From: Aurantiochytrium sp. KH105
Lineage: Eukaryota > Sar > Bigyra > Thraustochytrida > Thraustochytriidae
Assembly: GCA_003116975.1 (NCBI GenBank)
Contig: BGKB01000021.1
Coordinates: 434,001 to 498,000, forward strand
DNA: 64,000 nucleotides
Direction of reading: 5' to 3'
The position numbers were made by a program, and so were the translations under genes. Shown in pieces: positions 1 to 64,000 of the stretch (its first letter is position 1; each line of letters starts with the position of its first letter). A model generated the notes under the pieces. That model worked only from the letters and a program-made list of their open reading frames with translations, was not told the origin of the DNA and ran no database searches.

Positions 1-598
1 CGCAGACCGGACCAGGCCGGGCCGGGCCGAGGGATTGTGGATTTGACTTGCTTTGCTTTGCTTCGATTTGAATCGAGTGGCGCTCGCTATTGGCGCCTTC
101 ACAGTGGCAGCTGCCGGGAGACGACACGTGCGATGCCACTACATCGGGCGGCGCGCCTTCTTCTTCTTCTCAGGAAGTGTGATGTCGAAGCAGGAGTCGC
201 TGTCCGCAGCAGGCCGACCAGCCGAATCGCGGCGCAGGACTGGCGGAAGGCTCCCGCGACGCCAGGGAAGTCCTCGGGGGCTCCGATGCGCTCGCTGAGT
301 GTGCATGCGCGAGACGGCATCTGCAGCTGCCGGCCGGAGACTCTGACGAAGAAGAGAAGAGAGATTTTTTTTTTATTTTTTTTTATCGAGAGACGACGAC
401 GATGAGAGACTGAGAGACGAAAAAAAAGTTCCGTTGCGAGAGATTTTCATGTGCCTGAATACGGCCACAACAGCGGAATGGTATGCTTGAAGTACTTGGT
501 TCCGAGCTTGAGAAGAGTTTAGAGTAGCGCGCCTTCCTCACGGCTGCTCGAGGTATGACTGCGACGGCAGCAGGGCGAACAAGTAAATTTTGCTTGCG
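1..598. other. Intergenic / 5' flank of the coiled-coil gene
   Basis: No convincing gene. The stretch is GC-rich and carries a T-rich tract (about 366-385) and purine-rich GA tracts (350-420). The short overlapping open frames are compositionally biased and show no domain. It is probably promoter and 5' UTR for the gene starting at 599. Confidence 0.6.
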
Positions 599-2284
599 AT
601 GAAGCGCGTCCAGCCGGCGCCGCTCTTCAGCGAAGAGCTCAAGCGCACAGAGGAGGACTTCAAGAAGACGGTGGACGGATTCTTGGACGATGAGGAAAAC
701 AAGCTCGACCCCGGTTTGCAAGAGCTCGAGAGTCTGTACCTGCAAAAGATAAGTCTGCAGGACGTCAAACTCAAAGAACTCCAGCATGCCGTGGACGATT
801 TGCGCTGTCAACGCGACGAGGATCGAGCGCGACACGAAGAAGCCATGGCCCAAAAAAACGAAGAGCTCAAGGCCACCGTGGATGCTCTCGAGTCGAAGCA
901 GAGCGAGGAGACTTCCGCGATGGACGAATACGGATCCTATCTCGAGAAACACTACACTACCGTCGCCAAACAAGTCGATCAGGAGCACTCGTTTGAAGTA
1001 GCAAGATTGCACGCAAAGATTGCTGAGCTGGAACGTCGACAGATAGACAAGAACATTTTGCAGAAACGTGCCGGCGAGATTGTGGAGCTGAAGCGGACCA
1101 TTGACGTCCTCCGCGACGAGCTCGCCAATCAAAAGACTGAATTCGTCGCGCAATCAGCGAAAAAGGATGCTGCGCACGCTGCGAGGCTTGTCGAGGAGAC
1201 ACAGTCCTTGCGCGATGCCAAAGAAGCTCTCAACGAGGCCCTTAAAAGCAAAACCATGGAAGCTGTGCACCTTGCACAAAAGATTGAACACGTTGGCGTG
1301 GAGCGAAATGTGCTCAAGCATCAGCTTGCAGAGGCGAGCGAGCGATTCGGCCCACTGGAAAGAGATATCGCACTGCTCCAAGAACAGGGCGAAGTCTACG
1401 AGGCCGAGCGTCTTCAAAACAAAGAAATGATCGAGTCGCAAAAACGTACTGCCGAAGAGCTAAACACCAAGCTGCGCGCGCAGCATGCAGCGCTGCAAGA
1501 AGAGCGTGGCATCGTTCGTGCGCGGGAACACACGATCCAGAGCTTTCAGAGCGCGCTCTATGAGCTCTTGTACAGCGAAGAACGAGATAGCCAAGATTTT
1601 ATTGCGCATGGTCTCCTGCAGCTGTACGATCGCTTCGTCTCTGGTTCCGATGTAGAGGCGCGACTCGCAGAGCCCGACATGACGACCTTGGGTCCCGAAA
1701 CTCCTGCCAAGTCCGTATCGCAGCGACTCCCCACGCTCGAATTCATGCGACAAAGGCAAGCACTTCAGCGCGTAGTAAAGTGTAAGTCGCGCGACGTCCG
1801 GCGCGCAGAAAGCTTGCTCACGCAACACAAGCGTTCTGCCCAAGCCCAGCATGCCGTTCTCCTTGCAGACAACAAGACCTTGCGGCGGCGCGTGGTCAAC
1901 CTTGAGCGCAAGACTCGAAGTCTCGAATCTCAGTTGCACCAATCAAAGCAGCTCGCAGCGCAGCTACGTCGGCGGCGAGGGCTCGATCACGGCCAAACTG
2001 CGAGCTCTGACGTGGGTCAGCGTCGCGTCGACACGATCGATCAAATCATAAGCGATGCAGACAGCTGCAACAAGACACAAGACCACATGCCAAAATCGCT
2101 TGGAAGGCGCACCGTCTCTGGAAACCTCGATGGGCCAGGTTCTCCGCCGTGGGCCATGGCGCCTCCGCAGCGCACGCAAAGTCAGAGCGCGCTCTTTGAA
2201 GACCCGCAATACCAAGAGGTCCTCGCGGACTTCGAGCAGGCGCGCAAACTGCGCGAGACACTACGTCCGTCTGCGCGACGGTGA
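599..2284 (+). CDS. Coiled-coil protein, function unknown
   Basis: This is a 561-residue protein. I chose the ATG at 599 because the frame upstream opens only on TTG. Residues about 15-330 are almost continuous heptad-rich coiled coil full of Glu, Lys, Leu and Gln. A less regular middle part (about 330-420) is followed by a second short coil (about 425-465). The C-terminal 90 residues are Ser/Pro/Gln-rich and look disordered. There is no signal peptide, membrane segment or enzymatic motif. Proteins of this build are often ciliary, basal-body or cytoskeletal scaffolds, but I recognise no specific family. The next gene starts only about 95 bp downstream on the same strand. Confidence 0.75.
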   Translation: MKRVQPAPLFSEELKRTEEDFKKTVDGFLDDEENKLDPGLQELESLYLQKISLQDVKLKELQHAVDDLRCQRDEDRARHEEAMAQKNEELKATVDALESKQSEETSAMDEYGSYLEKHYTTVAKQVDQEHSFEVARLHAKIAELERRQIDKNILQKRAGEIVELKRTIDVLRDELANQKTEFVAQSAKKDAAHAARLVEETQSLRDAKEALNEALKSKTMEAVHLAQKIEHVGVERNVLKHQLAEASERFGPLERDIALLQEQGEVYEAERLQNKEMIESQKRTAEELNTKLRAQHAALQEERGIVRAREHTIQSFQSALYELLYSEERDSQDFIAHGLLQLYDRFVSGSDVEARLAEPDMTTLGPETPAKSVSQRLPTLEFMRQRQALQRVVKCKSRDVRRAESLLTQHKRSAQAQHAVLLADNKTLRRRVVNLERKTRSLESQLHQSKQLAAQLRRRRGLDHGQTASSDVGQRRVDTIDQIISDADSCNKTQDHMPKSLGRRTVSGNLDGPGSPPWAMAPPQRTQSQSALFEDPQYQEVLADFEQARKLRETLRPSARR

Positions 2285-2378
2285 CCGCGATTCTCCTTTT
2301 ATTTTCACGACTTTCTCCATCGGCCTACGAGGGGATGCTCGCGAAAATGCGCCAGACGCTGCCTTCACGCGCACGACG

Positions 2379-3090
2379 ATGGACTTCATCTCAAGCTTCC
2401 TCACTCAGCCCCCAGAACTCGCAAACCCTGTCGAGAATATTGTGACGAAAGCGTGCGCACCAAGAGCGGGGGTCCCCGCGCACACCCCCCATTCGTCGAG
2501 TGACAGTGAGTGGAGCGGCTGGCTGGCTGGGGCACAAGCAAAAGCACAAGCAGAAGCGAAGCGAACGCGAGGAAAGCAGTGCTGCCGCAGGGGCGCGAGC
2601 GGCAATGGAGGGTTCTCTCGAAGCGCGCCGCGCGCTAGACCAGGTGCTCAAGACGGACAACTCTGGTTCTTCCGCAGAGTACGCGCGAGACAAGCTCATC
2701 GACGCCGTGGAGGCCCTCGCCAAGGACGACCTCTTGCCGGGCCTGCAAGGCGACCGCTTGCCGGCAAGCTTTGTGCAAGCGGAGCTATGGCGCGCTGTCC
2801 GGGCAAAAGGACGCCCCGCCACGGCTGTCGGAGAGGCTGCTGTGGAAGCGGACGACAAGACGCGCAAGTATCAATATGCAAAATTTGATGGCTGGTACAT
2901 GGAGCACGCGACGCGGGCGCTCGGCAACGAGCTCGATCGTCTGCGCAAGGACGAGGTCTTTCGAGGAGATGAAGAAGACATTCAAGTTCTCGTGGACAGT
3001 CTGCGTGTGGGTGCGCAGGATGCAATCTTTGACGCGGACTTGAAGGCCATTTGCACCGCAAATCGAGCTTCAGCCTCCTCCTCCACTTGA
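2379..3090 (+). CDS. Two-exon protein with an Rsa3-like C-terminal region
   Basis: I read this as join(2379..2505, 2591..3090), which gives 208 residues. The donor is a consensus GTGAGT at 2506 and the acceptor is GCCGCAG ending at 2590. The phase-1 intron is 85 nt, and without it the first exon runs into an unrelated frame. The C-terminal part (about 135-200) has the pattern F-x2-WYMEHATR, then an acidic-hydrophobic helix, then LVDSLRVGAQDAIF. This resembles the ribosome-assembly protein 3 (Rsa3) C-terminal domain, which acts in 60S subunit maturation in fungi. The resemblance is from memory and moderate. The middle is helical and the N-terminus begins MDFISSFL. If the splice is wrong, an internal ATG at 2605 gives a shorter product. 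Confidence 0.55.
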
Positions 3091-3304
3091 CGAGTGCGTG
3101 AAAATGCCTTGGGTCCAAGCGGCCCACGCGAGCACGCAATGCGTGACTCTCTCTGCGACTTTTAAGTGGCGATATCTCTTTCTCGCTAAAGCAAAATTGG
3201 AGCACATGTAAAAGTAAAAACAAGAAAGAGAGAAAAATTCTTGTAGGCCTATGTTGATTGTTTATTTGTAATTTCACAAAGTCTGCCGTCAGGATCTGAC
3301 ATCG

Positions 3305-6300
3305 TTACAGATAGAGCGAAGCGGCAAAAATGATGTCGCGCTTGATGAGGTCGACAGCCTTTGCAAACTTTTGCTCCATCGTGACATCTCCGATAACGCG
3401 TGCCGCAATGGCAAGCTGGCGAAGCAACTCCACCAGACGCCGCACGCAACGGATAATGGTGCCCTCAAAGACTGAAGTAAGCTCGCAAATCTGACTAAAG
3501 CGTGCGCCCTTGCACCACTGGAAGACTGGGTTCATCAGGTCCGAACGAAACTTTTTGGCAAACTCCTCTGGATCCGTGGGAATATTTGCGTCATTTTGCA
3601 CAACGCCAATCCGCTTGGCAACCTTTTGCAGATTCTCGTAAAGAGGAGCCAGCTCATCAGGGACCGGGTCCTCGCTCTCGCCGTTCTCGGTGAACACCAA
3701 GCACGAAAGGAGTGACGCAATATGAGCAGGCGTCAGCTCGTTGAGACTACCGCCGAGCAAAAGCTCGGTGAGAATGAGCTCGTCCGCCGTTGAAATTTCG
3801 CAGCCGACACGCCCCTTGAGCTGGATGACCCCATCCTTGTCCACATGCCCGAGGCGACGAAGCACTACCTTCATGGACTTGAGCTTGTCCTTCATGGGGA
3901 GACTTTTCTTGTTGCGAATTTCCTTCTTCAGCAACTTGATCTCAATGCGGACGTTAAATTTCTGCATAAAGGCGTCCACGAGCTCGCGCTTGGCCACAAG
4001 GTCCGTCATGCTCTGGATCGGGTCCGCTTCGAGCTTGGCCTGTAGGCTCGTCAAGTTCTGCAGCAACACAGGAAGCTTCGGGTCTTTGACCTTCAAGTCC
4101 TTGACGGGCGACATGCAAGGCACGCCCTCGGGATGGCGCCGCTTCACTTCGAGCATGCTGCGCAACAATGTATCATGCACCTGGTTTCCGGTGGGCATGT
4201 GGACACGGAGAGTGCTGATCTGAAGAAGATTCTCGAGCGAAATCTCACGGACGGCTGGTTCCGGACGCACGGGCCGATCTCTCTTGTTGTTTTTGCGACG
4301 GCCTTTGCCGGACGACACATCCTTGGTATCAGTCTCGTCCTGCGGTGCCACAAAGGGAAGACTAGGGTTCGATGGGTCCGAAGCAACGACGACCTCAACG
4401 CTCGCAATAACGTTTCTGTCCTCTCGACCACGCTTGACCTGCAAAATGACGGCCCAGCCCCAGCCGTCGTTGATTTGCACCAGCCGACCGGGCTTCAAAA
4501 AGGGCCCAACCACATCTGAGCGCATCACAAGAGAGGCGACCTGGGCCTCCTTTTGCGAGCACTGCGATTTCAAATAGTTGTAATTGGCCACCTCGTCCTC
4601 ACGGTCCACCTGCATGGCCTCGAGCTTGGCTTCGAGCTTGCGGAGATCAGCCTCAAGCTCCGGGATTTGGCTCTCTTGCTGAAAGGTGTAAAGCGAGTTG
4701 CGAATGACAAACTCAGGATCCGCATCATCAACGCGCATGAGGTTGAGAAGCATGTTGTACGTGAGGTAAAAGCTTGAAGAAAGAGGGTTGGCCTGGCCGC
4801 TCATGATTTCCTTTGCTTGAGCCGTTTCCATGGGCTCGTCCATCATCTGAATCACAATACCGCGATCATCGAGACCGCGACGACCTGCGCGGCCACTCAT
4901 CTGAATGTACTCACCGGGGCTCACAAAGCGGAAATCAGATCCATCGAACTTGCGCATGGCTGAAAAGACAACCGTTTTGGCCGGCATATTGATGCCCATG
5001 GCAAAGGTCTCGGTGGCGAAAAGCACTTTCAAGAGGCCTTCGCCAAAAAGAATCTCAGTCACCTCCTTGAGAATGGGCAGCAGGCCACCGTGGTGGATCC
5101 CGATGCCACGCTCCAGCAACGGAAGCAGGGAGCGAACCTGCGGAAGGTCCTTGTCATCTTCGTTGAGCGCTTCAATCGCATTCTTGAAGACTTTGCGCAC
5201 CATGGCCTTGTCGTCTTCCGTGTTGAGCGAGAGCTTGGACAGCTGGGCGGCATACTTTTCACAATCCTTCTTGCTGAAGCTAAAAACGATTGCTGGATCG
5301 TAGTTACGCTGCATGATCATTTGGATGATGCTCAACAGGTCTCCCATCTTGTCACGCCGACGCGCCATCATCCGCTTCTTTGCCTCCTTGGACTTGCTCG
5401 CCTCGTCGACGGCGTCCTCCAAGTTCGAGCTGCTCATGGACGACATTGCCTTTTCAAAGGTATCCACGTGGAACTTGCCCTTTTCGTCGACAATCAGGTA
5501 CACACCCGTGCTGCTTGCTGGATAGACGTAGTGCTGCAGCGGTGTGGGGCGATAATCCGTGTAGACGGCATGACAGGGCTGAAAATGGGTCTTGCTGATC
5601 CAGTCACAGAATTGCTGGGCGTTCGGAATGGTGGCCGACAAAAATACGAAGCGCACCTTGTGCGGCAAGAGCAAAATGGCTTCTTCCCAGACCACACCGC
5701 GCTCCCGATCGCGCATGTAGTGCACCTCATCAAAGACGGCGTAGGCGACCTCGCGAATGACCTCCGAGCCGCGGTACAACATGGACCGCAGAATCTCCGT
5801 AGTCATGACCAGACAACTTGCGTGCGGGTTGATGGTCACATCACCAGTCATTAGACCCACGTCCTCGAATTCGTCAGCGAGATCTCGGTACTTTTGGTTC
5901 GAGAGTGCCTTGATTGGCGAAGTGTACACGACACGCTTCTTGTCGCGAAGCGCCATAGCGATGGCGTATTCAGCCACCACGGTCTTTCCTGCAGAAGTGT
6001 GTGCTGCAACCAGTACGCTCTCGTTGCGCTCCAAGTAACCAATGGCCTCACGCTGGAAACCGTCCAGTGTGAAGGGATATGTTTTGGCCGGAGGTTTTTC
6101 TAACGTGGCCTCGGCGGCATCATTCTCTTGACTTTCTTCCTGGTGTTCTGCGAGCACCGAATCGGCAGGTGCCGACTCGTTTGCGTCTGCAGAAACGGTT
6201 TTCTGCCGCTTGGCTGGCGCCGCCTCGCCGCTCATGGCCACGTCGCCATCCCCGTCCTCGTTCTCCTCTTGATGGGCGCGTTTGGTGGCCGGGGTGGTCT

Positions 6301-6466
6301 CCTTGTCCTCGGGAATCTTGTCATTCTCTACAGCCGTCTTCTCGGCGGTCGATGCCGCTGCCGTCGCAGTCTGGGCCGGCGAAGTCGACGCCTTGGCAGG
6401 CGACGAGGGCTCGAGCGTGGAGTCGAGCTCCTCGTCGCCGTCGAAGGCCGAAAAGAGCTTGTCCAT
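3305..6466 (-). CDS. MTR4: MTR4/SKIV2L2-type exosome RNA helicase
   Basis: This is a 1053-residue Ski2-like DExH RNA helicase, close to the usual Mtr4 length. Mtr4 unwinds RNA for the nuclear exosome, as part of TRAMP-like complexes in other eukaryotes. Residues 1-125 are acidic, low-complexity and lysine-bearing. Walker A is AHTSAGKT at 155-162, the DEVH box is at 246-249, and SATIPN and GRAGRRG follow. An inserted arch/KOW region contains LVQINDGWGW. The C-terminus ends with the family-typical basic helix and FAASLYL. The frame is single and uninterrupted, and the ATG at 6466 is the natural start. Its 5' flank is shared with the divergent PhyH-family gene. Its 3' end is about 215 bp from the gene at 2379, so the two are convergent. 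Confidence 0.97.
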   Translation of the reverse strand: MDKLFSAFDGDEELDSTLEPSSPAKASTSPAQTATAAASTAEKTAVENDKIPEDKETTPATKRAHQEENEDGDGDVAMSGEAAPAKRQKTVSADANESAPADSVLAEHQEESQENDAAEATLEKPPAKTYPFTLDGFQREAIGYLERNESVLVAAHTSAGKTVVAEYAIAMALRDKKRVVYTSPIKALSNQKYRDLADEFEDVGLMTGDVTINPHASCLVMTTEILRSMLYRGSEVIREVAYAVFDEVHYMRDRERGVVWEEAILLLPHKVRFVFLSATIPNAQQFCDWISKTHFQPCHAVYTDYRPTPLQHYVYPASSTGVYLIVDEKGKFHVDTFEKAMSSMSSSNLEDAVDEASKSKEAKKRMMARRRDKMGDLLSIIQMIMQRNYDPAIVFSFSKKDCEKYAAQLSKLSLNTEDDKAMVRKVFKNAIEALNEDDKDLPQVRSLLPLLERGIGIHHGGLLPILKEVTEILFGEGLLKVLFATETFAMGINMPAKTVVFSAMRKFDGSDFRFVSPGEYIQMSGRAGRRGLDDRGIVIQMMDEPMETAQAKEIMSGQANPLSSSFYLTYNMLLNLMRVDDADPEFVIRNSLYTFQQESQIPELEADLRKLEAKLEAMQVDREDEVANYNYLKSQCSQKEAQVASLVMRSDVVGPFLKPGRLVQINDGWGWAVILQVKRGREDRNVIASVEVVVASDPSNPSLPFVAPQDETDTKDVSSGKGRRKNNKRDRPVRPEPAVREISLENLLQISTLRVHMPTGNQVHDTLLRSMLEVKRRHPEGVPCMSPVKDLKVKDPKLPVLLQNLTSLQAKLEADPIQSMTDLVAKRELVDAFMQKFNVRIEIKLLKKEIRNKKSLPMKDKLKSMKVVLRRLGHVDKDGVIQLKGRVGCEISTADELILTELLLGGSLNELTPAHIASLLSCLVFTENGESEDPVPDELAPLYENLQKVAKRIGVVQNDANIPTDPEEFAKKFRSDLMNPVFQWCKGARFSQICELTSVFEGTIIRCVRRLVELLRQLAIAARVIGDVTMEQKFAKAVDLIKRDIIFAASLYL

Positions 6467-8201
6467 GGTTGCTTTGCTTTAGCTCTGCTTCGCTTTGCCT
6501 GAGCCGCTGCTCGCCGTTCGCCTCTGTCTTTGCCGCTGCCTCGGCTCCGCCCCTTTCCCGGACCCCGCACGCTCCGCGCGCGCCCTTGCTGCGCTCCCTT
6601 GCCGCGCAGCGAGTGAGCGTCGAGTTCTGCCAAGCCATTCATCGTCCGTCGTCTTGCTCGTCTTCGTCGGGTGCCAGTCATTCCAAGGGACGCCGAGCAA
6701 GTGTCCCTTCGTTTGCATGTGCAGGCCAAGCAGTGGCTTGCTTCGTGTTCATTTTGATTCAACGCAATCGCCGATGATGCTGCTGAAGATAGGCTAGAGA
6801 CTTGTTGACAGAGCCCCCCCATGCACGCCCATGTCCAGGCAACAGAAGGCCGGCCATTCAGGTGAAATGAAGAAGGGAAGAGTAGGCAAAGGCTCATCTC
6901 TCGCGCGTTCGTCCTGTATAACAGGCGGCAAGGGAATAGCAGCAGCAAGGCCGCCTTGCCTCGACCACGCTCCCTGCTTTGCTGTATACCAGCTGACGGA
7001 AAAGAATAAATCGTCTGCCTCGTTGGTCGTTCAGATCCCACCGGACCGCCTCGCCAACGCACCACCCTTGAAAGACCCTCCTTCAGAGCTCTCTCTCTCT
7101 CTCTCTCTCTCTGGAGTGCCACGCGCCAGCCCTTCCTTCATTCCTTCCTTCATTCATCCGTCATGATATTCACCATTTCCTTCATCCGTGGGCCGCTCCT
7201 TTGATCATTTTCTCCACAGGATAAACGCCAGACTCCGTTCCATTGCGGCAGACTGCCAGTGCAGCAGCAGCTGCAGCAAGTTTCTGCGCTTGTCGGGAGG
7301 CCGCGTCGGGTCCACGCCTCGTCCGCAAGTTGACCCCCCAAACGCAGCGGGTCCAGCCGTTCTCAAGGTGGCCACTTTGGCCCCAACGCGGCTCAGTCTG
7401 AGCAGCCTCGAGGACCGTGACGCCAGAGACATCGTAGGACCTTTTCCGCGCGCGAGAACGGACGAAGAATCGACCCCACGCAGCGACCATTCTTGCCAAG
7501 GACTCTACTACTACATTTGCGTTGCCTTCTACGTTGGCACGGTACGCCACGATGCATTCCTTGCTTTGTTGAGCACTGCAATGTCTCGCGTCGGGTTGTG
7601 TTGCGTTGTGTTGCGTTGCGTTGTTTCGCTTCGATGGATCGATGGATGGATCGATCGATCGACCATCCGTGGTATGATCGGGCTCGCTCGCTCGATCGAT
7701 GGATCCATCCATGATGGTGAACGACGGCGGATGAATTCCACCAGTCCCACGGACTTTTCTTCCGGCCCCGGCTCGATTCCGCAAACCGCATTCGCGCGAG
7801 GCAGCGAGAGACCGGGCTCGCGAAGACCCGCGCGAGGCAGCCTCCGCGCGTCGCTGCGTGAGGCTGGCACGCCGCGCTCGATTGGCGGCAGGGGCCCGTC
7901 GGTCGTGCGTGGGGCCCGCGCGCATCGATCGCATCGCATCGCATCGCATCGCATCGCATCGCATCGCATCGCATCGCATCGCATCGCATCACAACGCGGG
8001 CCGCCTCGCGCAGCCGTTCGCGATTCGAGCTAGTCTTTGCGGCGCAGAGCCCGAGCCCGAGGACGCGCACGAGGACGAGGCCAAGGATTTGTGAACAAAG
8101 AGGAGGGGAGGGGAGAGGAAAGAAAAGGAGAGAAGAGTTCGTTGGGGTCTTTACACCGACTCGCACCGTCGTGGTCGTCGCAAGGTAAGGCATCGAGAGC
8201 A
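6467..8201. promoter_or_regulatory. Divergent 5' region between MTR4 and the PhyH-family gene
   Basis: This 1.7 kb holds no supported gene. It contains a (CT)n run at 7088-7112, TTCC-type repeats at about 7130-7165, GATC/GGAT-type repeats at about 7630-7715 and a (GCATC)12 array at 7931-7990. A purine-rich AGGAGGGGAG tract lies at about 8100-8135. Several open frames exist on both strands, but they translate the microsatellites into low-complexity peptides. It presumably carries both promoters and 5' UTRs. A GTAAGG at 8185 could be a 5'-UTR splice donor. Confidence 0.5.
7931..7990 (+). repeat. (GCATC)12 pentanucleotide microsatellite
   Basis: Twelve uninterrupted GCATC units end 211 bp before the ATG of the PhyH-family gene. 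The units touch with no spacers, so this is a simple tandem repeat. Confidence 0.95.
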
Positions 8202-9233
8202 ATGTTTGGGAGCAAACTCAAGGCCGTCGAGATCCTGAGCGTGGCCGTCCTCGCGTGGTGGCTGCTCGTGGCGGAGACAGAGCTAGACGAGCAGCTGACC
8301 AAATGGGTTCGAGAGAGCACACGCGTTCCGGACATGAGCGGCATGGACGTCGAGCTGAGCGAAGAGCAGATTGAGCACTTTAATAGGACCGGATATCTGG
8401 TCGTGCGAGGCCTACTCTCGCGCGAAATCGTCGAGACGCTGTATCAGAACCGGCCGAGGTCGGTCTTCCCGAACTGGCTGGCTCCCATCGCGTGGGCTCT
8501 CAATTGGGCCTTCGGTAGCTCGCTCTCCATTGACATGATCTGGACCGAAAGTCGTCTGGTCAGAGCCTTGTGGTTCGAGGGCCCTGTCCCAATGGTAGTG
8601 TCTCAGCTCATTGGCAACAAAACGGTGCGTATGCTGGCAGACATTGTGTACGGTATTCCACGCGGTGTGAGACCACGCTTTCTGGGCAAGTGGCACAAGG
8701 ACTCGACCAGTTTCGACATTGTCGAGCGGGCCGAGGCGCAGGGCGTGAGTGCCTGGATCCCGCTCATCGACCTTGACGCAGAACGCACGGGTGGGAGCAT
8801 CTTTATGGGCGATTTCACCAAGGTATCTTCAGATTGCCAAGCTGAGCCGAGCGACGGATGCTCCAAGGTTTGCCAAGATCACTTCGACGAGGTCGGCACA
8901 GTCTTTGACTTTCGACGCGGTGATGTGCTTTTCTTCACAGACCACACTTTTCACCGCTCACAGCCCATCAAACAAGAATCGATGATTCATGAGCGTTTTT
9001 CGCTCGTGGGACGCTTTGTGCAAGGCAATGCCACATTCAAGGAGAGTCGAGATGTTGAAACAATGCGAAAAAACCTCTGCATTCATCAATTACAGCCCGG
9101 AGAGCCGATTCATTCGCCGTGTTTCCCCGTCGTCTACCCGCGTGGCCACGCCATCAATTTGGATCAGGTTCGCGTCCCGACGCAGACGCGGCACCTCATG
9201 GTGAACATTGGTCAAATCTTATTTGGCTGGTGA
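8202..9233 (+). CDS. Phytanoyl-CoA dioxygenase (PhyH) family protein, membrane-anchored
   Basis: This is a 343-residue Fe(II)/2-oxoglutarate oxygenase of the PhyH superfamily. The iron triad can be read as H165-x-D167 (KWHKDST) and the distal H251 (DHTFHRS). A downstream Arg at about 265 in ERFSLVGRF is the likely 2-oxoglutarate contact. Residues 7-25 are a hydrophobic N-terminal helix suggesting a signal anchor, which would place the domain in the secretory lumen. A Cys-bearing loop (about 212-225) would suit an oxidising compartment. I chose the ATG at 8202. The open frame extends upstream, but only as Arg/Gly-rich low complexity. The substrate is not predictable, since family members hydroxylate acyl-CoAs, alkaloids and other small molecules. 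Confidence 0.85.
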   Translation: MFGSKLKAVEILSVAVLAWWLLVAETELDEQLTKWVRESTRVPDMSGMDVELSEEQIEHFNRTGYLVVRGLLSREIVETLYQNRPRSVFPNWLAPIAWALNWAFGSSLSIDMIWTESRLVRALWFEGPVPMVVSQLIGNKTVRMLADIVYGIPRGVRPRFLGKWHKDSTSFDIVERAEAQGVSAWIPLIDLDAERTGGSIFMGDFTKVSSDCQAEPSDGCSKVCQDHFDEVGTVFDFRRGDVLFFTDHTFHRSQPIKQESMIHERFSLVGRFVQGNATFKESRDVETMRKNLCIHQLQPGEPIHSPCFPVVYPRGHAINLDQVRVPTQTRHLMVNIGQILFGW

Positions 9234-9745
9234 GACGGACATTATTCATTCCCACAGTGTGGCATATTTATTCTAAAGGCCTCATCATCTTTTTCATTCA
9301 TCGATACATACAAGTCCAAGTTTACATGAAGAAAGGCCTTGAGAAAGGCTCTCATGAGCTGGTAATTTTGCTCCGAAAACTCAAGAGACCGTCGTTTGGG
9401 TGAAGAAGTGGTGCTTCGACTCCTCTTTGTTGCTCGTAGCATTTTTGGTGATGTAAAGCCTCCCGAAAGACGTCAAGATCACGATCACAATCACGATCAA
9501 GACCAAGATGAAATGAAATTGTATCGTTTGTGGCATCCTCTCAAAATTTACGAGTTCTTCTTGTGCTCTGCTTGCTCAGGAATCTTCCTCATGCTCGCGC
9601 GCGGATGACAAGCGCGCTCGCAGGGTAACAGATCGGTATGTGCCTGAGGCATCCATACGTGTGTATTTCTTTTGTTTTGTTTTTGTTTTGTTGTTGCTGC
9701 GGGTTGAAATTCACCATGTGAAAGGCGCGGGACGAGGCGCGCACA
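9234..9745. other. Intergenic between convergent genes
   Basis: This is the shared 3' flank of the PhyH-family gene and MAP65. It is AT-richer than the surroundings, with TATTTATTC at about 9266 and TTTTG-type repeats at about 9668-9695. These are plausible 3' UTR and polyadenylation sequence. There is no gene. Confidence 0.6.
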
Positions 9746-11395
9746 TTAGTAATTTCGCGAGCCCAAAGGTGGACGCGTGCGCTGCGATGAGCCTGGGCCA
9801 CCTGGTGTGCCTGCCGCGGACTTTTTGCTGGGTGTCCGTCCCGGAATGCGCGAGGCACTACCTGGAAAGAAGTCTTCCTTGGTATCCTTGCTCTTCTTCT
9901 TGCGCTCCTTTGCCTCGGCAAGCTGACGCGCGTGCTCTATCTCCATCTCGTCCATGGTCTCAACAAAACGACGGCCATTGAGAACGAACGGTCCGTGTTC
10001 TTCCTCGTACTCGGCAATGGTGTTTTTGATCTTTTCGATTGTGCGTGGCAAGCCCTGGGTGACACGGCGGCGCTGGGCCTCTTCCTCGCGGAGCGCAGAT
10101 CCACCCTTGCGGCTGAGCAGGCGGCTGCTGTCCTGAATCTTGGCCTCGTAGTCATCGCGCTCCTCGCAAAGCTGCTCGTATCGCTCGACAGCCTTGAGAA
10201 TGGGACGGTACAGCTCGGCCTGGATGTTGAGCACGGCGATTTCTTCCTCGTGGGCAATGAGCGTGTCTTCGCAAATGGGGGCCATCATGTGAGCATGAGT
10301 AAAGGCCTCGCGCTGTTCGTCGTCGAACTTCATTTCGTCCCAGAGTTCCTGGATCTTGGCCTGAGCGTTGCGGATCAAGTCGCCCATCATCTCCTGCTTG
10401 AGGTGAATGAGGCGCTCGAGCTCGAGCTCGCACTGACGAATGACGCCGACGCCAAGGCCTCTGTTGTCCATAAAGAACTTTTGCCGCGTGTCGGTGTCGA
10501 CATCAAGGCGCTCCCAAAGAGGCTGAATCTGGGATCCCAGCTGCTTGAGACGCTCGGTACGCGAGATCTTTTCGTCCGTGAGCTCGCGGGCGCGCTGGCT
10601 CAGAATGGCCACAGCGTCCATATCGATACCAAGGCCCTCACCGCCCTCCATGATGGCCTTGTCAATGTCATCCTGAATATCGTATTCAAGCTCTTCAAAG
10701 AGAGCCGTAATATCCCGGATAGTCTCCTGGATGGCTGCGATGCGTCGCGTCTTTTGGTGCGTGGCCTCAATGAGTTTGGATTCATAGTCCTGCATGGCCT
10801 CCTGCGTCAAGAAGGCGTCGAGGTCCATGAGCTGGTTGTCCTCGATCTCGCCCATTTGAATGCGGATCTCCTGAAGCCGGGTGCACATGTCCTCGAGCTT
10901 TGTCATGCGCTCCTCCTTGATGGCCTGAAAGTCGGCGAGGTGGCTGCGAAGCCACGTCAGCTTGACCATGAGGTTGCCACTATCGCCATGTGGAAAGTGC
11001 TTTCGCGGCATGCCAAGCTGCTCCGAGATGGCGTCGATCTCCTTTTCCAGCGAAGCCGCGGCGCTAATGTACTCGTCGCGGAGAGCCACTTCGTCGCCCA
11101 CCTTTTGAGTAAAGACCGTCTCGACGGCCTCGAGCAGCGAGTTGAGCTGGAGACTGCGCTCTTCGGGGGAGAGGCCCATTTCGTCCCAGACGCGGTGCAG
11201 CTTTTCGGTGGTCTCCTTGGACAATTTTTGCAATTTCTGCAGCTCGACAATCGAGATGCCCGTCCTCACGCCCTCCTCCTTCAGGCTGCCCGACATCGAC
11301 ATTGATGCCATCGCCGCTACGGGCGGCGTGGCGGGCTGCCGCGGGGGCGCCGGGAGGTGGTCCTCGGCGGTCCCGCACAGTGACGGCTGCTCCAT
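9746..11395 (-). CDS. MAP65: MAP65/PRC1/Ase1 family microtubule-bundling protein
   Basis: This is a 549-residue protein of the MAP65/PRC1/Ase1 family, which cross-links antiparallel microtubules at the spindle midzone. Nearly the whole protein is helical coiled coil. Family signatures include the early VWDEMGLSPEERS, a mid ERL/LGSQIQPLWERL segment and LWDEMKFDDEQREAF. The basic C-terminal portion (about 485-549, with RIPGRTPSKK) is the usual microtubule- and kinase-regulated tail. The start at 11395 gives a Pro-rich leader. The Met at residue 29 is an alternative start, just before the conserved part. The frame is uninterrupted. Confidence 0.93.
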   Translation of the reverse strand: MEQPSLCGTAEDHLPAPPRQPATPPVAAMASMSMSGSLKEEGVRTGISIVELQKLQKLSKETTEKLHRVWDEMGLSPEERSLQLNSLLEAVETVFTQKVGDEVALRDEYISAAASLEKEIDAISEQLGMPRKHFPHGDSGNLMVKLTWLRSHLADFQAIKEERMTKLEDMCTRLQEIRIQMGEIEDNQLMDLDAFLTQEAMQDYESKLIEATHQKTRRIAAIQETIRDITALFEELEYDIQDDIDKAIMEGGEGLGIDMDAVAILSQRARELTDEKISRTERLKQLGSQIQPLWERLDVDTDTRQKFFMDNRGLGVGVIRQCELELERLIHLKQEMMGDLIRNAQAKIQELWDEMKFDDEQREAFTHAHMMAPICEDTLIAHEEEIAVLNIQAELYRPILKAVERYEQLCEERDDYEAKIQDSSRLLSRKGGSALREEEAQRRRVTQGLPRTIEKIKNTIAEYEEEHGPFVLNGRRFVETMDEMEIEHARQLAEAKERKKKSKDTKEDFFPGSASRIPGRTPSKKSAAGTPGGPGSSQRTRPPLGSRNY

Positions 11396-12443
11396 CGTTT
11401 TCTGTTTTCTCTCTCGAGCCCGCGGCGGCTCGGACCCGACGCTTCTACGCTTTGCGCCTTTCTTCGCCCGTCCTTCGTTCCCTTGCTACTCGCTCGCTCG
11501 CTCGCTCGCCCTTGACGCGTGTGCTGTCTCCGTCGAAGCAGGTCGAGAAGCAAGTCTGCAACCTACCTTGTCGCCGACCGGTCCTGCGAGCAAGCAAGCA
11601 AGCAAGACGTCTCTGTCTCGGACAGGCAGCCAGGCAGGCAAGCACGCAAGCACGCAAGCTCGTATGCAAAGCAAGCAAGCAAGCAAGCAAGCAAGCAGGC
11701 GGCTAGCTAGCCAGCCCTGCGCCGAGCCCGCGTGTCTCTCGAGGACCGCGACGGTTTCGTCCTGGCGAGGGCCAGAGTTCTGCTCTTGTCTGCTCCTTGG
11801 GCGCTCTTAGTTACCGAGCACGGGCGCAACCGCCGCCTTCGACCCGACTCGACTCGACTCGACTCCACTCCGCTCGACTTTCTTGCCTATCTAGGTTGGT
11901 TGCCACGAGGCCTCGCTCGCTCGCTTGCTCGCTCGACGCTGCTCGCGCTTCCAGGCCCGGTCTGCGCTGCCTGCTGCTGCGCTGTGCGCGCGCCCGCGAC
12001 TCGCATCGAGCGAGGTCGCGGTGGGCGCGAGCGCCTGCGCGTCGCGGTGATAACCGCTCCCAACTCGGGCTTTTCGAACATGGAAAAAGGGTTGCGCAAA
12101 AAGGGAGATGACACGCGGCTGCTTTTGCACACATAGACAGGCCCACGGCAGGCAAGGAGGCAGCGAGTCGCGCTTGGATCGTGGCGGGGAAGGTCTGCGG
12201 ACATCAGAGTGCGTGCGACGCGTGCCACAGACCCGTCAGATGAAGGTTCGCGTGTGACGGGGTTATGAACACCACAGTTGGGCACAGACGGGGTGCTCGC
12301 TATGGAGAACCCCGCAAGCACGCGCCAAGAAGCGAATGGCACCGCAAGCCCCAGAGAGGGAAACAGAGCAAAATAAATAACACACACACACGCATACAGT
12401 CAAAGTATACTATTGCCCTCGTTCCTAGCAACGCAAGGTGATC
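11396..12443. other. Repeat-rich 5' flank of MAP65
   Basis: No gene is supported. The stretch holds (CTCG)n at about 11491-11512, a degenerate AAGC/CAGG array at 11589-11698, (ACTCG)n at about 11847-11875, more CTCG-type repeats at about 11905-11935 and a short (CA)n at about 12379-12390. Open frames here merely translate these repeats. It is also the 3' flank of the minus-strand gene at 12444. Confidence 0.6.
11589..11698. repeat. AAGC-type tetranucleotide repeat cluster
   Basis: Imperfect runs of AAGC are interspersed with CAGG and ACGC variants. They lie about 200-300 bp upstream of the MAP65 start. Confidence 0.9.
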
Positions 12444-13280
12444 TCATGACTTGGGACGGCCTTGAGAAATATCTGGTCGCAAACCCAAAAGCATGGCGTT
12501 AAAGTTTGTGTTGCTCGCGTCCCCTAGCGTGCTCACAAATGGCCGATGACGCGTCTCTGCTAGGTGCTGCTGCGAGGCAGAGGTTTTGCTCGGAGAAGAG
12601 TATTTGGGAGAAGATTTACGAACGCGAGCGCGTTCCAGCTTGGCCTCCCAGACGCTCTTTTCGAAGCGCAAACTTGCGACTTCGGCACGCAAACGTTCAA
12701 GCTCCTCGCTCGAGTCAATAGTGTCTGTTTGTGTGGCCTTTTGGGCAGTGGTCACGGGACCAGCACCGTGGCATGAACTCGACCTTGGATCCTCGGAAGG
12801 ACTACATTTTTCTTCTCGAGCATCGTTTCGAGGAGAAGGCAACGAATGCGAGATGCTTTGGGACTCACGAGAGACGTCGGGGTCTTTGGTAGATGGATTT
12901 ATCTTTTCCTCAGTAGCGCTGTCGATAGACTGTACGGACCATTGATCGTCGCAAGACTCTGCAGGCCGATGAGTGTGGCTACCTTTTGCATTCTTTTGGC
13001 CTTGGCCATTTTGCTCAAGACGTGCATCGTTTGCGCTGATGTCCACGTCTGCGTTCAAGTCATTGCAGCTCGTTTCAAACCAGGGCGTACTGCCCATCAT
13101 CTTAAAGATGGCAGGCTTTGCTTTTTTCCCTCGTTCATTCTGGCACGACTTTTGCTCCTTTTGCTCCTTTTGGTGCTCCTGCTGCTGCGGCTGCTCGTTT
13201 GATACGGGGGACCGTGGTGCAGGTGTTGGAAAGCTAGGTGGAGGCTCGAGCGTCGACTTGCGCGGCGGAAGGAAACTCAT
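12444..13280 (-). CDS. Unknown disordered protein with a short coiled coil
   Basis: This is a 278-residue hypothetical protein starting at the ATG at 13280. The frame continues about 40 codons upstream without a better start. The N-terminus begins MSFLPPRKSTLEPPPS and is Pro-rich. A Gln/Lys/Glu-rich run (EHQKEQKEQK) and long Ser/Asp/Glu-rich stretches follow. The only predicted order is a coiled coil near residues 195-225 (SSEELERLRAEVASL). No domain, signal or membrane segment is visible and I do not recognise it. The continuous 278-codon frame and lack of microsatellite bias support its being real. Confidence 0.55.
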   Translation of the reverse strand: MSFLPPRKSTLEPPPSFPTPAPRSPVSNEQPQQQEHQKEQKEQKSCQNERGKKAKPAIFKMMGSTPWFETSCNDLNADVDISANDARLEQNGQGQKNAKGSHTHRPAESCDDQWSVQSIDSATEEKINPSTKDPDVSRESQSISHSLPSPRNDAREEKCSPSEDPRSSSCHGAGPVTTAQKATQTDTIDSSEELERLRAEVASLRFEKSVWEAKLERARVRKSSPKYSSPSKTSASQQHLAETRHRPFVSTLGDASNTNFNAMLLGLRPDISQGRPKS

Positions 13281-13845
13281 CGTCTGCACGCGATTCGCCA
13301 AGCCGAATTGGGCAAGGGAGTCTCGGGCGGGCGGGTGGATGATCAAGATCAAGTCAAAGGTTTCACAGAAGAAAACGCAAAACACACGTGAACGGATGAA
13401 CAAACTTCGGCGCAGAATGGCGCCGTAAAATCAGTCAGCAGATGATAGCCTATACGCTTGCAAACTTTGCAGCTCAAGACTGCGTATGAATGGAGGAAGA
13501 GGCCGCATGAGGCGCGAAGGATAGCGTTTGCCGCGCCTCGCTGCTCTCTTGGTCTGTTTCTGGAGCCTAAATAAAGTTGTTTTTATTTCTGAAAGGCAAG
13601 TCGCGGGAAGGTTGCACTTTACGGTTGTAGTTGTAGGGCCTACAAGCGAGAGAAAAGAACCACGTCCACCTTTGACGTCCACCAAAGTGGCAAAGAAGAC
13701 AGCTGATCGCGAGGCAGCAAGGACGTGCTGCCGCTGCTCCCAAGGTTCGCAGGGGCCGAGACCGTCGGCATCGTTCGTCTCTCTTCTCATCACACCGCGA
13801 GGCTGCGAGGTTGCGTTGCGTCGACGCGACACGGGATACTGCAAG
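13281..13845. promoter_or_regulatory. Divergent 5' region
   Basis: This is the shared upstream region of the minus-strand gene at 13280 and the PPC-domain gene at 13846. The plus-strand frame of the latter stays open back to 13528 but contains no in-frame ATG. No repeat or gene is seen. Confidence 0.5.
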
Positions 13846-14397
13846 ATGGCCGCAAATGCGTCAACAACTTTGGGGATTTCTCTGCGAGACCTGGCGATCG
13901 CAGCGGTGGCCGGGGCCATGGCGAGCATTGCCGTGCTTGTAACGCAGCGACGCGTTCTGAAGCAGCAGACTTCGACCTCTGGATTTCGGGTGTGCGCAGT
14001 GCGCTTGACAAACAAGCAAGATATCAAAAAAGGCATCTTGGCGCTTGCCAAGGAAAACAAGCTTCAAGCCGGTACTGTTCTCTCTTGCGTAGGCAGCTGC
14101 GAGGGCGCACATATCCGTCTGGCAAATGCTGATCGTGACCACCAAAACGAGACTCTCCGACTCGAGGGGCGGTATGAAATCCTCTCACTTATTGGTACCG
14201 TCGCCCAAGACGGAAAGTGCCATTTGCACATTTCTCTGGGCGATGCAAAGGGCAATGTCATTGGAGGCCATCTTATGGGAGATATACCTGTCTTTACCAC
14301 TGCGGAGGTGGTTCTCGGGGAATGCGAAGATTTACATTGGAATCGCGAGTTCGATGAGTGCACCGGTTTCGATGAACTCACGGTGCTGCAGCCATGA
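13846..14397 (+). CDS. PPC/DUF296 domain protein with N-terminal membrane anchor
   Basis: This is a 183-residue protein whose first in-frame ATG is at 13846. Residues about 9-30 form a hydrophobic helix, a signal anchor or organelle-targeting segment. Residues about 45-180 match the PPC (plants and prokaryotes conserved, DUF296) fold. Its signatures are LQAGTVLSCVGSCEGAHIRLAN, then YEILSLIGTV, HLHISLGDAKGNVIGGHLM, FTTAEVVLGE and the closing FDELTV. In plants this domain occurs in AT-hook nuclear proteins and in bacteria it stands alone. Here there is no AT-hook. The molecular role of the solo domain is unknown. The domain call is confident; localisation is inferred from the helix only. Confidence 0.85.
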   Translation: MAANASTTLGISLRDLAIAAVAGAMASIAVLVTQRRVLKQQTSTSGFRVCAVRLTNKQDIKKGILALAKENKLQAGTVLSCVGSCEGAHIRLANADRDHQNETLRLEGRYEILSLIGTVAQDGKCHLHISLGDAKGNVIGGHLMGDIPVFTTAEVVLGECEDLHWNREFDECTGFDELTVLQP

Positions 14398-14940
14398 GCT
14401 CCTTTTCCACTTTTCGATACAGTCGCATGCTCACCTCTCCATTTATTTTCTGTCCTTTGATTCCGGAGTCTTTTCTTTTTGTTCAAATACGCGTTCCTCA
14501 AGTCAGCACGAAGCAGATGTTCTTGCTAACAGTAAGTCCTGGAGTGCTGGTATACACATGTTTTTCTTGGGGTATTTCCAGACTTTCCACATGATGAAGA
14601 GCTAGGCATAGGCCTATCCTGCTTTCGAATAGGTAGTGAGACCAATAATTAGAGCGATGCGTTCACATGCGTTCGTGTTCAACACGTGGAACCCACCTTT
14701 TCCAAAAATATTTCTCCTTGTGCTCCATTATTGCGTTGGCGCTTGTTTAGTTTTGTTATGCTTGATAGGTATCCGTTCTGTCAGCCAAGGACTACGACGC
14801 TCGCGAAATCGTCTTTTGCGGTGGTTTGACTTGTGAAAATGGGCCCACCTTGCGAATCTGTGACACGGTGGCGAATCTTGAGGGTCTCAACACTCGCGCT
14901 CTGCAAACGGGCAACGAGACCCAATCAAAACAATAAAACC
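14398..14940. other. Intergenic, 3' flank of PPC gene and 5' flank of PIGO
   Basis: This is AT-rich sequence without tandem repeats. The frame of PIGO is open back to 14833 but has only GTG and an ATG at 14839 there. Either this short leader or the ATG at 14941 could be the true start. No other gene is seen. Confidence 0.5.
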
Positions 14941-17670
14941 ATGCAAAAGGGCGCACGGGCCTTCGCGCGCGCAGTGCTGGTGGCGGCGGCGCTGCACTTT
15001 GCGGGCCTTCTGCTCTTCAACGAGGGCTTCTTCCTCACGCGCGTGGAGCTCCCGCACAAGAGCTCGTGCGCAGAGCCGCCGCGCGACGATGCCCACGCTG
15101 CTACGAAGAGCAGTAGCGAGAAGCGGACAGCAAGCACCCACGGGGGCTGCTGGACGCGGCCGCGCTTCAAGCGCGCCGTTGTGCTGGTCATTGATGCTCT
15201 TAGGTACGACTTTGCAGCATGGGACCCAGACGCAGAGCATCGGGATGCGCAGCGACCGTTTGAGAACAAGATGCCCGCAATAAGGGATCTCTTAATGCTG
15301 CGGCCTGCGCACTCGATGCTCGTGCCTTTCTTTGCAGATCCGCCGACGACAACGATGCAGCGTCTCAAAGGCATTGTCACGGGCGGTTTACCAACGTTCA
15401 TGGAAATCAAGGACGATGTAGCGAGTGAGGGCATTGAAATTACAGAAGACAACTTTATCGATCTTCTCATCAACGACGGCACACGAAATATCACCTTTAT
15501 GGGGGACGATACCTGGACGGTCCTCTTTCCCAATCAGTTTAATCGGGCGTATCCGTATCCGTCCTTCAATGTCAAGGATTTGCACACCGTCGATGAGGGA
15601 GTGCTAAAGCATTTGATTCCCGAAATGCGCCGGGATGACTGGAGCTTCCTCGTGGGACACTTTCTCGGGGTCGACCACTGCGGACATCGTTACGGTCCTG
15701 ACAATGACCATATGACGCGAAAACTTTTGCAAATGAACCAAGCCATTGATGATGTGGTACGGACCATGGACGAGGGCGGCTTCGAGGACACTGTCTTGCT
15801 TATCTTTGGAGACCATGGTATGACCGAAGATGGAAATCATGGTGGTGCCACCGAGGAAGAAGTAGGGGCTGCTCTTTTTGTGTATGCGTCGAGCTCTTTG
15901 CTTTTAGGGTCCGCGCATGCCGACGATGCTGCGGCCGTCCTGCGTAAAGACCTCATGGAAGAGCTTTCGCTCTTGCACGTCAATGACGACTCTCACGCCG
16001 CTGAAAGTGCCACAAGCGATCAGGCATGGCAGCTCCTGCGACGGCCCAACGTGCAGCAAATTGATCTTGCACCCACTCTCGCGCTTTTGCTCGGTCTCCC
16101 GATCCCATTTGGAAACCTAGGAGCGATTGTTCCCGAGCTTTTCTTCGTGGGCGAATCATGGCTCGAGCGATACCGCTCGCTCAACGAGGCCATGGAGGTG
16201 AACGTGGGTCAAGTTCTCCGATACCTTTCCACGTATGGAGATCGCGCCGGAGCTCAACAAGGTGTTTCGAGGAAACTGCTCGACGATCTTCGCAACGAAA
16301 CAGAGAATGCTTTTCGCCGCATGCACGCCGCGGAAGAAAACCCATCCGGTCTTTCAGAGGATGATATTGTAGGAATCCATCGCGAAACGTTTGCCGTGGC
16401 TCAGCGTGTCCTCCATCAAGCGAGTGCAGAGGGCCGTTCGCTCTGGACGCAATTCAATCTCAAGTACATGGGGACTGGTTTCCTCCTCGCTCTTTCCGGA
16501 CTTTTGATCATGCTTGCAAGCTTTCGACTGCCCTTTGTGCATAGTGTGCTTTGCTCCACATCATGGGCCGACTGCGTAGTGTGTGGCCTTGCGACAATCT
16601 TGCAAATGTTGTCACGCCTCTCCAACAGCTATATCGTTTCCGAAGCGCGCGGTGTCGTCTTTATCACCTCCACTGTTGCAGTGTACGCAGCATGTATTTC
16701 TCTTCGCTCGCGCCAATTCTTTGCGGCATCGGCGGCCTTGATTGCTGCGTTGTGTTCGCGATGCGCAGTGGAACTGAGCGATATTCAGTGGTGGCGCGGA
16801 CAAGAAGCGGTCCCGGGGGACCTGGCCCATCTCTGGTTCTGGGCTTTCTGTCTGCTCCCCAGTCTTTTGGTGCTCGTCGGCATGGTGGCGTGGTTGCATC
16901 ATAGGTCGCGAGCATCTTGGTTCATTGTTTGCATTGTCGGCCTTCAGGGGACGGCGACATTGAGCCACTGGCTAGCACAGAGCCTCGGCGTCTTTCCTGC
17001 AGGACGATTGTGGTTGCCTCGATTTGTGTACGCACTAGGCGTGCCGTGCGCGTTTGTAGGACTTGCGCGTGGGTCGATGGCCGCGATTGCGCCTAACTTG
17101 GTAGCGCTCCTTTTTCCCTATCTTTTGCTTGTTGGTCCGACATCTCCATCAGCTTGCGTGCTTTTTCTTGCGCACATTTTTGCATTGACACAGTATCGGG
17201 CTTGCCGAGGCCTGGAGGGCTCTGCGATTGTTGCGCTGCTCTGGTCAATGGCATCCATGTCCTACTTTTTTGCAACGGGTCACGAGTCCTTTTTCAACAA
17301 GATCCACTACGCTTCACCATTTGTGGGCTTTGACGAGTACGAGTACTTTCGCGGAGGGCTCATGATGGGTTCCAATACTTTTGGGGTTTACATGGTACTA
17401 GTTTTGCTAGTGGCGCAGGTGGCAAGATCGGCGTCTGAGCGGGCGTTTTTCTTGCTCGTGTTTGGCGTCGTGCAGGCATGTCGATCCATTGTCATGACTG
17501 CTTTTGTTGCAGCGGAGCGTCGTCATCTAATGGTCTGGGCTATTTTCGCTCCTAAATACGTGTTTGATGGGGTGACGCTCTTGGTGGTGGATGTCGTCAC
17601 GCTACTACTGACAGCCAAGTTGGTGTTTTCCAAGGACGGCAATTCGACCAAGTCTGCGCCGACGACTTGA
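14941..17670 (+). CDS. PIGO: GPI ethanolamine phosphate transferase 3 (PIG-O/Gpi13)
   Basis: This is a 909-residue multi-pass ER membrane enzyme that adds phosphoethanolamine to the third mannose of the GPI precursor. Residues 12-30 are the first membrane helix. A lumenal alkaline-phosphatase-like domain (about 75-420) carries the metal motifs VLVIDALRYDF (Asp85), GVDHCGHRYGPDN and FGDHGMTEDGNHGG. From about residue 500 to the end there are many hydrophobic helices typical of the PIG-N/F/O families. The late FVGFDEYEYFRGG and NTFGVYMV stretch fits PIG-O better than PIG-N or PIG-G. The ATG at 14941 is preferred because it sits just before the signal anchor. The frame is continuous. Confidence 0.92.
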   Translation: MQKGARAFARAVLVAAALHFAGLLLFNEGFFLTRVELPHKSSCAEPPRDDAHAATKSSSEKRTASTHGGCWTRPRFKRAVVLVIDALRYDFAAWDPDAEHRDAQRPFENKMPAIRDLLMLRPAHSMLVPFFADPPTTTMQRLKGIVTGGLPTFMEIKDDVASEGIEITEDNFIDLLINDGTRNITFMGDDTWTVLFPNQFNRAYPYPSFNVKDLHTVDEGVLKHLIPEMRRDDWSFLVGHFLGVDHCGHRYGPDNDHMTRKLLQMNQAIDDVVRTMDEGGFEDTVLLIFGDHGMTEDGNHGGATEEEVGAALFVYASSSLLLGSAHADDAAAVLRKDLMEELSLLHVNDDSHAAESATSDQAWQLLRRPNVQQIDLAPTLALLLGLPIPFGNLGAIVPELFFVGESWLERYRSLNEAMEVNVGQVLRYLSTYGDRAGAQQGVSRKLLDDLRNETENAFRRMHAAEENPSGLSEDDIVGIHRETFAVAQRVLHQASAEGRSLWTQFNLKYMGTGFLLALSGLLIMLASFRLPFVHSVLCSTSWADCVVCGLATILQMLSRLSNSYIVSEARGVVFITSTVAVYAACISLRSRQFFAASAALIAALCSRCAVELSDIQWWRGQEAVPGDLAHLWFWAFCLLPSLLVLVGMVAWLHHRSRASWFIVCIVGLQGTATLSHWLAQSLGVFPAGRLWLPRFVYALGVPCAFVGLARGSMAAIAPNLVALLFPYLLLVGPTSPSACVLFLAHIFALTQYRACRGLEGSAIVALLWSMASMSYFFATGHESFFNKIHYASPFVGFDEYEYFRGGLMMGSNTFGVYMVLVLLVAQVARSASERAFFLLVFGVVQACRSIVMTAFVAAERRHLMVWAIFAPKYVFDGVTLLVVDVVTLLLTAKLVFSKDGNSTKSAPTT

Positions 17671-17840
17671 AGTAGCCACGTGTTTGTTTGTATTTTTTAA
17701 GCGGCCAACTGCTCTTGTTTTGTTTCTGTACTGGGTTATGAGATCTTTCCATGTGTCCAGATCTTGTCACTTGACACACAAATCACTCTTGCTTTTGACA
17801 AATGGTGAGCGCAAATGGTGACCAAAGAAGACGGACGTGG

Positions 17841-19232
17841 TCACTGAGCATCCGCAGCGTCAGCCTCATCCAAAGGAGATTTGACTTTACATATTTTGCA
17901 AAAGGTGTGCGAATGCTTGAGAAATGCTCTGCACATTTTGGTAAGATTACAGTCGGATGCTCTCCAGCCAAAGGGGACCTCCATCTCGCAAGCAGCCTCT
18001 TCAATGCCATAAAGTGCAAAGGTAAGCAGAAATGACGCAATAACAGGAAACGCAGGATAGCTTTGGGCTTCTGTGTGAAAGTAGACGGGAGCGAGTCCCA
18101 TTGTGAGCACAAAGATGAGCAAGAGCGCCAGATGATGAAGAACAAAGGGTGCTGGGGTTCGGACGAGTTCTCTGCACTTTCCCCAACTGTGTACGATGGC
18201 CTCCACATTGTGTTGGAAAAGCTTGGAGTCTGGCGTACTCATGCGCTGCTCGCCAAAGTTGACATGCTTTGCAAAGTAGGTTCGAATGGAGATGACACAA
18301 ATCAAAATGCGGTCCTGCGGGGAATGCCCCGCGTACACGTTTTCCTCGCCGGGCTTGAGCAAGAGTTTTAGAGGCGGAGAACCATACGGATCTTCAATGA
18401 ACTTGTATGGTTCGGCGTTGAACCATTCGACGGCAAGGCGGCCCTTTTTCGCACCAGCCTTGTAGGTCATGTTGTCCACCTTGTGATGCCGGGACTCGCG
18501 CAAGTCCTGACGTATGAAAGCGAGGAGGATGTTGATCCTTCGCGTCATTTCCATGATGTCAAGACCACTGCTACGCACGTGCAAGCTCGTCGTACAGGTG
18601 AGCAGGCAGTCTACGGCGCTGTGGACAATGTGAAGTACCATTTCGTGTCCTTTGCGATAGCTGTGCCACGCGCCAAAGAGGCGGAAACCAACCACAAAGA
18701 GCGTGACTAGGAAGATGGGTAGGAAAAGTTCGGGAGCCAGGGCTGTTCTTCCGCTATCCAACAACAAAAAGGAGACCCAGAGTCCAGTGATGAGTGCAGA
18801 CACTGTAGCTGGCAGGAAGCAACGTCGCAATACAGTGCCATTGAGATAGAAAACGTCACGCAGAAAGCTAACAATGTTGAAGATTCCCTCATCGCCACCG
18901 AGAAAGGCCCTTTTCCAATGTTTACGAGGGAGGACTTTGGCGTAGCGTAGCCACGTAGGAAAGCTGCGTTCCAAGGCTTCCTCTTGTCTCCGCGCCGCGT
19001 CTGCGGCCTCTTCTTCGTCGTCGTCGTCATCGTCTTCTTCATCGGTTTCATCGTGTTCTTGGTCGCCCACGGCATATCGTTGGTCGTAGTACTGACCATG
19101 GAGGTGTTGCTGTTGTTGCAGTTGTTGTTGCTGGTGCTGTTGCTGCTGTTGCTGCAGCACCCCGACCGCGTCTTGCACGCCTGGACCTACGCCTACGGCG
19201 TGAACCTTGGGTGCTCCCGTGGCCCAGCTCAT
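17841..19232 (-). CDS. Bestrophin-family (RFP-TM) chloride channel
   Basis: This is a 463-residue bestrophin/UPF0187 anion channel. Residues 1-85 are unusual. A poly-Gln stretch (about 27-43, with a His) is followed by an acidic DDDDDDEEE run, both coded by imperfect triplet repeats. The channel domain begins at about 90 (FPTWLRYAKVLPRKHWKRAF). It has paired N-terminal membrane helices (about 133-180) and C-terminal helices (about 365-410). The family signature near the end is YGIEEAACEMEVPFGW, equivalent to the G-x-E-E-x-x-x-E-x-E-x-PFG motif that helps calcium and conductance control in animal bestrophins. Localisation (plasma, thylakoid or other membrane) cannot be told. It is convergent with PIGO across about 170 bp. 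Confidence 0.9.
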   Translation of the reverse strand: MSWATGAPKVHAVGVGPGVQDAVGVLQQQQQQHQQQQLQQQQHLHGQYYDQRYAVGDQEHDETDEEDDDDDDEEEAADAARRQEEALERSFPTWLRYAKVLPRKHWKRAFLGGDEGIFNIVSFLRDVFYLNGTVLRRCFLPATVSALITGLWVSFLLLDSGRTALAPELFLPIFLVTLFVVGFRLFGAWHSYRKGHEMVLHIVHSAVDCLLTCTTSLHVRSSGLDIMEMTRRINILLAFIRQDLRESRHHKVDNMTYKAGAKKGRLAVEWFNAEPYKFIEDPYGSPPLKLLLKPGEENVYAGHSPQDRILICVISIRTYFAKHVNFGEQRMSTPDSKLFQHNVEAIVHSWGKCRELVRTPAPFVLHHLALLLIFVLTMGLAPVYFHTEAQSYPAFPVIASFLLTFALYGIEEAACEMEVPFGWRASDCNLTKMCRAFLKHSHTFCKICKVKSPLDEADAADAQ

Positions 19233-20004
19233 CGTTTTTCCCCTTGGTATGTGCTTTGTTGCGCGAGCCGCGAGGAGCGATCGAGCGCGCCTGCAGCTGG
19301 CAGCAAGGTTTGCTTGGCTCCTCTTTCGCCGTCCCGATCGCGCCTCTCTGTCTCAGCTTGACGATGGTGCCAAGTAGGCTAGGCCGACGTGGTTCGCTGT
19401 TGCTTTTCGTTCACTCAAGTCACTTGCTGGAAACCACGGGACAATTTGGGACTCTCTGACAGAAAGCCGTTGAGCGAAAGTGTTCCGCGACGCCCGCGTC
19501 TAATGATGAACAGTGTTGAAAAGGGGGATCTGAGGGCATCGGATCATCCCAGACTTTTTTTTCTATGTGCACTTGCTCGTTATACCTGTTAGCGCAGTAG
19601 AAGGGAGGCTATACCACTGAGCGACGGAGTATTTGGACCATCGCAACACGAAAGAACGAAAGTTGTGGGACTGTCTTTTAACAGACAAGAGAACATCTCT
19701 GAATGTCAAGCGAATCGACTGGTAGTACTGGAGGCGAAAAGAAACACAACAAAGATCATTTTGAGATACGTAAGAAAGAGGAGAGATGCGCCAGAAAAAT
19801 TATCATCATCATCGTCATCGTCATCATCATCATCGACATCATCATTCATCAGAAGGAAAAAAGCCACATGTCAGGCGGGAAAAAGTTTGGTCAGGTCGCA
19901 AGACAAGAGAGGTGAGAAACAGTGCGCAAATGCATTCGCATGCTTGCATAAAATGCATTCGCGTGCGTGTATGGGGATCGTACGCGTATGCGCAAAATTT
20001 TGCA
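19233..20004. other. Intergenic with ATC-type repeats
   Basis: This is the bestrophin 5' flank and the myosin 3' flank. An imperfect (CAT/CGT)n triplet run occupies about 19801-19852. The short open frames across it translate to His or Ile repeats and are not supported. Confidence 0.6.
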
Positions 20005-22584
20005 TCATGCTTCACCTTCTCCAGCTTCTGGGTCCTGCTCGGCTGCAGCGGCAAGACTTTGCTCGAGGAGCTCCTCGGGGGTCAATCCTTGCTCGCGTTG
20101 AACGCGAGAATTATGATTAAGCGTCTTGAGAGCGTCGTCAAGCATAAAGACCTTGGAAGAGCCCATACGGAAGAGATCGTTCTTTGCATCGGGCCCGAGC
20201 ACCGCCGTGAGAAGCGCAACGAGCGACGGACGATCGTTTTGACCAGGCTTCCACTCAATGCCGTGTGCAGCGAGCAGATAAGGGTAGCGCTCGAGAATAT
20301 CTTCAAAGTCCTTTCGCACGGGGTAGCCTTGCCTGCGGACCTGGATCATTTGCAAGACGCCAAGCGCGCGCAGCTGCGCCAGGACGAGCGGGGCATCCCA
20401 GTGAAACTGCGCGAGACTCTTGGTTTCGTTTGGCTTGATGCACCGCACAAAGTGAAGATCTGTAGAGAGCAGGATGCTGGACAGTGCCGCGAGCTGCGCG
20501 CGGAAAAAGGACGAAACACTCTCGAGCTTGGCCATTTTACGCGTGTTGCGCGGACCACCGTCGTCAAGACCAGCAGCCTCTGCCGCGGCGGCGGAACGGG
20601 CCGTGACCTTGAAGCGCGTGTGCGGTGCCTCATTGGGTTTGAGGAGCGTGCGCGCAAAGTCCTCGTGGCCTTTGCCATCGACAATGAGTGAACGCAAATC
20701 GGGCTGGAGATGATCGGAGTTCTTGGAAACAAGTCCCGGGGCCTCGTACTTGACGGGACCGGCAAAGTGGACAATCTCAAAAGTCTGGTCGAACTTGGAG
20801 AGGATGAGGCGGCTGTTGGATTCGCCATAAATGGACTGAAGACCAAGAAAGAAGTTTTCATCCGACCCCCGTGCGCCGAGAGCTCCTTGCTCATCGAGAA
20901 GCTGGAAGAGACCGTTGGGGCGACTGTCGAGGAGATGGATGAGATCAGCGTTATCCTCAAACGAGAGCGCTGGGGGCTCGACGTCTTCTGCCTGCAGCGT
21001 GGCACGTTCGAGGTCAAAGATGCAGGTGTCAAACATGCTCTGGAGTTTTTCATTGGCGTAGTTGATGCAGAGCTGCTCAAAGGAGTTCGTCTGCAGCACC
21101 TCGAATCCAAATACATCGAGGATTCCAATAAAAAGTGTCGACTTGTCCTTACCGCCATGCGATACGGACAAGTTGGTGGCGATGTTGACGCGCTCAACGA
21201 GCCAATCAAAGAGCGAAGCGTAAAGTGCCTTTGCGAGGCCATCGCGCGAGGCCTCTGCTTCGGGCAAGCTGAGGGGCACGATGCTTACAGAGGTGCGGCG
21301 ACCTGCTCGGACCGACCGGCGCTCGAGGGCGGTCTTGAGGGCGTCCGGGTGCACGCCGAGCAAACCAGGGAGCGCAGGGTGCACATCGACACACTTGACG
21401 CCGACGGGTCCATTGGACTCAAAGGAGATGTTACCGAGGAGAAGAATGCCGACGAGAATCTTCCACATTTTGGCCTTTTCATCAGAACTGAAGCCGAGCA
21501 GATCGAGCGAGACGAGAAGGTGCTCGAAATCCTGGAGATCGCGTTGACGCACGCTGGCTCGGTTTTTGGTCGAGTGCGAACTCGCGACTTGCTCTTCACC
21601 ATCGGCGCTCTCGTCGGGATCTTGCTCAGAAAGGTAGCGGTATTCTGCAACGTCGCCGAGACCAGCGAGATCCTCGGGAAGAAGGTCCTCGGGCAAAAGA
21701 CCATTCGCAGAACCGGCGAGGAGCTGGTAAAAGATGTGGTAATTGCGCTCGCCCACGCCGTGAAGCGTGAGACGACTCTTTTCGAGAAGAAAATGCAGGG
21801 TGCGCGCGCCAACAATGACGCCGTCCTTGTCGTAGTCGAGACGCACGAACTTGCCGAAACGACTGGAGTTGTCGTTGCGGACCGTCTGGGCGTTGCCAAA
21901 AGCCTCGAGAACCGGGTTTGTCTCGACGATACTCGTTTCGAGTTCGGTAGCGTTTTCCTGCGCCGCGGCCGCGCCGGCGTCGCCGTTAGAGCTTGTAACG
22001 GAGGATCGTCCGAGCTTGGGGGCACCGCGCTTGCCAAAGAGACCAACTACACTAAAGCTGGAGCGCGGTTTTTTCTTGGCGCCAATACTCTTGCGTCGGC
22101 GCGCGCTCGCGGTGGCCAGGTAGGCCATGACCCGCTTGGACGCCTCGGTCTTGCCAGCACCGCTTTCGCCGTTGACAAGAACACTCTGCGATTTTCCGCG
22201 GAAGCCATTTTGCAAAAGGTCTCTGTAGACGCGATCTGCGACGTTGTGCAGAAACTCATCGTCCTCAACGTTGTGGTAGGGGTTAACGCTAAGAAGAACG
22301 TCTCCAATGTGCGTGTAGATTTTGTCGTTGAGGGCGCGTTCCCGAAGAATGTGCAAGAGTCCGGCTTCGTTCATGTCGCCCATCTGATAAATGTCAGAGA
22401 GCGAGGTGTCGTCATGGCTGGGGTCATAGGCTTCGGTAACGTCGATTGAGACCTCGTACTCGCCCTCGCCATCTTGTTCAGCGACGATGAGCGAGTCCCC
22501 ATTGGACTTTTTCACCCGCATGAGTCTCCACCCGACCTCTGCGTCTGCGACCCAGACCTTGTCGTCGGCGTCCATGGCGCTCAT
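20005..22584 (-). CDS. Myosin heavy chain consisting of motor domain only
   Basis: This is an 859-residue myosin motor starting at the ATG at 22584 (a second Met is three residues on). P-loop GESGAGKT is at 139-146, switch I NDNSSRFG at 237-244 and switch II DVFGFE is in the mid-region. The actin-binding and SH regions (FVRCIKPNE, LGVLQMIQVRRQGYP) and the converter (MGSSKVFMLDDAL) are present, so actin-based ATPase activity is expected. Loop 1 carries an insert of about 55 residues (Lys/Arg then Ser/Ala-rich). After the converter only about 40 residues remain, acidic and Glu-rich. I see no IQ motif, coiled coil, FERM, MyTH4 or other tail, so the class cannot be assigned. The frame is unbroken. 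A missed 3' exon could add a tail. Confidence 0.9.
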   Translation of the reverse strand: MSAMDADDKVWVADAEVGWRLMRVKKSNGDSLIVAEQDGEGEYEVSIDVTEAYDPSHDDTSLSDIYQMGDMNEAGLLHILRERALNDKIYTHIGDVLLSVNPYHNVEDDEFLHNVADRVYRDLLQNGFRGKSQSVLVNGESGAGKTEASKRVMAYLATASARRRKSIGAKKKPRSSFSVVGLFGKRGAPKLGRSSVTSSNGDAGAAAAQENATELETSIVETNPVLEAFGNAQTVRNDNSSRFGKFVRLDYDKDGVIVGARTLHFLLEKSRLTLHGVGERNYHIFYQLLAGSANGLLPEDLLPEDLAGLGDVAEYRYLSEQDPDESADGEEQVASSHSTKNRASVRQRDLQDFEHLLVSLDLLGFSSDEKAKMWKILVGILLLGNISFESNGPVGVKCVDVHPALPGLLGVHPDALKTALERRSVRAGRRTSVSIVPLSLPEAEASRDGLAKALYASLFDWLVERVNIATNLSVSHGGKDKSTLFIGILDVFGFEVLQTNSFEQLCINYANEKLQSMFDTCIFDLERATLQAEDVEPPALSFEDNADLIHLLDSRPNGLFQLLDEQGALGARGSDENFFLGLQSIYGESNSRLILSKFDQTFEIVHFAGPVKYEAPGLVSKNSDHLQPDLRSLIVDGKGHEDFARTLLKPNEAPHTRFKVTARSAAAAEAAGLDDGGPRNTRKMAKLESVSSFFRAQLAALSSILLSTDLHFVRCIKPNETKSLAQFHWDAPLVLAQLRALGVLQMIQVRRQGYPVRKDFEDILERYPYLLAAHGIEWKPGQNDRPSLVALLTAVLGPDAKNDLFRMGSSKVFMLDDALKTLNHNSRVQREQGLTPEELLEQSLAAAAEQDPEAGEGEA

Positions 22585-23309
22585 GGTGTCACCACCGAGC
22601 ACTCTCTCGAGCGTCTGTCTGACTGTTTGTCTGTCTGTCTACCCGCCTTGCCCGTCCGTCTGCGTGCAGACTTTCTCGCCAACCTCGCCGCTCGCGGCGT
22701 GCGCAACGGCGGTATGTATGTATCTATGTCTGTATTTCGGTGCTGGACGACGACGACGACGACGACGACCACCGTAAAGCAGCACTTCGTGGCCTAGCTG
22801 CGCAACAGCGCTCGCGACAGCGTTCGCGACGTCGGCGCGTCCGCCGGCCTGGCGCGAGGGCCCCGCCTGCGCTCGCAGCTCCTTCGCCGTCTGTATCCCG
22901 TCTGCCCGCCGGCCTCGGCCGCCTCGGCTCGCGGGTCTGCAGCCTCCCTCGCCGCGAGCAAGCCGGGCCAGCTGGTTTTCGCGTGCGGCGCGTGCCGCGA
23001 TTGCCCCTCGCTTGCTCGCTCGCTCGCTCCGGCGCTCCCTCGCTCCGGCGCTCGCTCGCTCTCCGGGCGAGCGGCCTGCGGCCCCGGCCAGCGGCGGGCG
23101 GGCGGGCCCAGCGCGTCCGGACGCCCGCGTGCTCGCGCGCTCCCTCGCTCGCGCGGCGCCGAGGTGCTTGGCCTCGCGCGCGCGGGCTCGGCTGATTCCG
23201 AAATGTATGAGTGAACGAACGATTAGGCATAGTATGAATGTATAGTATAGGCCTATAGTATGTAGTAGTATCATAGACACAAGAGGAGAAACCCTGCCTG
23301 GTGAAAAAC

Positions 23310-23360
<51 letters not shown>

Positions 23361-24400
23361 GAGGAAAGCAGCGGAGGCGGAGCGACCCACCGACCCAGCC
23401 TCGCCTGCCCCGCCTCGCCCCGCCAGCCCGACGCCGGCGCTCTAAGCCGCGTGCGAACGCGCTTCCGGACGGAGGATCTGGACGAAGCAGGCGCTGCGCA
23501 GCACAGAGCGCAGGCCGCTGCGCCGCGGGGGCAAATGGAGACGGCGCGCGCGCAAGTGGACCACCCGCGCGGTGCACGCGCACAGCGCAGGAAAGCGCAC
23601 ACCAGAAAGAGGGAAAACAGAGAGAGGGAGAGAGAGAGAAGAAAAGAAAGAAGGAAAGAAAAACTCGCACACGCAGGAAAGAGAATGTACGCCACGCGAG
23701 AAGAGGTAAGGGGCAGGCGCGGGGGGGGCACAGGGCGAGTAGAGGCAGGCCTGGCCCGGTATGCACACGTGGGCGAGCTGGAGGGGTTTCGCCGAGTAGG
23801 GGCGACGGGGGTGGGGAATCTGCCGAGAGTCGCAAAAGACGCCCCTGAGTACATGGCGCGCGCCATGGCCTGCTGGGAGGCGCGCGCCGCACCGAGCAAG
23901 GCCGTGACTGCGACTGACAGTATGTCGCGACGTCGATGAGGGAGATGGCTGTCCTGTCGTAAGAGGAAGAGGAGGGTGTTGGACGAAGCTGATCGATGAT
24001 GACGCCAATGCTTTGCTGAGCAAAAGCAACGAGAAAGTGGACAAGCAGAAGAAGAAGAAGAAGAAGAATCGTCTCGATCTTGACGAACTCGTCCGCAAAA
24101 GCTCGAGGAGCGAGGTGCAACCAAACAAAGACGGCAATGCTTTTCATGGTCGTAGGTTAAAAGATCGCACCAAACAAGGTCTGGAATAAAAGGTGAAGGA
24201 GAAAGAAGAATGGTCGGAGTTCCTGACGAGCTCACGATTGCTCCGCTACGAACAGAAAAAGCTCGAAAAGCGCGGTGTACCAATACGAAGACGCGTTTCA
24301 CAAAGATGCCTTTCACATTTGCGAAAAATCTCTCCAACGGTAAGCATCACGATTGTTCTTTTGTGACGATGGGATACCTCTGGCAGAAAACTCTCCAATT
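22585..24400. other. Repeat-rich 5' flank of the myosin gene
   Basis: No gene is supported over 1.8 kb. It contains a TCTG run (22614-22641) 30 bp upstream of the myosin ATG, a (GAC)n run at about 22747-22770 and a very GC-rich zone (22800-23190). It also has (AAAG)n at 23311-23360, GAGAGA/AAAGAAAG tracts at about 23615-23665 and (AAG)n at about 24045-24066. Long minus-strand open frames run across this zone but encode Arg/Ala/Ser or Phe/Leu/Ser low complexity. Confidence 0.6.
23311..23360 (+). repeat. (AAAG)n microsatellite
   Basis: About twelve AAAG units are uninterrupted, in the long upstream flank of the myosin gene. Confidence 0.95.
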
Positions 24401-25120
24401 TTAGTCGCTGCCGCACGCGCGAGCGTACTTGCTGCCCTCGACGACTTGATAGTTTGCGCGACGATGCTGCAACGGAGGAAGATTTCCCGAAGGTTTGCCA
24501 CGATTGAGGAGCTCGCCATCATCGTCGACGAGAACAAAGGAGTCAAAGGATGGTGGACACCACACGAGCTTGAAGGCGATGGCACTCTGGAATTGTACAT
24601 GGGCCACATCGTGCGGTGGGTCTTCGCCAGCGCCATTTTGACAAGTAGACCAAGATCCTCCTGGTCCAAGGTCCGGGGTACTGGCAATGCGAATGCCTTC
24701 GCCAAGCGGATTTCCGCGTGCAATGCCAGGAATGCGTCCGTCGTGTTCCTCGTCGGCTACGTCCATGCGCATGGTGGTGAGGTCCACATGGTTGTAGTCA
24801 TTGAAGGCATGACCCGTGTAGCCTTTGCCAGGTTGCGCGTTTTCCAGGTCGCGAAGACCGCCGGCCCAGAGTAGTTTCCTGCGGACATCGGGCCAGTCGC
24901 CTTGGAGCGTCTCGGTGGACAGCCCGCGTACGCGCTCTTGCACGTTGCGCAGGCGCTCCACGGCAGTCCCGGGGTATCGTTTGAGCATTTCCGTGTCGTC
25001 GCACAAGTACGCTTCTTCTCTTGTGGCGGCGGCGGAGACAGCGCAGGTGGCAAAAAGAGACACGACAACGACGACGACAACGACCAGGAGGGCTGCGAGG
25101 GTCGAGGGCTTGGCCTGCAT
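24401..25120 (-). CDS. Secreted protein of unknown function
   Basis: This is a 239-residue protein from the ATG at 25120. Residues 1-30 are a clear signal peptide with a poly-Val core, cleaved near ALA/VSAAA. The mature part is globular, with LKRYPGTAVERLRNVQERV, then DWPDVRRKLLWAGGLRDL, GYTGHAFNDYNHVDLTTM, a CQNGAGED turn and FKLVWCPPSFDSFVLVDDDG. It has four cysteines in the mature part. I recall similar unnamed secreted proteins in protists but no function. An alternative 3' end exists: a donor GTACGC near the C-terminus and an acceptor TTCTGCCAG about 49 nt on would replace the last residues (after EGSK) with a different tail ending at 24313. The unspliced form keeps the last Cys and is preferred. 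Confidence 0.65.
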   Translation of the reverse strand: MQAKPSTLAALLVVVVVVVVSLFATCAVSAAATREEAYLCDDTEMLKRYPGTAVERLRNVQERVRGLSTETLQGDWPDVRRKLLWAGGLRDLENAQPGKGYTGHAFNDYNHVDLTTMRMDVADEEHDGRIPGIARGNPLGEGIRIASTPDLGPGGSWSTCQNGAGEDPPHDVAHVQFQSAIAFKLVWCPPSFDSFVLVDDDGELLNRGKPSGNLPPLQHRRANYQVVEGSKYARACGSD

Positions 25121-25194
25121 TCTGCTTCTGCTGCACAGATACACGAGACCTGGCAAGTCAAGCTAAGCCAGTCCCTTGCCGCCCGTCGAGAGCT

Positions 25195-25582
25195 TCAGGT
25201 CCGCGATGCTCTCAACGCCTCCATCGTGCGTGGCACCGAAGCGCGGCGCAGAGCAATTTTGCTATTGTTGAGACTCCCTTGCTTCGCTGGACTTGACATA
25301 GGACCTGCGCTTTGGCTGTCTCGACGCTTCGGACCCCAGAGCGCACGCAGATCGATCGCAGCAAAACCCAAACTCCTCAACTCCAACTTGAAAACAAGCG
25401 CAAGAGCCCAGGAAAGTAAAGCAATCAAGCACGTCGATTGATACGTACAATGCAGACTCACCGCAAGAAGATGGGCAGCACCGAATGGACCACGCCGCTT
25501 TTAACTTGAAGTTGTCGCAAACTTCAGACGACCACAGACACCTTACTTACCTTTCAGTGCCTTGTCTGGGGATGTAAGTCAT
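25195..25582 (-). CDS. Candidate small three-exon gene, unknown product
   Basis: This is a tentative 82-residue product from complement(join(25195..25375, 25462..25497, 25551..25582)). The first donor is a perfect GTAAGT after AAAG (intron 25498-25550, 53 nt) and the second is GTGAGT (intron 25376-25461, 86 nt). Both are phase 2, like nearly all other introns in this window, and the joined frame stays open. The predicted protein starts MTYIPRQGTE and is basic, with a hydrophobic patch near residues 13-22 and no known domain. It ends only 75 bp before the ATG of the secreted-protein gene on the same strand, so it might instead be upstream exons of that transcript. The last acceptor (TTGAG) is weak. 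Confidence 0.3.
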
Positions 25583-26235
25583 GTTTGAGCGCAGCAGCGA
25601 CGGCGTTCAACTCACTCGGGACTATTTGAGGCGCAACAGCACTATTGGAGGCCTGCTAAACCGTGTGCACGGCGTTAATGGTGACCTGCGGGATGAAGTT
25701 AATTCTCGATTCGTCAGTCAGACTTGGAATAGTATTTACTGCATGGCCCAGCACGCTCTGCTGGAAGCGACAAATCTGCGGCTTGTTCTCACACATATCT
25801 TCAATATCGCAGGTCTCCATGTAGGTCGCCACGAGATCCTCGATTTCGCACAATGGCAGCCAATCCGATTGGTTCATTTCATCTCCTGATCTTGCTAAAT
25901 CTTTGTTTTCTGTTGTAAGTCGACCTTTCCGCACAACTCGAAGCGGGATGTGACCACACTCTGGTCTCTCGAGCATGACCAACCACACACCTCTTAGCGG
26001 GCTCTTACATTGAGAAAAATCCTATGCGTATCTCGGCACCCCTCGAACGGACGATGTGTCGCATCAAGAGACCAAGTGCCCGTCCATCCCCCATTCCTTT
26101 CTTCATTTACGCAGACATCCATATTCCAAAAGACGCCACAGCAGCGATTCTCTCAAGTTCCTAATTCTTCAAGAGAGTGACGTCTTTAGCAAGTAGTAAA
26201 CCGATTTCGAGCGAGATCTTGCTTGTGCTTCCACG
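25583..26235. other. Intergenic with an unassigned minus-strand open frame
   Basis: A minus-strand open stretch covers 25656-25988. It encodes a Cys-containing, fairly protein-like segment (for example LCEIEDLVATYMETCDIEDMC) but begins on GTG and has no recognised domain. It may be a gene fragment. The rest is non-repetitive sequence with no feature I can support. Confidence 0.4.
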
Positions 26236-28205
26236 ATGTCCGCGGATTGTGCGAGCGGGTGCTTGCACAGGGACATTTATTTTGTTCGCTCGCTCGCTTA
26301 TTACTCTTCTGAGTCCAACTGTGACTCCACCAAGAACTTTGACGATGCTTGCAGCAGTGTGAACATTGAGGATGAAGAGAACGACTCAGATTGGGAGGAC
26401 GGTCAATTCAGCCCGTCAGCATGGAGTGAGAGAACGCAACACTGTACCGACAGACGCGACGCTCGTGCGGGAATCGAGGTCATGAAAGAACTCATCGCTG
26501 CTGGTAGGCTCTCGAGGCTGCGATGAGTCTATGGAACAGACGCTCGTGTCCTTACAAACGAAATTCACGGCTAAGTGGGACTCTGCACCGTGTGAGGTGA
26601 TCACACGGACGCGGAGCTTTGCAAATGATAGTACAGTAAGCTCGGACAAGTATGGCCTCAGTAGTGTGTTGCCCGACACAAGGAGATTGCGAAGTTCATG
26701 GAATTGACCGTGAGTTAGATCACATGCTACACAAATGGTTTCATGCTATGCCACAGAAATTGACGACGCATTCGTGAAGGAGGGTGGCTCCTGTGATGTA
26801 TCGCTGGCGCATTTTCTCTGTCACACATGCAGCAGCAAGCGGCTGGTACCGTCAAAGACCTCGCCTTCGGTCTCAATCGTCATCAGCTCTCCGCCTGGGT
26901 CGACATGAATGCGTCCGAAATTACCTTGACAACGATGGAGCTTGGGGTCTTATCCTCGAAATGTTTCGCAATGGTGCTGACGACTGATGTCCTCACACGC
27001 CCCTTCTGTCTCGCCGAGCTCAAATTTGCTGTGAAACACTTCAAGCAAAATATCAGCGAACACATCTTCTTTCTCGTCGAGGAGGATGATCGTTTTGACC
27101 CTTGGCCGACTGGCGAGGATGGATCATGGGTATGCGAAATCGAACTCGAAGACCTCGAACGTAGGCTCGAGGACCACAGCGATGCGAAACAAAAGTTGGA
27201 CATCAAAAATAAGTTCATAGAAGAGGAGAAGCACAAGTTGAAGTTGCGAATAGAAGAGGCGCAGTTACGAGAAAAAAATGCGCAGCAAAATGTCAAAAAA
27301 CAACGCGATCTTGCAGAGAGATAGAGGAAAAAAATTGAACTTATTCGAGAACGACATCGTGTTTTGGTGGACGAGGGGCATTATCTCGATTCGATAGCGT
27401 TGGTCGTGCAGAAGACTATGAAACGAAGGCAAAAGACTGCGAGGAGGAGGCTAAGGTCGCTCACCGAGAGGAGAAGAAATATCAAAATGCTGTACAGCTC
27501 ATCGAAGAGTTGGAAAATATGGGGGACTATCATCCTCTGGACTACATTAGGAACGCAAGACGTGCATTGAAAGAGTGCATTGCTATTCCGTATCGACGTC
27601 GAAAACACGAGGAAGATGCCATGCTCCGAGAGCTTATGAGGCGTGCAGGACTTCCCTCGCTGCAGGGAGAAGCACGAGGGGGCGGAACTGTCAAAGAAGT
27701 CGTCTCTCCAGTCAAGATATTCTTGTCAGGCAAGCAGAGGTCCAAAGTACTCCAGGCCCTCAAGGAGCGTCTACCCTTGGAACATTCCGAAGTCACGATT
27801 GCTGGGGACGCGGATTCCTGCGACGTCATTCTTGTCTCGCTCGAGCCTGGGTGCGAGGGAGAGGTAGAACAGCAGTGCAGACTTGATGATGGCACTCTTC
27901 TCAAGAAACCTTTTCTGGCGGTTGAACATGGATGGTGGAAAGGAGATAACAAATCCGGTTTTTCAGAGGATCTGCAGCGAAAATTGTTTAACGAACTCGA
28001 GATTCTCACTTGGCGACCGTCGTTGGGTGTTGCTGACAACTTTGGCAACAAGAGGCAGAGTCGGCGACGGAGCAAGGGAAAGAAATACAGGTCATCGGAG
28101 AAGGAAAGGACTTACGCAATGCTTCCAGGCTACACCACAGAGCATGAGCTACCTGCGTTGATCGATGAGCTGGTCAGACGTGCGAGACGGGTATCGAAGC
28201 AATGA
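26236..28205 (+). pseudogene. Broken TIR-like domain gene
   Basis: Three open pieces seem to be parts of one gene. At 26827-27324 the frame reads LSHMQQQAAGTVKDLAFGL, then SAWVDMNASEITLTTMELGV, then TTDVLTRPFCLAELKFAVKHF. This is the pattern of the TIR-like domains (βA SH-Q, βB W-x-D, RPFC-x-x-E helix) common in protists. A coiled coil follows. An in-frame TAG at 27322 is followed by more similar coil, and a frame change at about 27390-27412 leads into the long frame ending at 28205 (ENMGDYHPLDYIRNARR onward). Upstream pieces (26236-26526 and about 26486-26704) also switch frame. Either this is a decayed gene or it has introns I could not place. The RPFC Glu is retained. Confidence 0.5.
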
Positions 28206-31200
28206 AGTGAAAGCTCGCCTAGGCCAAATCATCACCTCAAAGTATGCGGTGATCCCAAGCTAGACGGCGTGAGCAAACTCAAAAATGGCATGGTGGCAAA
28301 GTGCTGGAGGGCGGGTTTTTCACACTAGGATGCACCTGGAGCACCTTGGATTGCGTTTTGAGGCCTGGTTCGAGCGTTTGCAGAAGTCTTCTGAAGAGGA
28401 GTTGATATCGGTGTCGCAGAAGAGCACTGAAACTCCGTTGCCATGGCCATTCGTGGGTGATTGCGCACACGCGCCCTGGTATATGTCTACTTTGCTGTTG
28501 CAGATTTCGCGCAAAACCGCTCCCGCCGGCTTTTTGCGCGTGGTCAGGTACTCAGAGAAGAACCCCTGTAGCTTTACAGAAAGATCGTCTTGGGCTGGAT
28601 GCTGAGTTCTGCAGCGTCTTCGCTGTTGATGAGGCAGGTCGCAACGAGCGGATGAGTTGAGGAGTGGATGCACTCGCTGTTGAACAGCAACTTTGTTGAG
28701 TCTCCTCCTGACGAAGAGCTCAGACCACCACAACTACACGTTTGCGCATCCGACGACTGTGAGCAGGTCAGAGAGTGGGTCGATGTCATCGACTTCCATG
28801 AGGATCTAGGGGGCCTCCACGTTCTGCGAGTTGACGCAGTGCCTGCCGCGCACGTCTGGAAAGCTGCGCATCGTCATTTCACCAAACCGTTGCAAATGAT
28901 GGTCAGTCAGCTCGTTTTTACATCTAGTGGCGGTGATGGTGGACGAGGGCATTTCGTTGATGATGTTGCTTTTTTGCCATCAAGTCTATTTCTTCTGCAG
29001 CGAGAGAAGATATTTCGCACTCGTAGAACGTTGCCATGCTGGAGGTTGTGTTGCAGTTGACACAGATGCAAAACCAATCACAAAGAGATAGAGACAGAAA
29101 AGCGCGTCAAGGAGGAAGAGAGGGTGCTTTCAGGAAATATGTCAATGTCGATGCGGCTGCCAACCGGCTCGTGTTTATGGTGTGTCGATGGAGGAGGCAA
29201 AAGAATACTGACGAGGGCTCCCTCAGAACCTAATGAGGACTTCTAGGCTTCTTCTTCTCCCCCCTCAGAGTTTGCAAGCTGCTCTTTCTGGCTGGCAGGT
29301 CAGGCAGGGAGGTGCCAAGCGCCTCTTGTTGGCTGTGCTGTTGACGGCGGGCCTCCACTTGTGAGTGAATTTCCATGCTCCCAAAGCTGGGTTAGTTCGT
29401 AGCTTGCCACACAATGCTAGCTAGCAGCCTCGTAGGTTGCTTTGGAGGGCTTTCGTCTTCGACTGGGCATGCTCGGGTCGACGGGAAGTAGCCGTCGCAT
29501 CAAGCTTGCGCAACCAAGCAAACGATAAAACACTGTCGCAAGGCGGCGCTCTCGGTTCTGTCGTTAGCGTGCTTTGGAAAGTAGGAAGTACTTCCTGTCT
29601 GACGCCGCCCGGTTCAAAAGGCCCGTGCGCTGCGAACGCGTGACGGCCTGTACTTGTCTCAGTCTCAGCGACTCACACTAACAGCCTCCGGCAGGACAAG
29701 TCTGCCAGTCACTGTCAGATGCAGGCAGTGCACGACGCGGAGTGCATCTTGGAATGACGAGCGAGACTTTGGTCAAGACTAGGCCCGGAATGCATGCGTC
29801 TTCAAAAATAAAAAGAAACTCAGGGCTGCTCGACTGAGCCTCGCGGGATTCATTTGCGGGACGCGACCTCGCGTCTCGCGTCGGTCATGAACGAGAGCTG
29901 CCTTTTGCGATCTTGATTCTACCTGTTGCTGCTGCTGCGCATGCGTCACGTGCTTCGCTGCAAACATCGCCATCATCCTCGACATTCTCCGAATTCCATT
30001 TCATCTCACTTCTACTTCACTTTGTCTTTCCCAGGCCGTGCTGCAGAAAGTTTCCTTCCTCCCCCACCGCTGCCCGTTCTCCTCAGAACGCGCCTTCCCG
30101 AGACACGCAGACTCACTGTCAGCAGCCCAGACAGACTCGAGTCATCCGTCGTTATGGCTTTCCCCCCGCTGCCGCCGCCTTCAGTCCAGCATCTGCAGCC
30201 GGCTGCGGCTGCGGCTGCGGCCGCTGCGGCGACATTCCGAACTTGCGCTATCGGCAGCGGGTCGCTGTCGCTGTGTAGTACTGCAGCAGCTGCCCTGACG
30301 TGCGGAGGCCGATCGAGATCGTGCTCGTTCAGGCTGCTATGAGCAATACGTAAAAACATGGGACGCGCGACGCGTGCTTGCTTGCGCGGCGCTTTCCAAA
30401 AAGAAACAAAAGAAAAACAGCAGCAGTGTATAGCAAGCAGCCTGCAGCAGCAGCCGCAGATCGAAGGGACTACATGGGCCTGTCCTTTCTGCCGCCGCGC
30501 CGGCGCCGATTATCGGACCGGCGTGGGGGCGCCGCGCACGTCTGCGCGCCGAGCCCCCGCGCGCCGTACTTCCCTCCCTCCTTGCGCGGGGTCTCCGCGC
30601 GCCTGTCGACACAGCGTGTGCACCGTCGACGTCGCCGGTCTACCCCCCGGGGACCCGGGCCTCGCGTCTCGGCTTGTTTCGCGGGGTCCGCTATCATCGC
30701 CATGGGTCAGATACCGAAGGTGCTGTTACGGGACGCGGCGGGCGGCGAGGCGTGCTGGGCTGGTCAGCTTTCTGCATTGTTTTCCTTCTTTCAGCGGCGA
30801 GAGCGCCGCGTTTCCGTCTCCTTCTCCCGCGACCGAGCAAGCGTGCCTGGAGTTCGCGCGGTGCGGCACGAGCTGGCTGCTCTGCATTGCTGCTGCGGCG
30901 CTGCGAACTTCTTTCTGCAAGCCCGGCCGATCAGAGCCTGTCGAGGCAAACAAACGCAAAGCTGGCCGACGCCGCCACGGCCGAAGCGGCAGTTAGTGTG
31001 CGCGGCGATGGCCCTACTTCTTTCTTTCTTCCTTGCAAGGTTTTTGAAAGGCCTCCGAGCGCAGCACGTGCACGTGCCGCAGCCAGCCTCACCACTCGCG
31101 CCGCTGCCGCTGCCGCTGCTGCGCTGGTTTCTCGCGACGCGGCGCCACTTGACGCGACGCGACGCCACTTGAACGCTCTCGCGGTACGACGACCGAAGCC

Positions 31201-32637
31201 GAGCCGAGCCGAGCGCCAGCGCCACTGCTGCTGCCGCGCCAGCCGGGAAGTATCATTGGCGTGCCTTATCTTTCCTTTCTTTCTCGCCTTCGCTCCGCCG
31301 GACCAACCAGGGGAAGTATTCCTGCGCAAGTGCGCGTCAGCTGGCGCGGCACGCTGGTCGTGTCGCGCACGCTCGCGCTCGCAGCAGCTTAGCAGCTGCA
31401 GCTGCAGGCACGCGGCGGTTGCAGCTAGCTAGCTACAGCGCTGCGTTGGTGCGAGCGCCGAGGTGCGCGAGCTCGCATTGCAGTCTGTCGGTTGCAGTCG
31501 CTTTTGTGCAAAAAACACAACATAATGTAAAATGAAATAAGATGATAAACAAATACAAGTAAAGAACGAGCGCACGCAGCCCCCGTCGATCAATCTCCCG
31601 CGGCTGGTAGTGGTGTGGCTGGCTGGCTGCGGCTGCGACTGCCGCATTTCACGCGTGCGCGCGGGGTTGTCCATGCATGCGCCGGATCTTCCCTCGGTTG
31701 CGTCGGGTCGTGGCGCTGGGAAAAAAAGGGGTGGAAAAAGAACGAAACTTTCCGATACAGAAATCAAAGTAAGGAGAAAACAATGTTAATCACCAGGAAG
31801 AAGTGTGGCTCTCACGGTCGTCCATTTTCCAGCCACCGCTCTCTGCGACTGTGCCTGTGCACACAACCTACTGCTGCTTCTGCTGCTGCTGCTTCTCCTC
31901 CGTCCATCCATCCATCCATCCTTCCCTCCGTTCATCCTCTCCCGCCCGCTCAGGTCGTCCCTTTCCAAGCCCACGCAGAGAGGCAGCCTTGACCGACCGC
32001 CGCCTGCACCCGGTCTGCACTCCTGACTTCCAGCATCCTGTCCCAACCTGCCTGCGCGAACGGCGTAGCCAGTACAAGTCAAGAAAGAGGGCGGCAAAGC
32101 GAGCAAGCGAGCAGGCAAGCACGCCCGCCCGCCCGCACGCACGCAAGCAGGCAAGCCGCAGGCTCCGGCACGCCCGAGCGACATCCGCCTGCGTTATGAT
32201 TCCAAGTCCAGGCCGCATGTGTTTCCCGCAACAACACGTAGTTGGTCGTTCATTTCCATTTCCCGTCCTTTCATTTCCTGGCCGCGCTCCTCTCCCTCTC
32301 TCACCCTCTCGCCTCACCCTCTGTACCGCGTGCACTCACACGCGCTCTCTGAGTGACTCTCCCTCTCCCTCTCTCACCCTCTGGCGCGCACTGGGATCCC
32401 GGCCTCCTGTCCCCGGTCGCGCGCGCGACACGACTTCGCTGGAGCGATCGGCCGATCGATCGATCGATATCGATCGGTGGAGCGATCAATTCCGAAACCT
32501 CTACGGCTGCCCGCCCGCCAGATCCGCCGCGGTGCATCGCGACCCGCCGACGCGCAGCTCGCTGCAGACAGACCGCCCGCGAGACAGCAAGACAGCCAAG
32601 ACAGACAGCGTGTGAGCGAGCGAGCGAGGAGGTAAAG
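28206..32637. other. Gene-poor 4.4 kb region upstream of the first ACSBG gene
   Basis: I can support no gene. 28206-29300 has short open frames in several phases that may be more of the decayed TIR-like locus. 29300-30360 is unremarkable except for GCGGCT-type repeats at about 30195-30230. 30360-31430 is very GC-rich, with overlapping Arg/Ala/Ser frames on both strands. 31890-32160 has ATCC-type and AAGC/GCAA-type repeats. 32290-32480 has CTCTC tracts and a GATC run (about 32452-32472). The last 30 bp before the ATG at 32638 are GAGC repeats. Confidence 0.5.
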
Positions 32638-34980
32638 ATGCCCACCCCCGACGCCGCCGCGCCGGTGAACAAGCCGAGCGACTATGCCGTCTACCACGAG
32701 GAGGATGGCCCCTTCTGGACCGCCGAGTCCAGCGGCGCCTCGCGCGTGAACTTTAGCGAGACCGGCGTGGGCTCCGAGAGCGCCATTCCTGCGCTCACGC
32801 TCATTGACGTCTTCGAGAGGGCCGTCAAGCGCGGCGGCAACAGAATCGCCTTCCGCACGGAAAACATGCCCACGCTCCGCCGCGGCGAAGAACCTCCGGA
32901 GGCGCTCCCGCTCAAGGACTGGAAGTCCTGGACCTGGAAACAGTACAAGGCCGACGTCCACCGCATCGCCAGGGCTCTTATGGACCTCGGCGTGGAGCAG
33001 CACGACGCCCTCTCCATTTTTGGCTTCAACTCACCCGAATGGTTCCTTAGTGCCATCGGCGCCGTGCATGCAGGTGCCAAAATCGCCGGCATTTACCCCT
33101 CGGACACGCCCGCCCAGGTCCAGTTTAAGGCCTTTCACAGCGACACCGCTGTTGCCGTTGTCGAAAATGAGCAGTGCTTCAAAAAGTTCGCCGAGGTCGT
33201 CGAGGATCTTCCTTACCTCAAGGCCATCGTTTGCTGGGACTATGAAGCCACGGACATCACTCGCGAGGACGGCTCTGTAGTCGAGGTCCTCACCTTTGCC
33301 GAGTTTCTCAAGCGCGGCGACACCGTCGAGGAGGCCGCCCTTGACGAGCGCATCTCCAAGATCGAGCCTACCATGTGCTCTGCCCTTATCTACACCAGTG
33401 GTACCACTGGTCGCCCCAAGGCCGTAATGATGTCGCACGACAACCTCGTTTTTGAGGCCAGCGCCGTCGTCCCCAACCTCGGAGGAGCCTGCATGACCAA
33501 TGCCGAGGAGCGCATTCTCTCGTACCTGCCTCTCTCGCACGTCGCCGGTATGATGGTTGACATCGTGGCCCCCATCATTGCCACCGCCTTCCACAAGGGC
33601 CGCATCTGCGTCTGCTTTGCTCGCCCGTACGATCTGCGCGCCGGCACGCTGGGTCAGCGCCTCAATGTCGTGGAGCCCACCATCTTCCTTGGCGTGCCCC
33701 GTGTGTGGGAAAAGATTCAGGAAAAGCTCATGGCCGTCGGTGCCAAAACCACTGGTCTCAAGAAGAAGCTCTCTACGGCTGCCAAGAAGCGCGGTCTCGA
33801 GTTCCAGGAGGAGCAGCAAATCGGCCGCTCCGGTGCCAACCCCGGCTTTGGCCCCCTTGGCATCTACAAGAAGCTCCTCGGACTCATCAAGGGCAAGCTG
33901 GGCCTCTCCAAGTGCAAGTTTGCCTTTGCCGGTGCCGCGCCCATGACCCGCGAGACCCTTCAGTACTTTGGCGCGCTGAACATCAACGTTAACGAGGTCT
34001 ATGGCATGTCCGAGTGCTCCGGTGCCGTCACCTGGTCCACGGACAAGGCTCACGAGTGGGGCACTGTCGGTTATGAGATGCCCAGCTGCGAGGTCCGCGT
34101 CTTTAAGATTGCCGAGGACGGTACCAAGACCGAGTGCCCGCGCGCCGCCAACATTATGCACGCCACCGAGGAGGAGCAGGGCGAGGTCTGCTTCCGTGGC
34201 CGTAACATCATGATGGGCTACCTTGCCAACCCCAAGCTTGGCGACGATCACGTTGCCGAGATCGAGGAGAAGAACGCTGCCGCTATCGACTCCGAGGGCT
34301 GGCTTCACAGTGGTGACAAGGGCGCCATTTCTGCCCTTGGCATGCTCAAGATCACGGGTCGCTACAAGGAGCTCATTATTGGCGCCGGTGGCGAGAACGT
34401 TGCGCCCGTCCCTATCGAGGACGCCATCAAGGCGCGCATGCCTTTTGTCTCCAACGCCATGATGGTCGGAGATAAGCGCAAGTTCATGGCCGTCCTCCTC
34501 ACCCTCAAGACGGTTGGCGCCACGGGCGAGCTTCCTGGTACGAACAAGCTCATGGGCGCTGCCGCCGACTACGGTGAGACCATTGAGGATGCCTGCGACA
34601 ACGAGGCGCTCATTGACGAGATCACGACACAGCTCAAGGCGATCGGTGATGACGGCGATGTTACGCCCTCGAACGCGGCTCGCATCCAAAAGTTCACCAT
34701 TCTTCCGCTCGACTTTTCCGTCTCCACGGACGAACTCACGGCCACGCTCAAGCTCAAGCGCTCCGTGGTCGCAGACAAGTACGAAGACATCATCGAGGCC
34801 TTTTACGAGTCCAAGAGCGTTTTTGTGCCGTACTCGACCGTTGGCGCCTACGCCACGGGCGGCCCGGTCGACGACTCCATCGTCGATGGCTCCTTCAAGG
34901 GCGACTTTAGCATGATTGGCGACGATGATCCGGATCTTCAAAACGTCGATGTCCTCGAGGCGATTGACGAGGACAATTAG
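32638..34980 (+). CDS. ACSBG: Long-chain acyl-CoA synthetase, bubblegum (ACSBG) type, copy 1
   Basis: This is a 780-residue AMP-forming long/very-long-chain fatty acyl-CoA ligase that activates fatty acids for lipid synthesis or oxidation. The AMP-binding signature YTSGTTGRPKAVM begins near residue 252. It is followed by YLPLSHVAGMMVD, FLGVPRVWEKI, YGMSECSGA (about 455), GWLHSGDKG and GRYKELIIGAGGENVAP, which position the adenylate and the catalytic Lys region. The bubblegum type is chosen over ACSL1/FAA because of the DWKSWTWKQY and PRVWEKIQEKL segments. There is no signal peptide or membrane helix. The C-terminal tail is acidic (DDDPDLQN to EDN). Codon use is strongly biased to C-ending codons, suggesting high expression. 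Its paralogue lies 2.7 kb downstream in the same orientation. Confidence 0.95.
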   Translation: MPTPDAAAPVNKPSDYAVYHEEDGPFWTAESSGASRVNFSETGVGSESAIPALTLIDVFERAVKRGGNRIAFRTENMPTLRRGEEPPEALPLKDWKSWTWKQYKADVHRIARALMDLGVEQHDALSIFGFNSPEWFLSAIGAVHAGAKIAGIYPSDTPAQVQFKAFHSDTAVAVVENEQCFKKFAEVVEDLPYLKAIVCWDYEATDITREDGSVVEVLTFAEFLKRGDTVEEAALDERISKIEPTMCSALIYTSGTTGRPKAVMMSHDNLVFEASAVVPNLGGACMTNAEERILSYLPLSHVAGMMVDIVAPIIATAFHKGRICVCFARPYDLRAGTLGQRLNVVEPTIFLGVPRVWEKIQEKLMAVGAKTTGLKKKLSTAAKKRGLEFQEEQQIGRSGANPGFGPLGIYKKLLGLIKGKLGLSKCKFAFAGAAPMTRETLQYFGALNINVNEVYGMSECSGAVTWSTDKAHEWGTVGYEMPSCEVRVFKIAEDGTKTECPRAANIMHATEEEQGEVCFRGRNIMMGYLANPKLGDDHVAEIEEKNAAAIDSEGWLHSGDKGAISALGMLKITGRYKELIIGAGGENVAPVPIEDAIKARMPFVSNAMMVGDKRKFMAVLLTLKTVGATGELPGTNKLMGAAADYGETIEDACDNEALIDEITTQLKAIGDDGDVTPSNAARIQKFTILPLDFSVSTDELTATLKLKRSVVADKYEDIIEAFYESKSVFVPYSTVGAYATGGPVDDSIVDGSFKGDFSMIGDDDPDLQNVDVLEAIDEDN

Positions 34981-37691
34981 ATGTTGACGCCGCCCGATTC
35001 TTGCATGCACGCACGGTCGATCAATCCTCTGTGCTAGCCCAGCCCAGCTCCGCTCCGCTCGCTTCCGTTCATTTCATTTATACCACATGCGCGGAGCAGA
35101 CGAGGCCGTGGCCGCCTGCATCATCCCCTCTCTCCCCATTGTGTTTTCGAGATGTCCTCCTTGACACTCGTCGTATCCTTTTTTTTAATGATGTCTGTGG
35201 TTTTGGTTTTGCTTTCTTCTTCTTTTTCTGCTGCTTGCTCTGCTGCTGCTCTTTTAGGGAAAAAAAATGCTGAGCGCAGCCGGTCGATCGAAAATTTAAC
35301 CCCGCCGCGTATCTTGCTGCGGCTAGCTACAAGAAGCCGCTATTTTTCCAAACGCAGCCGCGACAGCAAGCTCATCACAAACAAGCAAACAAATAAATAA
35401 ATGTACAAACAAACAAATCATCAAACAAACCGCGTCCACCAAGTCTTGCCACAAGCTCCCTCCCTCGCCCCCCCCTTCCCTCGCTCCTTCCTTGCTTCCT
35501 TGCTTCCTTGACTCCTTCCTTCCCTCTTCTTCCGCCTGCGGCGCTGCCGGTCCAAATGCCGTGCACGTGCTGCGCTCGCTCCGCTCCGCTCTGCACTGCA
35601 CTGCTCGAGCGCGGCGCGTGCACTGCCTGCCACGCCTCTGGCGCTGCTCTGCCCTGCGCTGCGGCTGCGGCTGCGGCTGCGGCTGCGGCTGCGGCGCGCA
35701 ATTCCGACGCTGCGCGGCCGCGGCCGAGCGAGGTCCCCGGGCCCGCGGCGCGAGGCGCGGCGAAGCAACCGAGGCGAGGCAACGGAGGCGAGGAGAGCGC
35801 GTGTGCAGGCAGCTAGAGGCACTCGCTACTGCTACTAGTAGTGTAGTAGCGCAGCGAGGTCCCGGGCCTTGGCGTATCTTGGAAGCGGGCGGAGGAGACC
35901 CGGGACGTCGGCACGTCTTGGATCGCCGCGCCCGCCCGGCACCGCGCGCTCGGGTCGCTCGCTCTGCGCAAGCTGGCGTGCCGAGCCGAGGACGGAGTGA
36001 CGGATCTCTGGTCGGTTCGGACGGAATTTACTACATTGGCCGAGATGAGATGGTTCAAGGCATGCATGGCTCAGGCTGGGATAAATGGCAACATTTTTCA
36101 GAAAGCAACGCTCGGCGAGGACGCAGCGAGCGAGCGAGCGAGCCAAGACTGGAGCACAAGACATATGGCGGCCTTGCAGGGTTTGGCTTTTGATTGCTCC
36201 GTTTGGTTCTGTCGTTTGTTGTGTTGTTTCGATTGAATTGTGTTTGTCGATTTTTGTTCTTCATTCATTCGTGCCCAGGTGGACCAGGACGATCACAAGC
36301 TCGTCATCTCGTGCACCCGTCGCCGCGGTCGCGAGGGTCGAGCCCCGGGACCCTGTCTGCGGCGCAGCACCTGCGCAAGTGGCGCGCAAGGGCCGCGCCG
36401 CGGGATCCAGGCCGGCTGGGCGCCGGGCTGGTCCGGCCTGCCGTAGTGGCCGTGCCGCGACCCAACTCGGGACTTCGACCAAAATCCTGGCTCGCTCCCT
36501 TGCGCACGTGCGCGCGCAACCGCAAGCCGCCGTCGCGCCGCCATCTGGCTGGCTGCAGCGCCCTCCGCGGCGCGAGACCGAGGCCAAGGCCGAGACGAAG
36601 GTCGAGACGGCCGAGGCCTCGCGGCAGACACCCGCGCGCGCACGAAGGCGGCGAAAGAAAGAAGCTGCAGCGGGAGCGGCGAATTGGCGGCGCGTACGGC
36701 GGAGAAGAGGGGTACCCCGGCCGGGCCCTCGGCTACTTTTACTTACCGCACGCCGCGGGCGAGGTTCGCTCGCGGCCAGTCAAGTGCCGGCTGCGGCATG
36801 TCGGCACGCAGCGCCAGTCCGGTTCTCGCCGCCGCGGCTCGCTCGGACACGCGTCTCGGCCGCCTTGGAACTCGGGTCGACCTTGCCTAGGTTGCAGTTG
36901 CTCGCTTGGGTCGGGTTGACTCGCATCGCATCGCGACCTCGACCTCGACCTCGGCCTCGAGCACCACGACGACCTCGAGGAGGCCGACGAGGAGGAGGGG
37001 GCGGAGAAAGAACGTAGCCGGGCAGGCCGTCGTGGACTGTGTCCAATCAAGGTGGTCTTGAGCGCTTGTGCACGCATGGCGGAGGCGAGCCGCGGCCTCT
37101 ACTTCTTTGCAGGGGTGCCGGGTGAGGGGCTCTCCCACCCTCACAGTGTGAACGGAGGCTGGGAGTGCGTGCGCTAGTAGTAGCCACACCACTTCCGCGG
37201 TGGCATGGAGCTGGCCGATGGAGTTTGGTCTGCACGCACGCAACGCACGCACGCACGCACTGCACGTCTGACTGACAGAGTGATGGCATGACTGCACACG
37301 AGCGAGGAGTGAGGTACGTACGAGCAGCCCAGATTCTGCCGGCAGCAGCAGAGCGGCCCAGGCTGCACCGCACGCATAGCAGTGGAGTAGGGGAGGCGGG
37401 TGAGGCGAGCGACCGATAGCAAATAACAGAAGCAAATCTTTACGGCCGCACAAGAAGAAAATGGGAACTGTCGCAAGTGCTTCACGTCCCCACTTCCCTT
37501 TTTGGGGCTTGTTCTCTCTTATCCCGAGCAGCCCGAATGGCAGGCAGGCAGGTAGGTGAGCAAGCAAAGCAAGAAGTAACTGAGCGAGCGAGCGAGCAAA
37601 ACTGAAACCCGAGCAACAACCGATCGACCTGGGAAAAAGGCAAAGTACACGTCCGCGGGACAACAGTACAACTCAATACAGAACAGCGAGA
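34981..37691. other. Repeat-rich spacer between the two ACSBG genes
   Basis: No gene is supported over 2.7 kb. It contains T-rich tracts (about 35170-35235), AAAC/AAAT repeats (about 35380-35425), CTTCC tracts (about 35460-35525), a TGCGGC hexanucleotide run (35658-35698) and GAGC runs (about 36127-36141). A long GC-rich zone (36290-37020) and another GAGC run at about 37583-37598, 95 bp before the next ATG, complete it. Open frames here are Arg/Ala-rich low complexity. Confidence 0.6.
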
Positions 37692-40055
37692 ATGCCGAAA
37701 CCTCTGGAAACAGCCCCGGCCAACGAACCGTCAGACTACGTTGTGTACAACGAGAGCGATGGCCCCTTTTGGAACTGCGAAAAGGATGCAGTAGCCAACA
37801 TTCGCTATTCGGAGACCGGCGTCGGTTCTGCCGAGCAGTGCCCCTCCAAGACCCTCATCGAGCTCTTTGATCAGGCCGTCGCAAAGCGTGGAAACAAGGT
37901 CGTTATCCGCACGGAGAACCTCCCGCCTCTTGCCCCTGGCCAGGAGCCACCGGCTGCTCTGCCCCGCAACCAGTGGAAGTCTTGGACCTTTAAGCAGTAC
38001 CGTACTGTCGTTCACAATGTCGCCAAGGCCTTTATGGACCTCGGCCTCGAGCAGCACGACACCGTCTCGGTCTTTGGCTTTAATGCGCCAGAGTGGTTCT
38101 TCGCCGCACTCGGCGCCATTCACGCCGGCGGCAAGGTCGCCGGCATCTACCCCTCCGACACAGCAGAGCAGGTCCAGTTCAAGGCCTTCCACAGCGACAC
38201 GGCCGTCGCGGTTGTGGAGAACAAGCTTTGCTTTGACAAATTCAAGTCCGTCGTCGAGGACCTTCCCTACCTCAAGGCCATCGTCTGCTGGGCTTACGAT
38301 GGCGGCAGTGACATCACCCGCGAAGATGGCTCCGTGGTCAACGTCCTCACCTTTTCGGACCTCGTCGCCCTCGGCAAGACTGTCGAACAGGGTGCCCTCG
38401 AGGACCGCATTGCCAAAATCGAGCCCGGCATGTGCGCTGCACTCATTTACACGAGCGGTACCACGGGCCGCCCCAAGGCAGTCATGATCTCGCACGACAA
38501 CTTGGTCTTCGAGTCTGCCTCCGTGCTTCCCTACTCGGGCGCGGTGGGCAAGTCCAATGAAGAAGAGCGTCTGATTTCGTACCTGCCGCTCTCACACGTT
38601 GCCGGCATGATGGTCGACATTGTCTGCCCCATTCTCATGAGCGCGACAATGAAGGGCTGGTGCTCGGTGAACTTTGCGCGACCCTACGATCTCAAGCGCG
38701 GCACCCTCGGTCAGCGTCTCGGCGCTGTCGAGCCGACCTTCTTCCTCGGCGTGCCCCGCGTCTGGGAAAAAATTGCCGAAAAGCTCAAGGCTGTCGGCGC
38801 CCAAACCACTGGCCTCAAAAAGAAGCTCTCCACCACCGCCAAGAAGAAGGGCCTCGAGCACCAGCTCGCCCTTCAGCTCGGCGGATCCGGCAAGAGCCCC
38901 AGCTATGGCCCCCTTGGCATTTACAAAAAGCTTCTCGGTCTCATCAAGGGCAAGCTGGGCCTCTCCAAGTGCAAGTTCGCCTTTGCCGGCGCTGCGCCCA
39001 TGACTCGCGAGACCCTCATGTACTTTGGTGCCCTTGGCATTAACATCAACGAGGTCTACGGCATGTCTGAGTGCACGGGCGCCACGACTTGGTCCTTTGA
39101 TGATGCCCACGAGTGGAGCACCGTCGGCTTTGAGCTGCCCGGCAGCGAAGTCCGCGTCTTCAGGGTTGCCGAGGACGGTACCAAGACCGAGTGCCCACGC
39201 ACAGACAACATTCTTCACGCCTCCGAGGAGGAACAGGGCGAAATCTGCTTCCGTGGTCGCCACATCATGATGGGCTACCTTGCCAATCCCAAGCTCGGCG
39301 ACGACCATGTCGCCGAGATCGAGGAGAAGAATGCAGCGACCATCGACTCCGAGGGATGGCTCCACAGTGGTGACAAGGGTGCCATCTCCACGCGTGGCAT
39401 GGTCAAGATCACTGGCCGCTACAAGGAGCTCATCATTGGTGCTGGTGGCGAGAACGTGGCGCCCGTACCCATTGAGGACGCCATCAAGGCGCGCATGCCT
39501 TTTGTTTCCAACGCCATGATGGTCGGCGACAGGCGCAAGTTCATGGCCGTCCTGCTCACCCTCAAGACGCAGGGTGCCACGGGAGAGCTCCCTGGCACCT
39601 CGGCGCTCGACGGACCTGCCAAGGAGTATGGAGAGACCATTGAGGATGCCTGCAACAACGAAGCGCTCATTGAGGAGATCACGCAGCAGCTCAAGGAGAT
39701 TGGTGATGATGGCGATGTCACCCCCTCCAACGCAGCTCGTATCCAAAAGTTCACCATTCTTCCGCTCGACTTTTCCGTCGCCACCGACGAGCTCACCGCC
39801 ACGCTCAAGCTCAAGCGTTCGGTGGTTGCAGACAAGTACGACGACATCATTGAGACCTTTTACGAGTCCAAGAGCGTTTTTGTGCCGTACTCTACCGTCG
39901 GCTCGTACGATGTCAAGGGCGAGGCGGACGCGGAGCCCCAGGGCTCTTTCAAGGCAGCCGGTAACCTCGATCTTGCCGCCGAGGACGATGACGAGGACGA
40001 GAGCGAGGATTTTGCCCACGACGAGGAGGACAACCGTGCAGAGGTTCTCGCCTGA
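37692..40055 (+). CDS. ACSBG: Long-chain acyl-CoA synthetase, bubblegum (ACSBG) type, copy 2
   Basis: This is a 787-residue paralogue of the gene at 32638, collinear and highly similar along its whole length. It shares the N-terminal NEPSDYVVYNESDGPFW block and the AMP signature YTSGTTGRPKAVM (from about 253). YGMSECTGATTW and GRYKELIIGAGGENVAP are also shared, so the same reaction is expected. Differences cluster in the N-terminal 20 residues, around the GKTVEQG linker, and in the acidic C-terminus. That tail is longer and more Asp/Glu-rich (AEDDDEDESEDF) than in copy 1. The intergenic DNA between the copies is not similar, so the duplication is not recent. Substrate chain length cannot be read from sequence. 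Confidence 0.95.
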   Translation: MPKPLETAPANEPSDYVVYNESDGPFWNCEKDAVANIRYSETGVGSAEQCPSKTLIELFDQAVAKRGNKVVIRTENLPPLAPGQEPPAALPRNQWKSWTFKQYRTVVHNVAKAFMDLGLEQHDTVSVFGFNAPEWFFAALGAIHAGGKVAGIYPSDTAEQVQFKAFHSDTAVAVVENKLCFDKFKSVVEDLPYLKAIVCWAYDGGSDITREDGSVVNVLTFSDLVALGKTVEQGALEDRIAKIEPGMCAALIYTSGTTGRPKAVMISHDNLVFESASVLPYSGAVGKSNEEERLISYLPLSHVAGMMVDIVCPILMSATMKGWCSVNFARPYDLKRGTLGQRLGAVEPTFFLGVPRVWEKIAEKLKAVGAQTTGLKKKLSTTAKKKGLEHQLALQLGGSGKSPSYGPLGIYKKLLGLIKGKLGLSKCKFAFAGAAPMTRETLMYFGALGININEVYGMSECTGATTWSFDDAHEWSTVGFELPGSEVRVFRVAEDGTKTECPRTDNILHASEEEQGEICFRGRHIMMGYLANPKLGDDHVAEIEEKNAATIDSEGWLHSGDKGAISTRGMVKITGRYKELIIGAGGENVAPVPIEDAIKARMPFVSNAMMVGDRRKFMAVLLTLKTQGATGELPGTSALDGPAKEYGETIEDACNNEALIEEITQQLKEIGDDGDVTPSNAARIQKFTILPLDFSVATDELTATLKLKRSVVADKYDDIIETFYESKSVFVPYSTVGSYDVKGEADAEPQGSFKAAGNLDLAAEDDDEDESEDFAHDEEDNRAEVLA

Positions 40056-40362
40056 TTGCAGTCGTCCCAACCATCATCAGCAGCGCGTGCTTTGCTTGTG
40101 TTTCTCTTGTGCATAGTCAACCCGCCGATACATATTATTTTACTTGTGTTTCTCTTTTTATCATTCTGTCCAGCGCGTGTGCCTTGTGATCCTCTCTCGT
40201 TACTACATAAAGTCTTTTCCCAAATGAATGCCCCCTGGCGACGGTCTTGCTGAACACACTTTGAGTCCAATCAACAATGCAAGTTTGTCCGCTACAATCT
40301 CTTTTTGAATGACTGACTGAATGGCAAAATTTTAAAAAACACAACGAAGCCCACAATTATCG
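40056..40362. other. Convergent 3' flanks
   Basis: This is AT-richer sequence between ACSBG copy 2 and the minus-strand gene ending at 40363. It is likely 3' UTRs with no gene. Confidence 0.6.
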
Positions 40363-41337
40363 TCAAAAGTCTTTGGAGATTGCGTCCGAATAGGTTTGAC
40401 CCAAACTGACAATCTCGTACGCCACAGGTGATACTTGTAGCGCATGAACAAGACGCGCCATTCCACTACTTTCTTCGCAACGTTCGTCGAAAAGATCAAG
40501 CGAGCGCGGACCTCCGTGAATAGCCAGATCCTTGCGTTCAGCGTTGGGAAGTCGATGTGGTTCCCAAAGATGCAAGTCTTCGGCACACCACTTTTCTCGA
40601 CGCGCGCGATCCACTTTGGTTTCTAATTCGCGAATTTCACTCCGCAGGCGCTCTTTTACAAAATAAGCTTCGCGGTGTTTGCGCGCAGCACGTTTGCGCA
40701 TCTCCAAATTGTGACGCTGATACATATCCATTGCCGCCGCACCATAGTAGAGACTCTTTAGGTTCTCGAAGCTGTCAAAGTCCTTCACGGGCTCTATCAG
40801 CTTGTCAATGTCCGCCTTTAGCAACTTTTTATCTCTTCGCGTGCGTTTACCCGGATATCGGGCCTCCATGGAATCCACATTTCGGCTTTCAAAACGCGAA
40901 ATCAAGACTTTTCGGATGCGCTCAAGCTCAAATATACTGTCCTTGGCATCAACCCGGCGTAAAAGCTTGTCGCAATCTTTCCAGTGCTGGTCCAGCGCTT
41001 TGTTCAGGCCCAGTTCCATGACGCATTTCTCTCGCAGCTCGGCCATTTTGGCATCCTTCTTCTTCTTGGCCTCTTTCCATGGATTGGTCAGCAGGAGTTG
41101 ATGCACTCGTCTTTTCAAGGCTGCTACCTTGCGTGCTGCCGTTGCAGTCGGTAAAAGCGCTTTTTTTCTTTTTCTTTGAGCTGCATGGTCGTCTTCATCA
41201 TCGTTGCCATCTTCTTGCTTTTCCTCGATATTCGTCGCCCTGGCCCCATTTTCGTTAGCATGCAACACGCTGGGAGCTTGTTGTGGAGGTCTTGGCGTCG
41301 GGGCCAGCTCTCCCGGAACGACCGCCGGCGTCGGCAT
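40363..41337 (-). CDS. Unknown basic helical protein
   Basis: This is a 324-residue protein. The ATG at 41337 is chosen because the upstream start is TTG. Residues 1-50 are Pro/Ala-rich and then acidic (QEDGNDDEDD). Residues 55-100 are strongly basic (QRKRKKALLP, ARKVAALKRRVHQ, KEAKKKKDAK), compatible with a nuclear or RNA-associated protein. The rest is charged helix, with a likely coiled coil at about 210-250 (RHNLEMRKRAARKHREAYFVKERL). No signal peptide, membrane segment or known domain is seen. I do not recognise the family. It is real on grounds of a long unbiased frame. Confidence 0.65.
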   Translation of the reverse strand: MPTPAVVPGELAPTPRPPQQAPSVLHANENGARATNIEEKQEDGNDDEDDHAAQRKRKKALLPTATAARKVAALKRRVHQLLLTNPWKEAKKKKDAKMAELREKCVMELGLNKALDQHWKDCDKLLRRVDAKDSIFELERIRKVLISRFESRNVDSMEARYPGKRTRRDKKLLKADIDKLIEPVKDFDSFENLKSLYYGAAAMDMYQRHNLEMRKRAARKHREAYFVKERLRSEIRELETKVDRARREKWCAEDLHLWEPHRLPNAERKDLAIHGGPRSLDLFDERCEESSGMARLVHALQVSPVAYEIVSLGQTYSDAISKDF

Positions 41338-41870
41338 CTTTCGCAACTGCAACTACCCTCCCTCGCGCGTGAGCGGGCGGGGCTAGAGGAAAAGAGACCC
41401 TTACAAAGACCTGCGCCTTGCAAACGAGACGCTGGATGCCTGGAGCACGAGCGCTCAAGCCCATGAGACTGGTCATCTTGCTTGGGTATACTAGTAAACA
41501 TTAAAGATGCTGGTCAGAACTTCGCATTATGGTCTAACGGAACTTTTTAAAGGCCTATATGCCAACAAAAATGACCTGAGTCCCAGTCAGCCGCTTGGTA
41601 TTCCTTTGGTCTGTGCGCATATAAGGTTTAAACAGCTGCATGCAAGATACCGAGATATTTGGCTTGACACAGCGATTTTTTTCGGTAAGATCGAGATGCC
41701 GCATGCAGGAGAAGAACCAAAGATTTCTCTTTTTGCTTTTATTATTTCTCACTGCTCGCGATCATCCGCCATGGTATGCAGAATTTACGCGTTACTCGCG
41801 ATGTACCCAATACAGCAGCGAATTCTTTTCGGAATGCCAGATCGTATCGTCATTGTCGTGCTCGTGACCA
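41338..41870. other. Divergent 5' region
   Basis: This lies upstream of the minus-strand gene at 41337 and of the small plus-strand frame at 41871. It is AT-rich after 41490. A longer plus-strand frame spans it in another phase but lacks coding character. No clear element is seen. Confidence 0.45.
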
Positions 41871-42248
41871 ATGTCAGCGCTTCTAGAGCATCTTCTCCAA
41901 TCTATCGCAGCTTCTCCAGATGCACTTCAAAACGCAAGCGGTGGAACAAGAAAGCGCAAGAATGGGCGTCAGGAGAACCTTTCTTCCCGCGTCGAGAACC
42001 TCATAATTTGGTTTCACAGTCCCGTGCAGTGCCGAGAGGCCTTTTACAACCTCACGGTTGCTTCCAAGGCCCTGAAGAAACGTCAAGAACAGCTCGCGAA
42101 AATGCAGACCGAGCTCGTTGGCAAAGGAGCTGCCGGTGCGGCCGTGGTCAAGTCTGCCAAAGAGCGTCTCGTGCATCTTTCCGAGTCGCCTCTTCAAGGA
42201 GAATCGATGGCAGACCTCGCTACGGCTGCGAGCTCTGCAGTGGCCTGA
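41871..42248 (+). CDS. Small hypothetical protein, possibly a gene fragment
   Basis: This is a 125-residue frame from the ATG at 41871. It is basic near residues 27-33 (RKRKNGR), then a charged helix (FYNLTVASKALKKRQEQLAKMQTEL) and an Ala/Ser-rich end. The helical part loosely recalls the last helices of sorting-nexin BAR domains, so it could be the 3' exon of a longer or truncated gene. I could not find upstream exons. It converges on the ROCO-TIR gene, with about 395 bp between the stops. Confidence 0.35.
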   Translation: MSALLEHLLQSIAASPDALQNASGGTRKRKNGRQENLSSRVENLIIWFHSPVQCREAFYNLTVASKALKKRQEQLAKMQTELVGKGAAGAAVVKSAKERLVHLSESPLQGESMADLATAASSAVA

Positions 42249-42643
42249 TTTCAAGGTCCACTACTATCGTTAGACGCGATCAAAGAACTGGCTGACACGG
42301 GGGTTTATATCTGAAATTGATCCCTGTTGGTGAAGGCGCAAAGCGAGCTCGTGCTTGACAACTCTGTTCAAGACAATAAGAAGAGAAAAAGGTTTTAGAG
42401 ATCTGTGACGAAAGCTTGCATGTACATGTGCCAGCACTCGGCAAACACAAGACGCGCCATCTGCGAACTTGAACAAAAAGGAAGCAGTTATCGAAAAAAT
42501 AAAATATGGTTCTGGTACAGCCTCCGCTTGCAATAAATTTACATCCCTCGCCTTCGCTTCCGCTTTCGCTTCGCCCTTTCTCGATGATCTTCGTCAGTGT
42601 CATTGGTACTGCTGCATAGGTCGACAACAACTCGGTCATCTTC
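42249..42643. other. Convergent 3' flanks
   Basis: This is the spacer between the small frame and the stop of the ROCO-TIR gene. It is likely 3' UTR, and no gene is seen. Confidence 0.6.
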
Positions 42644-45600
42644 CTAATCAAGCCTTCTCCGCTTTCCACGTGCTTCAGAAATCACCTCGTCCTCATCTTC
42701 TGCATTGTCCATCTCTGCTGAGACGATGTTGCTCTCGTTTTGGTCGTCAGATCTGCTCGATGCGCTTGCACTCGCGACTGCTATATCTGCCGCTGCCGAC
42801 GTCTTCTCAGCTTCCTTGGCATCGTCACCATGTTCAGCTGCTTCGAGAGGCTTTGTTGCATCCTCATGCAAGCCAATTACCTGTCTGATCGACCGTACAA
42901 GAGCGTCCACCTCGTCTGGCTGGCCCCTGTTCAGCATTCGAACATACAAAGGATTGCCACTCCACGATATCCCGAAACGCCCCGCCCACGTGCCCGTGTC
43001 TACCAACTCTTTGTCCAAGACACAAGGGATCATACTCGCGGGCTTTACACGCTGAAGAGCATAACAGAACTCGTCTCGACAGTTGTCGAGCTCTGTCCTT
43101 TCTTTATTGACCTTCCTCATGTACTCTTGGGTCACGAAGACCACGACCGCTTTGCACCGGTCAATGCCATCTGCCATCGAATCGAGAACCTCTGTGCCAA
43201 TGTCTTTCTCGTCGAGCCAACAGCGGATTCCGCGACCCTCAAGTGCACCCGCGATGGCCTTCACCATTCCATGGACCTCCATGTTCTCACCCCAGGCATG
43301 CGACAGGAAGACGTCGAAAGGCTTGGCATCACTGGTGACGGATGAATACAAGCCTCGTGCGGCCTCACCATCCTCTACAAATGGCGAGAACAGTGCCAAA
43401 GAAAGACGTATTCCCCTTTGCAATGAGGGAACCTCGTTGTAAGTAGCATCTGCAAATGCATCGACAGAAGCACATGCATCTTCGCTTTCGGAGCCGTCAG
43501 AGCTAAGAAAGAGTTTCGGTCCAAGATTTCCCCTCATGAAAGACGCGTCGATGCTCTCCAGACAATGCTGGAGAATCTTGACGTGACTCTTCAGACTTTT
43601 CTTCGCGGGTTTCTTGAAGTGAAGCGTCACCCGCCTGCCACTTGTTTCCAGGATCATGTCCACATTTTCAAAGGCAATACTCGCAAAGTCGGAGAATACG
43701 ACACCATTTCTCACGCCCACGAGGCCCGGCAAACTCTGTATGAGACTGGCAATGAAGCGTTGGAACACGCCTTTGGGGAGGACTTTGAACTTGATATAAG
43801 CCAAAGCGCGTTGCTCGCCCAGGCCACAAAGTGCCTCTGTTCTTACGTCATTCTTCACTGGTTGCAAAAGGCTTGGTATCAGAAGCGCACCCTCCTTGTC
43901 GACGATATCACCATCCTCGTCGACATCCTCGATCCAAGGACTCGGGCATGCCAACAGCATTGCGTACATCAGCTCAACGAGGTATTCGATCGGCTGTCCT
44001 TGCCATAGCCAATCTAGTAGTTGCCGACTGGCAACTCCACGTTCTGACCAGACATCTAGCGCATCTCGTAGATTCCTCGGCAGTTTCCCTTGATGCAACA
44101 GCTTCTTCTTGTGCCTTTTCATGTGATTCATGCTCGGGTCGCAGATGACACGCGATAGGTTTTCCAACAACCATTGCGGCCGAATCACGACAATCTGTCG
44201 CAGTACGTCATGTTGGCCTGTCGTCAGGTGCACGAGCACGCCGACTTCATGCATGTACTTGAGCATCTTGGACACATCTTCTTTCGAAATGTGGCAATCT
44301 GTTATTGCCAGTCTTTCTACATCATCCAGCGACAAGTAATCCTTGTCTTGCGAGAGCAGCTTCTCCAAGCAGTAGGACCATCGTAAAGGGACTTTCTTCT
44401 TGACAAAGTCCTTGTCAGCAACCGCCTTCGAAAGCGACTCGCGAAGCGACCTGACCCGATTGGGCTTGTCATCCCGAATGGTGTTGTCGATCGGGAAAAA
44501 CCAGAGTTTTGCTTCGTCATTCAGCAGCACAACGGGCTTTGCGCTGCAAGGTCTCAGCACCTTCATGTCTAAGGTGTCTTCGATTTCATCGTGCTCCTCA
44601 CAGTCCGGTACCTGGTCAAGATATGTCCCCACCAGGGCAATATTGGCATCCGGTGCGTGTAGACGAATGGAGTCGATCCAGAAGCGAAGCGTCTCCAACG
44701 AGTCCTCTTGCGAGGCGAGCTTGGCGTACTCTATCTCGCCGAGTTTATTTTTGACACGGTCCTTGCCCAGAACCTCGCGCATGTCGAAAACCAGCACGTA
44801 GACGCCGTATTGCGTCAAGAACAGATGGTGTAGGGCATAAAAGACTTCCTGTCCACCATAGTCCCAGACCGTGAAGCTAATCTCCTCGTCTGGCTTGTCG
44901 GCTTGCTTCTTTATATGGAGACGAAGCGGTGTACGCACGGCTTTGGCAATCTCGCTTTTGTCAAATGACGCCTTTGATCCACGACTCGAAGTGGACTTGC
45001 GAGGAGATTCAGGGGGTTGCATCACATCACTTGACGAATGTCGGGAGGGACCCTCGGCAACGTCCTGCCGACGGTATTTGTACTTTGCAAATTGCTCGCC
45101 AAGATCAGCGTCACCGAATTGTTTGCGCTCTTTCCAGTCACGCGTGCGCATCAACTTGAGTTTCACACCAATGGTTGAGTCATGATCCGAATTATACGGT
45201 TGTCCTAGAAGCGTGCGAATCGTTGATGTCTTGCCTGCGGCGCCTTTGCCCACAACCATGAGCTTGGCGCGACCCCAGCGTACCTTTTCATCCGCCAAGA
45301 GTGCCTTAGAGGCAACTGTGCTGAGATCCTTTAGCTCAATCTTCGCGAGCTTTACTCGAGCCTCAATACGAGCGAGGATGTCGGGGGAAATACGGCGACG
45401 AGACAGACTGTTTGGAATTTCCGGCTTGTGAGCATTCACTTGTCATTTTATACATTGAGTGCCACAGTGTCAGCATCATGGAAACGTACCCTAGTCCTTG
45501 GAGAATTTCGTTGCTCTCCAACGCAGTCGCTAGTGCCTCCGCTCCCGCGTTGCCAATCTTGTTGTCGATCAAGCTGTGGAATGGCGTTGCGAACGTCAGC

Positions 45601-47499
45601 GGAAGACAGGCCATGCCACACCAAGTCTTTCTGCAACGTACCTTAAAAAAGTCAACAGTGACTTGTTGTTGGTCAGAGCATCCGCCAGCGCCTTTGCGCC
45701 ATCGTCGCCAATTTTGTTGGAATTCAGCCTGTGTTTGTTTATCGAAGCAAACGTGCATTGCATTAAGCAAGTACGGAAAACGACAGCGTTGAGCATCAGT
45801 TGGTACGATAAGATAATTGCAACGTGCTTGCTGTTCAGTCATTCTTGCTCCTAGCGTATAATATTTCTATCTTCACTTTTACTTACCTGAGAGTCTGCAA
45901 GGACGAGTTCTTCGGAAGCGCATCTCCCAGCGCCTTTGCGCCATCATCGCCGATTTCGTTATCCTTAAGCCTGCGTTTGTACATCATAGGTGAATGTCGT
46001 GAACCAAAACGTGCAGAGCGAGTTGTAGAAACCATTAGTAGCAGCATTAGGCATCCGTTTGGTGTGATAAGATTATTGCATCGTGCTTGCTGGTCAGTCG
46101 CTTTTGCTCCTTGCGCAAAGTCCTTCTTTTCCCCCACTGCTACCTACCAGAGCGTCTGCAGTGACGAGTTCTTCGCGAGCGCATCTGCTAGCGCCTTTGC
46201 GCCACCAGGACCGATATTATTACTCGAAAGTCTGCGTTTGTGCGTCATGGACAATGCCGTGAACCAAAATGTGTATGGCGTGGTGTAAGAACCATTGACA
46301 GCAGCATTATGCATCCGTTTGGCGTGATGCAATTATTGCAACGTGCTTGCTGGTTAGTCGCTCTTGCTCCTTGCGCACGGTTCTTCTTTCCCCATTGTTA
46401 CCTACATCAGCATCTGCAGCGAAGAGTTCTTCGCGAGCGCATCTGCTAGCGCCTTTGCGCCGGCATCGCTGATGTTGCTTTTCGAAGACCTGTGCTTATG
46501 CGTCATGGAAAACGTCGTGAGCCAGAATGTGCATGACGTGGTGTAAGCACCATTGACAGCAGCATTATGCATCCGTTTGGTGTGATAAGATGATTTCAAC
46601 GTGCTTGCTGGTCAGTCATTCTTGCTTACTCCCTCAGAGTCCTTCTTTCATTACTGTCACTTACTCTAGCGTCTGCAAGGACGAGTTCTTCGTGAGCGCA
46701 TCTGCAAGCGCCTTTACCCCATTATCGCCGATATTATTACTCGAAAGCCTGCGTTCGTGCGTCATGGATAATGTCATGAACCAAAATGTGCATGGCGTGG
46801 TGCAGAAATCATTCATAGCAGCATTATGCATCCGTTTGGTGTGAAAAGATTATTGCATCGTGCTTGCTGGTCAGTCGCTTTTGCTTCTTGCGCAAAGTCC
46901 TTCTTTTTCCCCACTGCTACCTACCAGAGCGTCTGCAGTGACGAGTTCTTCGCGAGCGCATCTGCAAGCGCCTTTGCGCCACCAGGACCGATATTATTAC
47001 TCAAAAGTCTGCGTTTGTGCGTCATGGACAATGCCGTGAACCAAAATGTGTATGGCGTGGTGTAAGAACCATTGACAGTAACATTAAGCATCCGTTTAAT
47101 GTGATGCGATTATTGCAGCGTGCTTGCTGTTTAGTCGCTCTTGCTCCTTGCGCACGGTTCTTCTTTCCCCAGTGTTACCTACATCAGCGTCTGCAGCGAC
47201 GATTTCTTCGCAAGCGCATCTGCTAGCAATATTGCACCAGCATCGCCGATTTTTTCAAATAGGAGACTGCGTTTATACGTCGTTGACGATAAGGAAAAAA
47301 ACAGAAATGGTGTGGAGTGTCACCAAAGAAGACAACAAATCATGGTCGAGCATACGTTTGGAGAAGATATTATCGCGCCCATGCCGGTCAGCCTATATTA
47401 TCTCTTGCAAGTACATGCGCCATTGACGTACCGTAGGCGTTTGCTGCCCTCGGACATCAATTTGATCGCATGCTCAATACTCGACGCGTCTGATGCCAT
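42644..47499 (-). CDS. Ten-exon LRR-ROC-COR-TIR receptor-like protein
   Basis: Exons on the minus strand are 47432-47499, 47183-47266, 46925-47008, 46665-46748, 46406-46489, 46148-46231, 45887-45970, 45642-45728, 45490-45573 and 42644-45407. All nine introns are GT-AG and phase 2, and the product is 1168 residues. Exon 1 gives a 22-residue cap (MASDASS). Exons 2-9 each encode one leucine-rich repeat of the type L-x-SNNIG-x2-GAKALADAL (residues about 23-248). The ROC GTPase has P-loop GKGAAGKT at 301-308, switch II WDYGGQE at 429-435 and TYLD at 509-512, with a Ser-rich insert between. The COR region spans roughly 580-860. The C-terminal TIR starts FDVFLSHAWG at about 945, has CWLDEKDI, and has a candidate NADase Glu at 1027 in DNCRDEF. 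The extreme C-terminus is basic (GKRRRLD). It is probably cytosolic or nuclear; ligand unknown. Confidence 0.9.
45642..47266 (-). repeat. Tandem array of exon-intron LRR modules (about 259 bp period)
   Basis: Exon 3' ends fall at 47183, 46925, 46665, 46406, 46148, 45887 and 45642. The spacings are 258, 260, 259, 258, 261 and 245 bp. Intron sequence is repeated along with the exons, for example the TGCTTGCTGGTCAGTCG block. Blocks three modules apart are nearly identical (47183 versus 46406, 46925 versus 46148, 46665 versus 45887; offsets 777, 777 and 778 bp). This indicates a duplicated three-module unit. Confidence 0.9.
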
Positions 47500-48837
47500 T
47501 GCTTCTCTCTGAGTCAGTCTTTCAGAATAACGAGTTTGCGCGAGACAACAATGAAGGGTTACGCTCGACGCGCTGGAGCTCCTCGGGTGTCTCCGAAGAT
47601 TGCGAGGCACGCGGCCAGATAAGTCAAGAGCTAGAAAGTAAGACGTGAGGTGGGGTCGCGATCCCCAATCCGCGAGCTCAGAGGAGCTGCTCGCACCTCA
47701 AGCGAGAAACAAAGTACCGCCTCGCAGTCGGCTTGACGCAACGAGCAGACAGCACGACAGGCAGGACAGGCCCAGGCCCTTGCAGCATACGAGCGGCACG
47801 TGACAGGCTATTCGATCTTTACTGTTGTTGATTTTTCGCATGTTACGATGAGAATCGAAATGAGTTTTGCAGACCGCGGCGAAGATTTACAAAGCCGCCT
47901 GTGATGATTTCGAGACGGTAAATATCATATCCTAAATAGGATGCGCCATGAGCCCAGCGTCCTGCTTCTTGTTGGGGATTGAATTTGGATTGGCGTACTT
48001 TTCGTTTTCGACAATTCTGTGCCCTCGGAGAAGACAGAAGCCATTTTCCATCGAAAAGTCACCCTCGCCATCCTCTAGCTCCTTGGCTCAATGAAGTATC
48101 TGTACATTGTGCATTGCTCGAAGAGAGCGTATCCATGGCCAGCGGCAGCATGATGACTGTGTAAATTTTTCGTCGTATCGTTGCCGCGGCGCAGCAACAC
48201 TGTCCAGAGCCAGGCAACTTGGTCCACCTGCTGGCCTGATTAAAAACTTAGCCAAAGGAAGCATGCCGCGTCGTGAAAAAGCTCTCAAGCGCGGGCGATT
48301 GATTTGGCAGAAAAAGGAAACCCGCCAGCGCCAGGACAAGCTCAATTGTTTCGTGATTGAGGGCTTCTATTGAGTTGTAGCCGAACGCAAGAGGTGAGCT
48401 TCCTGCTATCGTTCTCGATCACAATCGCGGTCCCCTTCTGGAAAACTTTCAATCGCCAACTTGGGTCCCAGTTAAGAACGCACTCCGCCGACATCCGTGT
48501 ACCTTCAAGACTTAATCTGAATTTCTTTACAGACATCACAGCGTAGTTCATGAGCCCATCATGCCCGAAACCTGACTGCGAGTATACCAATGCCTTGCAA
48601 AACCCGAAACCACAGAGTTCGAGCTTGAAGAAGCCACGTGCGAGGTGGGTCGGGCGGGGGCTGCTCTTCGTCTACCAGACCAGCGCGGCGCCCAGGCCAG
48701 CCAGCTAGCCTGGCTGCCTGCCCGCACGCACGCTGACCAGGCAGCCGCGGCCAATCGGCGTAGATAGACAGTTGAGATCCTCGGGCGAGAAAGACAGAAA
48801 CCCAACCCAACCATCGCGCGAGCGCGCAGAAGCAAGC
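47500..48837. promoter_or_regulatory. Divergent 5' region of the ROCO-TIR and EME1 genes
   Basis: This 1.3 kb holds no supported gene and no tandem repeat. The minus-strand frame of ROCO-TIR exon 1 stays open to 47610 but has no other ATG. Short frames on the plus strand at 48107-48373 and the minus strand at 48342-48590 have no domain. Both promoters should lie here. Confidence 0.5.
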
Positions 48838-49514
48838 ATGAGCAGCGCGGCCGGCGTCGTGGACCTTGTGGATCTTGACGCTGACGACGACAGCGAGGAG
48901 GACGAGGATGAGAACGAATGCGCGGGAAATGTACTGGGACTCAGTCCGAAGCCCGCGATAAAGTCCAAGAAAGGACCGGAAGCGTCAGCACGACAAGCAG
49001 GTATGGTGCGAAAGGGACTCGACCTCGCCTTGTCCTCCTCCGAGGACGAAGACGACGACGACGACGAGGACAACAATGGCAATGGTGACATTGTGAGATT
49101 GGGCAACACGGTTAGCCAAAGCAAAATTGAGAATGAGGCTGATGAAGAAGACGAGGGCGACGAAGAAGACGATGAAAGCATTCAAGTTCTCCGTGCTGCT
49201 GCCTCAAAATTGACCTCTTATACACAGTCCTTGTCGAGCCCAACGCCGCTTCGCGGAGAAGCTGAAGTCATATCGCTTGTCACTACAGAAAAGAAGAAGA
49301 CCACCTCAAGGATGGCACCCAGCCCCGTGAGCGTTCTCTCCGTCTCGCCAGTGGTGTCACCGACGCGAAAGCGTGGGCGTTCAACAACTGACACAATAGA
49401 CGATGAATATCGAGGGCAATCAACTGCACGGAGATTTGAAGAGATGCCAAGAGCCAAGCTTTCCTCGACTGTCTCGTTCGCAACCTCAACTTTCACATCA
49501 ACAGTCACTTCTTC

Positions 49515-49547
<33 letters not shown>

Positions 49548-50799
49548 GGTACTCTACAGCAGTGCACAGGCATATGGATCGGGTCCGCAACATGCTCCCG
49601 CGCCTCCTGCTTTAAAGCCTGACATTTCCGAAAAGAAATTGGAAGGTCTCACAAAGGCAGAAGCAAGAGAAGCAATGCGTAAAGCGAAAGCAGAGGAAAA
49701 GGCGAGGAAGAAACGCCACCAAGCGGAGTGCAAGCTCGGCCGATGGATCAAGAATGGCAAGCACGCGCAAGCAGAAGTAGTGGCCGTCTTTAGCCCAAGA
49801 TTCGCGCAAACAGATCAGGGCCGAGCGCTCCAAGGCATGTGTATCGCTGAAGACATTGACTTTGTTGTCGAATCCGGCTTTCGATCGTCGTGCATGGTAA
49901 CCTTTGCGCACCGCCCGTTCCTTAAGAGCACAGACAATCCCGACTCGGCGGGATTTCAACTCAAGAACGGGATCACCACCAAACCCGAGCCTGTGGTGGA
50001 TGCCAAGGCGGCGCCGTGTCTCATGAGCAATGCCGCTCTTCTCTTTTGGGACGCTGATGATTTCGTCATGCGGCTCTGTCGAGATTTGGAAGGTTATGCT
50101 TCACTTGAAGTGGTCATATCTAGCGCGCTTGCCGATTGGAGTCGCATTGTCACCAGTGGTCGACCTCGCAGCAAATTTACCAAAGATCAGCCCAAGCTCA
50201 TTGTAGTCTTACGTGGCGCAAATGAGGCTGTTCTCTCTGCGCAAAAACTTGCGCGAGCCCAGAAGAAGACGTCGCAAGAGTCTGCTGATCAACTTGTGAA
50301 CCCTGATCGTGCAACTCAAAGTGCACTCACCGATGCGCTCTCGTGGCTCTACGTCGCGTACGGATGTGAGAGCCGCGTGCTGCTCAACGATCAGGACAAG
50401 ACCAATGAGCTCTTTCGAGACTACGCATTTGCGATCATGAGTGCATTACATTATCGTCCAAAGACTGCAGTAGAGGTACTCGCGGAGTTCAAGGGAGCGG
50501 GAGGACGTGACGCAGATTGGGGCACCAACTGCGAGCGTGGCGAGTATGTGTCGCACATGTGGTATCTCATGCTCCTCTGCGTCCTTGGAGACGTCGGCGC
50601 GCGGCGCGTGTTGGAAGAATATCCATGTCTCCGGTCAATTACCGACGTCTACCTCGATTCGACTCGACATGAGCATGAAAAGGAGCAATTGCTGGAGGAT
50701 ATTTTGTCTGGGTCGAGTTCCAGCGCAAAGTTCAGAAAGAAGTCTCGGGCTCTCTATCGTCTTTTTACCGCACGGGACCCGCATCTCCTCCTCAAGTAA
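48838..50799 (+). CDS. EME1: EME1/MMS4-like crossover-junction endonuclease subunit
   Basis: This is a 653-residue XPF/ERCC4-type protein resembling Eme1/Mms4, the non-catalytic partner of Mus81 that cleaves branched recombination intermediates. Residues 1-110 are acidic (DADDDSEEDEDE, SSSEDEDDDDDE). A poly-Ser run (about 223-238) is coded by an imperfect TCA repeat. A Lys/Glu coiled helix (LTKAEAREAMRKAKAEEKARKKR) is the usual lead-in to the ERCC4 fold. The fold has FVVESGFRSSCMVTF, PKLIVVLRGAN and the QSALTDALSWLYVAYGCESRVLL and MSALHYRP helices. The C-terminus (YPCLRSITDVYLDS to FTARDPHLLLK) is the tandem helix-hairpin-helix tail. The ERK-D nuclease motif is absent, as expected for Eme1. 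The ATG at 48838 is used because upstream frame starts are not ATG. Confidence 0.82.
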
Positions 50800-51313
50800 C
50801 TTGAAGTGTCATGGAAACCGTATTTGAGCGACACCATTCCAGAGCGCGACAAATGAACACGTACGTACAAAGCACATTAGAACATTGTGGAGTGACAGAC
50901 GAAGAAGGCTCAATTTGGTAGTACACGCGTAGATGTGTGACGAACCAGTTGCGCCAATCAGACAAGCAAGCAAGGTTTGCGTTTTTCGTCGTCTCACTTC
51001 ATTCACTTTACTTTTATAGAATCTAGGAGTAAAAGGTGAGATTACACACACCCAGATCAACGAGGCCTCGTTAGATTGAAATTGCAAGCGTGTTGCATCG
51101 CCTTGGGCGCGAAAATGCTTGCCATAACCCCTGATGGTCCATTCACGCAGAGAAGTAGGGGCTCAAGACCACGACACTTGCGCAAGAACTAGGAACGCGT
51201 GTTGCGGGCCACAAAGGCGATGGCCCGATAAATGCTTGCTGCAGTGTGGGGCTTTCAGGTCTGATGTGCGAAGCTTTCAAAACGGAGCAAGCAGACGAAA
51301 ACGACTAAAAAAT
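50800..51313. other. Convergent 3' flanks of EME1 and RPB11
   Basis: No gene or repeat is seen. This is likely 3' UTRs and spacer. Confidence 0.6.
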
Positions 51314-51910
51314 CTACATCATGCCAACCGATTCGTTGTATTGGTCACGAGCATCGCGAAAACGTTCTTCGAGCAGGCGAATCTCCTTGTTAAGATTGGT
51401 CGTGGCATTTTGAATGGCGTCGAGTGCAGTCACCGATCCATCTGTGCGAACTTTCATCTCAATGAGCGTCTCGAGCGGATGGGGATGCCGGTAGCCCGCA
51501 AAGCGGACGGTGGCGTCTTCGAGGAGTTTCCTGTGTGATTTGGACGTTTTTGCAAGCGCGATGCGCATCTGTTAGCTGCCGCACGGAGCAAGGTGATGTG
51601 ATACGAGCTGCTTGCTAGTATAACAAATGCTTGAAACGTACATGCGCATCATGTTGCCCAAAGTATGGTCCTCTTTGACAAAGATGAAGTCCGCGGAGTT
51701 GACAATCTTGCTGTCGACCTTGTAGCCAACCCTGCGCGAACAAAGAAAAGGTGCCGAGAGCAAGAGGGAAAAGACTGTCAGATCCTTTTTCCAGGTCTTC
51801 GCGCCCGTGACGAGTGCGCCTCCGCGCTGCGCGCCAGCGCGGCCCAAGACTTACTTGACTTCGGTGGTCTCGTCGAGGAGCACGGACTCCTCCCGATCTG
51901 GTGCGTTCAT
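51314..51910 (-). CDS. POLR2J: RNA polymerase II subunit RPB11
   Basis: The three exons are complement(join(51314..51530, 51642..51731, 51855..51910)), giving 120 residues, the usual RPB11 length. Exon 1 reads MNAPDREESVLLDETTEV, and MNAP is the family N-terminus. Exon 2 holds KEDHTLGNMMRM, equivalent to the conserved EDHTLGN core. Exon 3 begins KLLEDATVRFAGYRHPHPLE and ends in the long helix LLEERFRDARDQY that pairs with RPB3. Both introns (123 and 111 nt) have GTAAGT or GTACGT donors and CAG acceptors, and both are phase 2. The exon-3 acceptor is placed at CACACAG because it restores the family spacing between HTLGN and FAGY. It is divergent from the Vti1 gene. Confidence 0.93.
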
Positions 51911-52527
51911 CGTGCCTGTGGTCCTCGGCCTCTTCGGTGTATCGCCCGGCGCGAGCGAGAGTGGGTGAGAGGCGGGCCTCCTGCGCTCGCGTTCGCTCGC
52001 TCGTGCGCGGCCAACGGAGAGTGCTTCAGGTTTAGCGCGAGCGAGCAGAGCAGTGAGCAGAGCAACTCGACGCCGTTTGTTTATTCTTTCATCTCATTTA
52101 TTTTCTTTGTTTTCGCTACTTTAGACGGGAAATTGTCCATTTATAGCGCAAGGGAACAACGGAGAGCGAGATAGCCTATCTCGTTGCGAAGGGTAGTAGG
52201 AGCTCGGGTAGGAGACAAAGAACCAAATCGAGCGCGTCAAGGTCTGAGCGCGAGAGGCGAGACGCGAGGGCGCTGCGCGCGTGCGCACAAGCAGGTAAAC
52301 GCACGACGCGAAGGCCTAACGCAGGCGCCGCAAGAGCTCGGTTACCTATCTGACGTTCCTCTGTGCTGGCCAAGGTTTTGGCGAGTCTGCTGGACGATCG
52401 AGCGAGGCCGACGGCGACAACGAGGGACGAGGACGAAAGGAAAGGGCGGCCACGCCACGACCTATTGCTGCGCTGTGCTACGCTGTTCTGAGAGCTAGAT
52501 TGTTCGGCCACCCGGGCGAAGGCCAAC
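51911..52527. promoter_or_regulatory. Divergent promoter region of RPB11 and VTI1
   Basis: This 617 bp separates the two start codons. GAGCGAGC-type stretches (about 51945-52060) and a T-rich tract (about 52075-52125) are present. No gene is supported. Confidence 0.5.
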
Positions 52528-53353
52528 ATGTTCGTCTCGTATGAGGCCGAGTTTGAGGCGATCCTGGAGGCTGTGCGCGACAGCCTTACTCAGGTCGATG
52601 GTCTGCAAGACAATCCTGCAAAGCGACGCAGCGTGCTCAAGCAATGCGACCTCGATCTCGGGCAAGCGGAGTCGCTTATCCGACAAATGAATGTCGAAGT
52701 CCGCACAGACCCAAGCCCAGCGTAAGTTGATATCGCAGCATAAATCGCTGTCCCTAGCCAATCAATGTCCTTGCCACTGACGAGAGGACATTATTCTGTA
52801 TTGTTGATGTTTGCTGCGCAGTCTGAAACGAAAGCTCAGCGCGCACAAAGAGGCGCTCAAGGCGCTCCGACAAGAATATACGAACGTGCAGCAAAAGACA
52901 GAGCGTCAGGACCTGTTTGATTCTCGTGCGGGCGCGGGTTCAAGCAACGAGCCGCTCATTTCCTACTCGCAGGCCGCGGAGCAAGATCGTTCGCGATTTT
53001 CGGAGGTGACTGCTCGCATGGACCGTTCTACGGACTCTCTGTTGCAAACGCGCCAAGTGCTCTCCGAGACAGAGGAGGTGGCCATGAGCATTTCGCAGAA
53101 CCTGGAGCAGAACCGTGCCACGATCATTGGCGCCCACGAGCGCGTGACGTTGACGAGCGGTCTGATTGGGGGCGCGAATCAGATTTTGCGCCGCATGCGG
53201 CAACGTGAGTACCGCCGCAAAATCATGCTGACGGCGCTCATCGTCATGCTCATCTTCGTCATTATCATGATCCTCGTCTTTGCGCTCAAGCCAAGCAGCA
53301 CCTCCACCTCTTCCCCTACGGCGAGCCCGACGCCGGCGCCGACCCCGCTTTGA
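52528..53353 (+). CDS. VTI1: Vti1-family Qb-SNARE
   Basis: The exons are join(52528..52721, 52822..53353), giving 241 residues. The intron (100 nt, GTAAGT donor, TGCGCAG acceptor) is phase 2. The N-terminal three-helix bundle (about 1-95) starts FVSYEAEFEAILEAV and has the Vti1-type SLIRQMNVEVR and LKALRQEY helices. The SNARE motif (about 145-205) includes SISQNLEQNRATIIGAHERV and is followed by a basic RREYRRK-like stop and one membrane helix (LTALIVMLIFVIIMILVFAL). Vti1 works in Golgi-endosome-vacuole fusion. The odd feature is a 21-residue Ser/Thr/Pro-rich tail after the membrane helix, which would face the lumen. Confidence 0.88.
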
Positions 53354-54230
53354 CGACCTGGCTGGCTGACTGGAGATCGCGGAAAGCCTGAGTATAGCCT
53401 AGAGAGAGAGATTGATTGTGATGATAAAAGAATGAATGCACCATGTAGGTAAGGCCTAGTGACCTCAAGTCTCCTCCATCCCCCCCCCCCCCCCCCCAAA
53501 TTTTCCCCTCGCTCCCCGCGGAGCCCGCGCCTGTACTTTGCGCGCGCCTCAGCCATCCTACGCTGGCCTTTGTTTGTGGTAAAACTTTGGTGGGCCGAGC
53601 CCGTGTGTGCATTCGTGCTTGTGTGTTCAATCCCTCCCTCCCTCCGTCCCTCCCTCCGTCCCTCCCTCCGTCCATCTCTGTTTCCTCCTCCTCCTCGCCA
53701 CCCTTGACAGTCAGTCACTGTCAGTCAGTCTCTCTCTCGACCGCGTCGCAGTTGTTCGCTGCTGCAGCTGCTGCTGCTGCTGCTGCAGCGACCTTGTGTT
53801 GTATTCATCCCTAAGACAAGATGCGCGCCCTGCTTCTCCACTTTACTATTACCTCTCCTGCCGTAGGCCGCAACACTATACACACTACACACGCAGGAGG
53901 AAGAATAATCAAACAAAAAACACGCGCATCACAGTGACTCCCTGCTGCGGAACACACGGCGCGGCGCGGGGAGGAAGGAGGAGCGAAGAAAGGAGGCAAG
54001 GAAGGCGGCCAGAGGAAGCAAGCGCAGCAGCAGCAGCGGCGGCCGGCCTGTGCCGATCCTCCTGCCTCGTCGCCCCCTCCCTCCCTCTCCCTCCCTCCCT
54101 CCCTCCCGCGCCGCCGGGTCGCTCGATCTGCTCAAGCTTGCCTCGCGCCGCGTCGCCCGCGGCCGCGAGACGCGGCGCGCCGTCTCGCCTCGGCTCGCCC
54201 TCGCGCGGCACGCGGCGTCGCGCGGAGCGG

Positions 54231-54280
54231 CGTCGCGTCGCGTCGCGTCGCGTCGCGTCGCGTCGCGTCGCGTCGCGTCG
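54231..54280 (+). repeat. (CGTCG)10 pentanucleotide microsatellite
   Basis: Ten contiguous CGTCG units lie within a GC-rich spacer. Confidence 0.93.
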
Positions 54281-54373
54281 CCGGGCTCGCTCAAGATAGA
54301 CGGAGAGGCGGCGAGAACGAGAGGCGCCAAGCAGGCGCGCGCTCACAGGCCCGCGCAAGCACGCACGCGCGCA

Positions 54374-54375
54374 TG

Positions 54376-54407
<32 letters not shown>

Positions 54408-54408
54408 C
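54374..54408 (+). repeat. (TGCC)n microsatellite, first copy
   Basis: Nearly nine TGCC units. A second array of the same unit lies about 345 bp downstream at 54718-54754. Confidence 0.93.
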
Positions 54409-54717
54409 ACGCGCGCGCGAGCAGACCCGCTCGAGCGCAGCCGCAGACAGCAGCAGCGGCGCAGCGGCGCAGGCGCGGAGAGCGAGCGAGCGGCGGCGGA
54501 GAGGCGAGGCGAGGCGCGGCGAGGCGGGGCGGCGGCATCGAGCATCGGGAGGAGGAAGGAGCAGGCGTCGCGGTGGTGGTTGAGTGAGCGCTTGCTCGGC
54601 GAGGGAAGGCAGAACAGGGACAGGGCCCGCGACGCGGCGAGGCGGGACGCGCTCCGCGGGGACGGCGCGCGGAGGGAGAGCGCGGCAGCGGGCGAGCGTC
54701 CGGGCCGGAGCGAGCCG

Positions 54718-54719
54718 TG

Positions 54720-54754
<35 letters not shown>
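54718..54754 (+). repeat. (TGCC)n microsatellite, second copy
   Basis: About nine TGCC units, the same motif and phase as the array at 54374. Confidence 0.93.
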
Positions 54755-54755
<1 letters not shown>

Positions 54756-55031
54756 GCGCGTCGGCTCGTCACCTGTGTCGCGTTGCGTGCCACTTCGTTC
54801 CTTTCCATTCCATTTCATTCCATCGCGCTCCATTATCTCCATCGATAGCGAGCGCGCCATAGCGCTCGCGCGCCATAGCGCCCGCGCGCGGCGGAAGAGC
54901 CGCGGCGGCAGGCAGCAGCTGCGTCGCGCGGCGGCGCGCTCTCCCTCTCGCGCCGCGGGCGGTCGCGTCGCGCCTCGCCCGACATATAGATAGATAGATA
55001 CACCTCCATCAAGACGCACACAGCAGCAGCG

Positions 55032-55032
<1 letters not shown>

Positions 55033-55099
<67 letters not shown>
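55033..55099 (+). repeat. (GACA)n microsatellite
   Basis: About seventeen contiguous GACA units lie roughly 380 bp upstream of the zinc-finger gene, followed by a GAGC run. Confidence 0.95.
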
Positions 55100-55477
55100 C
55101 GAGCGAGCGAGCGAGCGCGCGCCAAACACATCGATAGATAGCTAGCGCCGCTCGCGCCCTCCGCGCCCCCGCTCGCGCCCGCCGCGCCCCCGCCGCGCCC
55201 CTCCTGCCCGCCGCGGCCGCGCCCTCGCGCGCAGCAGCAGCGGCGGCGGCAGAGAAGGCCTCGCAGCAGGCGAGCAAGCAAGAGGCGAAAGAAGAAAGAA
55301 GCAGGAGAAGGAGAAGAAGACGCAGGAGAAGAAGAGCAAGAAGGCAAAACCAGATCGCAGGCGGGCGCGTGGCGCGCGCGTGCGGGCGGCGGCGGCGTGC
55401 GAGCGCGCGGGCGGCGTGCGCGTGCGGCGCGCGCGGGCGGCGTGCGGGAGAGCGAGCGCGGCGGCGCAGGAGCGGCG

Positions 55478-56374
55478 ATGACGCTGGCCGCGCCGGCGCC
55501 CCGGCCCAAGTCCAAGGTGCGGTTTTCGCTGTCGCCCGTCGGCGGCGGCACGGCGACGTCGTCGCCGGCGGCGAGCGTGGAAAAATCCTCGGCCGGCGGC
55601 GCGCGGGCGCCGACGGCGGGGGCGGCAGCGGCGGCGGCGGCGGCGGCGGGGGTCAAGACGATGCCGCCCGCCGTGGCGCCGCAGGAGGCCGGCAGCGTCA
55701 GCGGCAGCAGCTTCGGAAGCAGCGTCGGCGGCAGCTCGTTCCACCCTTTTCAGCCGCAGAGAATTATCCCCGACGAGGATCGGTACGCGATCCACCAGTC
55801 TTCGGCGTCGGCCTCATCGTCGTCCTCGTCGTCTTCCACTCACACAGGAACCGCGGCGCAGCCCGTCGCGCGACGCAAGGGAGTTCTCTCGCAGATTCTC
55901 GCCGCAAGCAACAACGCACTAGCAAACACAGGATCACAAACATCAGCCCAACAGCGCCATGCGCCCGGCTGCAAGCGCACCAAAAGCCACGATGCGCTCT
56001 GCTGCGTGGGCGGAAGAGCCTCTGCCGCGGGGGCCTCGGGGGCAACCGGGGGCAAGTATGGCCCCATGCCCTTTGCGCGCTCAAAGTCCTGGACAGAGGT
56101 CGATGGGGGCCGCTCCACGGCGCCCGGTTCACCCATGTCTGACGGCAATATGCTCGTGGATAAGCGCTTCATGCTCAACTTCGGAAACGGCGCCGACGAA
56201 GACATGCCCAGTGTAGAGCTTCACAAATGCAGACATTGCAGCAAATTGTATCCCCGTACCATCTCGAACTCGAGCTGGACGTTGCCGCACGAGGACCCAT
56301 CCAAGTTTTTCTTTTGTAGCGGCGAGTGTTACCTTACCCAGGCTGTCATTCACGCCAAGCGCAACCCCATGTAG
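55478..56374 (+). CDS. FCS-like (FLZ-type) zinc-finger protein
   Basis: This is a 298-residue protein from the ATG at 55478. Residues 1-240 are low-complexity: Ala/Gly-rich at 45-62, Ser-rich at about 108-122, with scattered basic-Ser motifs (KRTKSHDAL, FARSKSWTEV, TAPGSPMSD) like 14-3-3 or CDK sites. The ordered part is the last 50 residues. Cys251-x2-Cys254 (KCRHCSK) and Cys280-x3-Cys284 in FFFCSGECYLTQ match the FCS-x-EC-x3-Q signature of FLZ/DUF581 fingers. In plants these bind SnRK1 kinase. The spacer between the Cys pairs is 25 residues, longer than the plant 17-19. The frame upstream of 55478 is Arg/Gly low complexity with no better start. Confidence 0.72.
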   Translation: MTLAAPAPRPKSKVRFSLSPVGGGTATSSPAASVEKSSAGGARAPTAGAAAAAAAAAGVKTMPPAVAPQEAGSVSGSSFGSSVGGSSFHPFQPQRIIPDEDRYAIHQSSASASSSSSSSSTHTGTAAQPVARRKGVLSQILAASNNALANTGSQTSAQQRHAPGCKRTKSHDALCCVGGRASAAGASGATGGKYGPMPFARSKSWTEVDGGRSTAPGSPMSDGNMLVDKRFMLNFGNGADEDMPSVELHKCRHCSKLYPRTISNSSWTLPHEDPSKFFFCSGECYLTQAVIHAKRNPM

Positions 56375-57261
56375 AGAATCGAATCGAATCAGACCGGACC
56401 GGACCGGACCGGACCGGACCGGACTGGACTGGACTGGACCGAACCTGAACAACCGCGAGCGGCACGAGCGGCATCTGTTTCGCTGATGGTCGGGGCACCT
56501 CGAATAGCGTGCGAGCTTACCCCCTCGACCAAACATTAAAATCATATCGGCCTTTGCGTCCCTCAATGACGCGCCATGCATATCTCCTTCACGCACACCT
56601 ATCACATACAAACACATCATACTCTCCATGCGAGAATGACCAGAGAGACAAATGTTCCAAAAACAAGAAAAGAAAAGAAAAGAAGAGAAAAGAAAAAGGG
56701 CAAGTATACCGTTCTGCCACGAGTCGTGGAAAAGGGCCTGGGGTGGGATTCCCTGTGCTCCTCCTCCAAACGTGCGCATCATCTCAAGCGGCACCTTTTT
56801 CTTCATTTGTTTTCGCTCTCATTGTCGAATTCTCCACCACACGTCCCGTACACCGTTTCGTTTAACATGTCTTTGTTTCCCCTTCTTTCTGCGTCCTGCA
56901 ACCAAGAATGAATGGCAGTTGCCAGAAGCGACGACAATATGAAATGAACGATTGTGTTATCTTTTTCCTTTTACAATCACCAACAAATTATCTTCATCTG
57001 TAGTTATTGTCGTACCATTCATTTTTTTTTTCAAAAACGAGGATCCAAGAAGAAGAATGGAGATCACTTGCGAAATGTTCATTTTTTCGATGCGTGGTCA
57101 CATCCCCACCTCCCCTTCCCCTCCCCCCCCCAAAAATTGTCGCCAAAAATAGGCGAGGACTTTTTACAACAGCTTGTAAGATCTTGCGTTGTCTTCGCCC
57201 GCTAGAGTCTTTTTGGCAACAGCTTGTAAGATCTCGCGCGTCGCTCTTGCCCTCTTTGCGG
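56375..57261. other. Convergent 3' flanks with a GGACC repeat
   Basis: The stretch holds a GGACC/GGACT array (56393-56440), an AAAAG tract (about 56665-56700) and a pyrimidine tract near 57105-57130. The sequence is AT-richer than the genes. No gene is supported. Confidence 0.6.
56393..56440 (+). repeat. GGACC/GGACT pentanucleotide repeat
   Basis: About six GGACC units followed by three GGACT units begin 19 bp after the stop of the zinc-finger gene, so they probably lie in its 3' UTR. Confidence 0.92.
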
Positions 57262-58614
57262 CTAAGAACCAAAGACAGTCTGAATTGCGCTTGCGTAGGC
57301 TGCGCTCGAAATCTGTTCATATTCATCCAAAGTGCCCAAGGTAGCATTGACTCGCTCAATCATAAGCACATCACGCACACTCGCCGGCACCCAGCCGCGC
57401 TCAAGATAGTAACGGAAAAGATCAACCTGTGCGAAATCAACGAGACGCTCCAGCTTGTCCAATGGAAATGCTGCAAATCGTGGGCAAGTCTCGACGAGCG
57501 CGTCCCAATACGCGTTGATCAGACCTGGCATCGCGTCAAAATAGTCACCGCGAGCATCGGGAAAGAAAAAGTACGCCAGGTCAACACATCCCAGACCAAG
57601 CCCAGAAAACTGAAAATCCACCCCTGCACAGGCATCTTCGCTCAGAAAAAGATTCGCAGCCTTGAGATCACCATGAATAATCGTTGCAAACTCTTGCAAA
57701 AGTCGCGAAATTCGTTGCACCTCGGGACTTTGCGCCTTGACCCACGGATCGCTTGGGTGTATCAGGGCGCTCACAAACGTCTGCGCTTGCAAAAGACGCG
57801 AACCAAGTGTCTTTATGCCAGGTCGCGCAAGAATGTTCGCATGCCGTTTGGCTAAAAATTGGACACATTGCGGCCAACTTGACGATGACGAAGATTGTTC
57901 CCCTCGCATCTCGCACTTGCCTGGATTGAAAAAACTACCACAAGTCCAGCCTCCGGGGCCTTCTGACGTGCCGCGATGACTCGCCGTCAAGAGATCATTG
58001 CGCGCCTTGCCCGTATAAAGGAAACCATGAAAACGTCCAATCCACTGCATTACGAGCGCAGCCTGATCCACCGCGAGAAATTCGGGATGCAGCGGAAAGG
58101 CATGACGTAAATCATTCATCACAAAGACAAATCGTCCTGAGTCCGTGTCAACCTCTGCGTGAATACACGCTGGGATCGGGATACTCGCGCCAGCTTCGGC
58201 GTCTGCAGCAAGCTGCGTTGTACAGACGGCGTAGAAACGTGCCTCCATGGCGTACGAGAGAGAAATCACTCGCCCCTTGGGCGAATCTACATTGGCAATG
58301 TCGACCAGCTTGCAAATAAGAAAAGGTGCTTCGTCGCCGGTCTGTACCTCAAAGACGGGTGTCGATCTGCCCCCCGTGAACGCCTCTCCCACGGTCTTGC
58401 GTACGATCCACGACGCGTCATTCTGCTCAATCTTCTCGCGCGCATGAGCAGGCACTGACTGTAGCGTATTTGCTTCTTGCACATGTTCTCGCAGACCTTG
58501 GCGAAGAGCCTCTCCATCGAGAGCCTCGAGCGCCGCAGCTACCTTGGTCAAGGCCTCGCGTGGCTTTTGGTCCTGTTGCTTGAGCTGCTGCTGCTTCTTC
58601 TTCTTTTTGGCCAT
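57262..58614 (-). CDS. APH/EcKinase-like small-molecule kinase
   Basis: This is a 450-residue protein of the aminoglycoside-phosphotransferase/choline-kinase superfamily, closest in style to EcKinase-like (CHK-like) proteins. Catalytic features are HGDLKAANLF (His314, Asp316, Asn321), the metal-binding Asp333 in VDFQFSGLGLG, and a probable ATP-binding Lys102 (LICKLVDI). Glu125 (YAMEARFY) is its likely partner. The N-terminus is Lys/Gln-rich (MAKKKKKQQQLKQQ) and a poly-Ser run (241-246) interrupts the domain. The substrate is unknown; relatives phosphorylate choline, steroids or aminoglycosides. The ATG at 58614 is chosen, as the extension upstream starts on a non-ATG codon. It is divergent from KYNU with 347 bp between the starts. 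Confidence 0.82.
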   Translation of the reverse strand: MAKKKKKQQQLKQQDQKPREALTKVAAALEALDGEALRQGLREHVQEANTLQSVPAHAREKIEQNDASWIVRKTVGEAFTGGRSTPVFEVQTGDEAPFLICKLVDIANVDSPKGRVISLSYAMEARFYAVCTTQLAADAEAGASIPIPACIHAEVDTDSGRFVFVMNDLRHAFPLHPEFLAVDQAALVMQWIGRFHGFLYTGKARNDLLTASHRGTSEGPGGWTCGSFFNPGKCEMRGEQSSSSSSWPQCVQFLAKRHANILARPGIKTLGSRLLQAQTFVSALIHPSDPWVKAQSPEVQRISRLLQEFATIIHGDLKAANLFLSEDACAGVDFQFSGLGLGCVDLAYFFFPDARGDYFDAMPGLINAYWDALVETCPRFAAFPLDKLERLVDFAQVDLFRYYLERGWVPASVRDVLMIERVNATLGTLDEYEQISSAAYASAIQTVFGS

Positions 58615-58961
58615 TGCGCTAGTCAACGACGACGAAGACAAGACAGCCGTTCGCCAACAGTTCACCTTCCAGGGTTCGTTCTTGTCCTCGCCCTCGTCCC
58701 CGTCCCCGTCCTCGTCCTCGTCCTCGTCTTTGTACGTGTTCTGGTCGACCTCGTTCTTGAAGTGTTGCGCTCTGTACTCCAGTTGATCTCAACATAGCGA
58801 GGTTGACGCGACGTGGACGAAACAGACCTCCAAAGCCGAGACGAAAGCTGCAGCGGACCCAGGTCTGGACGCGGGCTGGGCAGCTGCGAGACTAGCGAGG
58901 CTTCCTCCCAACGCACGGACGCGTCGAGAGCGGGAGAGCAGAGGATAGCTTGTCAAGAAAG
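58615..58961. promoter_or_regulatory. Compact divergent promoter between the kinase and KYNU
   Basis: This 347 bp region separates two start codons pointing away from each other. It has an imperfect CGTCCC/CTCGTC run (about 58680-58730). No TATA box is evident. Confidence 0.5.
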
Positions 58962-60335
58962 ATGGCGCTACTCGAGCGCGCTGCCACCGAACTGGGCGTG
59001 GCGCTCGAGGGCGAGGCTACGGACCCGAGCAAGGGCCTAGGCTCCCAGTGGTTTGCAGAGCAACTCGACGCCCGCGACGAACTGCGCGAACTGCGCCAGG
59101 AATTCATCTTTCCGCGGGTCGACCGAGCGGATCCAGAGTCCGAGTCCTGCGTTTACCTGTGCGGCAACTCGCTCGGATTGCAGCCGCGAAAAGCGAAAGA
59201 GTATGTCACCGAGGAGCTCGACAAGTGGGCGAATCTCGGCGTCGAGGGTCACTTTGCTAGCACTCGACCCTGGGTCACCGTCGACGAGCTCTGCATCCAA
59301 GACATGGCCCATGTGGTCGGCGCACAATCCAGCGAAGTCGCGACCATGAACAGCCTGACCGTCAATCTTCATCTAATGATGGTGTCTTTCTACCGTCCTA
59401 CGCAGACGCGCAACAAGATTCTCATTGAGACCAAAGCCTTTCCCTCGGATTGGATGGCGACGCGGTCTCAAATTCGCGAAAAGGGTTTTGACCCAGATGA
59501 ATGCCTCGTCGAGGCCAAGCCTCGGTCCGGAGAGGAGACGCTCCGCACAGAGGACATCGAAGCCCTCATCGCGGAGCACGCGGACTCCCTGGCACTTGTC
59601 ATGCTCTCTGGCATCCAATACTACACGGGTCAGGCCTTTGAGTTCGAGCGCATCGTCAAGGCTGTGCGGAAGCACTGCGGCGATGATTGTCGTGTGGGCT
59701 TTGATTTAGCGCACGCAGCAGGCAATCTGGAGCTCAAGCTCCATGACTGGGATGTCGACTTTGCGTGTTGGTGCACGTACAAGTACCTGAACAGCGGTCC
59801 AGGCGGCATCGGCGGTTGTTTTGTGCATTCAAAGTTCGGGGACGGAAAGTCGCTCCCGCGCTTTGAAGGGTGGTGGGGCCACCGCAAGGAGGACCGCTTC
59901 AAGATGGACGCCAAGTTTCTTCCTACCGAGGGAGCATTTGGCTGGCAACTCAGCAACCCTTGCGTTTTGCCCCTTGCCACCCTTCGCGCCTCACTCGAGC
60001 TCTTTCGCACTGCCACCATGCCTCGACTGCGGGCCAAGTCTGAGTCGCTCACGCGCTACCTCGAGCTGCTTTTGGAGAGCGAGCTTCCAACTGGCGCGTG
60101 CAGATCGATTACCCCTGGTTTTACGCGTCGCCACGAGCGCGGCAGTCAGCTCTCGCTCGTTTTCGCAAACCCCGTCAAGGCTGTGCATTCTGCTCTCGAG
60201 AAGAAGGGCGTCATTTGCGACATGCGCGAGCCCGACGTGATGCGCATCGCGCCTGCTCCCATTTATAATTCGTACATGGACGTTTGGCGATTTGTCCAGC
60301 TTCTCAAGGAAACGCTTGCTGACGGCGCCAAGTGA
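58962..60335 (+). CDS. KYNU: Kynureninase
   Basis: This is a 457-residue PLP enzyme that splits kynurenine and 3-hydroxykynurenine to anthranilate or 3-hydroxyanthranilate plus alanine, in tryptophan catabolism and de novo NAD synthesis. The family signatures are YLCGNSLGLQP (about 65-75), TVNLHLMM and FPSDWMATRSQI. The cofactor Asp248 is in VGFDLAHAAGN and the Schiff-base Lys274 is in CTYKYLNSGPGGIGG. WWGHRKEDRFKM and WQLSNP follow. The length is normal. The start is the ATG at 58962, since the frame upstream opens on TTG. No targeting signal is visible, so it is probably cytosolic. No other kynurenine-pathway gene is in the window. Confidence 0.97.
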   Translation: MALLERAATELGVALEGEATDPSKGLGSQWFAEQLDARDELRELRQEFIFPRVDRADPESESCVYLCGNSLGLQPRKAKEYVTEELDKWANLGVEGHFASTRPWVTVDELCIQDMAHVVGAQSSEVATMNSLTVNLHLMMVSFYRPTQTRNKILIETKAFPSDWMATRSQIREKGFDPDECLVEAKPRSGEETLRTEDIEALIAEHADSLALVMLSGIQYYTGQAFEFERIVKAVRKHCGDDCRVGFDLAHAAGNLELKLHDWDVDFACWCTYKYLNSGPGGIGGCFVHSKFGDGKSLPRFEGWWGHRKEDRFKMDAKFLPTEGAFGWQLSNPCVLPLATLRASLELFRTATMPRLRAKSESLTRYLELLLESELPTGACRSITPGFTRRHERGSQLSLVFANPVKAVHSALEKKGVICDMREPDVMRIAPAPIYNSYMDVWRFVQLLKETLADGAK

Positions 60336-60651
60336 TGGACGGTTCAATACGCACCTCCAAACATGCAGTCTGCATAAAAAGAAAAAGGAAAAGAAAATCA
60401 CAGGTGATGCAGGCAGCCGCCAAAGTGCAGATAGGTTTTTTATCAAAGACGAACGTTCGTTGCAAAGAGCCATCAGTTTACTTGCGCGCGCGCAAGAGCA
60501 AAAATAAACATTCTTGCGCTGGCGAACAATTTCTTTGGAAAAAAGGAGGGGGAAAACAATACTTTTGACACATATCCAGTGCGGCATGCACGTAAAACTT
60601 GTGATTTTGGACGAGATCCTCGGCGAGAACCAAGAGACGCAAAGCTTTTTT
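60336..60651. other. Convergent 3' flanks of KYNU and Rogdi
   Basis: This is AT-rich spacer with A-rich tracts (about 60378-60395). It is likely 3' UTRs with no gene. Confidence 0.6.
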
Positions 60652-62658
60652 TTAGCCTGTGATCCAATTCGAGTACTTGAGCGCCGGAATGGAGCCAAAC
60701 TTTTTCATTTCGTCTTGGATTCGACGCGCCTCGGCTTCGGCGGCCGGACCACCATTGAACTTGAGTGCCATATCATGCTTGTTGAGCGACTCAAGCTTGC
60801 GAAGCATTCGAATGGCCGTATTGTAAGCCTCGTAGATGCTTTCCATGACCCATTTGAGAGAATGAACCTTGAAGTGCACTTGGACCTGGTCCACGACTTG
60901 CACAGTCCGCGACGGGTCCGAGAAGCGAAAGACCTTGTTCGTGTAGTCGCACGTTTGCACCCAGGAGTCTGTGAGAACAGAGGTCTCCTTGCTGTTTCCC
61001 TGCGCAAAGTAACTGAGCTCATACGCAGTGACTATGAGGTCGTTGAGGTGCACGGAAAAGTCAATGAGGATCTCTTGCGGAGGACAGGGCTTGAACTCGC
61101 AACCGCCGCGCGTATCCGCTGGACGTAGAACCTGCGGAAAGGTCTTGGGACTGGGATTCGTCATCACGTTGCGTGCCTCCGTGAGGGCCACGACAAGGTC
61201 GTGCAGGCAATGCTGTGCATCGAGGGTCTGCTGCTCCGAGGGCATTTCCGAGGCGGGCGGCGGCGAGGCCCCTTCGATGTCGCCGCCCTCTCCGGTATGC
61301 AAGGTTTCCAAGAACCCCTCGAGCTTTTCCACTTGCATTCGAGCCTGGTTATAGACCTCGTAGACCTGGTCCAGCATCCAAGGGTGATGCGGCTGATGCA
61401 GCTGTGTGTGAAAGTGGTGATGCGATCCGCTGGCCACAAACCCAGGTCGGCGAGACACAATGGAGCGCGACGGCCGATGCAGCCGGAGGTCAATATCGGC
61501 GTGCCGAACATAGTATCCGTCCATCAGAAGCGAAACATCCATCCAGGTACTGGACGAAGTCGAGTACGAGACCGAAGGGGCTGCCGAAGACGTGGCGCCG
61601 CCGAGACCGACATGAAAACCCTTTCGTGTCAGATTGCGCAGACCATTGTTCATGGACATTGGGAACGCTCCAGCTTGGCCCTGCGCTTGCGCGAGACCGC
61701 TCGATTTCGTGTGTTTATGTGACATGTGGAGTCCGCCTTCTGGAGTGGCGAACCTCGAGGCAACTTGCGCCTGCTGCATTTGGACCTGCGTTGCGAGTTT
61801 TGTGTTGGTGGCCGTGACGGGCGGCTCGATGGCGCTCGCGGCGCCCACGGGTGTCTGCACAGTCATGCGTGAGGAGGCCCGGCTCGAAGGACGGTTCCGC
61901 AGGATTTGAAGGGGGCTCGGAAGGCGCGCCGCACGGGAGCTCGTTCCCGAGGCCCCTGACCCGGTGCTTCGTGCACTGCTCATGGTCGGCAGCCTGTCGT
62001 GCGCGGAGCGCGGCTCCGCGCCGTTTCCTGCAGCTGCCCCAGCGTTGACGCTGTTTCCAGGGCTCCCACCAAAGACGGCTGGGCCCGAGGCGGTCGAAGC
62101 GGCTGACGACTGCAGAAAATTTTCCTCCTTGCGCAACAACGATGTTCGGCGTCCATTGACGCCATTGCTTGTACCACTCTCGTTCGCATTGTTGTTGTTG
62201 TTGTTGTTGTTGTAGGCGGTGGTGCCACCAAGACTGCTCGTATGCAAAATGGGGGGCGTGGCAGTTCCGTTGCGGGCGCTATCTTGCGCGCCGCCGGTGG
62301 CTGGGTCAATTTCCATCATGATCTGCTGGAGCAGCTTGATGATCTTGTTGAGCGTGTACGGGAGCTCCTCGCGCACGAGTCTACTGCGCACGGCCCTGAA
62401 GGCCATTTTCTCCTTCTCGGTCAGCGCGGCCGCGAGGCGCGCCTCCTCGTCGCTGGCGTCCTCCCCTTCCTCGTCGTCGGGGAGGACCATGGACTCTGCC
62501 CTGCCGCCGCTGGCCTCGGGCCGCGGCATCGGGTGCTTGGGCGACACGAGCGCCGGCACATCGTCCTCGGACACGCCCCTCTCGCGCGCGCTGCGAGCCG
62601 CGCCCGCCGGCAGCGGCCCCGCGCCGGCCGCGGCGCTGGGGCCCAAGGTGGCGTCCAT
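60652..62658 (-). CDS. ROGDI: Rogdi/Rav2 homologue with a large low-complexity insertion
   Basis: This 668-residue protein aligns by eye with Rogdi (Rav2 in yeast), a RAVE/DMX-complex subunit that promotes V-ATPase assembly. The early helix is at 81-118 (MAFRAVRSRLVREELPYTL, then KIIKLLQQIM). After about 270 residues of Asn-, Ser-, Gly- and Gln-rich sequence, the fold resumes with WMDVSLLMDGYYVRHADIDL. The helices LDQVYEVYNQARMQVEKLEGF and CLHDLVVALTEARNVM-NPSP follow, then EILIDFSVHLNDLIVTAYEL and the closing VHSLKWVMESIYEAYNTAIRML. Human Rogdi is 287 residues, so the insertion is the main difference. A poly-Asn run is coded by a GTT/AAC repeat (about 62185-62213). The ATG at 62658 is preferred; the frame upstream is repeat-derived. 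Confidence 0.82.
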   Translation of the reverse strand: MDATLGPSAAAGAGPLPAGAARSARERGVSEDDVPALVSPKHPMPRPEASGGRAESMVLPDDEEGEDASDEEARLAAALTEKEKMAFRAVRSRLVREELPYTLNKIIKLLQQIMMEIDPATGGAQDSARNGTATPPILHTSSLGGTTAYNNNNNNNNANESGTSNGVNGRRTSLLRKEENFLQSSAASTASGPAVFGGSPGNSVNAGAAAGNGAEPRSAHDRLPTMSSARSTGSGASGTSSRAARLPSPLQILRNRPSSRASSRMTVQTPVGAASAIEPPVTATNTKLATQVQMQQAQVASRFATPEGGLHMSHKHTKSSGLAQAQGQAGAFPMSMNNGLRNLTRKGFHVGLGGATSSAAPSVSYSTSSSTWMDVSLLMDGYYVRHADIDLRLHRPSRSIVSRRPGFVASGSHHHFHTQLHQPHHPWMLDQVYEVYNQARMQVEKLEGFLETLHTGEGGDIEGASPPPASEMPSEQQTLDAQHCLHDLVVALTEARNVMTNPSPKTFPQVLRPADTRGGCEFKPCPPQEILIDFSVHLNDLIVTAYELSYFAQGNSKETSVLTDSWVQTCDYTNKVFRFSDPSRTVQVVDQVQVHFKVHSLKWVMESIYEAYNTAIRMLRKLESLNKHDMALKFNGGPAAEAEARRIQDEMKKFGSIPALKYSNWITG

Positions 62659-62738
62659 GATGATATGATGTCCCTCCTCCGCACCGCGCTGCGCCGCCCC
62701 GCCGGACGGACTGCCTGCGCGAGCTCCGCGCCGCGTGC

Positions 62739-62769
62739 GACCGACCGACCGACCGACCGACCGACCGAC
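62739..62769 (+). repeat. (GACC)n microsatellite
   Basis: About eight GACC units start 81 bp upstream of the Rogdi ATG. Confidence 0.93.
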
Positions 62770-62879
62770 CGCCCTGCGCGGCTCGAGCAGGGGCGCGGCG
62801 CGGCGACTCGCCGGCGGCCAGCGCGCGCGAGCCCGCTCCGCGGCGCCGCGAACTTCGCCTGGCTCGGGTCGCTCCCGGT

Positions 62880-62985
62880 TTGCTTTCTTGCTTTCTTCGC
62901 TTTGCTTTTCTTTGCTTTCCTTTGCTTTCCTTTGCTTTCCTTTGCTTTGCTTTGCTTTGCTTTGCTTTGCTTTGCTTTGCTTTCT
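62880..62985 (+). repeat. TTTGC/TTTCC pentanucleotide array
   Basis: Roughly twenty units of TTTGC with TTTCC variants lie 220-330 bp upstream of the Rogdi ATG. The array becomes purer toward the 3' side. Confidence 0.92.
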
Positions 62986-64000
62986 GCACTCGCGGCAAGT
63001 CGAGCCGCCCTCCTTCTCCTTTTCTCTCGTCTCGTAGACGATCCGCGACGTCGTGCATCCCGCGGACCTTGGCTTGGCCGCCTTGCAGCTCGTCTTCTGC
63101 TCTGGCCTGGCGGGAATACCTTCTTTCATCGACGAGACTTGACGCAGGAGAGATCGAAGAGCGCAAGCTCGACTTGGACGCGCCGGGTGCAAAAGACACG
63201 AGCTGGAGACGCATGTGGCAGCAACGAGCTACTGCACTGGCTGCAGCAATGGAGGTAGTAGATAGATGCGTCGGGGTGTATAATAACCAGGAGGAACCTC
63301 GCGATCGCGGATTTGCCGGGCCGGATTGCAGGTGTGGCAGTGTGGCTGTGGCTGGCTGTTGCAGAGCTGGAACATGATAGAGAAGGATCAGGAGAAGGCA
63401 AAAGGGTGGTCGCGAGCGAGACGGTTGAGCGAGGTGTTCTCTCGGTGGAGAAGAGAAAAAAGTGACGAGGGAGGCAGAATTCTCGTCATGAGCGGAGATC
63501 GTGTGCCTTATCTGTCCTGATAATGGCAATAGGTCACAATCAGAAGCAAATACGAATGGGACGGAGGAACCGGTGCTCACACCAAGCTCGTGACTTGCGC
63601 ACTGGCGGAATGTCCTGACATCGGCCAATCATCTTCTCTTTCAGAAAACCAGCCAAAACCAAGGAAGCACTTTCTGCTCCCATCAACGCAGAAGCTTTTA
63701 TCTCTGTAACTCATTCAAGATTCGCTTTTGAGTCCTCGCAGGTTCACGCTATACTGTTGAAATGGACGTCGATCATCATCAGCCACATGACATCATCATT
63801 CATTCATTCATTCATTGTGCCTTGCATTGCAGAGCGTTCCACTCTGCGCATTCCCGGCACCGACATGTTCCTGGGTGCCCCCCTAGCACGGCCCCAAGCA
63901 GACGTAACGGCGCGTCGACGGAACGTCTCGCGGAACGCGCCGCGGCCCAAATGCCTGTTACTCCTCACTTGGCCTCGTATAATCGCAGGTTAACCCGCGT

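Follow-up and report, generated by a model that had tools for sequence, protein, structure and literature searches.

An LRR-ROC-COR-TIR gene of Aurantiochytrium sp. KH105 and the large ROC-COR-TIR family to which it belongs

The gene described here was found in a window of 64,000 nucleotides (the whole stretch of DNA that was analysed) of Aurantiochytrium sp. KH105, a eukaryote with spliceosomal introns, and it is confirmed to encode LRRs, a ROC GTPase, COR and a TIR domain in this order. It is a member of a family of about 100 copies across two presumed haplotypes. The domain order is already known, and what is new here is the scale and the genetics of the family.

The gene lies on the minus strand (47499–42644), from an ATG at 47499 to a stop at 42644, and its independently rebuilt frame reproduces exactly the ten exons and 1168 residues of the first-pass annotation, with every intron GT-AG and in phase 2 (Table 1). 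The motifs also lie where that annotation had placed them, with WDYGGQE at residues 429–435, FDVFLSHAWG at 945–954, CWLDEKDI at 977–984 and DNCRDEF at 1022–1028, and the rebuilt frame together with Pfam bears out eight LRRs, ROC, COR and a C-terminal TIR in one gene model. Each LRR exon holds one repeat in phase 2 and measures 84 nt (87 nt in one case), and these exons sit in tandem cassettes of about 260 bp. In exon 10, the big one, reading in frame meets its first Met only within the P-loop strand (KLMVVGKG), so the whole ROC cannot come from this exon alone. Of 45 forward junctions between exons, 44 leave the frame open, as exon-skipped isoforms would require. The presumed second haplotype of the locus (L029; 93.4% over 6.6 kb) retains exon 1, all eight LRR exons and the big exon 10.

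Table 1. Features of the window gene (positions in the window).
Feature	Position	Strand	Remarks
Exon 1	47432..47499	-	22 codons including ATG MASDASSIEHAIKLMSEGSKRL plus 2 nt; donor GTACGT; phase 2
Exon 2 (LRR 1)	47183..47266	-	84 nt, phase 2-2
Exon 3 (LRR 2)	46925..47008	-	
Exon 4 (LRR 3)	46665..46748	-	
Exon 5 (LRR 4)	46406..46489	-	
Exon 6 (LRR 5)	46148..46231	-	
Exon 7 (LRR 6)	45887..45970	-	
Exon 8 (LRR 7)	45642..45728	-	87 nt
Exon 9 (LRR 8)	45490..45573	-	
Tandem array of LRR exon+intron cassettes	45793..47250	-	Period 260 bp, 5.6 copies, 79% matches
Exon 10 (ROC-COR-TIR, single exon)	42644..45407	-	Stop codon ends at 42644
ROC GTPase	44456..45268	-	Residues ~295-565; Pfam Roc 4.2e-17
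P-loop GKGAAGKT (301-308)	45227..45250	-	G and AAGKTS invariant in the 12-row own-genome alignment
COR-A (residues 588-734)	43949..44389	-	Pfam 1.4e-11
COR-B-like stretch (786-871)	43538..43795	-	Pfam 0.0097, weak, under cut-off
TIR domain (residues 947-1051)	42998..43312	-	Pfam TIR_2 1.1e-17; low-confidence fold model resembles TIR structures
Codon of Glu1027, putative catalytic glutamate (NCRDEF)	43070..43072	-	Conserved in alignments

The LRR exons were examined with a consensus LRR pattern that includes no splice-site requirement, run on 20 loci including the window. An AG acceptor stands at the expected base in 174 of the 175 matches, the exception being in L030, and 170 of these 174 have a GT exactly two bases past the last codon; because the stretches of the 20 loci overlap, this amounts to some 150 different exons. 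At L025 the pattern seems to have missed LRR cassettes, judging by two 518-base gaps.

When the whole window protein is compared with Pfam, LRR_6 (1.5e-32), TIR_2, Roc and COR-A all score over their curated cut-offs. The ROC/COR segment singled out in the first-pass annotation stands as regards Roc and COR-A, and its COR-B match is weak, at 16.2 bits against a cut-off of 27; the TIR segment is upheld by the TIR_2 match. The ROC has an intact P-loop, a switch II of the DxxGQ type (WDYGGQE) and, ahead of the latter, an insertion of about 80 aa that is absent from seven aligned bacterial relatives, and it is directly followed by COR. Relatives in the PDB are 4wnr, 3dpu, 6hlu and LRRK2, the last a member of the ROCO switch class.

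TIR domains of this kind can act as NAD-cleaving enzymes in the immunity of plants, animals and bacteria. In the window protein the putative catalytic residue is Glu1027 within NCRDEF, which corresponds to the WCxxEL place of other TIRs; it is conserved in 12/12 rows of the own-genome alignment, in 8/8 rows formed by the window and seven bacterial proteins and in 7/7 rows of a further alignment, and it aligns with DWCWDEL of Cat1. The TIR profile has seven PDB matches (PdTIR, Cat1, two Sefir chains, two AbTIR sequences and BtTir), among which the AbTIR entry is named NAD(+) hydrolase. Structure prediction, another check put forward at first pass, gave a TIR-like fold, with the best 14 PDB matches in Foldseek all TIR and seven of them at E <= 0.001, but the single-sequence model is of low confidence (pLDDT 58, pTM 0.56). 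One relative, L024, carries by eye a Gln at the Glu place and a sub-threshold TIR, so that not every family copy can be an enzyme.

The genome measures 76 Mb, apparently in two haplotypes, and a profile search finds COR-A at 124 places, 116 of them over the cut-off, with a TIR downstream at 96 of the 124. No light-harvesting protein was found in it, and among the literature matches listed there is no report of a family of such genes in thraustochytrids. The same ROC-COR-TIR chassis carries WD40 sensors in other family members, since all three class C single-exon frames scanned are WD40-ROC-COR-TIR; the genome also holds one TIR-STAND-WD40 frame (L032), in which a STAND-type NTPase and WD40 are combined with a TIR. 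Between class C paralogues (six pairs, four genes), silent divergence is 0.09–0.39 in the WD40 part versus 0.84–1.85 in ROC-COR-TIR, which hints at an exchange of sensors, although the high GC3 of the WD40 part (0.77–0.92 versus 0.65–0.68) could lower the divergence too.

The window gene is maintained, as its ROC-COR-TIR part is under purifying selection, with a dN/dS of 0.28 against the presumed allele. For the LRR cassettes, variable positions chosen by entropy were dropped as circular, and consensus positions with a random-position control were used instead. The six positions of the predicted concave face, taken from the LxxLxLxxN consensus as a general LRR rule and named after the entropy table was known, include five with the highest within-gene amino-acid change from cassette to cassette. 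Over 38 array cassettes of seven genes (leaving out L029 as presumed allele and L012 with its one array cassette), dN/dS is 1.33 at the six concave positions, with a bootstrap interval that spans 1 (0.93–1.77), and 0.29 (0.25–0.38) at the other 22. The concave replacement rate was reached in 4 of 20000 random draws of six positions, and in 36 of 20000 when the draws were limited to non-core positions. By group, the concave interval spans 1 in A1, to which the window gene belongs (0.63–1.6), and excludes 1 only in A2 (1.11–3.29). The five array cassettes of the window gene alone give 0.71 (0.54–1.08) at the concave versus 0.40 at the other positions, and its eight LRRs show between presumed alleles only purifying selection (dN/dS 0.16). 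Diversification is thus a signal of the family that the window gene by itself does not display, and diversifying selection between its two presumed alleles is unsupported. Presumed alleles can differ in repeat number, L011 having four and L019 five N-terminal array repeats. At the family level the LRR exons are duplicated cassettes, and their replacements are concentrated on the predicted ligand face.

The special character that the first-pass annotation had seen in the architecture is not borne out. When the best 80 ROC-COR loci from prokaryotes were surveyed, six of them (L034, L035, L037, L051, L066 and L074) had the LRR-ROC-COR-TIR order, which occurs in cyanobacteria, Chloroflexota and Nitrospirae; the Pfam scan behind this count covered the seven of the 80 loci that TIR profiles built here had picked. 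The order was already described in bacteria in the part at hand of Kaur et al. 2021 (PMC8195603), and the architecture is rejected as new. An earlier prokaryote scan confirmed none of 59 stretches, and a plasmid search gave one COR protein only.

It is rather probable that the window protein acts inside the cell as an NLR-like receptor for non-self, with a ROCO core and a TIR enzyme as its output. The concave face of the LRR solenoid, which is built of one-repeat exon cassettes, would bind a ligand that is foreign or altered self; this would alter the ROC-COR GTPase dimer, which in turn would gather the C-terminal TIR domains; and the gathered TIRs would cut NAD+ or produce a cyclic ADP-ribose signal, triggering a defence or death response. 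An immune role and NADase activity are what we infer from the sequence, as are the cytosolic location, the ligand, GTP switching, TIR assembly and the outcome.

Alternatively, the TIR could be a scaffold that recruits TIR proteins by TIR-TIR contact, like MyD88-type adaptors, a reading favoured by the match to Pfam TIR PF01582, which is below cut-off (18.4 bits versus 21.3), by the low-confidence fold model and by the apparent loss of the Glu in L024; the invariance of Glu1027 in the own-genome and bacterial alignments and the AbTIR hydrolase among the profile matches make it unlikely. The same sensor, switch and TIR parts could also serve signalling other than infection, namely stress or developmental control, or kin or mate recognition. 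Such a role is in line with the WD40-ROCO-TIR and TIR-STAND-WD40 frames of this genome, with the control of fungal incompatibility by WD40 STAND proteins such as HET-E (in the accessible part of PMC4986451) and with the responses of brown-algal ROCOs to other stresses (likewise for PMC11378527), but family size and the diversified ligand face speak against pure housekeeping, and it is given a minor though real share of probability. Allorecognition and defence are not separable by sequence alone.

As regards the history of the family, growth by duplication under little selection, with many copies decaying, would agree with the presence of some copies that are short or interrupted by a stop (C21:611960 with one TGA and short frames at C5:74196, C2:130773 and C123:2504), with the frame of L023, broken between COR and TIR, and with the tandem copies at C138/C69. 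It is nevertheless very improbable in view of the long open frames at many listed places, of a ROC-COR-TIR dN/dS of 0.15–0.22 between four class C paralogues and of 0.14–0.45 in six presumed allele pairs, the top value being that of L013/L023, where the break in L023 disturbs the comparison. The identical domain order in bacteria would fit a recent uptake of the whole LRR-ROC-COR-TIR unit from a bacterium; this is very improbable, given that the window protein is 21–23% identical to seven bacterial rows, that its LRRs are intron-split and that the own-genome genes all group together (100/100), at the end of a long branch. They have no bacterial sister in the tree, which holds the 67 of 93 rows that passed a length filter (13/13 own, 54/80 prokaryote, no other eukaryote), three of the seven TIR rows from prokaryotes being lost at this filter and a possible long-branch meeting being flagged by the tree tool.

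Discussion of large, variable receptor families usually centres on multicellular organisms, namely plants, animals and fungi. The family described here suggests an own immune-receptor repertoire in a single-celled non-photosynthetic eukaryote, on a chassis shared with bacteria, and connects the bacterial LRR-ROC-COR-TIR proteins with eukaryotes. If it senses non-self, a single-celled protist would have converged on the same receptor design by means of another nucleotide switch, and would likewise have converged with brown algae on one exon per repeat, with a different LRR type. We regard as evenly balanced the wider proposal that a heterotrophic unicell evolved an NLR-scale repertoire with a ROCO GTPase switch instead of a STAND ATPase, in which a ROC-COR-TIR chassis carries interchangeable sensors (LRR cassettes duplicated and shuffled, WD40 propellers exchanged between paralogues) with diversifying ligand faces and a TIR enzyme output, TIR-STAND-WD40 genes existing alongside. 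The family also offers a direct route to ask how ROCO switches drive a TIR enzyme.

Plant TIR-NLRs combine an LRR sensor, a nucleotide switch and a TIR output in a large variable family, and the same holds here, the TIR output being putative; the first-pass likening to TIR-NLRs built on a ROCO core is supported by the domain content. The switch of the window protein is a Ras-like GTPase with COR versus NB-ARC in the plant proteins, and the order is reversed, with the LRR N-terminal and the TIR C-terminal. Neither NB-ARC nor NACHT is among the 14 Pfam families listed for the window protein at E up to 1, and membership in plant TIR-NLRs was rejected on this ground and on the reversed order. Brown-algal LRR-ROCO genes were reportedly studied by Zambounis et al. 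in 2012. These genes share with the window family the LRR-ROC-COR core and one LRR per phase-2 exon, and exon shuffling and selection on the concave face are described for them (Teng et al. 2024, PMC11378527, in the part available); their LRR exons are of 72 bp (23-aa LRR) versus 84 nt (28-residue repeat) here. According to the same part of this source, brown algae have LRR-ROC-COR as their sole domain structure, although its groups 3 and 4 carry a peptidase or DUF900 at the C-terminus; it makes no mention of a TIR in brown algae, unlike the window protein, and counts at most four copies in other SAR species (PMC11378527).

A ROC-COR fused to a TIR in a eukaryote, as in the window protein, is reported in the available text for the red alga Chondrus as TPR-ROCO-TIR, with TPR in place of LRR (PMC11378527), and for Aplysia as ROCO-TIR proteins from a handful of genes (PMC9334734); exon cassettes, as in the window family, are not described for either in these portions of the sources. 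In fungi, NLRs of the HET-E type (NACHT-WD40) resemble L032, and WD40-ROCO-TIR uses a similar sensor; the window protein differs from them in having LRR and ROCO, and no LRR was found in fungal NLRs according to the accessible part of PMC4986451. The bacterial LRR-AP-GTPase(ROC)-COR-effector proteins have the same order as the window protein, with the TIR in the C-terminal effector place and the TIR Glu common, but their ROC is without the insertion, their COR-B is strong where that of the window protein is weak, and the window gene has its LRRs split by introns. The LRRs of these bacterial proteins evolve rapidly and 11 paralogues are named in one bacterium (Kaur et al. 2021, PMC8195603, in the part at hand), compared with the 124 COR-A places of the present, apparently two-haplotype assembly.

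The spliced frame of 1168 residues in ten exons described by the first-pass annotation was rebuilt from the sequence: 1168 codons are predicted, all nine introns are GT-AG and in phase 2, and its motif positions agree with those found here. Of the domains proposed for profile checks, Roc, COR-A and TIR_2 are above the Pfam cut-offs, as is LRR_6, and COR-B is weak. Three lines of evidence support the predicted splice model. Over 20 overlapping loci (about 150 distinct exons, counted from the table), an LRR pattern without splice-site requirement carries an AG acceptor at 174 of 175 matches, and GT occupies the exact donor position in 170 of these 174 exons; exon 1, the eight LRR exons and the big exon are all present in the presumed second-haplotype allele, L029 (93.4% identity across 6.6 kb); and the earliest in-frame Met of the big exon sits within the P-loop strand, so that an upstream exon is required for a whole ROC. 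Since the LRR exons measure 84 nt (seven) or 87 nt (one), gain, loss or skipping of a single cassette (one LRR exon and its intron) leaves the frame intact; a stop codon arises at one of the 45 forward exon junctions (exon 3 to exon 6). A Ser-rich insertion of ~80 aa lies in ROC upstream of WDYGGQE (window residues ~337-420, exon 10); the own-genome classes have a stretch there, which is absent from seven bacterial relatives.

Features of the window and of related loci in the same genome
Feature	Location	Strand	Basis or content
Exon 1	47499-47432	minus	spliced-frame reconstruction
Eight LRR exons	within 47266-45490	minus	spliced-frame reconstruction
Large exon	45407-42644	minus	spliced-frame reconstruction
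Tandem array, 260-bp unit, 5.6 copies	45793-47250		Tandem Repeats Finder
Mtr4-like helicase	3308-6478		Pfam
Myosin head	20008-22638		Pfam
EcKL/APH-like kinase	57265-58788		Pfam
Kynureninase C-terminal domain	58896-60332		Pfam
TIR-STAND-WD40 frame, 1565 aa	L032:829-5523 (own genome, C51)	minus	profile matches
Class A	window, L011, L012, L014, L018, L019, L025, L029, L030		LRR exon cassettes, then ROC-COR-TIR exon
Class B	C138/C69 cluster, L013, L015, L016, L023, L024		LRR exons, more divergent TIR
Class C	L022, L026, L027		single exon: WD40 repeats, Roc, COR-A, TIR_2

The helicase, myosin, kinase and kynureninase frames are ordinary neighbours. Two adjacent AMP-binding frames on the plus strand (32353-34977 and 37584-40052) share the same C-terminal domain and are perhaps a tandem pair. 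Elsewhere in the genome, pfaD-family (PUFA synthase) matches of 682-711 bits fall in four frames (C72, C155, C17, C58), two of ~2080-2150 aa and two of ~1850 aa; in thraustochytrids, PUFA synthases typically include two subunits that bear an enoyl reductase, and the four frames therefore hint at a labyrinthulomycete lineage. A search of this genome found no light-harvesting protein.

Glu1027, the Glu within NCRDEF, is invariant in 12 own-genome rows of three classes, and its place is invariant in a seven-TIR alignment including L032 and across the window and seven bacterial ROC-COR-TIRs. A profile search aligned it to DWCWDEL of the CRISPR-associated TIR Cat1, and, in the available portion of PMC10022894, a Glu at this place is required for the activity of other TIRs. 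In L024, of class B, the place is Gln by eye and the TIR is below cut-off. The best 14 PDB matches of the predicted TIR fold, a low-confidence model, are all TIR domains.

The gene belongs to a large family. In the 76-Mb assembly (367 contigs), where the window is part of C21, many matches form pairs that sit on separate contigs and score equally or almost so, and we therefore infer two haplotypes, both of which are covered by the place counts. COR-A was matched at 124 places (116 above cut-off), at least 96 of which are followed by a same-strand TIR match at a distance of 0.4-2.6 kb (listed coordinates joined); 58 of the 155 TIR places considered have no COR so placed, the TIR counts being lower bounds because 150 of 258 candidates were scored. 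Six of the 28 COR-A places without a listed TIR were fetched and read: three have weak same-frame TIR matches (C138:137449, C69:155713, C69:151107), one, in L024, has a sub-threshold TIR_2, and two, in L017 and L021, gave no TIR match in profile searches. At 30 places the TIR shares at least 45% identity with that of the window across most of its length, and at three more the match spans only 26-48 residues. The TIR at C21:611960-612400 matches that of the window at 84% identity and contains one internal TGA, and further short copies exist, so some members look broken. The window gene seems not to be decaying: compared with its presumed allele, dN/dS is 0.28 in ROC-COR-TIR and 0.16 across the eight LRRs.

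Two kinds of sensor are joined to ROC-COR-TIR. The class B TIR is detected in part of the copies, and two tandem frames in L033 resemble class C by eye. Between class C paralogues (L022, L026, L027, L033) the WD40 part has low silent divergence and dN/dS of 0.63-1.56, but its GC3 is high. In a ROC-COR tree of 67 of the 93 rows offered (13 own, 54 prokaryote, the own genes being the only eukaryotic ones), the own genes form a single clade (100/100), where the tree tool flags long branches, and class A is split from B+C (96/84), which suggests that sensor type was switched on one chassis.

L032 combines a TIR in the N-terminal part (E 2e-16, 33% identity to the window's) with an NPHP3_N/STAND-type NTPase match (2.3e-16) and many WD40 repeats (mean pairwise identity 0.51, 11 compared), without COR. 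It resembles fungal NWD proteins but carries a TIR; the arrangement was read in this one frame among the 58 TIR places without COR. NACHT was matched at 17 own-genome places, 15 above cut-off.

Diversifying selection was not seen in dN/dS between the window gene and L029. Within-gene comparison of 38 array cassettes from seven class A genes gave dN/dS of 1.33 (bootstrap 0.93-1.77) at six positions from the general LxxLxLxxN consensus, chosen after the entropy table had been inspected, vs 0.29 (0.25-0.38) at the other 22. The value was 1.81 (1.11-3.29) for group A2 alone, 0.98 (0.63-1.6) for group A1, which includes the window gene, and 0.71 (0.54-1.08) vs 0.40 for the window gene alone. Six random positions reached the replacement rate observed for the pooled set in 4/20000 draws, and in 36/20000 when limited to non-core positions. 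The five highest replacement rates (repeat positions 2, 26, 3, 28 and 5) all lie within the set, whose sixth position, Gln25, is conserved. Cassettes are also duplicated within genes: 1 + 2 of the window gene are similar to 4 + 5, and 1 and 2 of L018 are 96% identical; after its own allele, window cassette 3 is closest to one at another locus, L030. The presumed alleles L011 and L019 (89.4% identity across 9.9 kb) have four and five N-terminal array repeats, respectively, from LRR-match spacing; their last four, paired by order, show dN 0.157 and dN/dS 0.45, above the seven fixed repeats (0.053 and 0.24).

The simplest reading of the window protein is an intracellular receptor; its domain anatomy is observed, and its biochemistry would comprise an LRR face as sensing part, a GTPase dimer as switch and TIR as output. 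In the parts of the related literature examined, a family of this scale in a eukaryote, two sensors on one chassis and cassette genetics with TIR output are absent, and, among the matches listed, openly licensed PMC text holds no report of a labyrinthulomycete repertoire of such genes. The LRR-ROC-COR-TIR architecture is already known. Among the best 80 of 293 prokaryote relatives, whose domain-order frequencies are biased because they were selected by similarity to the window protein, TIR profiles flagged seven loci, all with Pfam-confirmed TIR_2, Roc and COR-A (six LRR-ROC-COR-TIR, one TIR-ROC-COR-TIR). An alphaproteobacterial protein (L105:2490-5171) has one TIR ahead of ROC and another behind COR. 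In the available text of Kaur et al. (2021; PMC8195603), TIR is among at least 24 domains listed in the bacterial C-terminal effector place. In the sections seen of Teng et al. (2024; PMC11378527), the LRR exons of brown algae are 72 bp long and in phase 2, selection acts on the concave face and alternative splicing occurs; other SAR species are given no more than four ROCO copies, and Chondrus has a TPR-ROCO-TIR, TIR being mentioned, among the matches listed, for this case and in one general list; the accessible part of PMC9334734 places TIR together with ROC-COR in Aplysia.
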